Assembly: GCA_038380435.1 (NCBI GenBank) | Contig: JAWZYU010000011.1 | Span: 87,644,501 to 87,708,500 of the forward strand | DNA: 64,000 nt | Source of the DNA: Ryuthela nishihirai | Taxonomy: Eukaryota; Arthropoda; Arachnida; Araneae; Heptathelidae | Direction: 5' to 3' | Part shown: positions 1-64,000 of the stretch, piece by piece | Layout: every line of letters starts with the position of its first letter | Numbering within the stretch: the stretch's first letter is position 1 | Notes under the pieces: generated by a model | What the model was told of the DNA's origin: nothing | Databases searched by the model: none | The model's input: the letters and a program-made list of their open reading frames with translations, nothing else | Position numbers and translations under genes: made by a program

Positions 1-1096
1 TGTAGTTCCCACTCATCTTCCGGACTTTATCCCACACGACCTTAGAACTAGTCGTGCGGGTGATGGAAGACGTATACTTGATCCAAGATTCCTTCTGGCT
101 CTGGCGTCGGACGAAACGAGCTTTCGCCCTGGCGCGTTTGAAATTTTCAAGGTTGGGGGACGTCGGATATCTCCGAAACACCCCCCAAGCCTTGTTCTGA
201 GCCTTACGAGCTGCGGTGCATTCTAGATTCCACCACAGTTTCGGAAAGCGAGGAAACCGTGTAGAAGTTTGAGGAATCGTTGATGCAGCTGCATCCACGA
301 TACAGTCCGTTATCTCCGCTACTGCCACATTGATGGGCTCCTGGCTGACAGAGTGGTCGCCGAGCTCAGAGAGCAGCTCGAAACCACCCCAGTCAGCCCG
401 ATCGAGCCTCCACCGTGAGACGCGTGAAGGGCTGCAAGGCCCCCCACGGGAGATGGTGCACACCACGGGGAGGTGATCACTTCCATACAGGTTGTCCTCG
501 ACCTCCCATGTAAAGAGTGGAAGGATCGAGGAGGAGCAGATGGTGAGGTCAATGGCAGTGAAAGTGCGGGTTGGGGAGTGAAAGTAAGTACTGACACCGG
601 TGTTCAACAGGGAGAGAGAAGGATCCAGGAGCCACTGCTCCAGGACCCCGCCCCTCCCATTGGTGTCAGCACTGCCCCAAAGTGGACTGTGTCCGTTGAG
701 GTCCCCCATAATGAGGAAGGGGGACGGCAGCTGCGAGACGAGATCATCAAGGTCTTCCTGGAAGACGATGCTCCCAGGTGGAAGATGTACAGAGCAGACA
801 GTCAGTGAGAACCCCACGAAGAGACGGATGGCTACCGCCTCTAAGTTGGTAGTGAGGGGTACGACCTGGAATGGAGAATGGTTGCTCACGAGGATGGCGA
901 CACCCCCGCGAGCTGGACCATCTCCATCCCGGTCCCGGCGAACTAGTGAAAAGTGCCGGATCGTGGGATCTGTGACTGGCTGCAAGTATGTCTCCTGCAG
1001 GCACACACAGATGGGCTGGTGTGCCTGAAGGAGGGCCTTGATGTCGTCAAGATTCCTCTGGAATCCACGACAATTCCATTGTAGGAGTGTGGCCAT
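1..1096 (-). CDS. LINE ORF2, N-terminal endonuclease (partial, open to the edge)
   Basis: An exonuclease-endonuclease-phosphatase domain of a LINE ORF2, which nicks target DNA to prime reverse transcription. The frame is open for 365 codons from ATG 1096-1094 to the window edge with no stop. Visible motifs are NCRG near residue 8, the catalytic LQET (Glu35), GDLNGHSPLWG (131-141) and SDHLPV (206-211), the usual Asp/Asn and Asp-His active-site blocks. The ATG follows the ORF1 stop after a single base (TGA-G-ATG), so reinitiation after ORF1 is plausible. The reverse transcriptase domain is outside the window. Other long frames on either strand here are shadows of this one. Confidence 0.9.
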   Translation of the reverse strand, partial: MATLLQWNCRGFQRNLDDIKALLQAHQPICVCLQETYLQPVTDPTIRHFSLVRRDRDGDGPARGGVAILVSNHSPFQVVPLTTNLEAVAIRLFVGFSLTVCSVHLPPGSIVFQEDLDDLVSQLPSPFLIMGDLNGHSPLWGSADTNGRGGVLEQWLLDPSLSLLNTGVSTYFHSPTRTFTAIDLTICSSSILPLFTWEVEDNLYGSDHLPVVCTISRGGPCSPSRVSRWRLDRADWGGFELLSELGDHSVSQEPINVAVAEITDCIVDAAASTIPQTSTRFPRFPKLWWNLECTAARKAQNKAWGVFRRYPTSPNLENFKRARAKARFVRRQSQKESWIKYTSSITRTTSSKVVWDKVRKMSGNY

Positions 1097-1097
1097 C

Positions 1098-2368
1098 TCA
1101 GGACTTAGAAGAGTGGGCGGACGACGAATTCCTATTCAACTTCACCGCCGCAGAGGACGGTTTAGTGAATAGGGGGCGGTCGGTATCCATGTCCTCGGAA
1201 TCGTCCGAGGGGCATGGATCAGTGACCGCCCTTTGAAGTGCAGTGATTTTCTTTTTGGGCCCCGGTGGGGGCCCCTTAGGTTTTGAAGGTCTTGCTGTCT
1301 GAGGACGGGGAGGAGGAGGCCTTCCGGTGGAGGTGGAAGGCTGAGTTGCAGGAATGGAAACCGGGGTTGATGTCGAAGTCGACACCACCCTCGGTCTCGC
1401 CTGCGTGAGGAGGTACTTCGCAGCTGGCGAGAAAGACTCAGTAGGTGGTACACTGATGTCAGTCTGCACCGCAACCGAAGTCATTGGAACGATGGGCTTT
1501 CCAATGACTGCACTGGCATAGGAAACCTTGCCAGGTGGGGTGGGCGGTGCAGCCAGCTTTCTCGCTTCAGCATACGAGATGTTGTTCACGACTTTGAGGC
1601 GTTGTACCTCCTTTTCCTCCTTCCACTTCGGACAGTCACGGGAGTACGCCGGATGTTCGCCACTACAGTTCACACAGCATGCCTTTTCTGCTGTGCAGTC
1701 AGGATCGAGATGATCCTTACTGCCACAGCGAGCACAGGTGGGCTTGCCCCTGCATGCTGTGCGGGCATGACCGTATATCTGACACTGAAAACAGTGCAGA
1801 GGTTTTGGGATATACGGCCGAACCTCACAATGTAAGTAACCTGCCTTGATGGAAGAAGGCAGGCGTGGCGTGTTAAATGTCACAATCAACACCCTGGTGG
1901 GTGTCAATTTCCCATCACGGCGTGTCGAAACCCGGTGGACCGCTGTTACTCCTTGAGATGCGAGCTCCGAGAGGATTTCCTCCTCAGTGACTTTGAGGAG
2001 GCCCCACTCGGTGATCACACCCCGAGAGGAATTCAAAGTTTTATGGGGAGTGACTTCGACAGCCCCCCACCAATATCTTTTACTTTCAGGAGCAGTTCGG
2101 AGTGTTTTGAACAAGCGGTCTCAACCTGCAAGTCGCCAGATCGTAAGCGCTTGACAGATTTCGGCTCTCCCGCAAGACCTTTTAAACCTTTGCTGACGAA
2201 AAAAGGGGACATGTCCCCAAGCACCTGATCACCCATGGAGTGGATGATCAAGAACTTTGGGAACGAAGACACAGACACAGAAGACGATGGCAGAGATAAC
2301 GGAGACAAGGACGAAGACGGGGGGTTCATGTCGAGCCCTCTTGTTGGCGGTGATCGCATTTTCATCAT
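1098..2368 (-). pseudogene. LINE ORF1, gag-like zinc-knuckle protein with one frameshift
   Basis: RNA-binding nucleocapsid-like ORF1. The main frame (2114-1098, 338 codons) has three CCHC-type knuckles: C108-x2-C111-x4-H116-x4-C121, C127-x2-C130-x4-H135-x4-C140 and C147-x2-C150-x3-H154-x6-C161. A basic, proline-rich tail follows (GPPPGPKKK). The N-terminal part lies in another frame (2368 down to about 2070) and contains the gag-like string FVSKGLKGLAGEPKS. The two halves join at a run of six C on the plus strand (2063-2068), so a one-base indel there probably split the ORF. It is otherwise intact. It ends with TGA one base before the ORF2 start. Confidence 0.85.
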
Positions 2369-3066
2369 TCACTCGCATGTTTGGTTTTGTGTGGTTCAGT
2401 GCCCGCTGTCCCCACCCTCCACGGAGCCCAACAAGGGGACACCCAGTCGGGCGCCAGGGCTACGCAGGCACTATACCCACACAGACAGTGAGCCAAGCCC
2501 TCACAAATAAATAGAAGGAAAATAAAAAGAGAAATGTGCAGAACAAAAACGTTCTACACAAATGAAACAAAGCGTAAAATAACAAAATTGTGAATGGCCA
2601 AACTGGCCTCACAAAGAAAGGATAACTACAAAAGGAAAAGAAGTTGTGAGGAAACTTGTAAACCTGTACCCGGACCGTGGGCAAGGTTACTCACCGCTCT
2701 GCACGGTTGACCCTAGCAGGACCTGCCCACCAGCCGATTGCTCCTGGGGGGGCCACCCCAGGAGCTCCCGTTTACCGGAAGCAGAGGCCAAAGCAGTGTA
2801 TAGCAGAGGCCCCGGAATCCGCTGCCCAGCCCCGCGACGGACAGGCTCCCCAATGGCAAGACGGCCAATGGGGACTACGCCAGTCATGAGCTGAGGAGAG
2901 AAGACGGGGACCCCCGAGCAACTACCAGGATCCTCCTTTCCCGGGACACGGGTCTCCGCGCACGGCAAACACGCGGGCGAGCGTTTAGGACCCTGCGAAG
3001 GTAGCCGAGCCAGCGGAACCTTCACAGGGTGGTCCCCCTCACCGCGTACAGGCGCTCACACCGAGG
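2369..3066 (-). other. LINE 5' leader (GC-rich)
   Basis: Between ORF1 and the PolB fragment there is no credible gene. About 2640-3066 is clearly more GC-rich than the rest of the window, as expected for an internal promoter and leader of a Jockey-type LINE. The short frames here have no recognisable domain. The exact 5' end (about 3060-3068) is set only by where PolB homology begins. Confidence 0.55.
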
Positions 3067-3738
3067 GGGAATTCGTCATGGGGAAAACATGCGCAGAACA
3101 TGAGTCAAACCCAGACTACCATCGTGAGCTGTCCTGTCAAGTACATGGAGCTCTTGACGGACACCTCACTGGTTGTGACTGACATCACTGTCATCAGTGA
3201 TCAGGCCGTGTTAGTCGCACACAAGCCCGCGAAGTCTGCTACTCCTCCAAACACCCATGGAAGCCTGATTCTCGCTGCAATGGTGACGAGTCATGCCCGA
3301 CTTAAACTGTACGAGCTTCTGTCAAAATTAGGAGCTCGTGCACTGTATTCAGTGATCTATACGACGTCTCCCGCCAATACCTACACCCCTACACAAAACC
3401 CATTTCTCGGAGGTCTCGTCGATGAAATTACATCGAAATATGGAAGTGATGTACATATCACTGATTATGTCAGCTCTGGAGCTAAAAGTTATGCCCTCCG
3501 TCTGAGTAATGGCGACGAGATTCTGCGTGCCAAAGGCGTATCTTTCACGAAGAAAAACCGTGAAAAGTATAATTTTGAACTGCTAAAATCCATGGTTTTA
3601 GGATAGTCCCCCTCCAATGAGACCTTCGATGTCCCTTTCAACCTGGTTCATAATAAAGTGGATGGGTCACTTACGAATAAGCCCATGGTAAAAAGGTTCA
3701 AGGCCAACCTTGATAAGCATTATCACAGCTCAGGTTAA
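3067..3738 (+). pseudogene. Polinton/adintovirus-type protein-primed DNA polymerase B, C-terminal fragment
   Basis: Fragment of a viral/organellar family B DNA polymerase that would copy the element. Homology starts upstream of the first ATG (3100) at a motif B-like NSSWGK, then MSQTQT, ELLTD, and the strong block SHARLKLYELLSKLG. Three things show it is dead. It is cut at the 5' side by the LINE. The motif C region reads ALYSVIY, so the residues that normally carry the catalytic aspartates are absent between 3348 and 3349 with the frame kept. A TAG at 3604-3606 interrupts a frame that then stays open for about 44 more codons to TAA 3738. It belongs with the minus-strand integrase and other genes at 5-8 kb. 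Confidence 0.8.
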
Positions 3739-3749
3739 ACTGTTACTGT

Positions 3750-3940
3750 AAATAAAAAAAAATAAATAAATACCCCCTCAAGCAGCTGCTTGCCACAGAG
3801 GTCTGACAGGAGCCTGTCAGTTTATATGCCATAGTAGAAGGTCTGAGAGGATGGCAGGCCCTCAGCAGAAAAACGACAATAACAGCCATACCTTACCCGG
3901 GGCTCAAACCCTATGGGTATAATGACCTGGGATTGGATAA
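3750..3940 (-). repeat. SINE family 1, tRNA-derived copy
   Basis: Reverse-strand copy of the SINE whose best copies are at 42.5-42.95 kb. The 3' end gives CCCCTCAAGCAGCTGCTTG on the plus strand, followed by the body with GTCTGACAGGAGCCTGTCAG. The tRNA head near 3900-3940 is diverged. It inserted just after the PolB stop. Confidence 0.8.
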
Positions 3941-3969
3941 CCTTATTCAGCTCATGGATGAGTAAATAC

Positions 3970-4185
3970 AGTTTTTATTTCATTGTACATAGTGACTCTT
4001 AATTTATTATTTCAATGTTCATAGTAATTCTTAATTTATTATTTCAATGTACATAGTGGATCACACATATTTCAATGTTCATAGTGATTCTTAATTTATT
4101 ATTTCAATGTCCTTAGTGGACCTTATTTTATTATTTCAATGTCCTTAGTGGACCTTAATCTATTATTTCAGTATCTGTAGTGGAT
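3970..4185. repeat. AT-rich tandem repeat, about 35-55 bp units
   Basis: At least five imperfect copies of a unit built from TTATTATTTCAATGT followed by a variable TCATAGTG, ACATAGTG or CCTTAGTGGACC. It lies in the gap between the convergent Polinton PolB and integrase genes. Confidence 0.75.
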
Positions 4186-5040
4186 CTCATGTATTCGTAG
4201 CGGATCTTAAAATTTTTTATACTGCTAAATATATCCGTAATGTCCCTTATAACACACAGCGTCATCGGCAGCTTTTGAAATTTGTATTTTTTTATACTGA
4301 TCTTATATGTGTATTTTTATACTGCTAAACATTTTTGAATTTTGTTAGCAACATCATTGCCTTTGAAATCTGTTAAATATTACCGTAGTGGTTTTATACT
4401 GCTAAATATTTCCGCAATGGATCTTATTTGAAATTGTCATATGAATTATCACCACTGTCTGTTTTATAATTGTAACTGTTAATATTTTTAATAAAAAAAG
4501 ATTTAAAAAAAATCAGTCCCTTTATTTCCTAACAGTAAACGATATCTATGTGGGAGGGGAATAATTTAAAAGTAAGAGGGGCCTCGACTTTGTTTTTACT
4601 GGAGTTCTAAAGATGAAGTATTGTCAGCACAATGAACTACAGCAGCGCGACTTAGGGAGAGCGTTCCTTCAGTGTGCAGCGCCCATCAGTTGCAGTGCGA
4701 CGGCGATATTTCTGTCATGCCCGCTACAGAAACTCAATGAAGCGACACTCCCTAACTTGTTCTTCAGCAGCATGTTGATTGGCTCTCCTCTGTGCGCTCT
4801 CTGCATGCACTAACGCCCCCTATTGCACTTTCGGTTTCGAGCTGTCAGCGGAAGTCAGCGAGCGTATTCACTAGCGCCATCTAGTGGTGCTGTAAAAAAC
4901 TAAATCACTGAAAGAATGAACAATAGGCGTATACCAGTTTTAATTTCTTTTATTGGATATGACAAATTTTTAATACATTGTTTTTATCACAAATTTTTAA
5001 TACATGGTTTTTTTTCTTTCTTTTTTTTAAATACAGAATT
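4186..5040. other. Non-coding gap between convergent Polinton genes
   Basis: AT-rich to about 4510, then a more mixed segment to 4900 and a T-rich tail. The one small frame (4613-4813) has no recognisable domain and is not called. Confidence 0.5.
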
Positions 5041-5665
5041 TTAATACAGTCGAACCCAGACAGCATCCTCATTGTTTAAGGTCATGTCCTTGGGAGCCAT
5101 ATCGTATGCACTATGAACTGTGGCATTGTATCCTCGTAAAAACACGTTACAGCACATCCAAGTACCGGTAGGTGTTATTGCGTGTATAATATCTTCCCAG
5201 TCTCTCGCGTAGAGTGCAATTCCATCTCTCAACCAAAGCGGGTTTTTTTGTCAGAGTAGGTGATGAAGAACTGAATACCTTTCTTTTTCAGGAATTTCTG
5301 GAATACTCTGTTGGTGAATTCAGTACCTTGATCCGTATTAAATTTCATGGGAGATCGCCCCTTGAAAAGGATTTTTTTGAAAGCCGACACCATTTCTTTC
5401 CCTGTTTTTGCCTTTATAGGCACCATCCACCCATACCTTTAGAACACATCGATGACCGTTAATATGTAGTGATAACCGTCATTGAAGCGAGTTAGATTTT
5501 TTACAACTATGAGATCGGCTTGCCATTGCTCGTCTAAACCTGTGCTGTAAACTTTGTTACGGGGGAAGTTTCTGCAAGCAGGTTTATGTAACGTGTAGGT
5601 AGGTTGCTTTTCTAACCACTCTCAGACGAGTTTGAGTGGCAGCCCTGTATTCAGAGCTAACTTTT
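5041..5665 (-). pseudogene. Polinton-type retroviral-like integrase, broken
   Basis: Remains of an rve-family DDE integrase that would insert the element with a 6-bp target duplication. Blocks in order on the minus strand are HKPACRNFPRNK, the first catalytic region DEQWQADL, NDGYHYILTVIDVF, KFNTDQGTEF (second Asp), then in a shifted frame an ERWNCTLRERL block with the expected Glu. It ends with YNATVHSAYDMAPKDMTLNN, characteristic of Polinton integrases. The gene carries at least two in-frame stops (a TGA after PLKLV and a TAA after VIDVF) and two frameshifts, so it is inactive. It lies 3' of the membrane-protein gene on the same strand. Confidence 0.85.
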
Positions 5666-6031
5666 TTACACTACCGAATCCTCTTTCAGGGTCGAAATAA
5701 TGGGATTCCAAAGTTTTGTTTTCTTCTTCACCCAGACGTCGTATTCCACCAGGTTTTGCCATTGGTGTAACAAAAGTGTAACACCTGTAACTGTAGGGAT
5801 GTCTCCTATAAACTGTATGATGTCCATTGTTAAGTTACACACGCGAATTTTGTATTCACCGTCTAAGGCTTTTGACTCTACACACTGAATATTTTTACTA
5901 GGAGCCACAAGTTCTAATACAAGCACCACTATCGTTAACACGGTTACGATTACACTACCGGCACTAGCTAACACCTTCTTTCTCCTATCCATACTAAGAC
6001 TAAATGAAACAGGTTTAAAAGACAGACACAT
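5666..6031 (-). CDS. Small membrane protein of the older Polinton (unknown)
   Basis: A 121-codon open frame between the integrase remains and the PC4-like gene, same strand. It has a basic start (an internal ATG gives MDRRKK) followed by one strong hydrophobic segment, about residues 21-44 (VIVTVLTIVVLVLELVA), then a hydrophilic domain with two cysteines. This suggests a single-pass membrane protein. Many Polintons and adintoviruses carry short membrane or minor virion proteins, but I cannot match this one to a family. It is intact, unlike its neighbour. Confidence 0.5.
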   Translation of the reverse strand: MCLSFKPVSFSLSMDRRKKVLASAGSVIVTVLTIVVLVLELVAPSKNIQCVESKALDGEYKIRVCNLTMDIIQFIGDIPTVTGVTLLLHQWQNLVEYDVWVKKKTKLWNPIISTLKEDSVV

Positions 6032-6045
6032 TATATAGATTGCAA

Positions 6046-6822
6046 TTATTTATTTAATTTATACATTTCATTTTTTGCCTCGTCGACAATAGTATTATAT
6101 TTCAGAGTACACACAAATCCAGAATCTACAAAATTCAACAGACCTCGTTTCCAGACCGTATCCACAAACGCTTGTGCAGAGGCATTAATGTCCAAGTCAC
6201 CAGACCACCCTATGATGGTCAGTATTTTTTCTTCGGGTTGTAGTCCATCTAATGGGATCAGACGTGTTAGTTCTTGCTGAAAAATATTCACCAGCAGCTG
6301 ATGTACACACTCGGGGCCACCGAAAACAGGCCCCAACAGGAAAGGTCGAACTGATTCACAATGTTCTATAATGGCACTGTGGAGATGGTGATCTTTGGGA
6401 GTTTCACACACGTTATGTATGACACGTATCACTTCGTCTACATGGATAGCCAGCATAAACCACTGCAACGCGTTTAGAGTTATACTGCGACTCACAACAT
6501 GGAACTGTAGAGTTCTTTGGTCAGCTGATTCTTTGATGAAGTCGACACAGCATTCACTACCTACGTTGCGGTACATGTAGACACGTAAACCAGGCATCAC
6601 GTACCATGTCTGTTGATCGGGACCGATTTTCACTTGGTCCTCTATTTGGGACACTGTGGCACACAAAGCCTCCCATTCAGGTATGAAGATGGTGACCCCC
6701 ACAGGTGAAGGGTAGATGAGTTCACCATTTTCATATTTCTTGTAGCGACGTAAGTGCACAGAAAACTTATTTTTGAACAGCGAAGGGCACAACATAAACA
6801 TCTTCACCGAGACACCACGCAT
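6046..6822 (-). CDS. Tandem PC4-like (p15 coactivator fold) protein of the older Polinton
   Basis: An intact 258-codon frame. Residues 14-64 resemble the PC4/p15 single-strand DNA-binding domain: FKNKFSVHLRRYKKYENGEL, then VGVTIFIPEWEAL with the conserved Trp at 50 and SQIEDQV. Residues 73-136 repeat the pattern more weakly, with a strand-rich LRVYMYR, then SITLNALQWFML (Trp121) and VDEVIRVI. The C-terminal half is unassigned and ends in a charged helix. PC4 domains bind single-stranded DNA and act in transcription or replication; here that role is inference. A second protein with the same two-domain layout is at 21369-22193 in the other Polinton-like element. It starts at the first ATG and is separated by 14 bases from the next gene. 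Confidence 0.65.
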   Translation of the reverse strand: MRGVSVKMFMLCPSLFKNKFSVHLRRYKKYENGELIYPSPVGVTIFIPEWEALCATVSQIEDQVKIGPDQQTWYVMPGLRVYMYRNVGSECCVDFIKESADQRTLQFHVVSRSITLNALQWFMLAIHVDEVIRVIHNVCETPKDHHLHSAIIEHCESVRPFLLGPVFGGPECVHQLLVNIFQQELTRLIPLDGLQPEEKILTIIGWSGDLDINASAQAFVDTVWKRGLLNFVDSGFVCTLKYNTIVDEAKNEMYKLNK

Positions 6823-6985
6823 CTGAATTGCTAGCCTGCATCATGAACAATAACGCACTCGACGGTCGCCACCTATTTAACGTGGGAAAGCAGCGCCCTC
6901 TGGAAGCAGGAACGATAATTATGCAGATAATATGATTGTCCAATAAGCGAACACCTGGTGATGCAACACTTGTTGTAACATGTTC

Positions 6986-7501
6986 TCAATACTTGAGACG
7001 TCGATCAATCCATCCAAAAAAAGCAGCTGTTTTGGCTAAAGAGCAGTGGACTCCCTCTCCTGCGTGATATCCACACTCGAAATCAGAAACTTTTGGGAGC
7101 TCACAATATTTGGGACATCCGTAAAGTTCAAGATTAACACTGGGAAGATTTGATTTCTCCAAGAGAATTCTTTCCACGCTGCCTCCTTTGTAACCCACCA
7201 CAGTAGCTTCTTCAGTACATGTAAGTTTGTAAGCATATTTCACGATGTTAGGAACGTGATCTAACGTCCACACCTTTTTGCTAGGTAGAGGATGAAAGGG
7301 TAGGTCTAACACATATTTAGACATGTAGTTGACTGTCTTCCTGTCCTTTATTGACAAAGCTTGGTAATGTCGAAGATTGAACCGATAGACACCGCATTTC
7401 CCGTTCCGAGTTGCATATCCAAGTTCATGCACTAGGAAATGACCGTTTACATGAAACCCGTCGAGATCTAGAACCATACAGATATTTTGCATGTTCCACA
7501 A
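6986..7501 (-). CDS. DEDDh exonuclease-like protein of the older Polinton
   Basis: An intact 171-codon frame. Near the start it has VLDLDGFHVNG (Asp12, Asp14), which resembles the first exonuclease motif of RNase H-fold 3'-5' exonucleases. In the middle it has VVGYKGGSVERILLEK (102-116), a common KG-x-x-E pattern in a group of TE-borne exonuclease-like proteins. At the C-terminus there is a Cys/His cluster, CGYH (143-146) and VHCSLAKTAAFFGWI, where the HC and the following helix could be the last motif. It is on the same strand as, and just upstream of, the PC4-like gene. The fold call is inference from motif order; catalytic activity is uncertain. Confidence 0.5.
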   Translation of the reverse strand: MWNMQNICMVLDLDGFHVNGHFLVHELGYATRNGKCGVYRFNLRHYQALSIKDRKTVNYMSKYVLDLPFHPLPSKKVWTLDHVPNIVKYAYKLTCTEEATVVGYKGGSVERILLEKSNLPSVNLELYGCPKYCELPKVSDFECGYHAGEGVHCSLAKTAAFFGWIDRRLKY

Positions 7502-7636
7502 CCTCTCTGAAATTCACCCTAATGCAAAAACTGTTGGTTGAAGGCAAATGCTTGGCGACTTCACACAAGCACGACTAGAGACGTCTCTGACGTTTACGTC
7601 TCAGGGCCTGAACGACATTCTGCGGTAGACCAGGGG

Positions 7637-7897
7637 TCAGGTTTCAGGCGGTTTCATAACCAAAGGTCGTCGTAGTCTTGTACGTGGTGGTGATGTGTCA
7701 TCGTCCACAAGAACGTCCTGGAGCATAGGACCACTAGGTCCAGGGCGTAGCTCCATTCTAACAGACTGCTCCAGGGGGGGGTGGCACAACCACAGGTCGA
7801 CGTAACAACCGTCGGAGATGTGTCCTAAAGTGTTGAGGGTCGCTCTCGTAGCCGGAATCCTCGTCACTCTTCCAAAAACCAAAATCCATGGTGACAA
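7637..7897 (-). CDS. Hypothetical basic protein, older Polinton
   Basis: An 86-codon frame, same strand and spacing style as the exonuclease-like gene. It is rich in Arg and Pro, with an acidic DVLVDDDTSPP stretch followed by RTRLRRP. No family is recognised. It could be a small nucleic-acid-binding or virion protein, or a chance frame. Confidence 0.3.
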   Translation of the reverse strand: MSPWILVFGRVTRIPATRATLNTLGHISDGCYVDLWLCHPPLEQSVRMELRPGPSGPMLQDVLVDDDTSPPRTRLRRPLVMKPPET

Positions 7898-8124
7898 CTA
7901 TAACACGTAGCTCTGAAGAAACTTGAAATATTAGACCTTTTCAGTCTGTTATATACAGCCAGAACCGCGACCTTTACACATCCACTAACTGATAAACACT
8001 TGTGAAAGATATATATCAACAGCACTTCTGCGCATGACCGTGACCTTGGGGGCTTTTCAAGGTCTTTGGAAAATTATGACTAAAATCGAGGGTTTTCCTA
8101 AAAATAGTACTCATTATATATATA

Positions 8125-8457
8125 CTAGATGGCGCCAGGGGCTTTTAATAAAGGGGGAACTTTTAATAAAGAGGGAATTAAATATGAAATATGAATTATG
8201 AATATTAATAAGATGCACAACCGGGTGGTGGTGCCATATCCCATGACAGTTGTGACATGGGGGGCAAAGTCCAAAGTGGCCTCGCACTTATGGCAGGTGA
8301 CGTAATAGGGGGGAAAGCATTGTGCAAAGGGGGATCCGTAAACTGCGAGAGTTTTTGGTTCTAGATGCTTATGAAGTATCTTGGGTATTAGGTGGTTCAA
8401 CTTTGTAAATAACGAAGAGGTTAGGTAAAGTAGTCGGCAACCTTCTCTGAGCTGCAA
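8125..8457 (-). CDS. Hypothetical protein with one CxxC (doubtful)
   Basis: A 110-codon frame on the same strand as the Polinton genes. It contains one CHKCEATLDFAPH cluster and a hydrophobic C-terminal stretch. Its 5' end abuts a LINE tail, and two near-identical CTTTTAATAAAG stretches sit under its 3' end. It may be a real gene remnant of the Polinton or chance. No family is recognised. Confidence 0.2.
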   Translation of the reverse strand: MQLREGCRLLYLTSSLFTKLNHLIPKILHKHLEPKTLAVYGSPFAQCFPPYYVTCHKCEATLDFAPHVTTVMGYGTTTRLCILLIFIIHISYLIPSLLKVPPLLKAPGAI

Positions 8458-8735
8458 ATTGTGCAGAGAGACTCCGTTGGTTTGGCCATGTTGCCCATAT
8501 GGATAATTATAGATTGGTGAATAGGGTTATGAACAGTGTGCCTAAAGGCCTCAGAAAGAGGGGGTGACCTAGGATGCGGTGAGCAGACAATATCAAACAG
8601 GACCTTGTTAGGTAATCTGTGGAGTTGCAGCAGATATAGCTCAGGACAGATATACTTGAAGAACTAAATTGCGCAGTGTGGTGGGATCTCCGTAGCCCAT
8701 GGCTGCTTGAGGATGATGATGATGATGATGATGAG
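8455..8735 (+). mobile_element. 5'-truncated LINE tail (same family as 61.5-64 kb) with (GAT)n end
   Basis: The plus strand encodes the decayed C-terminus also seen at 61857-61546 (-): RLRWFGHVAHMDNYRLVN-like, VPKGL and a QDLVR block. It ends in GCTTGAGGATGATGATGATG, a trinucleotide repeat at 8711-8734. The same GAGGATGATGATGA end is seen at 61517-61540, so the repeat marks the LINE 3' end. Confidence 0.85.
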
Positions 8736-8955
8736 AAAATATCCCCTCAAACAGCTGCTTGCTAGAGAGGTCTGACAAGAGCCTGCCAGTATAATTCGCA
8801 ATGGAGAAGGTCTATGAGAAAGGTGAGATATCTGCAGAAAGACAACATAAGAAAGAAAAAAAATCCAGTGTTCTCTTCAGGATTGAAGCCAGGTTTCTAA
8901 GATCAGTCGTCCGGCAAGCTATTCTCTGGATAACCAAGATGACGAGGAGCAATTG
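8736..8955 (-). repeat. SINE family 1, diverged copy
   Basis: Begins directly at the LINE (GAT)n tail with CCCCTCAAACAGCTGCTTG, then GTCTGACAAGAGCCTGCCAG. The tRNA head (about 8880-8955) is strongly diverged. Confidence 0.75.
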
Positions 8956-9023
8956 GCTCCTTAAAAAAATTCGTTAATGAGTGGAAGATTGCACTGCCCT
9001 TTTTCGTTATTGGACTATATATA

Positions 9024-10195
9024 CAGGGTGATTCAAAACTTATCGTTCAAATTTCGTGGGGAGGTAGGGAATACGTCAGGAAACCAATTTCACATAGGAA
9101 AGTATGTCTGCAAACGTCATCTGCATGAACAAAATGGACAAGTAAAGTGAACACAAGGAAATAGTACAGTTAAGTGGTAACGAATGTGACTTTTATTCCA
9201 ACAAGGTAAAGTACAGGTTCACAGTAGGTGCTCAAAATTGCGACCATTTACACGCACACAGGATTCACAGCGCCGTTGCATTGATCGCCGAACCTTTTCG
9301 AAAACGCCTGGCATATCACGGACAATGCCTGCGGGGGCCACTATTCGTGCAACAAGGTCCATTTCACTGTCGACGGGGGTCTCGTACACATGGTCTTTCA
9401 TGGCCCCCCACAAAAAGAAATCCATGGGCGATAACTCAGGTGACCTGGGTGGCCAAGCGATCGGTCCACCTCTACCGATCCATCGAGCTCCGAATGTTCG
9501 GTTCAGGTAATCACGCACAACAATTGTGCTATGGGCTGGAGCCCCGTCATGTTGATACCACATATCTCGGCGGATATGCGCAGGAACAGCGCCCAGAAAA
9601 GTCGGTAACACTGTCTCGAGAAATATTAGGTATTTCCGGCCGTCCAATCGGGGCGGTAGCAAGTAAGGTCCCAACAAACAGTCACCAATGATTCCAGCCC
9701 ACACATTTATGGCAAAACGATGTTGCGCAGCGTGACTTTTCGTACCATGCGGGTTGTCATAAGCCCACACATGTGAATTGTGTGTATTGAACACACCTTC
9801 ACGAGTGAATGAAGCTTCATCTGTAAAAAGGACAGAAGCTGGAAAACTGGGGTCCACGGCACCTTTCGGAATGAACCATTGTGCAAATTCCATACGCTTC
9901 GGATAATCGTCAGGATGCAGTAACTGCACCCTTTGCAGATGGTAAGGATGCACACGTTCCTCATGCAGTATCCGCCACAATGCTGACTGAGAGACCCCAA
10001 GCTGCTGAGCAATAGCTCGTGTGCTGGTATTCGGATTATCTTCGATGGACTGTAGGACTTGCTCTGCGACGTTGACAGTCCGCGTCAGTCATCTTCTCCC
10101 TGTATCCTGCATGTTGCTGCGCAGTGAACCACGTTCGTGCACTGCTTTTGGTAATTGCTTCCCCTACTCCAAACGTCACGCTTTGCAACTGTAGG
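9024..10195 (-). mobile_element. Mariner-like transposon, DD41D type, 5' end lost
   Basis: The 3' terminus is CAGGGTGATTC at 9024-9034. The matching inverted terminus is not visible near 10.2 kb, so the 5' end is truncated or too diverged. It encloses the transposase described separately. A Tc1-like element lies 140 bases further on. Confidence 0.75.
9219..10088 (-). CDS. IS630/Tc1/mariner transposase with DD41D spacing
   Basis: DDE transposase. The open frame includes a helix-turn-helix upstream of the first usable start (TSTRAIAQQLGVSQSALWRI), then HPYHLQRVQLLHPDDYPKR typical of mariner relatives. The catalytic blocks are VLFTDEASF (Asp), WYQHDGAPAHS (Asp) and WPPRSPELSPMDFFLWG. Counting from the second to the third Asp gives 41 residues between them, matching the DD41D group rather than mariner DD34D or Tc1 DD34E. 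An in-frame stop near 10091 and a frame change cut off the N-terminus, where ARTWFTAQQHAG-like sequence is still visible in another frame. The catalytic half is unbroken over 253 codons. Confidence 0.85.
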   Translation of the reverse strand: MTRTVNVAEQVLQSIEDNPNTSTRAIAQQLGVSQSALWRILHEERVHPYHLQRVQLLHPDDYPKRMEFAQWFIPKGAVDPSFPASVLFTDEASFTREGVFNTHNSHVWAYDNPHGTKSHAAQHRFAINVWAGIIGDCLLGPYLLPPRLDGRKYLIFLETVLPTFLGAVPAHIRRDMWYQHDGAPAHSTIVVRDYLNRTFGARWIGRGGPIAWPPRSPELSPMDFFLWGAMKDHVYETPVDSEMDLVARIVAPAGIVRDMPGVFEKVRRSMQRRCESCVRVNGRNFEHLL

Positions 10196-10335
10196 CCACT
10201 GATGAGTTAAAGGGGTGGAAAGTGAGTGGTTTTGAAGGTGGTAGGGAAGACAAATTAAGAGTGCAGAAGCTGGTGTAAATGTACACTAATAGCATGAGAT
10301 GTGCTATTAGTATGCAGAGGTTAATACACATCTTA

Positions 10336-11613
10336 AAGTGGAAATCGCAACACCAAGAAGGAAAGGAAGTAGAGATATGTAAATCACAGGAAAAAATCGG
10401 AGATATGCAGATGATCAAAGTTCCACAGCGAATGGACACATGACACCCAACCAAGAGTGAATAAATATCGGGTGCCCACGAGCTCATGTCATAAGAAAAC
10501 TGACAGTGAGTTTGGAGTGCATGCTGCGAAAATGTTCGGAACATGCCTTGAACATGCCTTGGAGATGACGAGACTCTAATGAGCAATTGATACCTTCGAA
10601 TAGAGATAGAATCGTCAATATGCGAGAGCTCGGATTCAGCCTTCGATTGATCACTGCATGCATGGGGAGCAATGTGAGCACAGTGCAACCATGCGGCATC
10701 ATGGAGCGCCAAATGGCACGAAGGACAGGTACAGGACCAGCATGCTGCACCATAGGACATGAAGACATTATCATTCATGTGAGGGCCATTCGTGACCCTT
10801 TCACCACTGCGACTCTGCTGCAGAGTGATTTGCGAACTGCTACAGGTACTGTCCGACATCTGCCTTTGCAAGCAACATCACCAGATATGCCGTCTCCACT
10901 GTTGTCGAGCAAGGTGACATTGGACTATGTAATGGAGAAGAATGTTGTTCACGATGTACTGATTCTGTTTCGGCATGCCAGAAATGGCCATTTGTCCGCA
11001 TGGCATTGAGGTCATCATCAACATGAGGAAGCCTATTCCATTAGCACCATATGGCTCCTCACCATGTTAAAATAGTATGGGGTGGCATTACAAATGGCGG
11101 CTAGACACCTCTGCTCCATGTTTCTGGTACTCTAACAGCGAGACGTTGCATCGATGACATCTTTAGCCCTGTAACACGACCCTTCCTCACCACCCTACCT
11201 GGACTGATTCTGCAGCAGGACACCACCAGCCCACACGCTGCACGTGCAACAATGAACAATCTCCAAAGTGTGGACATTCTCCCATGACTGCCATACTCAT
11301 CGGACTTGTCGTCCATTGAGCATATGTGGGACCTTATGGGTCGCTGCAATCGCCAGCTCCCTCCGGCGGTGAAGTGGTACAGTTATGTGCCCAATTGGAT
11401 GCTGCTTGGAATGCCATACCTCAGGATACCATTAACCATAGACTGATGGAATGCGAAGACGTCTACAGGCTTGTATAACCGCCCGAGGTTAGCTTACTAT
11501 GTACTAATGAATCTACAATAAACACACATACCTTGCATTATGTCGTCATAGCTTCCGTCCTGTCAGTTTCGGGCGTATACATCACTTCCTTCGCAGTGTT
11601 GCAATTTCCACTT
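10336..11613 (+). mobile_element. Tc1-like transposon, decayed
   Basis: Inverted ends AAAGTGGAAATCGCAACAC (10335-10353) and its complement (11596-11614) match at 18 of 19 positions. A TA stands at the left edge (10334-10335), and TG at the right where TA would be expected. About 1.28 kb, the normal Tc1 size. Confidence 0.85.
10587..11400 (+). pseudogene. Tc1-like transposase, broken
   Basis: The N-terminal helix-turn-helix is readable (RDRIVNMRELGFSLRLITAC, then NVSTV). A linker (RRTGTGPACCTIGHEDIIIH, RDPFTTATLLQSDL) follows. Further on, in changed frames, come VWGGITNGG, SGTLTARRCIDDI, a LILQQDTTSPHAARAT block where the second catalytic Asp is expected, and SSDLSSIEHMWDLMGR for the last motif. 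Several stops and frameshifts make it inactive. The order and text fit DD34E Tc1 transposases of arthropods. Confidence 0.8.
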
Positions 11614-11939
11614 TGAGAAGTGTAGTTGTATAAAAGATGGAAGATTGCAATTAGTAATAGTAATCAACCCAGTGATATCCACTAGAAACATTCGCAAGAA
11701 ATTAAGCAAAATATAACTAAATTTAGATATTTTGACGTAAGAGTGATATTTTCCTTGTCTGTGAACCAGAGATGACGAGAAGATTCAAATTGAATCAATT
11801 GTATACTCGTGAATATACTTTCCATTTTCATGGCATTCTGTTATCTGCCGCTGGGATTTAAATTTTTGGTGGCTGGAACAGTGCCTCCATGTGAATTGTA
11901 TACTGTAGGTTGAAAAGGTTCATATCATCAATTAGAGGA

Positions 11940-12035
11940 GATCTTGATCGGCGGCCCAGAGCACCTGACATGTTATCAGGAGGTCGTGGGTTCGTATCTC
12001 ATCCACCTCAAGACAATGTTTCCTCTAAAACATTG
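11940..12035 (+). repeat. SINE family 2, tRNA-derived fragment
   Basis: Contains CACCTGACATGTTATCAGGA and the B-box-like GGGTTCGTATCTCA, then CAATGTTTCCTCTA. The same sequence recurs at 31.44-31.56 (-) and 31.63-31.79 kb (+). Confidence 0.75.
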
Positions 12036-12179
12036 GATATTCCAATTTTATACATATGCAGATTTACATAACAGAATATTATATAGATATATATATAGCA
12101 GACTAGTATCAAGAATATATGTAGATGTATAGCAGAAAGAAAATATCTCATTATTTGAAATGATATCTGTTTGTTTCAG

Positions 12180-12685
12180 AGTACCAAATCGAAGAGAGCA
12201 GTGGCAACCTGTCGTCTGCGAATTCTCTCTGCAGCAAGGTTTATGCATTACATCCAATGAAAAGAGAGCAAGCTTATCATCCTGCTGGCTACCGACCCTT
12301 ACATAACTCCAAGTACAAGGTGTTGCTGTGCATGCTCATCGGGGGAGTGGTGCTCACATGCCTCGGCCTCGCTCTGGTCCTCACTGCCGTATTAGTGGAC
12401 AGTCATCATGGCAATACGACTTCGGTGCTCATCAGTGGCCCGACGTGTCTTGCTCTCGGCTCCATCGTGATCCTGCTCAGCGGTAGCGATTTGTGTCGTC
12501 ACAAAAAGGCTTCTCTGATGGTGGAGTCGGATCCCAGAAGACGGCTGAGTGATCTTACTCCTGCCACGCCTTCCTCGCATTGTGGACAAGGATGCTCTAG
12601 AAATTATACACCTGTATCAAACTCAGTTGCTTCTGTCAACGTAAGCAAAGCTCTGTGGACTCCTTCAAAGCAGCCACAGAGGTGA
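12180..12685 (+). CDS. Terminal exon of a host gene, two-pass membrane protein (unknown)
   Basis: A pyrimidine-rich tract ending TTTGTTTCAG at 12179 is a good splice acceptor. The exon opens with two bases of a split codon and then reads YQIEESSGNLSSANSLCSKV into the frame of the internal ATG (12257), ending at TGA 12683-12685. The protein has two hydrophobic segments, about KVLLCMLIGGVVLTCLGLAL (continuing LVLTAVLV) and ISGPTCLALGSIVILLSG, separated by a short HHGNTTS loop with a possible N-glycosylation site. A Cys/Ser/Thr-rich cytosolic-type tail follows. No transposon feature is present, and codon use is more GC-rich than its surroundings. I do not recognise the family. Earlier exons would lie upstream, beyond or among the repeats. 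Confidence 0.65.
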
Positions 12686-13150
12686 TGATGAATCATCTGA
12701 AGGGGGCAATTCTCTGATGTCATTTGGGACTCTTCTCGAGCATGATGTCAGCTGATGTGGCATCTATGAGTCTTTTGGATCATGACCCATCAAGATCAAT
12801 CATGACTTCATTGCTGATTTCTCTGGGCCATGACACTTATTTAAGGCGACATCTCTGATGTTCCAGGGGCAGGAGACTTCTTAATGTGGCACTTCCGATT
12901 GTTCTGGGAAGCGAGATTTCCTGATTAAGCAAATCTGATTCAAATCTGAAAAGGAAATTGGCTGAGACAGTATTATTGACTCTTCCTGTGATTGAGGAAG
13001 TTGGCTGCAGCAGCACTTTTGGCTCTTTAGGCAAATGAAGTTGACTGATGCAGCATTTTCTACTCTTTTTAGGCACGAGATCTGCTGATTGCAGAGTTTT
13101 AATTCTCATTTGCGACGAGAGTTATTAATGCAGCATTTCTACAGAAATTT
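12686..13150 (+). other. Probable 3' UTR with degenerate internal repeats
   Basis: After the stop, variants of a roughly 45-60 bp motif recur (GATGT or GATTG, then a GGG/TGG and CTTCT or CTCTT core, then CTGAT). It is not coding on either strand. No confident poly(A) signal was picked out. Confidence 0.35.
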
Positions 13151-13338
13151 CTAGTTCCACTTTTTGAGGCGAAAACATTTGAGTTAGAAACATAATTAAT
13201 ACTCAAATGATGAACTTATTGTTACCACAAAGTCATCGCAAGAGAAAAAAATATATTTTTCTACTTTTTTAATGGATAGTTGCATTATCCAATTAACAAT
13301 ACAACGATGCTTTTCGTAAACGGGATAAAAAAAATCAG

Positions 13339-13415
13339 TACCCCCCCCCCCCCCCCCCCCAAAGCAGCTGCTTGCCACAGAGGTCTGACAGGAGCCTGCC
13401 AGTTTAATATTCAGG
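13339..13415 (-). repeat. SINE family 1 fragment with poly-C expansion
   Basis: AGCAGCTGCTTGCCACAGAG and GTCTGACAGGAGCCTGCCAG identify the SINE 3' half. The normal run of about five C before AAGCAGC has become 20 C (13341-13360). Confidence 0.8.
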
Positions 13416-13420
13416 AAAAA

Positions 13421-13915
13421 ACTATGTTATATTTTGGAAACAAATATACATTCCGCAGTTTACTTGTGTAAAAGAAAATATTGTTGTAAATGAAATATAA
13501 TCGAAAGTTGATAGAAATACGAAAAAAGTTTGTGCAGGTACAAAAGCGTTACTACGAATGTAATTAGAAAAAGCTGATCCAAATTTTGCGTAAGTGTCAT
13601 TAAATAGCTTCAATTTGTCCGCAACTGTTTGATCCGATCACTTCTCAGTCCTAAAATGATCATCTGCAGAAGATGCTGATATGGCTCGCACTTGGCAGCT
13701 CAACTTCACCTTTTCAGCATTTCTTTGTTCCTCAGAATATTCTTAGATTCAGCACACTCATATATTGCAAGATAAAATTGCGAGCAAAAATATGACATTG
13801 ACGAAACGTTACTTTTTGAATGGGAAAAGAAATTATCAAAAGAACAGAAGAGAATTGACCAGAACGGAGTTCTGCTAATTCTATCTTTTTTCCCCCCCGT
13901 AATATTTCACATCAT
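13421..13915. other. No gene seen
   Basis: AT-rich sequence. Short frames on both strands lack domains. Confidence 0.5.
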
Positions 13916-13917
13916 TA

Positions 13918-14110
13918 TAAGGAGGGGCGGGTTCTCATTAGCGGTCAAAGAGGTTAAAGAGGTCAGGCCTCACCAACATTTTCGTGACAGGCACTAAAAT
14001 ATTAATTTAATCCCAGAATTAGAGTGAATCATAATTCTCATGAACATTTGTTTCCTGAAGTCATCCCCCCATTCCCATTCAGTGAAGCAATGCGCTGAAA
14101 CCATCCTGCC
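13918..14110. repeat. Dispersed repeat, copy A
   Basis: The region from CGGGTTCTCATTAGCGGTCA through CCTCACCAACATTTT to CATTCAGTGAAGCAA matches 14895-15085 in the same orientation, including the GTCAAAGAGGTTA / GTCAAAGGGGTTA core. Family unknown. Confidence 0.55.
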
Positions 14111-14894
14111 ATTATATTCAGGGAACTCAATATGTCAGCTGAGGATTGACTCAAATCTTCCTATCATTCACTGGGCTCAAAGAGATGGGAGGAAATTGAT
14201 TTTCATTCTTCATTTCTATTCTAGTAGTTTTCTGGTTGTTCTGTGGTTTGGTCCACCTTTGAAACGGCTTTCTGCTCGCAAACAGCCGATCCTCATTCTA
14301 TCTTACTGCGTCTAAGCTGACACCTGACCTAAACAACGAAGTCGTCAACCAAGTAGTGAACACCTAATTACTACTTTCTATCACTACTCGTAAGCGAAAA
14401 ATAGGGTGAAATCTTCCTTTTCAAATATGGATATTAATAAAATGTTTTAAAGTTTTAAATTCCTCTTTAGTTTGTATATATTACTAGTTTCAGAAACTAA
14501 CAAACTATTGATGATATTGAATCAAAAGATGGGATATAAGCAATGGGATTATAACCGTTTCCACTTGAGGGCGTGAATAAGAGGTATTTTCTAAAGCAGT
14601 CTCCAAAAAGCAATCTCAAGCATGATAAAAAAAACTGTTAGATTGGAATATATCAATCCCCCCCATCCATTACAGATTTCTTGGGCAGTTGCTCCAAGAG
14701 ACTTGTAAATTTCAACCATGAATAAGAGACTAAGGAAGCTTTATGACATCTTTTTGTCATGTCGTTACTAACGTTACTGGAGAGAGGATAACTCAAAGTA
14801 AACTTTCTATAATTTAGTACAGCATAATATGTTTATTAGGGATTGTCAATCCCTTTAGAAGTATTCTATAAAATTGATTCTGTGTTGCATTATA
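14111..14894. other. No gene seen
   Basis: AT-rich. One 91-codon frame (14040-14315) overlaps the repeat and shows no domain. Confidence 0.5.
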
Positions 14895-15085
14895 AATATG
14901 CAGATACGGATCATCATTGCGAGTCAAAGGGGTTATGGCCCCACCAAGATTTCTGCAATATATACTAAGCTATTAAACCCCATATCAGAATTAATAATAA
15001 AAAACATAATTTATCTGATATTTGTTTTCTGAAGCACCTTGCCCGTTTTATTTTGGTTTAATACCCATTTAGTGAAGTAACCCAT
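14895..15085. repeat. Dispersed repeat, copy B
   Basis: Diverged direct copy of 13918-14110, with CGGATCATCATTGCGAGTCA, CCCCACCAAGATTTCT and CATTTAGTGAAGTAA in the same order. Confidence 0.55.
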
Positions 15086-15672
15086 TCGAAACTGCAGCGC
15101 ATAGCCTTCCGTGATATTAACGGTCGAACCGGAAGTGTGTCCAGAGTTTGTCATCATTTACCGTATTAGTGGCCATCATTTGGCACATCGCTTGCAGCAG
15201 CTCGCGAGCCAAGACGCACTTTCGGCAATTGAGAAGCTGTTGACAACAATTGCATTCGGGCCATTCTCTTCTTCACGACAACGCATTCTTACAAATTTAA
15301 CGGATGGAAACTGCGCGCGAGTTCAAAATAATATTTAGCAACAATAATTCTAAAATAAGGTAATTTATTACAAAAGTATGAATAAGAACAGTTATATAAG
15401 CTAAATTCAACTAATACAAATCTTTATCTTCATCAGTATGAAAATAAACCATCAGAAGAATATATATAATCACCTTATCAATATTCCTACAAATAGTTGT
15501 TTCTTTATAATTCTTACAATCTCTAATAAGGCTTTTTACAATACTGAATAAGTGGCATAATCATATTTGCGAATAAACCTGTAATCTACCAAAAGTAACC
15601 TTATCAATTCCTTAAACAAACTAAATATAACTATACACCAAATGACTTTCTTCCAGGATTTTAGTCATCAAG
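15086..15672. other. No gene seen
   Basis: A less AT-rich patch (15110-15320) holds a 75-codon frame without recognisable domains. The rest is AT-rich flank of the Tigger insertion. Confidence 0.4.
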
Positions 15673-15918
15673 TACAGGTAACCCCCGTTTATCGCGACCC
15701 CGGCGAGTGCGGATTCGTTATATCGCGATTTTTTTTTTGTCTCGGCACTTGTGTAGCTTTGAAACATGCGAGGAAAAGTCAAAATCAAAATGAATGGTTG
15801 CACGTGCGTGCTAACTTCCTTTCTCGCTCAATCACATCATACACATGTACATAACGTAAAGTGACGAGCGTGGGCGAGACAAAAGATCGCCGTGCGCCGG
15901 TGCCTGGTACGGTTGAGC

Positions 15919-15924
15919 CAGTGC
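15919..15924 (+). repeat. Target-site duplication, left
   Basis: CAGTGC directly before the AGTAGTAGC terminus. The identical hexamer follows the right terminus at 25472-25477. Confidence 0.9.
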
Positions 15925-16257
15925 AGTAGTAGCAACTTATCTTTGGCGTGAATAAATTATCTCCGGTCCACTGCACACGGTGGCGTCCTTGTGTGAATAA
16001 ATTATCTCCATTGCACACGCTGACGGCGGGGGGTTTAATTTTTGAGGGGGGGGGTTTAATTTTTGGTTTCCCACGTTGGGGAGGGGCGCGTCCGGAAGTG
16101 TCGACCCCCACACGTGTGTGCTACCCTAGCAGTTGTTGGTCAATATTCTACCGGTAGTGTTGGAGAGGTCTTTGACCCCTTAGGTGAGCAACGGTCTAGG
16201 GCTGCCACCCGTATGCTTTTCCTGGCGTCGGGCTGACCGTGGGATTCTTGTAATGAC

Positions 16258-16830
16258 AACCCATGCGTATCAGCACGCAGACGGGATGTTAAAAAAAGGA
16301 CGCCACGACAGGTCCCGTGGGAAACCCAGATTCTTGCTGAAAATGTCCGTTGGCGAGCACGAAGGTAGAAACGAAATTTAAAAAATGACGACCCCCATTT
16401 CTTACCCCCATGCGTATCAGCACGCAGACGGGATGTTAAAAAAGGACGCCACGGAAGTTCACGTGGGAAACCCAGATTCTTGCTGAAAATGTCCGTTGGC
16501 GCGCACGCAGGTAGAAACGAAATTTAAAAAATGATGACCCCCATTTTTTACCCCCATGCGTATCAGCACGCAGTCGGGATGTTAAAAAAAGGACGCCACG
16601 ACAGGTCCCGTGGGAAACCCAGATTCTTGCTGAAAATGTCCGTTGGCGAGCACGCAGGTAGAAACGAAATTTAAAAAATGACGACCCCCATTTCTTACCC
16701 CCATGCGTATCAGCACGCAGACGGATGTTAAAAAAAAGGACGCCACGGGAGGTCACGTGGGAAACTCAGATTCCTACTGAAAGCGACCGTTGGCGAGCAC
16801 GCAGGTAGAAACGAAATTAAAAAAAAATGA
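16258..16830 (+). repeat. Tandem array in left arm, 146-147 bp period, four units
   Basis: The string TGCGTATCAGCACGCAG recurs at 16264, 16411, 16557 and 16704. Each unit also has GGATGTTAAAAAA, GACGCCACG, GTGGGAAACCCAGATTC and TGAAAATGTCCGTTGGCG. Apparent frames across it are repeat artefacts. Confidence 0.92.
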
Positions 16831-16875
16831 ATGTCATTGGTGGGAGGGGGAGTACCCGCGAATGCGCATACCGTC

Positions 16876-17504
16876 ATGGAGTTGTCATACGGCGAGAAAC
16901 TTGCGGCATTAAGTCGGATTCAGGGAGAGCTCGAGGATATCCTTCTGCGTATCGAGTTGGAATCAGCTATGCGGACCTCGAGACCGACCCTTGGACAGCC
17001 GAGAGATGCCTCCGGCCGACCGAGCACCTCCAGCCAGCCGAGAGATAACTCCGGCCAGTCAAGTGCCACCGGACAGTCACGGCCCACCGACCTGCCAAGC
17101 ACCTCCGCCAAGCCCCGTACCTGGCGCCTCAGCCTAAAGAGACGTCGCCAGATGCGTGGAGAAGGCCCCCGACGCCAAGCGTCCCCACCGCTGCAGCATC
17201 TTCTGCGCCTGCGCCCGACATCGCGCAGGCAAGTGCGACTCCCGGCTACGTAGTGACGCGCTCCAACAGCTTCAGGTCCGCCAAATACAAAGCTATATTC
17301 ACGTCCCAACCGGACCCACACGTAACAGCATTTGTCTACCGCCTGAGGCAGTATGGTGCCCCTTTGGCAGAAATCGCCCACGCAGGCGGAATGTTAAAAA
17401 AAACGGACGCCACGGGAGGTCACGTGATCGTGGGAGAAGGGTTTAACTCTCACATTTCCTGTACACAGATTCTTTCTCGTATGAAGAGAAACTTTCTGAT
17501 TTAA
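16876..17504 (+). pseudogene. Arm gene, left copy: unknown protein with a frame change
   Basis: Starts MELSYGEKLAALSRIQGELE, a predicted helix with coiled-coil character, then a Ser/Thr/Pro/Gln-rich linker built of repeats of the type QPRDASGRPSTSS (about residues 35-75). It then meets a frame change near 17110-17120. In the new frame the text continues through PAPDIAQASATPGYV to a compact domain SNSFRSAKYKAIFTSQPDPH, VTAFVYRLRQYGAPLAEIAH and GGMLKK, ending at 17504. Both frames overlap and stay open well past the junction, and the right arm has the same arrangement. No family is recognised. It could be frameshifted expression, or two overlapping genes. Confidence 0.5.
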
Positions 17505-17759
17505 ATCGCGGCACGGCGTCATAGCACACCGTTAGCGAAGCATGACCTGTGCGCCTGAATTACATAATTTAACGATCAAAGTACTATCATTTTAAATATT
17601 ACGTTTGAGTGTAATTTACCGTACGTTTTAAAATATGCTCACGATGTTTGTCATAAAGGTGTGATTCATTTTACGTACAATACATAATTTATCAGTCAAG
17701 ATATAAAGGCGTGAATAAATTTTACGTGTAAGTGAAATATATTATCGTGTAAGCGTACG

Positions 17760-17915
17760 TTGTATGACCACGTATTATAACTTAGGTCCTACACACCAAT
17801 AAAAATAAGATAATGTATAACAAAAAATTATTTCTAGTAATCCTGCAGTGGATGTCCACGTATTATAACTTAGGTTGTACACACCAATAAAAATAAGATA
17901 ATGTTTAACAAAAAA
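17760..17915 (+). repeat. Two direct copies of a poly(A)-signal-bearing segment
   Basis: CCACGTATTATAACTTAGGT then CACACCAATAAAAATAAGAT occurs twice, about 105 bp apart. Each copy holds AATAAAA downstream of the arm gene, so they may serve as 3'-end signals. The mirror pair is in the right arm near 23440-23600. Confidence 0.7.
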
Positions 17916-18524
17916 AAAAACACTTTTTGAGATGTGCATACAGAAACACAATTGGGAATTAATTTTGCTCTAGACAATTATAAAGCAGTTTTTGATTCTG
18001 CTTAAAGCAGAGGATTTGACCCGGAAGAAGATCTGTACATGCTAAAACAATGCATGGTTCAACTTATTCAATGCATCTGTTGGAATCGACTACCAAAGTA
18101 TAAAGCATTGAGTCAGGCTCTTTGATTCATATGATTAACTATTATGGTTTACTACGAAAGCTTTTAGTAATGAATAGAACAGTAAATAACATCAAAACTT
18201 TTCGAGATCTGCATACAGAAATATCTGAAAACATCAGACGGGGGAAAAATTCTAGTAATCCAGTCAACATCTAAATAATTCTAGAAGTTTAATGCGAAAA
18301 AGTACCCAGGTCAACCCGTACTTCTTGAATATTCTGGACAGCAGAAACACACTTAAACGTTACCAAAGCTGAGACCGTAATGTACCTTCACGACGGGAAT
18401 TCTCTATTTTTCGAAAATTCTTATACAAAAGTTTAGACATCGAGATGCTGAACCGCAAATACAACACCCCAAGGGTTAAAGGATCTTTCTAAAAACCCTC
18501 GTAACTTTGACGGTACGCTTTTTC

Positions 18525-18725
18525 TGCAACACACTACCCCAGGGGCTAAAAATCAAACACAGCTTGTTTTTCTGTGATGCTCCACCGATATGAGGACCAA
18601 CCCTATACACAGGTTATATTCACTTGACTGATTTAAATCAAAACTTTGGCGCACTACCCAGGGGTTAAAAAATCAAACCCAGCGTGTTTTTCTAGGTTGC
18701 ACCATCGATATGTGGACAAACCAGT
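18525..18725. repeat. Direct repeat of about 110 bp in the inner arm
   Basis: Two related segments, each with CACTACCC, AGGGG(C/T)TAAAAA, ATCAAAC, AGC(T/G)TGTTTTTCT and CGATATG(A/T)GGAC in order. The mirror pair lies at about 22635-22840. Non-coding. Confidence 0.7.
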
Positions 18726-18904
18726 TTCCATATTCTTAGGGCGAACTGAAAAAAGCTGGCAAAGGTCATATTGAGATATTCACAGTCTGATGATTTAAAT
18801 ACACACGCTATATTCACGGACTGATGATTAAAAACGCCATAAATATACACTTTTCTGATGAGTAAGTTGACTCGTACACGGGGAAATGTACGGACATCAA
18901 AGGG

Positions 18905-19147
18905 TTAAGATTTTACGTCTGAGGTCTTGCACTCTGACCGTGCTTTCAGTTTAAAACATCGTTGTCTGTGTGTTTCAAGTTGCCACAGGACGCGTGATTT
19001 TTTACGAGTCGACGTATTAAAGCCGCAATAGGCGACCACGCAGCCGAGCAACATTATGGAGACAGACGATGTCCTTGAAAGACGCAACTCCGTCGGGACA
19101 CTGGCAGGGGAGGATTTGAAAAACTCGAGGCCTGAATGGCTTTTCAC
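18905..19147 (-). CDS. Small frame crossing the arm/centre boundary (doubtful)
   Basis: An 80-codon frame whose first half is unique central sequence and whose second half lies in the arm. It contains MLLGCVVAYCGFNTSTRKKS, loosely like the start of a THAP-type zinc finger (C-x4-C), and a basic tail. The remaining zinc ligands of a THAP domain are not evident. It may be a gene truncated or duplicated at the boundary, or chance. Confidence 0.25.
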   Translation of the reverse strand: MKSHSGLEFFKSSPASVPTELRLSRTSSVSIMLLGCVVAYCGFNTSTRKKSRVLWQLETHRQRCFKLKARSECKTSDVKS

Positions 19148-19159
19148 TCCCGTTATTTT

Positions 19160-19857
19160 CTAAGACATAACAAATATTCTGATATCACTTATTTAAATTC
19201 AGAAACTATTCTCCATCTTTATCACTGTTCATTTTAATACCACCTAAGTTTACTATATTTGTTGATATGTACTGGGGTGTCAAACCACTTGAACGTAAAA
19301 GCAAACTGTCTTTGGTACATTTGCATGCACACTTGACCCCACTGCTCTAAAACAGGTTTCACGAACTTTCTTTGGGTATTACAGCGCAAACGTATGGACT
19401 GCGCTATTGGTAAAGAATGTTTTACTGCGAACATTAATCTCTTTCATATCGGGAGTAAAATTACACGCACAAACGAGTTAGGTTGTTCATGTTGGAAGAA
19501 AATTTAAGATTCTTATTTCCTGTGTTTTTCTCTTGTAGGTACGTATAAAGAATGTTTTGGAATAGACGTTTACACCATAATTGCTTAATGCTATCACATT
19601 TGTACACGCCAAGACATGTGAAAAAGTTTGCAGCGTAAAGTCCCTGTAACACATTTTGAGATTCACTTAAAACTCCTCTGGGCGTTTACACGCAATTTTC
19701 TGTGTAATTCCGCTGTCTGGGAAATTAGCCATCACTTTCTGCCTATAGTTTTTGACAGCCATCTTTGTCTCGCTAGTTCGTATAGGGTTTAGGTAAACCT
19801 TTTCAAAACCGTTAAGAAAGAAATCACAATGACAATAAAATCAGATACACTATTTAT
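19160..19857. other. Central segment, no confident gene
   Basis: Minus-strand frames of about 65 codons (19434-19234 and 19652-19461) and a 31-codon MAVKNYRQKVMANF frame (about 19770-19680) show no domain. They may be decayed relatives of the PC4-like gene, given the recognisable copy next door. Confidence 0.35.
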
Positions 19858-20127
19858 TTAATAACTATTAGTACATATACAGCCCGCGTCGCAGGAAAGT
19901 TCCATACAGACAGGAATGATATCTAAACGATGTAACTGAACTTCTTTCACAAAAATGTTTAGCGATAACGATGAATGTTTCTTACATCTTCTGGGAAATA
20001 GTCTACAACTGTTATAGCAAGGTACCAATGGCGAAGCTGACTTTACCCGCAATACAGTTCTTTGCGCATTCTGACACATTCTTAACTGAACGGTGAAGAG
20101 CCATAGTGTATAGTTAAATTCATTCAC
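19858..20127 (-). pseudogene. Decayed duplicate of the 3' end of the tandem PC4-like gene
   Basis: At DNA level this matches the 3' end of the gene at 21369-22193. On the plus strand both have TTAGTACATAT with CAG nearby, CTTC with CACAAAAA, GTTTAGCGATA, GAATGTTTCT, a TATAGCAA, ATGGCGAAGCTGACT and CAATACAGTTC in the same order. The reading frame is shifted and no PC4-like Trp block is present. It is therefore a degenerating tandem copy inside the same element. Confidence 0.75.
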
Positions 20128-20458
20128 TTCCCATCGCTGAAACCTTTGCTTGGTCCCTCAAGGCCTCTAGATGAGTTTGTAGGATGTCGAGGTAGCGTCT
20201 CATTTTGGAGGGTTCTGACGAGTTCATTACAGATAAGATTTCATGGTCTAGCCATTGCGAAGATGTTACGGCTGGGCCTTTACATTGATGGCTTTTAAGT
20301 CGCGCTACAAGTCCGATGACGTCCTTGTTACACTGTAAACAAACGGCACGAAATCCCTTTCCTTTAGGGTATTTCTTGAAACCTTTCCAAATAGGATCGC
20401 TCTTCCGTCCTGACATGTTCAACAAGTCGCTTACTGACAGCAAATGATACAGGCACAC
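20120..20458 (-). CDS. BED-type zinc-finger-like protein of the inverted-arm element
   Basis: 112 codons. From the internal MSGRKSDPIWKGFKKYPKGK onward it has the BED pattern: an aromatic entry, then FRAVCLQCNKDV (C-x2-C), GLVARLKSHQCKGP with the Gly and RLKxH typical of transposase BED fingers. His and Cys are the last ligands. A helical C-terminal part follows (MRRYLDILQTHLEALRDQ). BED fingers bind DNA, so it could recognise element ends; this is inference. An exact GATTTAAATC palindrome sits 13 bp upstream of its first codon (20471-20480). Confidence 0.6.
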   Translation of the reverse strand: MCLYHLLSVSDLLNMSGRKSDPIWKGFKKYPKGKGFRAVCLQCNKDVIGLVARLKSHQCKGPAVTSSQWLDHEILSVMNSSEPSKMRRYLDILQTHLEALRDQAKVSAMGSE

Positions 20459-20666
20459 AGTGGTACTTATGATTTAAATCCGAACCTTCAACCATTCAGT
20501 GTGAACCAATGAATGGCTTCTGCAATTCAGTGTGAACTATATCTCGACCAATGAAAGGCTTCTGCAAGATTCTCGTAACCTATTTACGCGCTCCAACAAC
20601 CCTACCTCTTTTTTTTTTATAGAACCTTAATGATCCGGTGGAAAATTCTCTAGTTTTTGAGGTAAT

Positions 20667-20828
20667 ATGACTCTCATGTGTGTAGTTTGTGAGTCTCTTC
20701 ATTTCAAATGCGCATGTGATGACGAGGACTATTTTTATTGTGATGGTTTTGAGAGGATGTCTTTAGAAAAGAATTGGTTATGTTCGAAATGTATCAATCT
20801 ACCCAGTAACACTTCTAAGCTTAAATAA
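20667..20828 (+). CDS. PHD-like zinc microprotein, 53 codons
   Basis: ATG 20667 to TAA 20826-20828. It has Cys at 5, 8, 15, 17, 25, 39 and 42 in the order CVVC, KCAC, YCDG and NWLCSKC. The WxCxxC ending and CxxC start resemble the short PHD fingers found in transposons. It is on the plus strand between minus-strand genes. It is short, but cysteine density and spacing make chance unlikely. It may bind zinc and a histone tail or protein partner; this is inferred. Confidence 0.5.
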   Translation: MTLMCVVCESLHFKCACDDEDYFYCDGFERMSLEKNWLCSKCINLPSNTSKLK

Positions 20829-20918
20829 ACAACAGAAGAACGCGTTATCACGTGATGTAACAACAGTTGCCATGGAGACTAAAAGTTGTACAACAGATAA
20901 ATCTAATGTGTATAACGG

Positions 20919-21152
20919 CTAGTCCCGTTTTCTTACATATCTCAAAATAAGAGGTAAAGCAACGTGAAGTACTTCTGGATTAAATCTGATACTAATCGCA
21001 TTACTCAACTGATTTAAATCCACAATAATGTTATTCAGGACTGCCTGTACAGTATGAGAAATTAATAAACACCCGGCCTTTTCCATTACAGGGACATGAA
21101 TAAGAAAAGACCTAGAACTCTGACAGTTGCTTGTTACAGAAGAAGCTAACAA
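20919..21152 (-). CDS. Hypothetical small protein (doubtful)
   Basis: 77 codons between the PHD-like microgene and the PC4-like gene. It reads MEKAGCLLISHTVQAVLNNI, then LNQLSNAISIRFNPEVLHVA. The second half has an alternating hydrophobic pattern but no known motif. A GATTTAAATC palindrome lies inside it (21011-21020), which may argue for a regulatory rather than coding role. Confidence 0.2.
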   Translation of the reverse strand: MLASSVTSNCQSSRSFLIHVPVMEKAGCLLISHTVQAVLNNIIVDLNQLSNAISIRFNPEVLHVALPLILRYVRKRD

Positions 21153-21368
21153 TTTAGAACGAGACGATTTCTTTCATAGCCAACACTGATATCAAATCTA
21201 CAACATTATTACTCTAATAACGAACAGTTTTCAGATAGTCATTCTTTTACATTTCTCGAATCAGTTAAGGAGAACAATGAAACAGCATTGCGGTAAAAAT
21301 CTTTTATTCATACACTAAGAAATTACAATGACGCCCAAACAGATATTGAACAGAAATTAGTAACACTA

Positions 21369-22193
21369 TTAGCATTTATTTAGTACATATTCAGAGGTAC
21401 GAACCAGTTCGGCGTACACTTTGTTTAGTAATATAGGAAAGTGTAACATGTAGGTATAATTATCTTCAACTCCGACCTCTTCCACAAAAAGTTTAGCGAT
21501 ATCACTTAAATGAATGTTTCTCAAGGCTTCTGCGAAATGAACATCCACTGATTCAACGGATATAGCAACACACGAATGGCGAAGCTGACTCGGATGATAC
21601 CCAATACAGTTCGTACGAAGAATCCGAAAAATTTCTTTTCTGACGAGAGTATTTAATGTTTTTATGAAACTTAGCTTGACTCTCTGATCATACGGTTCAA
21701 CATTGGACAGTCTTGGAGTATGGTCTGTAGTTAATTCGACATCTTTTACCGCATTAGAAAAGCTATTGAACTTCAGAGCCATCAAGCTGCATGTGATATA
21801 GTTGCGGGAATCTTTTAACCACGACCATTGTTTGATGCTGAGATGTACCGAAGAAATCGTTGAAGTACCGTCGTCACACACACCACCTTTTTCAATGACC
21901 ACCCCATTTTTACCCTTGAATACCACCATGCCGTGCAGTTCATACGCGAAGGTAGACGTATAGGCGAGTGTAGAAGTCAGTCCACACCACTGTTCTTCGG
22001 ATAATATAACCGAAGCCTTTATGGGTCTAAACGGAATGTCACAACACTTCTGAAGCAAACATATGTGGACTTCGGGAACGTTCTTGCAAATCTTCACCAA
22101 CAAGTCAGAGCCTAGCTGGTAGGCGTCATCTCCAATAGCAAACCGCTCCACGGGGAGATCACTTTCGGGCTGAACACAGGCCATCGTTAACAC
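21369..22193 (-). CDS. Tandem PC4-like protein of the inverted-arm element
   Basis: An intact 274-codon frame. Two PC4-like units are visible: about 31-75 (LLVKICKNVP, then ASVILSEEQWCGL with Trp69) and 89-135 (MVVFKGKNGVVI, then SSVHLSIKQWSWLKDSRNYI with Trp123). The W-x-x-L signature after a beta strand is the clearest trait. The C-terminal 130 residues include HPSQLRHSCVAIS and SDIAKLFVEEVG, shared at DNA level with the decayed copy at 19858-20127. The two-domain layout equals that of 6046-6822 although direct identity is low. A single-strand DNA-binding or transcription role is inferred. Its start lies about 145 bp from the right arm. Confidence 0.6.
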   Translation of the reverse strand: MLTMACVQPESDLPVERFAIGDDAYQLGSDLLVKICKNVPEVHICLLQKCCDIPFRPIKASVILSEEQWCGLTSTLAYTSTFAYELHGMVVFKGKNGVVIEKGGVCDDGTSTISSVHLSIKQWSWLKDSRNYITCSLMALKFNSFSNAVKDVELTTDHTPRLSNVEPYDQRVKLSFIKTLNTLVRKEIFRILRTNCIGYHPSQLRHSCVAISVESVDVHFAEALRNIHLSDIAKLFVEEVGVEDNYTYMLHFPILLNKVYAELVRTSEYVLNKC

Positions 22194-23854
22194 TTCAATA
22201 CTGCAAAACTATGTCTTTTCACATATCAAGTGTACTACTTATACCTAAAACCTTTGACGTCACCTGGCTAAATAGACCACCATTGGTCGAGATCTAATTC
22301 CTAGTGATATTAAAAACCAATTGTAGAAGAGTATTTTCTTTAATACGTCGACTCGTAAAAAATCACGCGTCCTGTGGCAACTTGAAACACACAGACAACG
22401 ATGTTTTAAACTGAAAGCACGGTCAGAGTGCAAGACCTCAGACGTAAAATCTTAACCCTTTGATGTCCGTACATTTCCCCGTGTACGAGTCAACTTACTC
22501 ATCAGAAAAGTGTATATTTATGGCGTTTTTAATCATCAGTCCGTGAATATAGCGTGTGTATTTAAATCATCAGACTGTGAATATCTCAATATGACCTTTG
22601 CCAGCTTTTTTCAGTTCGCCCTAAGAATATGGAAACTGGTTTGTCCACATATCGATGGTGCAACCTAGAAAAACACGCTGGGTTTGATTTTTTAACCCCT
22701 GGGTAGTGCGCCAAAGTTTTGATTTAAATCAGTCAAGTGAATATAACCTGTGTATAGGGTTGGTCCTCATATCGGTGGAGCATCACAGAAAAACAAGCTG
22801 TGTTTGATTTTTAGCCCCTGGGGTAGTGTGTTGCAGAAAAAGCGTACCGTCAAAGTTACGAGGGTTTTTAGAAAGATCCTTTAACCCTTGGGGTGTTGTA
22901 TTTGCGGTTCAGCATCTCGATGTCTAAACTTTTGTATAAGAATTTTCGAAAAATAGAGAATTCCCGTCGTGAAGGTACATTACGGTCTCAGCTTTGGTAA
23001 CGTTTAAGTGTGTTTCTGCTGTCCAGAATATTCAAGAAGTACGGGTTGACCTGGGTACTTTTTCGCATTAAACTTCTAGAATTATTTAGATGTTGACTGG
23101 ATTACTAGAATTTTTCCCCCGTCTGATGTTTTCAGATATTTCTGTATGCAGATCTCGAAAAGTTTTGATGTTATTTACTGTTCTATTCATTACTAAAAGC
23201 TTTCGTAGTAAACCATAATAGTTAATCATATGAATCAAAGAGCCTGACTCAATGCTTTATACTTTGGTAGTCGATTCCAACAGATGCATTGAATAAGTTG
23301 AACCATGCATTGTTTTAGCATGTACAGATCTTCTTCCGGGTCAAATCCTCTGCTTTAAGCAGAATCAAAAACTGCTTTATAATTGTCTAGAGCAAAATTA
23401 ATTCCCAATTGTGTTTCTGTATGCACATCTCAAAAAGTGTTTTTTTTTTGTTAAACATTATCTTATTTTTATTGGTGTGTACAACCTAAGTTATAATACG
23501 TGGACATCCACTGCAGGATTACTAGAAATAATTTTTTGTTATACATTATCTTATTTTTATTGGTGTGTAGGACCTAAGTTATAATACGTGGTCATACAAC
23601 GTACGCTTACACGATAATATATTTCACTTACACGTAAAATTTATTCACGCCTTTATATCTTGACTGATAAATTATGTATTGTACGTAAAATGAATCACAC
23701 CTTTATGACAAACATCGTGAGCATATTTTAAAACGTACGGTAAATTACACTCAAACGTAATATTTAAAATGATAGTACTTTGATCGTTAAATTATGTAAT
23801 TCAGGCGCACAGGTCATGCTTCGCTAACGGTGTGCTATGACGCCGTGCCGCGAT

Positions 23855-24483
23855 TTAAATCAGAAAGTTTCTCTTCATACGAGAAAGAATCTGTGTACAG
23901 GAAATGTGAGAGTTAAACCCTTCTCCCACGATCACGTGACCTCCCGTGGCGTCCGTTTTTTTTAACATTCCGCCTGCGTGGGCGATTTCTGCCAAAGGGG
24001 CACCATACTGCCTCAGGCGGTAGACAAATGCTGTTACGTGTGGGTCCGGTTGGGACGTGAATATAGCTTTGTATTTGGCGGACCTGAAGCTGTTGGAGCG
24101 CGTCACTACGTAGCCGGGAGTCGCACTTGCCTGCGCGATGTCGGGCGCAGGCGCAGAAGATGCTGCAGCGGTGGGGACGCTTGGCGTCGGGGGCCTTCTC
24201 AACGCATCTGGCGACGTCTCTTTAGGCTGAGGCGCCAGGTACGGGGCTTGGCGGAGGTGCTTGGCAGGTCGGTGGGCCGTGACTGTCCGGTGGCACTTGA
24301 CTGGCCGGAGTTATCTCTCGGCTGGCTGGAGGTGTTCGGACGGCCGGAGGCATCTCTCGGCTGTCCGAGGGTGGGGCTCGAGGTACGCATAGCTGATTCC
24401 AACTCGATTCGACGAAGGATATCCTCGAGCTCTCCCTGAATGCTGGTGAGTGCGGCAAGTTTCTCGTTGAATGACATCTCCAT
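23855..24483 (-). pseudogene. Arm gene, right copy
   Basis: Second copy of the gene at 16876-17504, starting MEMSFNEKLAALTSIQGELE. It has the same linker and the same frame change. The first frame ends at a TGA near 24199 (KRRRQMR then stop), caused by TGG to TTG relative to the left arm. The second frame continues through SNSFRSAKYKAIFTS to the same end. The domain in the second frame is nearly identical to the left copy. Function unknown. Confidence 0.5.
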
Positions 24484-24569
24484 GACGGAATAACGCTTGC
24501 CGGACTGTGCGGGAGATTATAAACCACTACAATGCGCATGCTCGGGTACTCCCACCAATGACATTCATT

Positions 24570-25140
24570 TTTTTAAAATTTCGTTCCCGCCTGCGTGCTC
24601 GCCAACGGACATTTTCAGCAAGAATCTGAGTTTCCCACGTGACCTCCCGTGGCGTCCTTTTTTTAACACCCCTCCTGCGTGGTGATACGCATGGGGGTAA
24701 GAAATGGGGGTCGTCATTTTTTAAATTTCGTTTCTACCTGCGTGCTCGCCAACGGACATTTTCAGCAAGAATCTGGGTTTCCCACGGGACCTCCCGTGGC
24801 GTCCTTTTTTTAACATCCCGTCTGCGTGCTGATACGCATGGGGGTAAGAAATGGGGGTCGTCATTTTTTAAATTTCGTTTCTACCTGCGTGCTCGCCAAC
24901 GGACATTTTCAGCAAGAATCTGGGTTTCCCACGGGACCTGTCGTGGCGTCCTTTTTTTTAACATCCCGTCTGCGTGCTGATACGCATGGGGGTAAAATAT
25001 GGGGGGGCGTCATTTTTTAAATTTCGTTTCTACCTGCGTGCTCGCCAACGGACATTTTCAGCAAGAATCTGGGTTTCCCACGGGACCTGTCGTGGCGTCC
25101 TTTTTTTTAACATCCCGTCTGCGTGCTGATACGCATGGGT
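24570..25140 (-). repeat. Tandem array in right arm, about 147 bp period
   Basis: Reverse-complement counterpart of the left array, about four units. GATACGCATGGG recurs near 24688, 24829, 24977 and 25127. Apparent frames of about 100 codons across it are artefacts of the repeat. Confidence 0.92.
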
Positions 25141-25471
25141 TGTCATTACAAGAATCCCACGGTCAGCCCGACGCTAGGAAAAGCATACGGTTGGCAGCCC
25201 TAGACCGCTGCTCACCTAAGGGGTCAAAGACCTCTCCAACACTTCCGGTAGAATATTGACCAACAACTGCTAGGGTAGCACACACGTGTGGGGGTCGACA
25301 CTTCCGGACGCGCCCCTCCCCAATGTGGGAAACCAAAAATTAAACCCCCCTCAAAAATTAAACCCCCCGCCGTCAGCGTGTGCAGTGGAGATAATTTATT
25401 CACACAAGGACGCCACCGTGTGCAGTGGACCGGAGATAATTTATTCACACCAAAGATAAGTTGCTACTACT

Positions 25472-25477
25472 CAGTGC
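25472..25477 (+). repeat. Target-site duplication, right
   Basis: CAGTGC, identical to 15919-15924. Confidence 0.9.
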
Positions 25478-25576
25478 ATCATTTGGGTCTATCCTTCAGT
25501 GGAATCTTAGCTGCAGTGTCAAACGCGCGCTAATTAAATTGACTACATATTTTTTTATCCCTTCGTAATTTTTAAA

Positions 25577-27144
25577 ATGTCAAAAAGACAATGTGAAAAT
25601 TCGATTAAGAAAATTCGCAATGTAGTGACTTTAGAAAAGAAACTAAAAAATATAGAAAGGATAGAAAGTGGTGGTAAATTTACAGTTGTAGGAAGGGATT
25701 TCAAATTGCCTGAGTCTACAGTGCGATCAATTGTGCAACAAAAAGACAAAATTAAAAAGGATGGCGAAAGTGGTACTCCAATTACAGCGACGAAAGTTTC
25801 ACGAACCAGAAGTTTTTTGATGACAGAAATGGAAAATTTATTAAGCAAATGGATAGAGGACCTAAATCAACACCACATGCCTGTGAGTACCCAAATCATA
25901 ATGAATAAATCAGTCTTTGGGATCATTTAAAATCTCAACATGGAGGAGAAGAAGTTTTTAAAGCAAGCAAAGGTTGGTTTGATCGGTTTAGAAAACGATC
26001 AAACTTGCATAGCCTTAAAATTATTGGCGAATCGCCTAGTGCAGACGTAGAATCAGCTGAAAAATATCCAATGGAGTTCCGTGAAATTGTGGAAAGGGGA
26101 AATTATCCACAAAATTTAATTTTTAATGTAGATGAGACGGAACTCTATTGGAAACGAATGCCAACACGTACGTTTATTTCCATAGAGGAAAAGACTGCTT
26201 CTGGATTTAAAGCAGCCAAGGATCGGCTAACTCTTCTTCTCGGCGGAAATGCATCCGGAGAATTAAAATTGAAACCATTGTTGATTTATCAATCAGAAAC
26301 TCCTCGTGCCATGAAAGGTTATTCTAAAAACAATTTACCAGTTTTTTGGCGAAGTAACCCTAAGGCTTGGATGACACAAAATTTATTTATGGACTGGTTT
26401 AAAACTTGTTTCTGCTCAGCAATAAAAAAATATTGCGAGGATATTGGAGTTGAACCTCGAGCTCTTTTGGTGTTGGATAATGCACCTGGACATCCTGTGG
26501 AACTTGAGACTCTGTGCACTGATTTTCCCGTTGAAGTGGTATTCTTACCTACGAATACCACTTCCATCTTACAGCCTATGGATCAAGGCGCAATAGCAGC
26601 ATTCAAAGCCTATTATTTAAGAAAAACGATGCGCCAACTCATTGAAGAAACTGATGGAGGTGGTAGAGATGCCATGCGGGTTTGGTGGAAACAATTTAAT
26701 ATTATGAAAGCTATCAGAAACATCGACGAAGCGTGGAATGAAGTCGCCCAGTCGTGTATGAAGGGTGTTTGGAAAAGGTTGCTCAGAGAAATTGTTGAAG
26801 ATCACATCAATTATGAAAATGATATTCAAAATATCATCGAAGAGATTACTCTTATAGCCACTTCCGGAGGCATCGAAGGTGTTGATGTAGATGATATTCA
26901 GACTTTGTTAAAATCACACGGTAAACCCTTAACTAATGAAGAGCTGCAGGAAATGGACTGCCATACTATGTCCCAAGAAAATGACGTCTCGGAATCTGTT
27001 CACGTGCGAAAGTTAAGTGTCAAAATCATTGAAAAGGCCCTTTCTCCTCACAATCAATGCATGGAGTTGTTAGAAGAAAAAGACGAAGATTACGAGCGAG
27101 TGAGTGCTGTAAAGCGTGGTTGTAACGGATCATTTGACAGTTAA
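25577..27144 (+). pseudogene. Tigger/pogo transposase, split by one frameshift
   Basis: The N-terminal frame (25577-25930) holds a psq-type helix-turn-helix: KKLKNIERIESGGKFTVVGR, ESTVRSIVQQKDKI. A one-base shift near 25905-25920 leads to WDHLKSQHGGEEVFKASKGW and the CENP-B-like FDRFRKRS. The long 379-codon frame from 26005 carries the catalytic DDE_1 domain: IFNVDETELYWK (first Asp), LLVLDNAPGHP (second) and TSILQPMDQGAI (third, 34 residues between the last two). About 520 codons in total, the usual Tigger length. Apart from the frameshift it is open, so inactivation is recent or minor. Confidence 0.92.
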
Positions 27145-27399
27145 CGGCAAATTTTTCATAATAAACGTAGAGAGGCCAAACTAGGGATCCTTTTTGCAAC
27201 ACGGAACAAAATGAATGAATTATGAATTATGTTATGTATGACATTTTTTTTGTTATTTATAATATTTAATTTATTAATAAAGTGCTTTTTCGAATTTTAA
27301 AATGATTTTTTTTTTTAAATCCCCCGTTGATCGCGAAATTTCGCTTATCGCGACCATGTCCAGAACGTATCCTTCGCAATGAACGGGGGGTTACCTGTA

Positions 27400-28238
27400 C
27401 TCCAAAACTGTGGCTAAGTGTGCTGGTTTCTCGGAACCAATTCTTTTCAGATGTTGATCACTACGAGAGAGTAGACGATGATACTAGAGATCAGACGATG
27501 AATTTTTCCTTTTTCTTACCAGTTTATTAACAAGATTCCCATTAATAAACTCTTTTATCCTCCCGCGCACACACCAAATAAAATAATTCTCCATGGACTA
27601 ACGCGCACAAAGCCAAATATGATTAACTTCCTACTTGAGATTATTTGTTCCGAGAATCGAACTCGTTCAACTAATACAACCCAACTGTTCTTTTTCTATC
27701 CTGAGAACAACATTCAATTTTCAGTCCGACTGTTCTAATTCCCTCGTGACCTAATTCATCCGCGAGTATCAAAATGTTGCAGCACATCATGGTTTCATTG
27801 TTGCTCGTTCATCTGTCGTAACAGCATTAAGAAGCAGCCAACGTTCATTAGGGGGCGCGAGAGAAAATGCGTACACAGATCGTATTTACTGATTACAAAG
27901 CCACTAAGTGATTCATAGCAACCCAAGCCATTGGTATATTACGGAACTTGCGCTATTGGCTGTTCCTTCAGGTAAGTAATACTTTATTATAAGTAGGAAG
28001 GGAATAAGTAGTGTGTGTGGGGGGGAGTGTAGAGTAACCCCGAAATTCTCCTCTTGCTAATCCCATGGCCGGACTTTGAACTTCTGTGGATCGAAGTTAT
28101 GTCAGATTTAAGAGGCCCAAATTAATTCGAACCTCGAAATATACTTAATTGTTTTTGATATTGTTTCTTTTCAAGTGATATACATCTAAAATGCTTTTTG
28201 GGAAATTCTTGTGCTTTCATCTTAAGGCTAAATATTCT
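27400..28238. other. No gene seen; a repeat fragment near 28060
   Basis: GGCCGGACTTTGAACTTCTG (28069-28088) matches the left end of the MITE at 33384, followed by AAGAGGCCCAAA. The rest is unique-looking AT-rich sequence. Confidence 0.45.
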
Positions 28239-28792
28239 CAGTGGTGAAAGTAGGCCGGTATGCGCCAGTGCGGCGTACCGGTAAAACATTTTGCAGTAAT
28301 GGTATAGTTAATGATTTCTGTTACACTTTAACACTCTTCCAACTGAACATTTAATTAAAAGCAGGTGGATCCTTCCTGTTAAGAAAATTCTTCGCACTTG
28401 AATTCCATTACTGCAGTTTAACCCAGGTTTTTTTTAATCCAGAGAAAAACAAAGGGGAACGGGAACGACCCTCTAAAAGGTCTGGATTTCAATTACAACA
28501 TAACATTTTCCGCTTCGTTTAACAGTTTTTTTTTAATTCTTGAAAATATTGAGCTTTTGTCGTCCTTATGATGCTGGACATTTAGCTCATTTTGCAGATG
28601 CCATTTCTAAGAGGTAAAACAACACAAAACTCAGAAGAATGTGGACATAAATAACAAACGTCTTTTTGCGATTGCAAATTGAGGAAGAAATACATTTTCA
28701 ACAAAACTATAAATTACAATTAAATGTTTTATTTTTCTGGGAGTTTGAGGGATCATTTTCGGATTTTTTTTTCTTAGGAGAGGGCTAAGACC

Positions 28793-28995
28793 GTCCAGGT
28801 GTCTGAGTGGTTAGTGTGCTTGGTTATTGATCAAAACGATCCGAGTTTGAACCCCAGGTAAGGCGTGGATGTTTTCTTTCTTGTTTATAGTTCTTCTGCC
28901 GAGGTCTCGCCTTTCTCACAGACTTTTATGCCTATTATACTGACATGCTCTTATCAGACATCTGTGGCAAGCAACTGCTTGAGGGATAATTTGTC
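28793..28995 (+). repeat. SINE family 1 copy with tRNA head
   Basis: The tRNA-like head GTCTGAGTGGTTAGTGTGCT (A box) and GAGTTTGAACCCCAGGTAAG (B box region) is followed by the family body and CAAGCAACTGCTTGAGGG. Confidence 0.85.
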
Positions 28996-29370
28996 CTTTG
29001 TAGGAGATAGAGAAAATACTTTACAGTTAGCCCACCTACTGATATCAAAACACTGACAAACAAACCGAAATGACGAAGTCGCTCAGTTTTAATCTGAAAT
29101 CTACCATTAATCTTCATAGGATATTTTTATTTCAAAAATATATTTCATTTAAAAAGTTTGAAATTTTTTCGTAGATGGTACCATGGAATTAATATGATCC
29201 CTGTGAGGTTTAAACTTAGGTAAAAATTATTAAATTTATATTATTATACTAATTTATTTAAAATTTCAATTTTAATTAAAATATACTTAGTAGAAAAAAA
29301 TAGTAATTTTTTTTTGTTAGTGAAATTTTTACTATTCACGTGGATTGATCCCATTGAACCACTTAAGGGT

Positions 29371-29985
29371 TAAATTTAATAATACACGAATATAAGCTGT
29401 TGCTATTAAAACCATGATTTCGTTCGCTCAACAGAGTAGGGGCGCACGAGTGTAACAGAGCCAACTTAACAGTATTGGCTCATGGCCTTTCCTGTCAATG
29501 TTTATCCACTAATACTGACGTTAACATATTCCTTAAACTACATATACCTTTGAGCATCTATTTCTAAAGAAAACTACCAGGAATAAGAAGGAAAACTATT
29601 TACTATTTTTATTGAAGGCTGGCTCAGGAGCACATGGCACATAGTTGCTATGGACATTATAATATTAAAAACAAATTTGCTCATCACATTTCAAGGCAAA
29701 TCGTACTGCAGTGATGATCGATGTGCTCCTGAGCCAGCCTTCAATAAAAATAGTAAATAGTTTTCCTTCTTATTCCTGTTAGTTTTCTTTAGAAATAGAT
29801 GCTCAAAGGTATATGTAGTTTAAGGAATATGTTAACGTCAGTATTGGTGGATAAACATTGACAGGAAAGGCCATGAGCCAATACTGTTAAGTTGGCTCTG
29901 TTACACTAGTGCGCCCCTACTCTGTTGAGCGAACGAAATCATGGTTTTAATAGTAACAGCTTATATTCGTGTATTATTAAATTTA
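29371..29985. repeat. Foldback: 265-bp inverted arms with an 85-bp loop
   Basis: 29371-29635 is the near-perfect reverse complement of 29721-29985, with equal arm lengths and only a few substitutions (for example GTTGCTATT versus GTTACTATT). A transcript would fold into a hairpin of about 265 base pairs. No frame of note. Confidence 0.93.
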
Positions 29986-30087
29986 TTTATCTAACCGTGT
30001 AGTTTATTTTTTAGTACTTAAGAGTTAGCATCCACTTTACAATGAATAGTATAATACCCTTATCTTAAAAGTATGAACTGTTAAAAA

Positions 30088-30275
30088 ATATCCCTTCTTG
30101 CAGCTTCTTGCAACAGAGATCTGCCCTTTAGCAGTTAGTTGAGAAGCCTGTCAGTTTATGAGCCATAGAGAAGGTGTGTGAGGTAGGCGAGACCTCAGAC
30201 GAAAAACAACACAAACATCCATGCCTTACCAGGGCTCGAAACCTGATTAGTAGCCAAGCACACTGGCAACTTTCT
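30088..30275 (-). repeat. SINE family 1 copy
   Basis: Reverse orientation, with GAAGCCTGTCAGTTTATGAG, CATGCCTTACCAGGGCTCG and AGTAGCCAAGCACACTGG (tRNA head). Confidence 0.8.
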
Positions 30276-30888
30276 TTATATTTAATATAGCTATAAACAC
30301 AAAAATACGCATATTTAGGGTTTTTTGTGATAACATAAATTTTTCGATGGGGGTCCTAGAAGCCATTCTTAGCTTGTACAGGCCTTATCATGCAAGGAGA
30401 GCACGTGACAAACAGCCACCACTCAGATTTCGACCCGGGCCGCAGTTGTGTAGCATCACTGTGAGGCAATGCGATATCACAGTTTCATCGAAGAGGCTTG
30501 TAAATTGTTATAACACGATGAAAAAAAGTTGACACCATGGAATAGATCACGTGGTAGTGTTATCTGGGCAGCAACAGGAACAAGCAACGAGATCTTCATG
30601 CTTGAAGAGATCAATTATTCGAAACGAGTAGATAAGCAAAACAACTGAAAAAAAAAATATCCCCTTGTATTTAAGTGGATTTTACAATTAACAGTGGAAG
30701 CATTTTACAATTTTCTCGTCACGTGAAATGTTTCGAAATCATTTAAATTTAATTTTGGGTTTCGCTTTAGGTCTTCCATCTGAGTGTAGCCTGGATCTGA
30801 TGTTCAGGGAATTCGCAACATTTAAAGTGAAATAGCGGTAGATGTTGGAATCTCTGCTATTGGAATCAGCCGTTTGCTGCAATAGAAC

Positions 30889-31188
30889 CAGAGGCGCAGT
30901 TATGGGAAGGGGATACCCCCCCCCCCCCGCCAAAGCAAATCAGATTTGGCCGAATATGAATCCACTTGGTAAAATACACGCAAGTTGTGAGAATTTTAAC
31001 TTGGCAAAATTCGTAATGACGTGGTAAAATTCGTGTCAGATGGGGGGACCTCCCCCCCCACACACACACACACACTGAACGAAAAATTTATGTTAATTAT
31101 TCGAAGTTGGCAAAATTTGAATTCCGAGGTGGTAAATTTTCGTGTTTTCCACCCCCAACTCCACTCCTTTCGCAACGCCGCTCCTCTG
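30889..31188. mobile_element. Short hAT-like MITE of the GGCAAAATTCG family
   Basis: Ends CAGAGGCGCAG and the complement CCTCTG. The interior has ACTTGGCAAAATTCGTAATG and GTTGGCAAAATTTG units, the same family as 41636-43569. The 8-bp flanks match at only 4 positions, so it is old. A (CA)n tract lies at about 31058-31077. Confidence 0.65.
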
Positions 31189-31439
31189 ACCACATCACAA
31201 CTTTAACGATCGACAGATGAGTTCAAGGTGGGGGAGGGGGGTGCAACGCGACTTGCAAGAGGAAAATTTTTATTTTGTGACTGAACAAAAGTCCCTCTTA
31301 CCGCATTTTGAATGTGGGAATCCTGCAACTTTACATCTATTGTCACGGATATAGCAGAGGCTAAATATCCGTACCTCGTGTAATCATTGATTACACTGAT
31401 GAATTTTATAAGTTACTCTCAGGGAAGAATTATTCTCAG

Positions 31440-31560
31440 TTTAATGTTCATATCAAATACAGAGGAAAAAATTGCCTTGAGCCAGGTGGATACGAATCGA
31501 ACGACCTCTTGATAACATGTCAGTTGATCTGACCGCTGAACTACCTGTCGCGCATCAAGT
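31440..31560 (-). repeat. SINE family 2 copy
   Basis: Reverse strand: TAGTTCAGCGGTCAGA (A box), CTGACATGTTATCAAGAGGT, GTTCGATTCGTATCCACC (B box). Confidence 0.75.
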
Positions 31561-31631
31561 GCCTGCTGCATTCGAGAGACAGAGTTGTGTACTGCAGGTC
31601 AGAAAGTTCAACATCAATTAGACGATATTAT

Positions 31632-31795
31632 GATTGGCCGTCGGTGCCTCAGTGATTAGAACACCTGACATATTATCAGGAAGTCGTGGGTTCGTATCTC
31701 ACCCGGCTCAAAATAATATTTCCTCTAGATTTGATATCGGCGTGAGAGTGATAACTTCCTAGCTAGTTGAACAAAAACGTCAAAATATCTCTTCA
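31632..31795 (+). repeat. SINE family 2 copy, opposite to its neighbour
   Basis: GGTGCCTCAGTGATTAGA, CACCTGACATATTATCAGGA and GTGGGTTCGTATCTCACCCG, then TTTCCTCTAGATTTGATAT. Forms a head-to-head pair with 31440-31560. Confidence 0.75.
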
Positions 31796-31966
31796 AATTA
31801 AAAGTTACTCTCCGATATTTTGTGTCATTCTAAACAACGCTTAAATTTGGGATCTGGGTTTAGAACATGCAAATTGAATGAGGAAAATATAAGCGACAAG
31901 TTTTTTTTTCTGAAAAATTTGCTTTCAATTTTAATAAATAAACTTAAGAATTAAACTTAAGATATT

Positions 31967-32164
31967 AGGGGTTCTCAATCTTTTACGTTTCACATACCCC
32001 TTGGAAATGTGTATGCAATTGGCGTACCCCTTGTATAGATAGATAGAACTATAATTATAGTATAAAAATTGTTATTTTAACTTTGTTACTAGCTCTAGCG
32101 ACTTTTGAGCTCTCACGGCGTACCCCAAAAATTTTACCGCGTACCCCACGATGAGAATCCCTGC
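31967..32164. mobile_element. MITE with TTCTCA ends
   Basis: Left end TAGGGGTTCTCAATC and right end CGATGAGAATCCCTG are imperfect complements. Inner GTACCCC blocks are mirrored (CATACCCC and GCGTACCCC). Resembles Charlie-type hAT MITEs. No clean target duplication. Confidence 0.5.
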
Positions 32165-32465
32165 TCTAGATAACAATCTTACATCTTTTTATTTTGTTTT
32201 CAAAAACGGAATCGATAAGTATTTAAATATATTAATATTTATTTTACATTAAAACCCAAAATTTTTATCTATTTGAATAAAACATAGGGAGAAATAGAAA
32301 ATACTGGGCACTGTACTTTCCCCGCCAAGCATTTCACTCTATTGCCCCTGTACGATGACTTCACTGTGGTGACCGCCTAGGACGCATTTTCCTCTCCTAG
32401 CTATGCTTTGAAAGCACCGGTGAGAAATAAAATCGACTTTCACCACTGAGTATTCTGATAGATTA

Positions 32466-32873
32466 ATCAGTGGCGGATTACCCAATAGGCTCACGAGGCA
32501 CTCGCCTGGCGCCTCGACATTTATGGTTGTCTCAAAACTCGATTTTTTTAAACATTTTATTTAGTAAATATTTCGCCATCAATATAATCTACTACTTACA
32601 TACACACCTCGTGTTATTTTCTTAAGTTAGTGCCAAATATCTTGTGATTATTTATTAAATACATTACAAATAACAAATAGTTATTTTTTGGGGGGTAGGG
32701 AATCAGTGTAAATTTCCTATTTATGCATTTCTGTAATTCAATTCATTAAATCAGCTGCATACATTTTTTCAATTCGAAAGCTTTAAAATAAGTTTATATA
32801 TTTTGCTCCCCCCCCCCTACTTGAACCATCTGCGCGTCAGGCCTTCAAATTTTTAATCGGCCCTTGCTTCCTT
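32466..32873. mobile_element. Probable hAT-type MITE
   Basis: Left CAGTGGCGGATTACCCAATA with GAGGCACTCGCCTGG, right TTTTTAATCGGCCCTTG (complement CAAGGGCCGATTAAAA). AT-rich interior, no gene. Flanking 8-mers do not match. Confidence 0.45.
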
Positions 32874-33383
32874 CCCTTGTGAAGAATTACGGAAACAAGA
32901 GACTCAATTTTTTAAACAGTGTTTTATGTTAATCAAGAGTCACAAGCATGGCACTGTCGGCTCCATTTGCCAACCTCTATTATATAGGATCTCTAACACG
33001 ACGACGATTCGAGCCATTTTCTTCTTTAAGCCAACATGTTAATAAGCAACCAACGTGATGGTTTTATTAGCAGATGTTACCTGAAATGTTAATCCATTAT
33101 TTCAGGAACACTAAACGCTCGGTGTTCTTTTGAAATACACAAAACAATATGCAATAATTTAAAAAAAATGTACGCTTCCTTAATATAGTACAAATTGCTT
33201 TAATATGTGTTGGAGATCCATAATTGCAGTACATTTACTTTCACATTGCACTGTCGTTATAATTAACTTCAAATTTCTTATAACATAGTAATACTCTCAC
33301 TAATGTCAACTGAGCCGATAACATAGGTATTATGTAAATTAATAAAATTTTGTATGAATATATTATATTCAACAGTAGTAACA

Positions 33384-33702
33384 GGGCCGGACTTTGATCT
33401 TCTGAGACCCTAAGCTATTGTAAGTTTAAGAGGTCCCAAAAAATTCAGAAATGGAAAAATATATTTATTATTCTGACGGAAAAAGAACATTTAAAACTAA
33501 ACACAAAATTGATGTGGTGAAAATATTGTTATATAATGATAACTGTGTAAAACCGAGATAAACAATGTTGGCACAACAGATTAATTTAAATATAAAAAAA
33601 ATTCGTCCCACAAGGCTTCAACCTCAATTTTTTTTAAGCCCCTCCTATTGTGAGGCCCTAAGTTGCAGCTTAGTTAGCTTATGCGTAAGTCCAACCCTGC
33701 CC
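33384..33702. mobile_element. MITE with CAGGG(C/T)(C/T)GGACTT ends
   Basis: Left CAGGGCCGGACTTTGATC and right AAGTCCAACCCTG are complements with small differences. A related left end is at 28069. About 319 bp, non-coding. Confidence 0.55.
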
Positions 33703-33880
33703 TCGGTCAGCAGGGGACACCGACGGTCTCGGAAAGGCCGCCGTCCATTAGATGGTACTTAAAGCCATGGTTCTCTGTGGGGGGAGAGAGATGTGTCTAT
33801 TCTTGCCAGCTGCAAAGCAAGCTCAATCGACTCATGAGCATCACTGAGGAAGGCAGAGGGCCATGTTATAGGTCAATAAT
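33696..33880 (+). repeat. SINE family 3 body fragment
   Basis: GGTCAGCAGGGGACACCGA, GGAAAGGCCGCCGTCC and TTAAAGCCATGG match the body of the copies at 49.6 and 55.3 kb. The tRNA head is missing. Confidence 0.7.
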
Positions 33881-33942
33881 AACTCAGATGCAAATCTTCA
33901 GTAACTTCTTCAATTAGCTTTCTATGAAAACATGGGACTGAT

Positions 33943-34295
33943 GATAATTTAAAGATCTCAATCAAATCAATTTCGATCTCTATTTTCAACAATATTCGTT
34001 CGCTATGTAGAGAGTTATGGAGATTGGAATATTCAACAACAATAATACCAGCTTATCTCATTACTCTGAAAAGTTCATAAAAAAACTAAACGAAAGCAAT
34101 AATCGTTAAACTAAACACGTGAAAGAGTATTTTTAGCAATTCGCATAATAATTGTTAAATTTCGCAGATTTTGAATGATTTTTTATTTTTGGCAGAAGGA
34201 GCTAACTTGCTAAAGCCTTTTTTTTAATACTGAACGCATATTGTGGGAATCGAGATTTAAATAGATTTGATTGAGATCTTTAAATTACCTTCATA
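33943..34295. mobile_element. Probable MITE with roughly 40-bp inverted ends
   Basis: AATTTAAAGATCTCAATCAA near 33945 is mirrored by TTGATTGAGATCTTTAAATT near 34270. Related sequence (TCTCAATTTTCAAC, TATTCGTTCAGTATTTAAAG) recurs near 37.8 and 44.97 kb. No gene. Confidence 0.5.
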
Positions 34296-35225
34296 GGGAT
34301 ATTTTTTCATAGAAAAGCTTATTTAAGAAATCAGAGTTTTGTGTCTAAGTTGCTCTTGACGTAACTTTGAACTGTACTTTATGAAGTGAGTTTATGTAAT
34401 TTCATATATGAATAATTAAGAGTATGTAATTTCAGTTTATTTTAAGTAAAAATAAAAATTATTATATTGACCTTAATAAAAGTTCGAAAATATGCACACC
34501 TATTTATCACAAATGGTGGACACCTGGAAAGTATTAGGTAGGTACTTCCCGTACTTCCCTACCAAAGGACGGAGATAATCAAGAAGCTATATTACCCTTG
34601 TCCTGGTTTCTCATGCAACATAAAAATACTTATTACTTCGTAGTCAGGTAGGATAATCACTAACCTAGGTAGGGTTTTACGGCGTTACGGACATTACGGG
34701 ATATCTTTAGGTCAGATCGTTCGAAAAACTTTCTGTCAAGTTTGTATTAAAGTGCTGAAGGGAAATTAACTAATTGTACATAAGAAAAAGGAAGGTTTAT
34801 CTACCTTTGATCTAAGGTTACGTAATGTTAATCTAGGTTCTTAAGCATCATTCGGTACCAGAGCCTCATCAGCCATCATCAGTTATCTCCGAGCTTCTGT
34901 TGGTGAGATAGCACCAAAATGAAATTGGTCAGCTGATGACGTTGCCCACCTCTCACGAACTAGGACGTTAAGGTTGGATTTTGAGAGGCACCCACTCCCT
35001 CGCTAAATTTGGAATAAGCCATTCGCCATTTCATTTTAGGAAAGGTGGAGTAGTATAAAATAAACTGCAAAAAAAAAACGCGGAAAAATCCATCAGGCTT
35101 TAATTCAGCCTCGGAGAGAATCGCCGCTTACATCCAACTGATGGGTGGGCGAATGAGTCCCTTCAGAAGCAACTCGCCTCGAATTGGGGAGTGCGACACA
35201 CAATAAAAGATGAGAAAATCATGTA
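34296..35225. other. No gene seen
   Basis: AT-rich to 34.5 kb, then mixed composition with no frame or repeat that I could assign. Confidence 0.45.
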
Positions 35226-35462
35226 AAATAAAACAAATTGCATAAAAAAACTATTTTTTATTCAAATAAACGAAAAGTAAGCAAGTAAAAAATAAAAATA
35301 ACCATAGAATACATTCTATGACTATTCTTTAAAAACAAACTGTATAAAAAACTATCTTTGTATTTAAAAAAAAACATGAAAAGAAAAAACTCATAAAAAA
35401 CTTCTTTTTTATTGAAAAAAAAAACGAAAGAAAAAGACGCACAAACAATAAAAAACTAATGA
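35226..35462. repeat. A-rich degenerate tandem repeat
   Basis: Several imperfect units of the form (AT)AAAAAACT-(A/T)-TTTTTATTCAAA-AAACGAAAAG, about 50-65 bp each. Confidence 0.6.
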
Positions 35463-35465
35463 AAA

Positions 35466-35880
35466 AAGCCAAATACTCTAAACACTGATGCACCAGGAAG
35501 CACCCAGGCCAAGATTGGTTAGGGAGCCTGCCGCAAAGAACTTACTTTCCCTTCATTATTGAGAAGCTGAGGGAGGATCCCACCTGCACAGACTAAACAG
35601 ATAGGAGAGAAACATTGTTCAGGTTTTCTCTCGACAAGGGACAAGGCCCCCCGGAAAGTAGCCAGGTTCTCCAACCCAGCCTCTATACGGTTAAGCTGAC
35701 ACGATGGCCCGGTTCTTCAACCCGACCACTGTCTCAGTCAGGACGTTTACTTGTACAACAGACAAGACATCCCCCACTCGATCGTGACCTTCGAGAATCA
35801 AGACCTTTGAAGTCTAAAGTGACGTCACATCCTGTGGATCTACAGTACTTCCTGCGTACGTAGTACTACCGTCGCAAATT
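35466..35880. other. GC-richer island with a CRE palindrome, no gene called
   Basis: Stands out from A-rich flanks. It holds TGACGTCA at 35820-35827. An 82-codon plus frame has no domain. Possible regulatory or host sequence; unproven. Confidence 0.3.
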
Positions 35881-37184
35881 GAGCATTTACTTTTTTTTAT
35901 AAGATAGGGAGGGCATTTTTGTTTGATAATGTGCTCAAAACTGATTGACATAGTATGATTATATTGTATATATGTACATTAGTGTAATATTTCTATGAAA
36001 AACCTTCAAATAAGGAAGACGTTGAAACTAAAGTAGATCTTGATTTGTAATTGTGCTAAATTGATGACTCAAAATGTAATCGTCGTTTAACGTTCTCTGA
36101 ACATGTAGAACGACATATAAAATACCAGGAGCGTCATAATCGGTTGCACCTATAATTACAATGACACAATATGTTTAAAAATAAAGTTAAATGCAAATAA
36201 TTACTCGGTTATATATTAACAAATATAAAATCATTTCCTTCACATATTTTTCGCGATAAATGCTGTCAATAACTGATCCAGTTGTTTGTACCATTAATAA
36301 TATAATCGTGACATATAAATTCTTATGGAAAATTAGTGTGTTTTATTAAAAAGAGAAAAAAACACGCAAAAATTATTCAGAACAATTTTATTGGCAAATG
36401 TGAACTAAAAATTAATGATATACTGTAATAACTTTAGCTGTAACAATTTCAGTTAGTTATGATTTAATTTCAATACTTTTTCTTAGTGATTAGACGGAAT
36501 TAATAGGAATATTGAGCTGTATTTTTTCAGAACTCTCATTAAATTTGAATAATATTTGGACTTCCGATGGGATACATATTCAAAAACTAACAGGAAAATC
36601 TAAACTTTAGAAACTACAATTTACTGCAAGCACACACACACATATATATTTTGGTTTACAAAGCTACGTTTAAATCTATGACTAAAGATTTGACAATAAA
36701 TCGCTCAACTAACCTCCCAAATGTAAAGAAGATAGTCTCTAATCAATCTTCGATTGTTAAAAAATTAATTCTATGCACCCTGGTAAAGAAAGATTAAATC
36801 ATTTAAGAATACATCTTTCCAGATATAAGCCAGTGGTATAAAACCACTAAACTAACAGATTCTGCCTTTTTTCCACTAATATAACTTATTAGTTTAGTGG
36901 TCTTAGAACACTGTGGCATGTACCTGGAGAGATATGGTTCAAATCCCACATGCCAGAAAAACTGTTTGTCACAAAACTATTAATACCAAAGCCAACAGTT
37001 AATTCTGTGGATACTATTTATTGAGGGTAGACAACTTTCTCTTTTTGGCACTAAGACATTTTTTCTTATTTCCTAAATTCTCTAACAAACAATCATTTAT
37101 TATCTTGCAAAAATTGTTTAAATATACATTTGTTGAACACCAGATAATAATTAAAGATAATAATCCCACCAACAAACACACAAG
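35881..37184. other. No gene seen
   Basis: AT-rich. A weak tRNA-like stretch at about 36890-36960 (TTTAGTGGTCTTAGAACACT, GGTTCAAATCCCACATGCC) may be a decayed SINE head. Confidence 0.4.
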
Positions 37185-37395
37185 CAGCTACGGGGTGTCA
37201 AGATGCTAGATCGACGAATGCTGACGTCAGAACGTGTGACGTCACCAGTGAAAAGGCAAGGTGAAAAGGCCTTGAGTCTCGATGGTTACGACTCGATACA
37301 GTGGGCCTGTCCTCCAACCTGACCCCTGTAACAGTAGGGGCGAAATGACATCATAAGACTAAGGAACCATACTCGGTATAACCGAGTATGAGCCT
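37185..37395. promoter_or_regulatory. GC-richer island with paired CRE palindromes
   Basis: Perfect TGACGTCA at 37222-37229 and 37237-37244, 15 bp centre to centre, plus TGACATCA near 37347. A perfect inverted repeat CATACTCGGT-ATA-ACCGAGTATG spans 37368-37390. Candidate promoter or enhancer; no transcript start can be assigned. Confidence 0.35.
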
Positions 37396-37984
37396 GGATT
37401 TCCTAGAAAAGAAAAAGCAAAACTCCTCAAACTTCTTAAAGAAACTCCTAAATAGAAAACATAATTTAAACAATGTTTCTAGTTTCATATTTTAATTTTA
37501 GGTTGTATGTATTACGATTATGATCAGAGCCGAACTAAATTAGCTAGTCTTCTATATCATATTTTATTCAAAAAATTCGCCACATGCTTAAAGTAAAATA
37601 ACGCGCATAACAGCAAAATTTTATCTGCTTAAAGTAGAAATTTCAACTTACGAGTTTCATTACGAAAGAGAAGCAATGATTCATGACTTGATACACACTC
37701 AGAGAAATTCCATGTTATGCCAGTCGGAATCTAAATTCAAAGCTCTATAACTTTTAAAATATGAATTTAATGCAAAAATATGACTGAATTTAAATAAAAG
37801 ATTATAATCAAATGCATTTAAATCTCAATTTTCAACTATATTCGTTCAGTATTTAAAGAGTTATGGAAGCTGGAATATATTCTCAACAGTAATGTGTCAT
37901 AAGAATTTTCCTCAGTAATTAATTAAAATTATTGTTGAAACTATTTAAATAAAATAAATATACGTTATAGAATTGTGAGTAATG
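37396..37984. other. No gene seen; dispersed repeat near 37790-37890
   Basis: Contains a copy of the TTTAAATCTCAATTTTCAAC family shared with 33.95 and 44.95 kb. Confidence 0.4.
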
Positions 37985-40900
37985 ATTATTTCAATTAGAA
38001 TTAGTTAGATTCCCATTGACCTTGACATGGAAATTCTCTAATATTTTGGTAGGGACCGTGTAATAACTGAATAACAATTTCTTTGGCACTAATCCTTTTA
38101 GTTAATAAAAATCGCCACAACGAGAGAGAATTATTAATTTCACTAAAAAAATTGCTGCTCCCAATTTCCTTTCCCAATTCCTCCATTTTCATCACTTTAG
38201 TTTTCTCTCTGTTTATAGCCAAATCTACTCTACTACCAGTCTCACCAACAGCTCGAATGAAAGAGTTCATCTCATCAACATCATTTGCCAAAAGGGCTAA
38301 ATCATCAGCATAATCTAAATCAGAAATTTTCGCATCTCCAGTCCATTTAAGGCCAAAATCTTTCCCTTGAAGTGAATTTCGCATTACATAATCAATAACC
38401 AAGCTAAAGAGAAAAGGAGACAAAATGCACCCTTGTCGAACACCAGAAGTAATGCTAAACCAATTGCTACAAGCCTTACCAACTCTCACAGACGACTCAG
38501 TGTTATTATAGAGAGCTTTCATTATGTTAACTAACTTGTCTGGTATACCATATGATCTCACAATCAACCACAAATTATGACGATCAACAGAGTCGAAAGC
38601 CTTTTTGAAATCAACAAAGCTAGCAACCAAAGGTTTCTGAAACTCTAAACATTTCCCAAGAATCTGCCTAAGTGAAAATATCTGATCCACACATCCCCTA
38701 CCACTTCTGAATCCACATTGCTCATCACGCAATTGACTGTCAACCAGATTCTTAATTCTATTAAGTACAATCATGGAAAGAACTTTACCTGGAACAGAGA
38801 GTAGGCTGATACCCTTATAGTTATCATAAGAACTACGGTCACTGTTTTTAAAAACAGGGATAATAATAGTTCAGGTAAAATCTTTAGAAACCATGCCTTT
38901 ATCATAAAAGATATTTAGAATTTCAGTCATCCAAGTGGTAAGCGAAACATTCCCAGCTCTAAACATTTCAGCAGTAATTTCATCTACCCCTGGGGATTTA
39001 TGAAGTTTAAGTTTAGAAACAGCCAAAATAACTTCAGGTTGTGTTATAGGGCCAACATTAAAGCCACCAATGCATCTATCATCATTGCAAACAATGGGAA
39101 TAGAACTAACCACATTGTTTAGAACATCACTGAAATGCTCAATTCACCTAGCTATGACAGAATCCTCACCTTCTATAACCTTACCTGTTTATCCTTCAAT
39201 TCCAGTATACCTGACTGTTTTCTACCACACAAAACATTAACTATCTGTTACAGCTCTCTACTGTTGTGCTGTCTAACTGCTTCCTCGGCTTTGTCAGCCA
39301 AACCATCAAGCCAAAGATTCTTATCAGCAGCTAACTGATCCTTTACATGTTTATTAAGCTCTCTGTAAAGCTTTCTATTAGGACTAGTAGGGTATTGATT
39401 AAGGACATTCCTGCAGTTCTTTCTTCCAGAAATAAGCTCAAGTGCCTTATCACTGAGATAATTCTGTCTCTTCTGCTCCTTTTTTCCTAAAAGAGTACTG
39501 TTAGTGTCCAAAAAAGCCTGTTTAAAATGATCCCATTCTTCCCCAACTTCAGTAGTAAGCATACCATGACTGTCATAATGACTAAGTAACCTATCATGGT
39601 AAGCTTTGGCTATAACTGGGTCTTTCAGAGCTTCAGTATTAAAAGTAAATTTTTTAACCCTAGCACACTTTTTAAGTTTAAGTTGCAAGACACTTTTTAA
39701 CAAGGTAATGGTCAGATCCAATTTCAGCTTTCCTATATGACCTGGTATTCCTAACAGAATTAGCCCATTTGCTGTTAATTAATATATAATCAATCATATT
39801 CTTATGCAGCCCATCAAGTGAAACCCATGTGTATTTATGTATAATAATAATATATAATATATAATAAATATATTATAATATATAATAATATATAATATAA
39901 TGTACTTATGTTTGTAATAAGTGTTAGTTATTCTGAATCCATTGAGTTTGCTTACCTGTAGGAGACGTTGCCCATTGCCATTGCAGCTACCAATACCAAA
40001 AGGACCTATTATTCCTCCCCAAAGGTCAGAGTCAGTACCAACTTTGGCATTAAAGTCACCAAGAACAAGGGTAATATCTCCTTTCTTGACAGAATTCAAA
40101 ATATCCTGAAGTTGTTCATAAAACCTATCCTTCTCATCCTCATCGGCATCCTCAGTGGGGGCATAACAGCAGATAACATTCCAGCCTTTAATGCTTGTCT
40201 GAAATTTTGCTGTAAGAAATAAGAAACCTTTCATTAATGCACTCATATCCTAGAAGAGCATCACTAGCGTGTCTGCTGAGAAGCAGACCCACGCCTTGGT
40301 GATGCTTATTGTCGTCCCTCCCTGAAAAGAGAAATTTAAGATTATTTTTAAAAATCTGACCTTTATCTGTCCATCTGGTCTCTTGCAAGCCGAGAATATC
40401 TAAATTATAACGGTGGAATTCTTGTGTGAGGACATCAAGAGAAAAAGCTTTGTGCAGAGTCCTCACATTCAACTACCTATGGAGAGAAAATGATTAGTGG
40501 GATGTTTAAAGAAACTATGTTTATTGAGAGAGGGAATGCCGACAATATCAAACAGCCCCCTAATCGCAGACATGGGGCAAAGACCCGTTCCCCCACTACT
40601 AAAGGCTGAAGCCATCTACATTGGAAGACTTCCTCCAATGTAGAATTTGACGATAGCAATAGAAGCAAAGAGTTCAGGTGCCTGAGATGACCTCTGCTCA
40701 GGATTATCCACCAACTGATAAACATATCCTGTGAATCTATTCACTTGGGGCTGTCAAACCACAAACAAACAGAAAACACAGCGGAAGATTTTCCCTCTAC
40801 AGAAGCCCACCAGTGCAGGTAAATCAGGATCCATAATCAAGCTCAGAGCCATATATCTGTCCAGTCCAGTTGGTTTATATGGTCAGCACCAGGACCCTGT

Positions 40901-41100
40901 GTGGTTGACCACTCCTCAGCAGGGTAGAAAAAAAAGGAAAAGTAGCCATAGTTGTCCAAATCAGTAGGCCACACTAATCTGGCAGCCCTCCCCTTCCGTT
41001 CACTTCCACAAGAGAGTATCTCTTTTGAAATGTACTAACAGTCTGCACCACGAGAAGGCGGGGTCCGGACATTAGGTGCTAGGCCTGACCGGTTCAATGC
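37985..41100 (-). mobile_element. LINE (endonuclease-RT type), decayed copy 1
   Basis: On the minus strand from right to left: a probable leader (41100-40480), endonuclease (40472-39794), a linker and the RT. An AT repeat block at 39836-39905 interrupts the endonuclease region. Closely related to the copy at 61.5-64 kb. The C-terminal zinc/HWA-type tail seen in copy 2 is absent, so the 3' end is lost. Confidence 0.85.
38001..40472 (-). pseudogene. LINE ORF2 (endonuclease plus reverse transcriptase), broken
   Basis: Pieces in order: MNVRTLHKAFSLDVL and DILGLQETRW (endonuclease, Glu), CCYAPTEDADEDEKDRFYEQ and LVLGDFNAKVG (endonuclease, Asp-x-Asn), the linker SDKALELISGRKNCRNVLNQ, then the RT blocks LHKSPGVDEITAEMFRAGN, SFVDFKKAFDSVDRHNLW (motif A), GVRQGCILSPFLFSLVIDYV (motif B) and LDYADDLALLANDVDE (the YADD catalytic pair). 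The pieces sit in different frames with stops between them (for example near 38865 and 39245). The RT core itself is open for 257 codons. Confidence 0.88.
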
Positions 41101-41635
41101 ATCATCACAGCGGATTATTTTTTTAGTACCGATTTTTAATTAGTACCGATTTAACGGTACTAATTAAGAAATGTTTCTAAAAAAACAGCATTCAACTCGT
41201 AGGTCCTTCCATAATAGTCGTTTATATATGATATGTTAAACAGCAAAATGCCATTTGTTTGTGTTCTAAAAAAGGATGTCTTGAAAAAATGTCAAAAAAA
41301 GAGAGTATTATCGCGACTTGAATGTCTATGTGACTCTTCGCGTGCCTGTACACATACCACACGGTATTCGCTGTACGAAAGGCAAAGAATCCGATTTTAA
41401 AAAACGAAATTAATTGTACTCACACAAAAAGATAAATATGACCTTTCCAGCAACCTATGAGAGATAATAAAATTAATTTTTATTGCTAAAAAAATAGCTA
41501 ATAAAAGTATACTTTTTTATGAAATTACTAGCAAGTTTATACATAAGAGCGAATTCCATGTGGGCCATATGGAGAACACAGTGCCTTTAAGGGATCATGC
41601 TTCCTCCCCTCTTTAATAATGATAGTAATCAGAAC
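41101..41635. other. No gene seen
   Basis: A short inverted repeat AGTACCGATTTTTAATTAGT / ACCGATTTAACGGTACTAAT lies near 41125-41165. Otherwise unassigned. Confidence 0.4.
41628..41635 (+). repeat. 8-bp target duplication, left
   Basis: ATCAGAAC, repeated exactly at 43570-43577. Confidence 0.85.
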
Positions 41636-42542
41636 CAGGGGCATAGCCATGGGGGAATGGGGGAGCTTCCTCCCCCCAAAGTAACTCGAAGTTGGCAAAA
41701 TTCGAAGCGACTTCGTAAAATCTAGATTAGTTGTGAAAATTTGTAATCTTTTTTTGGTAAAATTAAGGGGGAGTTGTCAAAATCGAGGCAACTTGGCAAA
41801 TCTAGGGCAGTTTGGAAAACGAAGAGACGGCAAAATTTAGAGCAGTTGGCAAAATTCGAAGCCACTTAGTAAAATACAAGTGAGCTGGCAAAATTGGGAC
41901 AACTTGGCAAAATCTTGGGGAGTTGGCAAAATTCGGAGTAACTTGGTAAAATATTGGGGAGTTGGCAAAATTCAGGTGAGATGTTAAAATTGGGATTTTT
42001 TTCTGTAAAATTATGGCGAGTTGGTAAAACTTATGGAGTTGGCAAAAACTAGGGGCAGTTGGCAAAATTCGGAGTAACTTGGCAAAACCGTGGAGAGTTG
42101 ACAAAAATTCAGGTGAGATGTAAAAATTGCAATCTTTTTTTCTGTAAAATTATGGCGTGTTGGCAAAATCTGGGAGAGTTGGAAAATCTTGGGGGAGTTG
42201 GCAAAATTCAGAGAGACTTTGCAAAAATCAGGTGAGATGTAAAAATTTGGATTTTTTTTTCTGTAAAATTATGGCGTGTTGGAAAATCGAGGCAGCTTCG
42301 CAATATCCAGGAGAGTTGGAAAATCTTGGGGGAGTTGGCAAAATTCAGAGTGACTTTGCAAAAATCAGGTGAGATGTAAAAATTTGGATTTTTTTTTCTG
42401 TAAAATTATGGCGTGTTGGAAAATCGAGGCAGCTTCGCAATATCTAGAAGAGTTGGAAAATCTTGGGGGAGTTGGCAAAATTCAGAGTGACTTTGCAAAA
42501 ATCAGGTGAGATGTAAAAATTTTGATTTTTTTTCTGTAAAAT

Positions 42543-42737
42543 ATGGCCGAGTGGTTAGCACGCTTGGCTATGATCTAAGGGACCTGGGTTCGAGCCCCGG
42601 ATCAGGCATGGATGTATGTGTCGTTTTTCTGCTGAGGTCCTGCCATCCTCACAGACCTTCTACTCTGGCATATAAGCTGACAGGCTCCTGTCAGACCTCT
42701 GTGGCAAGCAGCTGCTTGAGGGTGTATTTATTTATTT
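42543..42737 (+). repeat. SINE family 1, well-preserved copy
   Basis: tRNA head TGGCCGAGTGGTTAGCACGC (A box) and GGGTTCGAGCCCCGGATC (B box), body with GACAGGCTCCTGTCAGACC, end AAGCAGCTGCTTGAGGGTGT and a TTTA tail. Confidence 0.92.
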
Positions 42738-42743
42738 AGCCAT

Positions 42744-42952
42744 CCCATGGCCGAGTGGTTAGCGCGCTTGGCTACTGATCTAAGGGACCTGGGTTCGAGC
42801 CCCCGGTAAGGCATGGCTGTTTCTGTCGTTTTTCTGCTGAGGTCCTGCCATCCTCTCAGACTTTCTACTATGGCATATAAACTGACAGGCTCCTGTCAGA
42901 CCTCTGTGGCAAGCAGCTGCTTGAGGGGGTATTTATTTATTTTATTTATTTA
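42744..42952 (+). repeat. SINE family 1, second copy in tandem
   Basis: Same structure as its neighbour: TGGCCGAGTGGTTAGCGCGC, GGGTTCGAGCCCCCGGTAAG, CAAGCAGCTGCTTGAGGGGG, then (TTTA)n. Confidence 0.92.
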
Positions 42953-43577
42953 AAATTATGGCGAGATGCAAAATCTAGGGCAGTTGATAAAATTCGAATC
43001 CACTTGATAAAATACGGGCGAGTTATGAAAATTGGGATTGTTTTTGTGAAATTAAGGAGAATTGACAAAATCGAGAAAATTTGGCAAAATTCGAATCCAC
43101 TTGGTAAAATATATGCGAGATGTGATAATTGGGATTGGTTTTGTGGAATTAAGGAGAGTTGAGAAAATCGAGAAAACCTGGCAAAATATTGGGGAGTTTG
43201 ATAATATTTAAGTGACAAGGCAAAATTTAGGAGAGATGTAAAGATTGCGATTGGTTTCTTGAAATTAAGGAGAGTTGACCAAATCAAGGCAAAATTAACA
43301 CTGACTCGCTACAACTCAGACAACATGTGAATATTGGGATTTTTTGGATAATTTAAGTGAAATTATGGTTAGTAGGCAAAATTGTAAGTCAAATGGCAAA
43401 ATGCAAGAGAGTTGTGAAAAATGTCTCAAACCCCCTCCCCTCACGGAGCGAAAATCTAGACATTATTTGCTCAGCTGTCAAAATTTGATTTCCGAGTTGG
43501 AAAATTTTTTATTGAATCCTCCCCCCCCCCCCCCGCAACCCACAACCATAGTCCTTCGCTACGCCCCTGATCAGAAC

Positions 43578-44175
43578 GTAGTCAAAATAATAATAGCATG
43601 TATATTAGATATTTTTTTTTAGATAACTATAACTTTTTTAAAGACCACACAAACAGGGAAAATTTTTATACTGGAATGGCGTTCCGGCTCGTTCTTGGTT
43701 CCACATTACTTTTTCTAGCATCTTAGCATACGCATCTTAAGTAAGAGATTAAACATTGCTTCAGCAGATTTACGTCATTTTTGTGACGATTATTGCCAAC
43801 AGAAGCAACTTTTAAACAATGTGTTGTTGAAAGAAAATAAGAAACTAAAAGCATTTCATACAATGAATACCTTTAGGTTCGTATTTCCTTTGAACATATT
43901 TGCAATTTCTTATGATAAAAGCATTTAAGATTTCTTACAAAATACAAGGCTTTCAAAAGTCGCTGTGCAATTAACCACCTACCACATAATACAGCATGCA
44001 GTTACTTTACAAACACACTGTACAATTTAAAAAAATTAAACATCAGTGCATTCAAATACAGTTATATGTCAAATAAAGGAATTTTTATTTCCATTGTGCA
44101 AAGAGTCGGTTTTCAGCCTACGTTTTAAAATGAAACCGTTTTCTTTTTAGCATGAGTTTTCTCTCTGCATTGAAA
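43578..44175. other. No gene seen
   Basis: AT-rich, with no frame or repeat assigned. Confidence 0.45.
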
Positions 44176-44522
44176 CCTAAAAAATTCTTTCTAACATTTC
44201 TGAGTAGTTTAAAACTAGAAATGCCCACGAACAAAACAGTTACCCCGTAAATGGTTGTCATCACATTACAAAGGCACAAGACACAATTACAAGATCAACA
44301 ACTATGCTAAAAGTTGAATTTCTAAGACACTGAACTTAAGACAACTAATTCAAGCCTAGATGCGATTGTGCTTAAACCCCAGTTGATGCATAAAACAAAA
44401 TTCTTTCTAAAAGTTTAATCGCATTAGATTGGCACAATATACAATTATTAGAGCAGTAACTCTGCTAAAAGTTAAAATACCTAAGACAATTAAGACATAA
44501 GTAAATACAAGTAGAGATGAGG
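44176..44522. repeat. Imperfect direct duplication, about 160 bp
   Basis: AAATTCTTTCTAA, then GGCACAA, ACAATTA, CT(A/C)TGCTAAAAGTT and CTAAGACA occur twice in order (44176-44362 and 44395-44522). Confidence 0.5.
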
Positions 44523-44554
44523 TTGTACCTGAGAATAGAAATCAAAATTCTTAC

Positions 44555-44610
44555 CTATCTTGTTGCATGCAGCAGACTCGACCCGGCAGCCCAAGGGATG
44601 AAGCCTCCAT
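44555..44610 (-). CDS. Possible first coding exon of a host gene (speculative)
   Basis: On the minus strand CCGAGATGG is a good start context. 18 codons follow (MEASSLGLPGRVCCMQQD), ending at AG|GTAAGA, a consensus splice donor at 44554-44551. The segment is GC-rich in an AT-rich setting. No acceptor or downstream exon can be tied to it in this window. Confidence 0.25.
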
Positions 44611-45110
44611 CTCGGCAAGGTTTCCTGGCGACTAAAGAAACGCGGAAGAATTAAACAGACAGGGAAGTTATTGTGACGATTTCGTTTGCATTGTTATTAA
44701 CAGAAAAGGATTTTTTAAAAGAAATACGGAAATTCATTGTCCCATTTTGCGTTGTGACGTCGATTTCGCATTTTGAAAATTTTTACATTTGAATAAAATG
44801 TTCCGAAATTAACGTTCTAATCCTTTATAGAGAATTTAAATTTTACATTCAGTCACATGTTATATTAACAGAAAGCCACATTCGAAGTTTCATAACCTTG
44901 GCAATAAATGTTTTTTGGAAAATGTCACTGGGGTTAAATTGAAGATTTAAATCAAATTTTCCTAAATCTCGATTTTGAAGAATGTTCGATCAGTATTTAA
45001 AGACTTAAGAAAGTTAGTAACTTAATAACCAATATTAATATTTTAATATTTTGTCGCAATGGCTTACTTAACCAGGAGAAGGGGAGGGCAGTTACATCCC
45101 TCCTCTTGAA
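44611..45110. other. No gene seen
   Basis: AT-rich. A copy of the ATCTCGATTTTGAAGAATGT dispersed repeat lies at about 44945-45020. Confidence 0.4.
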
Positions 45111-45149
45111 GTCTTAAATAATATTTTCTAAGGAAGGCGTAAAACTCCT

Positions 45150-47613
45150 GCTACGGAGAAGGACATCAAACCCTGGAAATTGAATATGTTCGCAAAGAAG
45201 ATGGGTCCAAGACCGCTTCCTTTGGCGAAACAATCCAGGTATTATTACATAACCTATTCCCGAAAGATGAAAGGAGCTCTGATGATGCAGAACATCAACT
45301 CCTAAGGAAGCATAGCAGGATACCACCGGACACGGATTCCGTTTACGAAAGAGGAAGTAGGAGAGGTGATCAGAGATATGGCCTGGGGTAAAGCCCGGGG
45401 TACGATGGTCTGACTGTGGAAATAATATCTCGGGTGTTTAATGAACATAAAGATGTGTTCACCCAGCTCTTCAACATATGTTTGAAACTGGGAATTTTCC
45501 CATAAGCCTGGAAACAGGCCGACCTGGTGCTTTTTAACAAGGCAGGCAGAGATCCGGCAGACGCAAGATCATACAGACCAATATGTCTGCTGCCGGTGTT
45601 GGGAAAAATACTTGATAAACTCCTGACAAACCGAATGTATTTTCACTGTTCTAAGAACGGATTCCTGAACGCTAAACAATTTGGGTTCAGGACAGACCAT
45701 CCACCACAGCTGCTACCAAACAAGTGGCGGACATAACTAAGGTGAATAAAATGCACAAGATGCGTACCTCTCTTATAGCCTTGGACGTGACGGGCGCCTT
45801 CGACAACGTCTGGTGGCCTGCGATTCTCAGTAGACTAAAAGAATGTTCTTGTCCTAGGAACATTTTTGTTCTGGTGGCCAATTACCTCAGTGGGAGGATG
45901 GTCAACTACTCCCATGCTAGCGGGACAGCCTCTAGAAACTTGGAAAGAGGCTGCCCACAGGGTTCGTGCAGCGGGCCGTTCCTCTGAAACTTGGTCGCCG
46001 ATACTGCCCTGGAGTTGACCCTACCAGAGGGCGTCTGGCTCCAGGCCTAGGCTGATGATATGCTGCTTTTAATAACAGCCTGCTCTAGAGCGAGACTGGA
46101 GACTGCTGGCAATGCAGCATTGTCCGTACTAGAAGGATGGTGTCTGCGCAATAAGCTTGGGTTCAGCTTTGCAAAGACAACAGCCATGACGGTTGCAAAA
46201 GAAAGTGTCCTCAAAAAGAGGTACCTTACTTTTAAATTACAAGGCAAAAATATCTGCCATAAGACGACTATTAAGTACTTGGGGATCACTCTGGATGAGA
46301 GGATGAGCTGGATCCCACACTTACAGGATCTCAAAGCAAAATGCACAAATGTAATGTGTAAACTGGAGCGAATGGCTCGCATCTTGTGGGGGACTGAGAA
46401 GCGAAGTCCTCAAGGAAATTTATCTTAAGAGCACGGAGCGAATCCTAATCTATGGGGCGAGCGCCTGGTGGTCCCCAATGGACCATTCCATAATGTGTAG
46501 AAAGCTGATTGGAGCCCAACGACCAGCTTTACTGCTAATCACCAGGGCCTATAGGACTACATCTACGGATACCCTCCTGGTGTTAGCAGGGATTTCTCCG
46601 TTATTTTTGACGGTCTGTAAAGAAGTGACCATTTTTAGAGTCCTGCAAACTAAGGAGAAAGCAATATTCCTCGGAGTTCAGTATGACCCTGAGGATTATG
46701 AGATGAATACCGCTAAGTGGGATCTCCATCCCACAAGAAGACTATGTGTGTCCTGGTCCATGGAGTTACCATCAGGATTAGGAACCGAGATATACACCGA
46801 CGGTTCCAAGAGCGAGGATGGTGTGGGCTTAGCCTTCACTGTCTACAATCAAGAAGCCAAGGTGTATGAGTATAATAGGAAGGTGTCAAATAATGGCTCA
46901 GCCTTCCAAGCGCAGCTGCTCGAAATCAGAGAGGCCCACATGACGGCGGTCATAATAGCGACATCCGGCTGTACACAGACAGCCAGGCAGCTCTGCAAGC
47001 ACTTGAAGATGCAACCAACAGGCATCAAATAGTTAATGAAATCAAGTGCATCCTGGGCAATTAGAACATGCCCAGAGTATCCTTCTCCTGGATCAAGGCA
47101 CATATAGGTCATGAAGGGAACGAGCGGGCAGACCAACTTGCCCGCTCAGCAGGTAATGATACTCAACCTGTGCTAGCAGTAAAGACTTCTAAAATTACCC
47201 TGAAGTCTATACTATGTCGAAGAGTACTTACTGAGTGGCAGAGGCTCTGAGATACGACTGAGAATGGTCTTCAAACAAAGACATTCATGAAAAGGGTCAT
47301 TCTATCCCTGATGTCCTCTGACCACTATTTGACGCAGGTCCTGATGGGACATGGGAGTTTCCCCAAATACCTGGAGCAGTTTAAGATCACTACCCACAGT
47401 TACTGTGGCTGTGGGGCTCCAGATGCAGATGTCGGGCACTATATCCTCAGTTGCCAGATTACGGAAGGGTTCGCTAACGAACTCAGGGGCTCCCAGGTGA
47501 TCATTGAGGCAGCAGGCAAGCTGGTCTCAGTGTCCATTGAGAGTGCCCGTGTCAGGGCACACTTGAGGGACATAGGCTGGCTTGTCTGCCGGCTCTGGGA
47601 CTCTCTTCTTTGA
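45150..47613 (+). pseudogene. LINE ORF2: reverse transcriptase, RNase H, C-terminal CCHC
   Basis: RT pieces: FTKEEVGEVIRDM, ARSYRPICLLPVLGKILDKL, LIALDVTGAFDNVWWPAI (motif A), RGCPQGSCSGPFL (motif B). The catalytic YADD is now stop-ADD, because TAG at 46048-46050 replaces the Tyr. KYLGITLDERMSW follows. RNase H: EIYTDGSKSEDGVGLAFTVY with the first Asp, SAFQAQLLEI (Glu), then SFSWIKAHIGHEGNERADQL. The tail has YCGCGAPDADVGHYILSC, a CCHC-like cluster. Several stops and frameshifts (near 45508, 45737, 45987, 46427, 47030, 47250) make it inactive. RNase H places it with I/Jockey-related clades. Confidence 0.87.
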
Positions 47614-47762
47614 GACCAGGAGCTGCTTTCGCTCTACTACTTATCTTCCTTTTTTTCCACCCAGGCTGCAGTCTGCACCCCCTTTAACACCACCCATACT
47701 CCAAGTCCCTACTGGTCTCCTCTGAGACAAACTTCATCTTCTACTTCTAGACTTCTCTTGCC

Positions 47763-47835
47763 AAGCACGTGTAGTGTCGTGAGACGGAATACGTGCTTTC
47801 CCCATGGGGGGCGTGTCCTTCGGGACCCGCCCCCC
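47763..47835 (+). other. Two adjacent RNA hairpins in the LINE 3' UTR
   Basis: Hairpin 1: AAGCACGT (47763-47770) pairs with ACGTGCTT (47791-47798); inside it GTC-GTGA-GAC closes a GNRA-type loop. Hairpin 2: GGGGGGCG (47806-47813) and GTCC pair with GGAC and CGCCCCCC (47828-47835) around a TTCG loop, with one mismatch. They lie 8 bases before AATAAA. Possible reverse-transcriptase recognition site. Confidence 0.6.
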
Positions 47836-47879
47836 ACCCCGAAATAAAGAGAGGTGTCCTCATTCTTTGGGTATCCCTA

Positions 47880-48450
47880 TGACGAGGTCATTTAGCCCAC
47901 TGTGTGCAAAGATTTCCTCTAAGGGGTAAACAATCCATTAGATTCAAACACCTCAAAACATGAATATTAATCTCCTAGGCACTAATGATTGCATTTGCTT
48001 GCAATTTAAGTGGTATTTGTAGGTGAAAGGTTGAGAAGAAATATCGGTTCACCAATTTACAAGAAAGCTGACGGAAAAGCGTATGCAGATGCGTTAATTT
48101 AAAATTTAAATATTGAAAGTGGAGCAAAAGCTCCATAATACTACAGATGAAAGTGTCAAAATGGTGTTAAAAGTGGCGTTCTATGAAGTTGGGATGCAAA
48201 TTGAGGACTAATGAGGTGTGTGATCAATTCTTGCAGCAGCATAAACCTCACAACGTTGCCTCATACTGTATATGAGGTTATTCATGTGGAATTATTCACA
48301 TATAAAGAATATTTACAGCTCTTGGAGGGTCTAGGGAGTTAATCTAGATATGCAAGAGAGCATGCCAAACATGCTCTAGGGAATTTAGATTTGCAGATCA
48401 TGTTACCACTCGATACGGGTGATGACGTTGATCTCCATCAGTCGAACTGT
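47880..48450. other. No gene seen; short SINE family 3 tail at about 47885-47935
   Basis: CATTTAGCCCACTGTGTGCAAA and AGGGGTAAACAA resemble the 3' end of SINE family 3. The rest is unassigned. Confidence 0.45.
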
Positions 48451-48459
48451 TTGAGAGCA

Positions 48460-49100
48460 AACATAATCAATCTGTAAAATGAAATTTACCCTTTTGCACC
48501 TGGATAAAGTCACATATAGGGATCGAGGCAGGGCTAGATCAAGGTATGTGTAAGGATCGACCAGATCAGCTGGGACAGGTAATTAATTGAATGACAAAAC
48601 CCAGATGTATCCCAATTCAGAGACTGCACGCCATATATAGGGATAATGCCAAGAATACCACTAATTGCAGTCGGGGGCAAGTCAGTACCATATAGATACA
48701 GCTTACCCCACGACTACCTAGGGCGAACAGTACTATAGAAGTAAAGTTTATCCCTCTGTCAAAACCTAAATTTAATCTTCGTCCTGGGTCGCCACAAACA
48801 AGGATATTGAGGATCTAAGTTGACTCGGCACCCTGAGGCCAGGAACTCTTCATCTGGCCTTTCTGCCTCGGCCTGTCTGACATGAGTAACTCTGGTCAGC
48901 ATAGCTCTCGACTTCTTTAAAGCACTCAAGCCCCTTCACCACGACAAGGTGGTTCCCTTTGAGAGGGATCAGCTGGGACAGGTAATATGAATGACACACC
49001 CAGATGTTTCGCGATTCAGAGACTGCATGCTATCTATAAGGAGTGTGCCACACTACCACCATCTACATCGGGGACAAGTCAATACGATGCGTCTCCCCCC
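48460..49100 (+). mobile_element. LINE RNase H-region remnants, two direct copies
   Basis: Near 48497 the text WIKSHIGIEAG then DRPDQLGQ is a decayed RNase H end like that at 47.09 kb. Sequence 48563-48690 (ATCAGCTGGGACAGGTAAT, TTCAGAGACTGCA, GGGCAAGTCAGTAC) recurs at 48967-49090. An intervening 48770-48950 segment is unassigned. Confidence 0.6.
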
Positions 49101-49604
49101 CCCCCTTTCTTTCTGTATCAACAAGAGCCGGGAAGGTTGCGCCCTACCTGCATTCGACGAGAATTAGCTCTGCCATGCGGATTGCACAAGCAGAGCTGGA
49201 CAGGAACGATAGCGAGGGCAGAAGGGACAAAGAAAAACTCCGTCTATGAACAAGAAAATACAAAACTTGAAGGTAGGCTGTTGGGGAGTCGAGGTCAGCG
49301 CTGGTGATCCGTACATACAGGTGCAAGGTAATATTTGTAAAAGTAGCAAATAACAAGAAACCTGTGCAGAGAATACTAATCTCTGACAGGGAAATTTGTT
49401 GTGTGTCTTGTCACAAGAAAGTTTGTTATTCTTACGTAATTAAAGTGGTTTCGAGCCTGATTAAACCATGGTACCAGAAAGGAGGAATATATAGCCAAAT
49501 TCGTGTAAAGCGTGTATATGCTGCCCCATATCCAGTACTGCATACCCTCGGCAGTTGAGTTTATGACATATGTTTGCACCGTGATGCAATGTCCCTTTTC
49601 AGGG
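49101..49604. other. No gene seen
   Basis: Short frames on both strands overlap one another without domains. A run of about 11 C lies at 49095-49105. Confidence 0.4.
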
Positions 49605-49992
49605 GGTGGGAGTGGAGGTGGCTCAGTCGGAACCGCACCAAGCTCGTGATCTGCAGTTACCATGTTCGAGTCCCAGCTGGGTCAGCATTGAGATTTACCT
49701 CCACAAAACTCCCCGCCCTGCCCATTGTCAGTAGGGGCTGATGGGCTTGAAAAGGTCACCGACCATCAGATGGTGTGCTAAGCCATGGCCACATGTGCTG
49801 GAGTGCCATACCCTGTGCACATTAAAGAACATGCTGGGTTGCCTTGACGAGAGGCTACCATCTGTCTCCAAACAGTTGTTTCAGTGACCCCCCCCCCTCC
49901 CAACCTTATCTGAGCCCTCGGAATTCCTGTGGCCTGGCCTTTTAGACCACTGTGTGCAAAAAAGGGCCACTCAGAGGTAAAACAACTCAATC
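49605..49992 (+). repeat. SINE family 3, tRNA-derived, about 390 bp
   Basis: tRNA head GGTGGCTCAGTCGGAACCG (A box) and ATGTTCGAGTCCCAGCTGG (B box). A long body shared with 55262-55645 follows, including TTAAAGAACATGCTGG, GAGGCTACCATCTGTC and AGAGGTAAAACAA. Confidence 0.9.
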
Positions 49993-50007
49993 CTTTTCAG
50001 ATATTTT

Positions 50008-50186
50008 AGCAGTGGCCGATTTGTCGATAAGCGGACTAAGCAGCAGCATAGGTCCCCATCCACTGAGTTGCAGCCGAATTGTTCTATGAATTGCTTTCAT
50101 AACTATAGAGGTCATTTCAATTACACAACATAGGGCCCCTAAATGTTATTTCGCTTAGGACATCTGGACCTCTAAATCTGCTAGTG
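50008..50186. mobile_element. Possible hAT-like MITE
   Basis: CAGTGGCCGATTTGTCGATA on the left and AAATCTGCTAGTG on the right are loosely complementary (CACTAGCAGATTT). GGACTAAGC and GCTTAGGAC are mirrored inside. No clear duplication. Confidence 0.35.
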
Positions 50187-50193
50187 CAGTGCC

Positions 50194-52745
50194 ATGTTGT
50201 TGAAGATGCCCTTTTGGGGAACTCACCCCAATGCAATGCTATGTTGCTTACCGACTTCAGCTGGCCCTAGGTCGAGGCGCTTATACTGTTGGAAGGAATT
50301 GCGTGTAGTACCCTGCCCATACTGTCTTCATAATTTTACTCGCCACGATTTATTAAAGAATCACGTAGATAATTGCAAATCAAACACTTTACAAATTATC
50401 AAGTTTCCCGAAGGAAATAGTACGAAATTCCATACAACTAAAAACGGTTTGAAACACCCATATGTGATTTATGCAGACTTTGAATGCTTTTCGAAATGTA
50501 GAAGAATTGAAATTAATCCACGTAGAGTGCGAACTAAGTATTTTGTACAGTCAGGATTTGCATATATTATAGTTGGACAGGTAGGTAAACTGATAAAAAC
50601 CAGAATGTAAGAGAAATGTAACAGTACAATTTTTGAATGAAATGATCGAAGTCGAAAATTTGATCAATGATTTGAAGGAAAGAACTATTAAGACGACTGA
50701 TTTTGATTGGTAAAATTTTACTGGAGCAAATAATTGTAATATTTGTGGGAGAATTCTAGGAACTGATAGAGTAAGGGACCACGATCACTTAACTGGAAAA
50801 TACAGAGGTGCTGTTCACAACAAATGTAATCTTCAATATAAATTCTCACTTGAAATACCAATGTTGTTTCATAATCTCAAAGGCTTTGATGGACACTTTA
50901 TAGTAAACGATTCGTGGAAATTTAAAGATAAGAAGAAAATTTCTTGTATTCCTCAAACTACAAAAAAATATATATGCATTAAATTGATTCAAATTAAATT
51001 TATTGATTCATTCATGTTCCTCAGTTCTTCATTGGATTCACTATCGAAAAATGTGGAAAATTTCTACACACTAAGTCAAACTGCAAACAACGTAATCTGA
51101 ATGACTCACAGAAAGAACTTTTGAAAAGCAAAGGAAGTTTTCCATACGAGTACTTGCAACAGAGCGCTCAGTTTTTGCAAACGTCACTTCCATCCAAAGA
51201 GAATTTTATAAACAATGAACAATTCGAAAGAGCTAAATTTTTATGGAAAGCCTTTTCTATTGCTACCTTTGGGGAATATCACGATCTGTACATGATCACT
51301 GATGTATTACTGCTAGGAGATATATTTGAAAACTACAGAATTTCGTGTATGAATAACTACCAACTCGATCCTTGTCATTATTTTAGCTCTCCTGGCTTAT
51401 CCTATGCTGCCTGTTTAAAAATGACAGAAATTGAGCTGGAACTTATAAAAGCTGATATGTATTTTTTCATAGAAAGAGCTCTGCAAGGAGGAATATCTTT
51501 AGTGTCTAAGAGATTTGCACAGGCCAACAATCCTTTAGTAGATCCATATGAGAGAAGTAAACTACAAAACTATATCATGTACTTTGATGCAAACAATTTA
51601 TATGGCTGGTCAATGTCTCAACCTCTTCCAACTAGTAATTTCAAATGGGTAAATGATATTGACCTGTTTAATATTCCAGACGACAGCAAAAAGGGTTATT
51701 TCTTCGAAGTTGATCTAGAATATCCGGCACATCTACACGATTTACAAAATGATTTCCCCTTGGCTCCTGAAAAATTGAAACTCTCTGATGTGTCATTCTT
51801 GATTCCAAATCTGTTCGACAAGCAAAATTATATCATTCACTATAGGTTACTTAAACTCTATGTGGAACTGGGATTGAGGGTGAAACAGGTGCATAGAATC
51901 TTGGAATTTGATGTAAAACCATGGCTGAAACCTTACATAGATTTTAATAAAACAAAACGAATTAATGCCATAAATAATCTTGAAAAAGACATTTTCAAAC
52001 TGATGAACAATGCTACATATGGTAAATGTTTAGAAAATAAGAGAAAGAGAATAAAGTGTCACATTGTAAACACTGAAGAAAAGCTTAAAAAATTAATTGA
52101 AAATCCTAGGTACATATCTTGTGTTGAACTTGCAGAAAATTTCGTAATTCTCCATACGAAAAAGAAAAATATTATGTTAGATAAACCACATTACATTGGT
52201 ATAACGATTTTGGAGTAAATTACACATGTATAATTATTTCTAAAGATTTCTGAAACCAAAATTCAATGCAGAATTGTTATTTACCAATACTGATTCCTTC
52301 TGCATCGACATCCAGACATATAACATATATCAGAAATTTAATTCAGATTATTTTGATTTCTCAAATTACCCACAAACCATGCATTATACAGTGAATCAAA
52401 TAAAACGGTTCCAGGAAAATTTAAAGACGAATTAAACGGTCTTCCAATCAAAGAGATTGGTGCTTTTACGTCCAAAATTACAATCTATAGATGCTCAAAT
52501 TCCCTAAAAAGCAGGTAAAGGAGTAAATAATGAATTTAGTAACGAAGATTATTGGTAATGTCTATTTGATGAAAAAATCCTATATGTACAACAAACAGAA
52601 TTTCGATCAGAACAACATGATATACATGTATACCAAATTAAAAAAACTGCTTTATCCCAAGAATACACAAAACGACATTTCAATGGAATTCAGACTTATA
52701 CTTTTGGAAATTATCAAACCTCAGATATGCATGGTAAAGTAGGCA
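50194..52745 (+). pseudogene. Polinton/Maverick protein-primed DNA polymerase B, decayed
   Basis: Replicative polymerase of a Polinton, of a different type from that at 3.1 kb. Domains in order: a zinc finger (CPYC, then H-x4-C, 50317-50380), exonuclease I YVIYADFECF (about 50460), an endonuclease VII-like insert NCNICGRILGT, RVRDHDHLTGKYRGAVHNKC (about 50732-50826), exonuclease II FHNLKGFDGHFIV, motif A YFDANNLYGWSM (about 51580), motif B FKLMNNATYGKCLENK (about 51996), motif C as TNTDS (52283-52297), and NGLPIKEIGAFTSK near the end. Frame breaks lie around 50610, 50712, 51050, 52218 and 52500. The first Asp of motif C is Asn. The N-terminus is missing. No partner genes or termini of this element are visible nearby. 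Confidence 0.88.
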
Positions 52746-53420
52746 ATACCATTTACAAAACATTGAACTGAAAACAAATGTAAAAAAAAAATTAAGTACT
52801 AGTAAAACATTTTGAAAACTGAACTAGTTTGTAATTCTTTAGAAGCGCTAATAATCAGTGTTTAAATCCAATATCTCTCTCAATTAGAAGAGGAGCCATA
52901 GAAATTCAAATCTAAATGGTCTTGACTTAATTTCTGTGAAATCATATGATCTGAAACCCTTTGCAATAAAATTGTGTACTGCAAGTCATATAATGTTCTT
53001 ATATTCAGCATAGACACTACACTTACTAATATTGTCCCAGGCGATTTTTCCAATCCAGATTTGGATCATGATTGGATACGGGAGCCACCCAGAGTGGTAG
53101 AATGGTACCGTATAAATCCTTCAGTAGCATGTCGCTAACTGAAGTTTCACTACTGGGCCGTTCGAAAGACCTATACAACTTTACCCGCTCTCAATAACGA
53201 TGGGACTGTTTCGCTGACTTTGGGCTACGATAATCTGCACTCTGGCCAGTCAGAGCACAGAATTTCCAGCCTAAGTGTCTATAAAATTACTTCCAAAGTT
53301 ATGGGTTTTAAATAGGTGCTACAAAAAGATGTGTGACACTCTATCGAAATCCTTATTTTGATAAACAGGGAGTAAGCAGCATTTGCAATGTTTTAAATTA
53401 ACATAGTCAATTGCATCACA
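52746..53420. other. No gene seen
   Basis: AT-rich to 53.05 kb, then a mixed segment (53060-53280) with a repeat-like look but no match in this window. Confidence 0.4.
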
Positions 53421-53424
53421 AATA

Positions 53425-54860
53425 GTACTCAAATTTTGAGAAATTTTCCTCCCTCCAACAGAAGCTGCATAGGCCCAATAAGGTTCGAAAGGACGTTGCT
53501 CGTTCTGATCATAACAACCTTCGCAAAAATTTTATAGTCACTATTGAATACAGAAATAGGTCTCCAATCATTAACTGAAATATTACTACCATCTGGTTTT
53601 TCCCCAATAATGCAATCTTTGCATGCCCGCATGCCAGTTGTCATTTCACCAGATTCAATTAGTAGGTTTTAAAAAAACGTTCCTAAAGAAAGAATAATTG
53701 AAACACTTACTTTTAAAACTTCCACGATACATAACTGATGAAACTGTGCCAAAAAAAGTTTGCCCAGAAACTGCTGGTGAAATGTCTGCATGCCGTCGGC
53801 ACAATGAAGCCAAAATTGGATTCTCTGTTTCTGCTTTAAACTCCTGTGATCTTCCGCAACCGCATGCCGTCGGCAGCTTTCCTCCGTTCCCACTTTACTG
53901 CCGTGACCTTGCGTACTCCGACTTTTTCGTTCCTGCTTTTACAATTAAATCTATCTAAAAACATACTTACCTGCAGGGCAGAAATTCAACATGACTTCCA
54001 AATGTTTCAGAGCTTTTTAAATACTAGTTTACCAGAACCAAAACTTTTATTTTCAGTAATTTTTGCCTGTGAATATTTCTCTTATCAAAGAAGAATATTC
54101 TCTTTATATAAGAATTTCGAAAAGATCTTGGCACATATTTTTCTCGAAATTCCTATTGGTTGGCTAAAGTTCATGTGAAATTTCGCAAAATCAGGTTAAA
54201 GAATTAAACCCCAAGGGAAGTACAGGATGCTATTGAATAAACACAGACAGTTCCACTAGACATAGAACAAACACAGACAGCCTCAAGTGCAGATTGGTTT
54301 TATTAAACTGAACATGAACTTTAGCCAGCATTCTTCTTTCATAAGATAAATATTCACAGGCAAAAATTATTGAAAATAAAAGTTTTGGTTCTGGTGAACT
54401 AGTATTTAAAAAGCTCTCAAACATTTGGAAATCATGTTGAACTTATCCCCTGAAGGTAAGTATGTTTTATTTCGATAGATTTAATTGTAAAATGGGAATG
54501 GAAAAGCCTGTAAAATTCGATGGGAAATCCATCCATACCAGGGCTTTTATTTATTTTGAGTTGCCAATTGGTAGTTTTCATTTCTTAAGGAGAATTTTCA
54601 GTTTGTAACTTCGCTTTTGTGATGTGGTTGATTTTGGTTGCAAATCTTTCTGTCTCATAAAATTCAGTTATATCTGTTTCTTTGTGCTGGTATTGTATTG
54701 AAAATTGGTCATGTATGTGTTTTAAAATTATTGGAGTGTCATGTGTGAGTGTGCCATTTACTTCCATTGTAGTAATGTTGGTAACTTGTCTGTTTGTTTT
54801 CCTAATTTTTAGTAATGAGGTTGTTGCAATTTTCTTCTTCTGCAATTTTAGTTTCTCCTG
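53425..54860 (-). mobile_element. LINE of L1/Tx1-like type, fragments around an inverted duplication
   Basis: From right to left on the minus strand: KIATTSLLKIRKTNRQVTNI, ILKHIHDQFSIQYQHKETDI (pre-RT linker), then INKSPGMDGFPIEFYRLF (RT entry, about 54565-54510), and further left NISVNDWRPISVFNSDYKIF (RT block 2, about 53585-53530). The spacing between the last two is enlarged by the inverted duplication at 53940-54495. Several stops; inactive. Confidence 0.75.
53940..54495. repeat. Inverted duplication, about 155-bp arms
   Basis: 53940-54095 (ACAATTAAATCTATC, CAACATGACTTCCAAATG, TTTTTAAATACTAGTTTACC) is mirrored at 54345-54495 with substitutions. About 250 bp lie between the arms. Confidence 0.85.
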
Positions 54861-55261
54861 TTTACCTGGCTTTTACAACCCAACAGCCCAATAATCCAGT
54901 GAAATGTATGATAACTAAACAAAACTCATCATTTTTTCCCATTCACCTACACCTCTTTTTTTCTAAAACTTAGTTTAAAGAAATTAGTTTAAATGCTCCT
55001 CTCTTCTAAAAAAAAGTTAAATTAGTTTTTCAAATGCTAAAAAACACTCTTGTTTTTCTGATTTTCATATATTTTCTCACAGAAAACCATAAGAATCAAA
55101 CTTTTTACCTCATCTCCTGAAACTTTTCCCATAGATTTTCATAAAATTCTCTAGACCTTTTTACTGTGCCAGAACTCTCATTTATGCTACTACTTGGTAG
55201 CATCTCATCTAGGCCATCCATCTTCCTTAACAAGCACAAGGTATGACTCTCCCACATACAG

Positions 55262-55648
55262 GGGGGCGGGGGTGGCTCAGTCGGTAGCTCGCCAGGCTCG
55301 TAATCTGTAGTTCCCAGGTTCGAGTTCCAGCTGGATCAGCATTGAGATTTATCTCCGCAAAATTTCCCGCCCTGCCCATGGTCAGTAGGGGACACCGATG
55401 GGCTTGGAAAGGCCGCCGTCCGTCGGATGGGACGTTAAGCCATGGCACCATGTGCGGGAGAGCCATATCCTGTACACGTTAAAGAACATGCTGGATGGCC
55501 TTGACAGGAAGCTACCATCTGTCTTCCAACAGCTGTTCCAGTGGGTCTCCTCCCCCAACCTTCTCTGAACCTTCGGGGTCTATGTGACCTGGCCATTTAG
55601 CCCATGGTGTGCAAAAAAGTGCCGCTCAGAGGTAAAACAACCCAACCC
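55262..55648 (+). repeat. SINE family 3, good copy
   Basis: GGTGGCTCAGTCGGTAGCTC and CAGGTTCGAGTTCCAGCTGG (tRNA boxes), then the body GGTCAGTAGGGGACACCGAT, GGGACGTTAAGCCATGG, and the end GCTCAGAGGTAAAACAACCC. Confidence 0.92.
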
Positions 55649-55654
55649 ACACAC

Positions 55655-55742
55655 AGGACCAAGGCTTAACATCCCATCTGATGGATTGTGTCCTTACTAA
55701 GCCCATTAGTGTCCCCTACTGACTGAGGCCAGACCAGGAAAT
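55655..55742 (-). repeat. SINE family 3 fragment, reverse orientation
   Basis: GGCTTAACATCCCATCTGAT and AGTGTCCCCTACTGACTGA are the complement of the family 3 body. It abuts the forward copy. Confidence 0.75.
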
Positions 55743-56210
55743 TTTAGTTGAGAAATAAAGCATTACAAAAAATTTTTTGAAATCATGTCGTCATTTTATC
55801 AATAATGCCACAATTCTAAATCAAAGATTATTAAATGTGACAGAAAAAGGAAATATAAACATTACAGTGAGAGCTGTACTGTATTAGAAGAGTTATTAGA
55901 CACAAGAGAAAACTATTCATTGTAAAATAAAATTCAAAAATATAATATATATTTTCTTAGAAATGTGATATGATATATAAATTAATGACACATATATTAT
56001 ATGCTTTCCTATACAAGATAATGGGATAATAAATTCACGAAAAAACATTATTTAATGCAAATATAGCATCTATCTACACTCCTACCAACTTATTACGAAT
56101 TTGCATGTTATATCAATGAGAAATTTTAAAGTTCTATTACTCCTAATTTCAGCTTTTTATGAATAATTATATAACTTAAAATTATAATAATAATTTTAAT
56201 AAAATAAAAA
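55743..56210. other. No gene seen
   Basis: Strongly AT-rich. Confidence 0.5.
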
Positions 56211-56211
56211 A

Positions 56212-56398
56212 TAAATACCCCCTCAGCAGCTGCTTGCCACAGAGCTCTGACAGGAGCCTGCAAGTTGTATGCCATAGTAGGTCTGAGAAGATGGCAAAGA
56301 CTTCAGGAGAAAAACAACACGAACATCCATGCCTTACCCAGAGCTCGAACCCAGGTCCCTTAGATTAGTAGCCAAGCACACTAACCACATGGACAAAT
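56212..56398 (-). repeat. SINE family 1 copy
   Basis: Reverse strand: CCCCTCAGCAGCTGCTTGCC, CTGACAGGAGCCTGCAAG, CCATGCCTTACCCAGAGCTC, AGTAGCCAAGCACACTAACC. Confidence 0.88.
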
Positions 56399-57240
56399 TA
56401 TTTTCCAACAAATCAATTAAGCATGCATGTACCCTTTTCTTTAGAAGTGAAGGCTTATTAAAGAGAGAAAACACATTTTTGAAATCATTGCACAGAAATA
56501 CATCATATCTGTCTGAAAATCATAAAATAAATAACATAAAAATATTCTACTCGATGCAAAACTGCATCCACTGAGCTTAGAAGAGTACAGTAATTTTGAC
56601 TAAGTTTCATGGAATTGTAAAAACTATTTTTTTGACTAATTTCCTTTAGGGGAGAAGATTTGCTTAAATAAGGAAAACCAAAAATGTAGTTTATTTTCAA
56701 CTATATTAGGAGCAATCATTAAAATTATCTTTTCCTGCATATTGTAGTAGGATAATTTTAAAATTAATTCATTTTCTCTGTTTGGGATATTGACATAATT
56801 AAATAGTTAAAGAGAGTTTAAATTTTTTTTCATGAAATGCATTCTACACGAAGCTTATGAACTCTACAATAACTTGGGGTCAGGGCCAGATCTGCCACAC
56901 ACACCTCTTCAGGATTCAAATGAGTAAGAGGCCAAAAATTATTAAACATAATTATTTTCATGCATTTTCCAAAATGTTATATAAAGGCATGTAAAAAAAA
57001 AGATGTGGAAATGTTAGACTGCATTGGAAATCCAGTCTCTTGAACCCTCTTCCCCCCTACACACATTATTCTGTCTCAATTGTGTTTCTTGCCCCCAGCA
57101 GTTGCTTTTTTTCTAGATACAAATCTACTTAGGGTAATACTAAATTTTGATCAGTGATGAGTAATGTCATTTTACATACATACATCTTACATCTTCTCAT
57201 TCAACAATGTAGTGGGAGCAGTTGAGCAGTACTTAAGATA
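56399..57240. other. No gene seen
   Basis: AT-rich. The small frames on both strands have no domain. Confidence 0.45.
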
Positions 57241-57261
57241 CAGTCTCAGGTGTGCTGCATA

Positions 57262-57700
57262 TGTTATGCCTCAATTATTCTTTCGGCCAAATGAACAAAA
57301 TTAAACTAAATCCCAAATTCTTTCCACGCATAGCATTCACCCAAGAAACATCTTTTCTCCTCAGGAGGAGATCGAGGTCACTGCATACAAAAAATAAGAC
57401 ACTCACATGCATGAAGCAACAAGGAGACCCCCCTAAATTAACCTCTCTTGACACTCAGAAAAGGACATAGCGAATGCTCTGCAATCATCCTATCTCTGGT
57501 GCCAAGAGAGTCTAATTTATGGGGGTCTTCTTGTTGCTTCATGCATGTAGAGGTCCTATTTCTTTTGCACTACAGCCGTGCCATCCCCCAGCTGCTCTTG
57601 AGGAGAAAAGCAGATGTTTCTTGGGCGGATGCTATGCATGGGAAGTATCTGGATTCAATATAATTTTGTTCGTTAGGCCGAAAGAATAATTGAGGCATTT
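57262..57700. repeat. Inverted duplication inside the LINE, about 200-bp arms
   Basis: 57262-57462 mirrors 57503-57700: ATGCCTCAATTATTCTTTCG with its complement, CAAGAAACATCTTTTCTCCT with AGAAAAGCAGATGTTTCTTG, and CATGCATGAAGCAACAAGGA with CTTGTTGCTTCATGCATG. The arms are diverged, with a loop of about 40 bp. Both arms still read as CLNYSFG...NKI...LNP. Confidence 0.85.
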
Positions 57701-57949
57701 CGCATGTGGTACAGTTAGGACTGTAGGCACTGCCAAGAATGTGCAGCGTAGAGTTGCTGTAGATGATACTAACTCGGAGATGATGACGGAGGGTCTCCTC
57801 AGAGATGTGGAGATTACCGAGGTTAGGAGCAGTAAAAGAAGTGCCAACCAGATACCTGAATGAGGAACAGCTGGAGTCCCTCTGTCACTGGGCAAGACAG
57901 TACTGGTCATCAGTTGTGAGACAAAACTCTTGCAGTCGATCAGAGAGAG

Positions 57950-58375
57950 AGGGTAATTAAATATATACCTCTGATTCTCAAGCGCTTCCTTCACAGTGCG
58001 ATCAGCAAGCTCATTGCCAGGTATCCCTACACAGGAGAGGATCCACTAGAAATGAACAATGATTCCGACAGAAGTGACCTTGGAGTAAGTCTCTATGATT
58101 TTCTGCATGAGGAAGGGATTACAGCTCTTGTTATCTGGCTTCTGGAGAGCTTCCAAGGTTGACTTGGAATCGCAGAGGATGACAAAGTTGCCAATCTCGA
58201 ATCTGAGCGTGTAGAGTACAGCTTCAAGGATAGCATGAAGCTCTGCACAGGTGGAGGAAGCGAGATGTGGTAGACGGAAATCTCTGGCAATGCCCGTATC
58301 GGGGATGGCAAAGGCAGAGGCAGCACTTAGCCTTTCCTGTCCACAGATCCATCAGTGTAGACCTTAGAACACCTC
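57950..58375 (-). pseudogene. RNase H domain of the LINE remnant
   Basis: VYTDGSVDRKG with the first catalytic Asp (about 58370), a stop, then AFAIPDTGIARDFRLP, SSTCAELHAILEAVL (Glu), NFVILCDSKSTLEAL (Asp), VGIIVHF-stop-WILSCVGIPGNELADRTV, the usual RNase H end. Two stops interrupt it, so it is inactive. The motif order shows the same LINE superfamily as the elements at 0-3 kb and 45-48 kb. Confidence 0.8.
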
Positions 58376-59710
58376 TCATATCGTGCAGTGACATAGGAGG
58401 TGGAGAAATGCCTGATGGCCACTGAATCTGAGTCGTTCTTTCTACCTAGGGAAGGGACAGTGACATTGATCATAAGATCACTGTTCCTCTAGGGTGGAAG
58501 GTCAGGGAAGAGTGTATTGCTAGTAGTGGAGCTGGAAGAGGCGACTCGGTCACAGAAATCAGTGGCAGACACGGAGGTGGCAGAGTCTGGCCTGTCTTGC
58601 AACTTACACATCAACTACAGTGGTCTTCAAACCGCATGAGAAGTTTGTGGTTAAAGTGGAGGGAATGGAGCCTCGAGAGATGGTACAATATATCACTGTT
58701 TCGATGCAGGCGAAAAGGCATGTCATCAGCCTCTGTAATGACAGACGCATATGATGTATTTGGGCAGAGTCTGAGACAGAGGTGCAGAGATATATAGTGT
58801 GGACAGTAGCCAACATGTTCAGCAATGAAACAGGCATTGCTCAAATGCCACTGTAGTTGACATGAGTGAGGATCAATCGCCATAAAAGACTAGGGGGTCT
58901 TGCAGGAACTTCCCCAATGGGTACCAGCAAGGAAAGACAGTATATTTCTCTGCACTGTGGCAATTGTCTTAAGATGCTAGATGTGAGGTCCCCAAACCAG
59001 CCTGTTGTCCAGGACTACACCAAGGAACTTATGCTGTTTGACGACCTTGATGTGGTGTGGTCCAAGCATGAGGCCAGGGAAAGTGGATGGAAGGTGTCTC
59101 TTCGTGAGAACCATGGTCACAGTCTTATGGGTGGAAAGAGTGACACTTAGGTTGTCGAAGAACTGTTCATTTCATCTTGAGCTGAATATAGGAGCAGGTC
59201 CTGTCTAGGGAACAAGACGCAGATGTTGTCCATGTAGATGGAAATACCCACTCTATTCTCGAGTCGAGAGGGTAGGCCTGACAGCAAGATGTTCAGTAAC
59301 ATCGGGTTGAGGACACCCCTTTGAGGTACTCCATGATTGATAGTGTGGGAGGCTGAAATCTATCAGAGCAAGGGGCCTGCCTTTCGGCTTGACAGCGAAT
59401 GGTGCGAAGCCACTTATAGTGGATATCCGGAGGGGAAAGATGCTCACAGTACTGAGATCTGTAGCATCGATGGCAGCGTGTCCTTCAGATGAGATCTGCT
59501 GAAAGAGCTATCAGGCGGTAAGCTTTGATGTACTTCTTGGAGTTGAACGTTCCTTAGGAAGCAAGGAGATGTGTAGCGCGAATTGGTCACTGTTGCAGGG
59601 GTCAAGGTCAACCAACCACTTGAGGCTTTGACTAATGTTGGAAGAACAAAGGGTTAGGTTAATGGAGCTGTAGGTACTCAGAGGTCTGTAGAACATGGAC
59701 GAGCCTTTGC

Positions 59711-61516
59711 TCTTCTATCTCGTCGATATGAGTTTTACGTATTGTTCATTGTTTTGAGCTGGATTCACAGCTGCCTAGCCCTTACTTTAACTACCCACAA
59801 TTGTAGGCGGTACTGCAAATGATGACACTGGCAATATAAATGACGGATATTTGTGGCCACACATAACATTTACTCCTTAATGTCTCTCATCTATAATTAA
59901 GGTGATGCAAGACAGTTTCGAGTGCATTACTTCCCTAAATGCTTATTGAAATAAATAAAATGAACAAGATGTTTTAGGAAAGCAAATTTCCATGTGAAAT
60001 ATTACATTTATTATTTAATGTAAAATATTATTTTATTATTTATTTTTAAATTGGAGTTTAGTATTTTATTAATCATTACAGAAATGTTTATAGGGCTTGG
60101 TCCATCTGTGTTCTAATGATGAGTCACCCCTATTTAATATGCAAATAAAAGTTTTATATTTAGAACTAACTCATAGATTTTGAACTGGTATTCTACAGTA
60201 AGTTCGCGAAATTTTCAGAAAAGAAACGTTAATCGAAAATAAATGATTCACTGTAGCTGACAGTTCAGTTTGAACGAATAGTTCTATACACACTCGCTTC
60301 TATCGTCTGAAACAGGAACTAGTCAAGTAGAGAGCTACTTCACTACCAACAGGAGAACTATGTAGTTCTCGATCTAGTTCACCATATGGATTGTTAGCAT
60401 GAACTATACGTCTCTGATAGAAATATTTTATTAGAAGTTTTCAGTACATGTCAGCAGTTACGAGAAAACTCGGTTCCCCCCATAGACAATGCTTTCCCCC
60501 TATGACTTAATTCACCTGTGAAATACAATTGCTCCTCCTTTAAAAACTTGCAACCAGCAAATGCACACTTTTCTCAAAGCTTTCTTTCCCGCAATCAAGC
60601 GATACAACAGCTTTCATTGCTGGGCGTTGCAACGTAAGGATCATGATCAATCTACTCTATTTTCTAAAATATGAGTGGATACTCATGTAAACGAAACATT
60701 TTAGAGCAAAAAGAACGAAAGTTAAATATTTCGTTTTCGTTCTGATTAAAGGCGAACGAAGTATATTTCGTCTTTAATTCTCGTTTTGAATTAGCTTAAG
60801 TCATTTTATTTTGGTATAAAATCTAGTCCATTTTTGCTTTTGTTTTAATTGTAATTAGAGTCCCTATAGCCATAAAGAAGACCTTATAACTGTAACCGTT
60901 GCACAGGGGAGTTGTGTTTACCTTATGGTTGTGTTTAAAGTTTGAGATACGGTTTAAAGTAATCGTACGAGTAATTTATCTAGGGAACGAGGAAAATTAC
61001 AAATATGATTATCAGTGCTGGAAATTGTCATTTATTATAGTTTTTCTATTTTATCTCTAAAATTTTCTTCATTTGAATATAGAAGTAAGTGAAAGAATTA
61101 AATGTCTATCATATCAAGTGTAGCTTGTTTACAAAAACTGTATCTATGAAACCTTTGGTATAAATCTGTATATTAGCAGTTTTTATTATTTCAAATGTAG
61201 GATGCCATAGTCTTGTTTAGTTCTTTAAGGTTTACCCGAAGTATCTAGGTTTTAGGCAAACCCATCTTAAATGGTAGGCTTGATGTCAGAAGTAAAAACT
61301 GTAAATACGCATAAATTGCAGACATTCGCTACCTACTTTCTGTCGCAGATCTGATATCTCTTTTTCGAAATGCCTCTTATTTACTATTTTGTAGTTAGTA
61401 TAAGGCAGTATGGCAGTTCATGGTTACAACTTTGCTGTCTTGTTTTTTACGCATTGTAATGATACGTTGTGTTTTGACTAAATGCTCCCACCTCCCGTTC
61501 CCTAAGGGCCTCTAGT
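59711..61516. other. No gene seen; a small structured palindrome at 60316-60380
   Basis: Long AT-rich stretch without frames or assigned repeats. The one notable item is the three-stem palindrome listed separately. Confidence 0.45.
60316..60380. repeat. Three-stem palindromic cluster
   Basis: Outer GAACTAG (60316-60322) pairs with CTAGTTC (60374-60380). Inside are AAGTAG-AGAG-CTACTT (60325-60340) and GAGAACTA-TG-TAGTTCTC (60353-60370), all perfect. Confidence 0.7.
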
Positions 61517-64000
61517 TGTCATCATCATCCTCAAGAAGCCATGGGCTATGGAGGTCCAACAAGACTGCGCAGTTTACTTCTCCAAACATATGTGTCCTGA
61601 GCTACATCTGCTGCATCCGGCCACTGCACACCCATTCTAACAAGGTCCTGTTTGACATTGTCTGCCCAACGCATCCTAGGTCTCCCCCTCCTTCTGAGGC
61701 CTTTAGGCACGCTGTTCATAACCCTATTCACCAATCTATAATTATCCATATGGGCAACATGGTCAAACCAACGGAATCTCTCTCTGCACAATATGCTGCT
61801 TAAAGGAGGTTGCCAACTCCTTTGCTTAACCTCATCATAGTTACAAAGTTGAATCACCTAATGTCCATGATACTGTGTAAGCATCTAGAATCAAAACCAT
61901 CAACTTTCCTGTTATCTTGTTTGCAAAGGGTCCAAGTTTCACTACCATAACTAACTCTAGAGAAAACTAAACTATTATACAATCTAATCTTAGTCTTTAG
62001 GTGTATACATCTATTTCTTCACACCCTCCATAGATTCTTAAAAGTCCTGCAGCAATCCCTATTCATTTGTTAATCACATGTTGCACATCGCCAGTATCTC
62101 TTACATATCCCAAGATAATTAAACTGACACCTGCTCAAGAGAGTAACTATTCAGATTAACTGAAACACAACCTGCCTCACCAATTTTCATCCTTTAATTT
62201 TTCTCTCTATTAATCACCAAATCTACTCTACTCGCATTCTCACCAACATCATCATATCATCAGCATAATCTAAATAAGAAATTTTCAGATTTGTAGACCA
62301 TTTAAGCCCAAAATCTTTCCCTTGCAGTGAATTTCGCATAACATAATCAATAACCAAACTAAAGACGAAAGGAGACAAAAATACATCCTTGTCGAACACC
62401 AGAAGCAATGTTGAACCAATTGTTATAAGCTTTACCAACTCTCACATGTGACTCAGTGTTATTATAGAGTTTTAATTATGCTAACTAACCTCTCTAGTAT
62501 GCCATAAGATGTCACAATCAACCACAAATTATGACGGTCAACAGAGAAAACCTTTTTTGAAATCTACAAAGCTAGTAACCACAGGTTTCTGGAACCCTGA
62601 ACATTTCTCAAGAATCTTCCTCTGAAACAATCTGATTTACATATCCCCTACCACTTGTGAATCCACATTGCTCATCACGTAATTATCTGTTAAACAGATT
62701 CTTATTGTTATTAAATACAATCATGCATAAAACTTGACCTGGAACAGAAAGTAGTTATCCCTATAGTTATCACAAGAATTGCAATTACCTTTTTTAAAAA
62801 TAGGGAAAATAATAAAGCTCTTGTAAAATCCTTAGGGAACAATGCCTTTATCATAAATGATATTCATGTTTCAGCAAGCCATGTGACAAAACCAATATTC
62901 CCAGCTCTAAGCATTTCAGTGGTAATTTCATCTACCCCTGGTGATTTCTGTAGTTTAAGTTTAGAAATAGCTAAAATAACTTCATATTGTGTTATAGGGC
63001 CAACATTAAAGCCAGTAATGCATCTATCATCATTACAAACAATGGGAGTAGAACTAACCACATTGTTTAGAACATCACTGAAATGCTCAGCCTACCTAGC
63101 TAACCTTCAATATCACATCATATTGTAACCTTCAGAATCCTCACCTTTAATAACCTTATCATGTTTATCCTTCAATCCTTGTATATCTGTCCATTTCTTC
63201 CCATACCAAACATTAACCATCTGGTACATCTGTTATGATGTCTAGCTGCTTCCTTGGCTTTGTCAGCCAAGCTATCAAGCCAAAGATTCTTATCATCTTC
63301 TAACTGAGTCTTTAGATGTTTACGAAACTCTTTGTAATGCTTTCTGTTAGGACTAGTAGGGTATTGATTAAGGATATTCCTGCAGTTTTTTCTTTCCAAA
63401 ATAAGCTCCAGTGCCTTATCACTCAGATAATTTTGTCTACTCTGCTGTTTTTACCCGAAAGAGTACTGTTTCTCTTTTGGGTAAAAAAGGGATGTATCAA
63501 ATATTTAGTTTCAAGAAAAGCCTGTTTAAAATGATCCCATTCTTCCTTAACTTCTAGTAGGCAAACCATGATTGTCATAATGATCTAAGTAACCTTATCA
63601 TGGTAAGTTTTAGCTATAATAGGGTCTTTCAGAGCTTCAGTGTTAAAGGAAACTTTTTTAACCTTAGCACAACACTTCTTAAGTTTAAGTTGCAAAATGC
63701 ATTTAATAAGATAATATTCTGATCCAGTTTCATCCCCCTCCCACTATATGAACTAATATTCCTAACAGAACTAGTCTATTTGCTGTTATTAATATGTAAT
63801 TGATCATTGTTATGCAACCATCTGGTGAAATCCATGTGTACTTATGTGTCACAATGTTTCAAATAAGTGTTAGTAATTCTAAAGCCATTAAGTTTACTTA
63901 CCTGTAGGAGAAGTTGCCCTTTGCAGCTACCAATACCAAGGGGACTTATCAAATGTTTTATTCTTCAATAAACATAAAAGTATCCTTTCTAAATTACTTC
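61517..64000 (-). mobile_element. LINE (endonuclease-RT type), decayed copy 2, with its 3' end
   Basis: Same family as 37985-40472, colinear over the linker and RT, and it retains the C-terminal tail and 3' end. The 3' terminus reads GAGGATGATGATGA on the minus strand (61540-61520). The 5' part continues beyond the right edge. Confidence 0.88.
61546..63740 (-). pseudogene. LINE ORF2 copy 2, many breaks
   Basis: Pieces on the minus strand: ERKNCRNILNQYPTSPNRKH (linker), LQKSPGVDEITTEMLRAGNI (RT entry), SPFVFSLVIDYVMRNSLQGK (motif B region), LDYADDMMMLVR (catalytic YADD), then after a gap ERFRWFDHVAHMDNYRLVNR and RRRGRPRMRWADNVKQDLVR, the typical C-terminal domain of this LINE group. A duplicated insertion of about 40 bp near 63455-63510 and many frame breaks are present. 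Inactive. Confidence 0.87.

Follow-up and report, generated by a model that had tools for sequence, protein, structure and literature searches.

What kind of element carries long inverted arms, Polinton-like borders and no polymerase of its own, and how do its arms stay alike? We addressed this for a 9.5-kb element (15925-25471) in the window, a stretch of 64,000 nucleotides from the spider Ryuthela nishihirai. The element begins with AGTAGTAGC and ends with GCTACTACT, giving termini AG..CT, and is flanked by an exact 6-bp repeat. It sits in a Tigger/pogo transposon whose left end reads CAGGTAACCCCCGTTTATCG, with an imperfect right counterpart, and in which Pfam recognises CENP-B_N and DDE_1. 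Two inverted arms, 15925-19022 (3098 bp) and 22338-25471 (3134 bp), are 96.6% alike; when they were aligned, as the initial annotation had proposed, they differed by 63 substitutions, every one of them within the outer 1234 bp, whereas the inner 1864 bp are identical. The duplication, the ends and the arm lengths were as that annotation had reported, and its nesting of a non-autonomous Polinton derivative in a Tigger agrees with the TA on both sides and the two transposase-related matches. A search of the window with Rfam at the gathering threshold gave no match. The layout is as follows.

15675..27397, + strand: Tigger/pogo transposon, host of the insertion, with TA at 15673-15674 and 27398-27399
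15919..15924, strandless: 6-bp target duplication at the left border, CAGTGC, exact repeat
25472..25477, strandless: 6-bp target duplication at the right border, CAGTGC, exact repeat
15925..22340, + strand: complete palindrome arm from tip to near the axis, equal to the left arm plus "centre" of the initial annotation; its interior aligns to both arms of copies C28, C8, C30 and C17, and its outer part was also compared
22338..25471, - strand: second arm, lacking the inner ~3.3 kb and the axis; junction at the shared CTT, 22338-22340, from alignment to other copies
15925..15987, + strand: left tip of (AGT)2 type, 63 bp, present also at both ends of the candidate helper C34 described below
25409..25471, - strand: right tip of (AGT)2 type
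16260..16825, + strand: 147-bp tandem repeats of the left arm, about 3.9 units
24570..25139, - strand: 147-bp tandem repeats of the right arm, about 3.9 units
19940..20060, - strand: DNA stretch 70% like 21475-21612, a likeness not recognisable in protein

The 3.1-Gb genome contains three further copies, of 12.7, 13.1 and 13.2 kb, that are palindromic from tip to tip, with two 6.3-6.6-kb arms separated by an AT-rich loop of 19-27 nt. Palindromy runs through the axis in C28, C8 and C30 and also in C24; the axes of C3 and C9 are palindromic too, but their sequences differ. Alignment to these copies indicates that the window element is a deletion derivative of a ~13-kb palindrome, and that the "centre" belongs to one complete arm, of which it forms the inner half. 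What had been described as 3.1-kb arms round a centre are the remnants of 6.4-kb arms. The sequence AGTAGT starts all 14 tips of the seven palindrome-type elements. The initial annotation had named duplications of other than 6 bp as evidence against its reading; duplications are perfect over 6 bp in six of the seven (window, C17, C28, C8, C30 and C12) and match at 5/6 bases in C24, while C19, a different derivative, has no matching target duplication at its ends. The axis loop is oriented differently in C8 than in C28 and C30; we dropped flip-flop, a sign of hairpin telomeres, as its cause, since insertion orientation explains the difference.

Within a copy the outer arms, compared over about 1.7 kb, differ by 1 (C17), 4 (C28), 1 (C8) and 6 (C30) substitutions, as against 12-87 in about 1.7 kb between different copies. 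The interiors of four copies differ from arm to arm at 4/4184, 2/4540, 2/4487 and 6/4200 positions. The number of 147-bp units ranges from 2 to 4 across copies and is the same in both arms of a copy (4/4, 4/4, 3/3 and 2/2). Because arms are near-identical within a copy and diverged between copies, the two arms of a copy seem to have been copied from each other, in the manner of LTRs.

The coding content of the window element comprises the following.

16876..17306, + strand: broken-frame, truncated start of the helper PolB in the left arm (comparison with C34), the "arm gene" of the initial annotation
24053..24483, - strand: right-arm copy of the PolB fragment, its first part of helper-type sequence (comparison with C34)
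21369..22184, - strand: 271-aa ORF bearing the motif HPSQxxHSC C-terminally, distant kin of an adintovirus protein, with purifying selection in relatives
20120..20416, - strand: 98-aa ORF, judged a BED-like zinc finger by eye alone; 9/9 interior pieces examined (L021-L029, five elements) keep it intact
20667..20828, + strand: 53-aa cysteine-rich ORF with a weak PHD_2 match (E 0.047, below the Pfam cut-off)

Pfam recognised no polymerase or integrase in the eight ORFs of the element, and the integrase, protease, ATPase and other ORFs of C34 gave no tblastn match inside 15925-25471, in agreement with the earlier statement that the centre lacks both enzymes. Likewise, no rve-type integrase, ATPase, protease or capsid was seen by eye among ORFs of at least 110 aa in the interior pieces of C17, C28 and C8. 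Because PolB is present only as a truncated start and the eight ORFs have no Pfam match, the window element is, judged by its sequence, not an autonomous Polinton. The protein gene formerly assigned to each arm proved to be part of the helper PolB frame, and the conserved ORFs are those of the supposed centre. The PolB and exonuclease-like ORFs that lie elsewhere in the window, searched against viral_contigs, gave no match.

The 271-aa ORF has matches at 142 or more places in the genome, and dN was below dS in 44 of 45 pairs drawn from 10 copies, the pairs being non-independent. Alignment with an adintovirus protein by hhalign (probability 97.4, E 1.4e-11, 49 columns) indicates that the two are distant kin. 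A PC4-like reading of this ORF was rejected, hhalign of A1 against the window's PC4-like ORF giving a probability of 0.4. The AlphaFold2 model of the protein was uninformative (mean pLDDT 35), a search of viral_contigs returned no relative of it, and the same collection contained no exact match to a 22-base tip pattern. For the 98-aa ORF there was no Pfam match.

The end of the element has 41 matches in the genome, 16 of which lie within 12 kb of PolB and 15 adjoin the 271-aa gene; wherever two genes neighbour each other within 8 kb, they run divergently (16/16 pairs). The search suggested by the initial annotation, for a partner with PolB, integrase and the same ends, led to C34. This 15.2-kb element has PolB, an rve integrase, an adenovirus-type protease, the same tips as the palindromes and its own perfect 6-bp duplication. 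Its Pfam matches are DNA_pol_B_2 (1.9e-47), rve (1.8e-15), Peptidase_C5 (5.4e-6) and PC4 (1.3e-5), with a weak chromodomain match (E 0.019) and no Pfam match for its capsid candidates. The palindromes and this PolB/integrase element have the ends and 1.4 kb of sequence in common, and at both of its ends a palindrome resembles that end of an autonomous Polinton which lies on the PolB side; in the arm interior only pieces of 27, 33 and 49 bp match C34. We regard C34 as a plausible candidate helper of the palindromes.

Part of the right arm consists of helper-type sequence, which the first reading had missed.

24335..24821, - strand: helper-type stretch of about 0.5 kb, of C34 type at 42/43 diagnostic sites
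24308..24334, - strand: inner limit of the exchange, with palindrome-type right-arm sequence on its inward side (28/28 diagnostic sites within the homology region)

Helper-type sequence accounts for 42 of the 63 arm substitutions, and 18 lie farther outward. The right tip has 4/325 differences to C34 and likewise 4/325 to the palindrome C28, and the outer right arm has 4 repeat units versus 2 in C34; neither tip nor repeats thus stand nearer to C34 than to C28, and the boundary of the exchange that the sequence places is the inner one. The diagnostic sites indicate that the lineage of the window element recombined with the helper lineage, which indirectly supports mobilisation in trans by the helper, as we infer it.

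Polintons are thought to copy as linear protein-primed DNA, a view drawn mostly from their genes. We consider it probable that the window element is a truncated palindromic satellite dependent on a Polinton or adintovirus as its helper, one that would have replicated by fold-back. The parent form would be a 12.7-13.2-kb DNA, in which two 6.3-6.6-kb units face each other head to head across a short AT-rich loop. Helper polymerase and integrase would act in trans, as the shared ends suggest. A displaced palindrome strand could fold back, giving a hairpin in which one tip is complete; synthesis starting at this tip and running on past the loop would make both arms anew and keep them identical. 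The integrase would then insert the duplex with a 6-bp stagger, and the inner part of one arm would be lost, before or after insertion, yielding the shorter window form. The unequal outer arms of the window copy, the scant match of the arm interior to C34 and the C19 derivative with its lack of a matching duplication speak against this account.

Chromosomal palindromes such as those of sex chromosomes do undergo gene conversion, and a non-autonomous two-ended element moved by helper integrase alone might owe its alike arms to that process, with no fold-back replication. The identical inner 1864 bp beside a differing outer part in the window arms fits this account, and intrachromosomal conversion could produce part of the same arm pattern. 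As the whole explanation we think it rather unlikely: four copies at unrelated places are alike in their arms over the compared lengths, repeat number included, and three copies that stand farther from the window copy in sequence are less self-complementary near the axis (C3 98.6%, C19:37329370 98.6%, C9 94.5%, over stretches of 0.5-1.9 kb in this small sample), as ageing without conversion predicts. Long palindromes are also troublesome in sequencing, and fold-back reads or misassembly might create one; yet the symmetry ends at the tips, beyond which the flanks differ from each other and carry the duplications, the arms differ by a few substitutions, less perfect palindromes occur, and the gene pairs are divergent throughout, so that an artefact is very improbable.

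Long inverted repeats, internal tandem repeats and transposase loss are typical of Galileo and Tetris in the accounts at hand, raising the question of a Foldback-type transposon of the Mutator or P superfamily that only resembles a Polinton. Those accounts give duplications of 7 bp for Galileo and 8-10 bp for Tetris, against the 6 bp found here, and ends plus 1.4 kb are common with the PolB/integrase element; we rejected this candidate as extremely improbable. IS3EU/GingerRoot elements, described with a 6-bp duplication and TA..TA (occasionally TG..CA) termini (PMC10045372), fit in duplication length but not in the AG..CT termini, and the sequence shared with C34 also speaks against them.

Near-identical 6.5-kb arms within a copy are a record of DNA copying, as LTRs are for retroviruses, and make the replication route testable; arms that start identical would allow each insertion to be dated. 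A layer of parasites would be added to the Polintons if such a satellite, having a conserved gene of its own, does recombine with its helper. More tentatively, the palindromes may form a stable satellite lineage on Polintons or adintoviruses, in which the unit copies itself through a hairpin each cycle, keeps selected genes of its own (one of adintovirus ancestry) and exchanges sequence with the helper; doubling would bring it near the helper's length (13 versus 15 kb), perhaps so that helper capsids could package it.

Polintons/Mavericks end in (AG)3 or (AGT)2, the form (AGT)2...(ACT)2 being reported in vertebrate Mavericks, whose intact members have inverted repeats of 46-1447 bp in the portion of the source cited (PMC8097293). 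The palindromes resemble them in the 6-bp duplication, the end motif, the ends and 1.4 kb of sequence in common with a PolB/rve element of this genome and the ORF of distant adintovirus kinship, and differ in having no recognised PolB, integrase or capsid gene, two PolB-side-like ends and 6.3-6.6-kb arms. Adintoviruses are defined, in the cited text, by a distinctive PolB with an N-terminal OTU-like domain, an rve integrase with a C-terminal chromodomain and a recognisable Hexon (PMC11071296); C34 has PolB and rve, a weak chromodomain match and capsid candidates that Pfam did not match. With Galileo and Tetris, as far as their accounts go, the palindromes share tandem repeats inside long inverted repeats, as well as non-autonomous copies and structural dynamism, and differ in duplication length, kind of helper and near-complete palindromy. 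Linear DNA viruses produce helper-dependent snap-back defective genomes, such as the symmetric adenovirus deletion mutants, in which a genome end is duplicated head to head; the palindromes, unlike these, are integrated, present in many copies and equipped with a conserved gene of their own. Virophages and other satellite DNA elements depend on a larger DNA element, as is suggested here; in contrast to virophages, the palindromes have no recognised capsid genes, and their suggested helper is itself a Polinton.

The window element lies where the initial annotation placed it, at 15925-25471 (9547 bp), with CAGTGC on both sides, and its termini are AGTAGTAGC...GCTACTACT. Its inverted arms measure 3098 and 3134 bp, and it is nested in a Tigger/pogo transposon (15675-27397) with TA duplications, matches to CENP-B_N and DDE_1, a left end reading CAGGTAACCCCCGTTTATCG and an imperfect right counterpart. 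A search of the 3.11-Gb assembly with the element's first 301 bases detected at least 41 matches (40 of 223 candidates scored). Paired ends led to further elements on contigs C17, C28, C8, C30 and C12, by which we name the copies, with the 6-bp duplications AATGTA, AGAGAG, ACTACC, TAGATT and GCCGAT, respectively. An additional palindrome, C24:21290883-21302167, was located via its gene and has flanks AGCATG/AGCACG, equal at 5 of 6 bases. The expectation that other copies would also show 6-bp duplications was largely borne out, these being perfect in six of the seven palindrome-type elements, the window copy included.

Interior pieces of C17, C28, C8 and C30 align twice, head to head, to the window arm, reaching window position 22340 (22247 on one side of C17). 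C28, C8 and C30 (13228, 13124 and 12669 bp) are self-mirrored at 99.5-99.7% over 2.6-2.8 kb around an axis. This axis is an asymmetric, AT-rich loop whose length is 19, 27 and 22 nt, respectively, with CTCTG and CAGAG on its two sides. C24 is palindromic through the axis too, with the loop of C30; in C17 one axis side is missing, and its 258 unpaired bp are 94% like the C28 axis. C12 and the window copy lack the inner part of one arm, and the window deletion junction falls at a shared CTT. What had been taken for a centre of the window element is therefore the inner half of its complete arm, to which the interior pieces of the palindromic copies align. The axis sequences of C3 and C9 differ from the others, indicating that the axis arose or moved more than once. 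The window arm of this palindromic, non-autonomous element (the satellite) carries the following ORFs:

21369..22184, minus strand, 271-aa ORF
20120..20416, minus strand, 98-aa ORF, intact in all nine interior pieces examined, from five elements

The 271-aa ORF gave nothing significant in Pfam, PHROG or PDB and matched none of 368 candidates in the protein collection; eleven of the 14 members of its family showed DUF3203, with E values no higher than 1 (best 0.0052). The genome holds at least 146 matches to it (142 after merging, with 142 of 2228 candidates scored), of which many are incomplete or interrupted by stops, and all 16 pairs of such genes within 8 kb of each other are divergent. dN was below dS in 44 of 45 pairs of the 10 top-ranked copies, a sample that favours intact ones and whose pairs are not independent, with ratios of 0.06-1.13 (35 of 45 between 0.27 and 0.56); as judged by these substitutions, the ORF has been under selection. 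A1, a profile built from 14 relatives with open frames, detected one outside protein (E 2.7e-3). This protein is matched by 39 proteins, counting itself, and one of them is "acintoc5 [Pimephales minnow adintovirus]". Compared with a profile of 15 of these 39, A1 gave a probability of 97.4 and E 1.4e-11 across 49 columns that surround CxGCxxDHPSQxxHSC, the motif on which the putative adintovirus link rests; three residues of this motif are absent from the window copy. The palindrome GATTTAAATC occurs six times in the window element (17498, 18630, 20471, 21011, 22721 and 23852), four of these sites being in the single-copy part, and once in the remainder of the window. One site lies directly upstream of the 98-aa ORF, and a regulatory role is possible.

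A genome search with Pfam DNA_pol_B_2 gave at least 151 matches (76 scored of 4358 candidates); the 76 PolB loci compiled from the matches listed are a lower bound. Among the matches listed, none of the 142 loci of the 271-aa gene lies within 25 kb of any of these, and of the 41 end matches 16 are within 12 kb of PolB, 15 have the 271-aa gene nearby, none has both as neighbours and 10 have neither. A full-length partner of the kind sought by the initial annotation lies at C34:17695060-17710266, a 15.2-kb candidate helper with PolB and integrase. Both of its ends have these tips, and its duplication is AAGGCC. Nine of its ORFs, read from separate pieces and scanned with Pfam, include DNA_pol_B_2 (1.9e-47; open frame of 1398 aa per the genome search), an rve integrase (1.8e-15; chromodomain only 0.019), an adenovirus-type protease (5.4e-6) and PC4 (1.3e-5). 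AAA_14 (1.3e-4) and Pox_A32 (2.2e-4), both below Pfam's cut-offs, suggest an ATPase. ORFs of 442 and 371 aa are taken, by eye, for putative capsid proteins; these and two more ORFs had no Pfam match. The inverted ends of C34 are identical over the first 63 bp, with partial likeness beyond.

Window 3070-7486 holds a remnant of another Polinton matching genes of the C34 element:

3070-3747, C-terminal part of PolB, 41% to C34
5241-5777 and pieces to 5044, integrase, 56% to C34
6061-6840, PC4-like ORF, 30% to C34
7088-7486, further ORF, 44% to C34

A viral-type PolB remnant at 50185-52218, with Endonuclease_7 and DNA_pol_B_2 matches in 50714-51097, apparently belongs to another lineage. Several more PolB groups occur across the genome, each of many equal-score loci, with frames of 1263 and 1331 aa as two examples; this suggests that other Polintons, too, were active recently. 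Dispersed repeats with a tRNA-like stretch, SINE-like by eye, lie at 42543-42942, 56190-56399 and 3749-3912; one forms a 205-bp tandem, and ARAGORN found no tRNA gene.

Arm positions 1-1384 match the PolB-side end of C34 at 84-96%, and the opposite end matches arm positions 1-141 (79%) and 123-272 (91%) only. Elsewhere in the arm, matches to C34 are limited to pieces of 27, 33 and 49 bp, of which the 49-bp piece is part of a repeat unit. Since the match at 1-1384 takes in the beginning of the PolB frame, the protein gene initially assigned to each arm is instead a truncated, frame-broken PolB start.

Over ~1.7 kb of outer arm, the two arms of one copy differ by 1 (C17), 4 (C28, with shifted gaps of 21 columns), 1 (C8) and 6 substitutions (C30, alignment-dependent: the 300-base profile gives 2 and the 1700-base comparison 6), versus 12-87 between arms of different copies, the minimum being window-left against C28-left. 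Within-copy substitutions in the interior number 4/4184, 2/4540, 2/4487 and 6/4200, and 147-bp units, varying between copies, are equal in both arms (4, 4, 3 and 2), for C17, C28, C8 and C30, respectively. In all seven elements the first 30 bases of the two tips agree, apart from a single mismatch in the window copy, and tip variants differ from copy to copy; the first 24 bases of the C24 tip are common to the PolB element C8:637289. This is how two arms would look if a single template had given rise to both not long before the element inserted.

The window copy is the exception. Its aligned arms differ by 63 substitutions, and in left-arm coordinates none of these lies inward of 17158. The inner 1864 bp are free of substitutions and differ only in the length of one A run. 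From 24821 to 24335 the right arm is of C34 type at 42 of the 43 sites that distinguish C34 from the left arm, which explains 42 of the 63. Inward from 24307 it is of left-arm type at all 28 diagnostic sites in the region of homology, and 20 further sites agree with the left arm where C34 similarity has run out. Right arm and C34 differ by one base within positions 700-1100 from the tip; outward of 24821 the right tip differs at 4/325 from C34 and equally at 4/325 from the palindrome C28, and the right arm has four repeat units versus two in C34. The helper-type stretch may stem from a crossover or be a conversion tract, the partner being C34 or a related element; under both readings satellite and helper lineages recombine.

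Beyond the observed structure, duplications, arm likeness, shared ends, recombination and selection, we infer that helper enzymes act in trans on the satellite. For a protein-primed polymerase the tip alone would suffice, and the AGT repeats at the satellite tip fit the kind of sliding-back initiation that adenovirus and phi29 use. A displaced palindromic strand would form a hairpin with one complete tip, so that its copying would rebuild both arms; mismatch repair in the hairpin could be an additional way of equalising them. The window copy may derive from a molecule in which one arm had acquired helper sequence and which integrated before this was copied to the other; part of one arm would have been lost either ahead of insertion or afterwards. 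Another type of product is the 3.7-kb element C19:10625563-10629258, with a helper PolB end and, on the opposite side, an inverse 243-bp copy of the same end. Its flanks, AAGATG/TACGCG, form no matching duplication, which counts against simple insertion there.

Palindromic Polintons are not reported in the titles and abstract openings listed by the literature searches, a scope outside which subscription journals and Repbase lie, and no wording on non-autonomous Polintons or Mavericks occurs among the matches listed in the Maverick literature. "Polinton" and "palindrom" both occur in the searchable text of PMC10301787 and PMC6563228, and an earlier description may exist. Foldback elements are excluded by duplication length, on the excerpts of PMC3573991 and PMC4079207 used here. 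In intact vertebrate Mavericks, according to the excerpted part of PMC8097293, the inverted repeats span 46-1447 bp and the ends are (AGT)2 or (AG)3.
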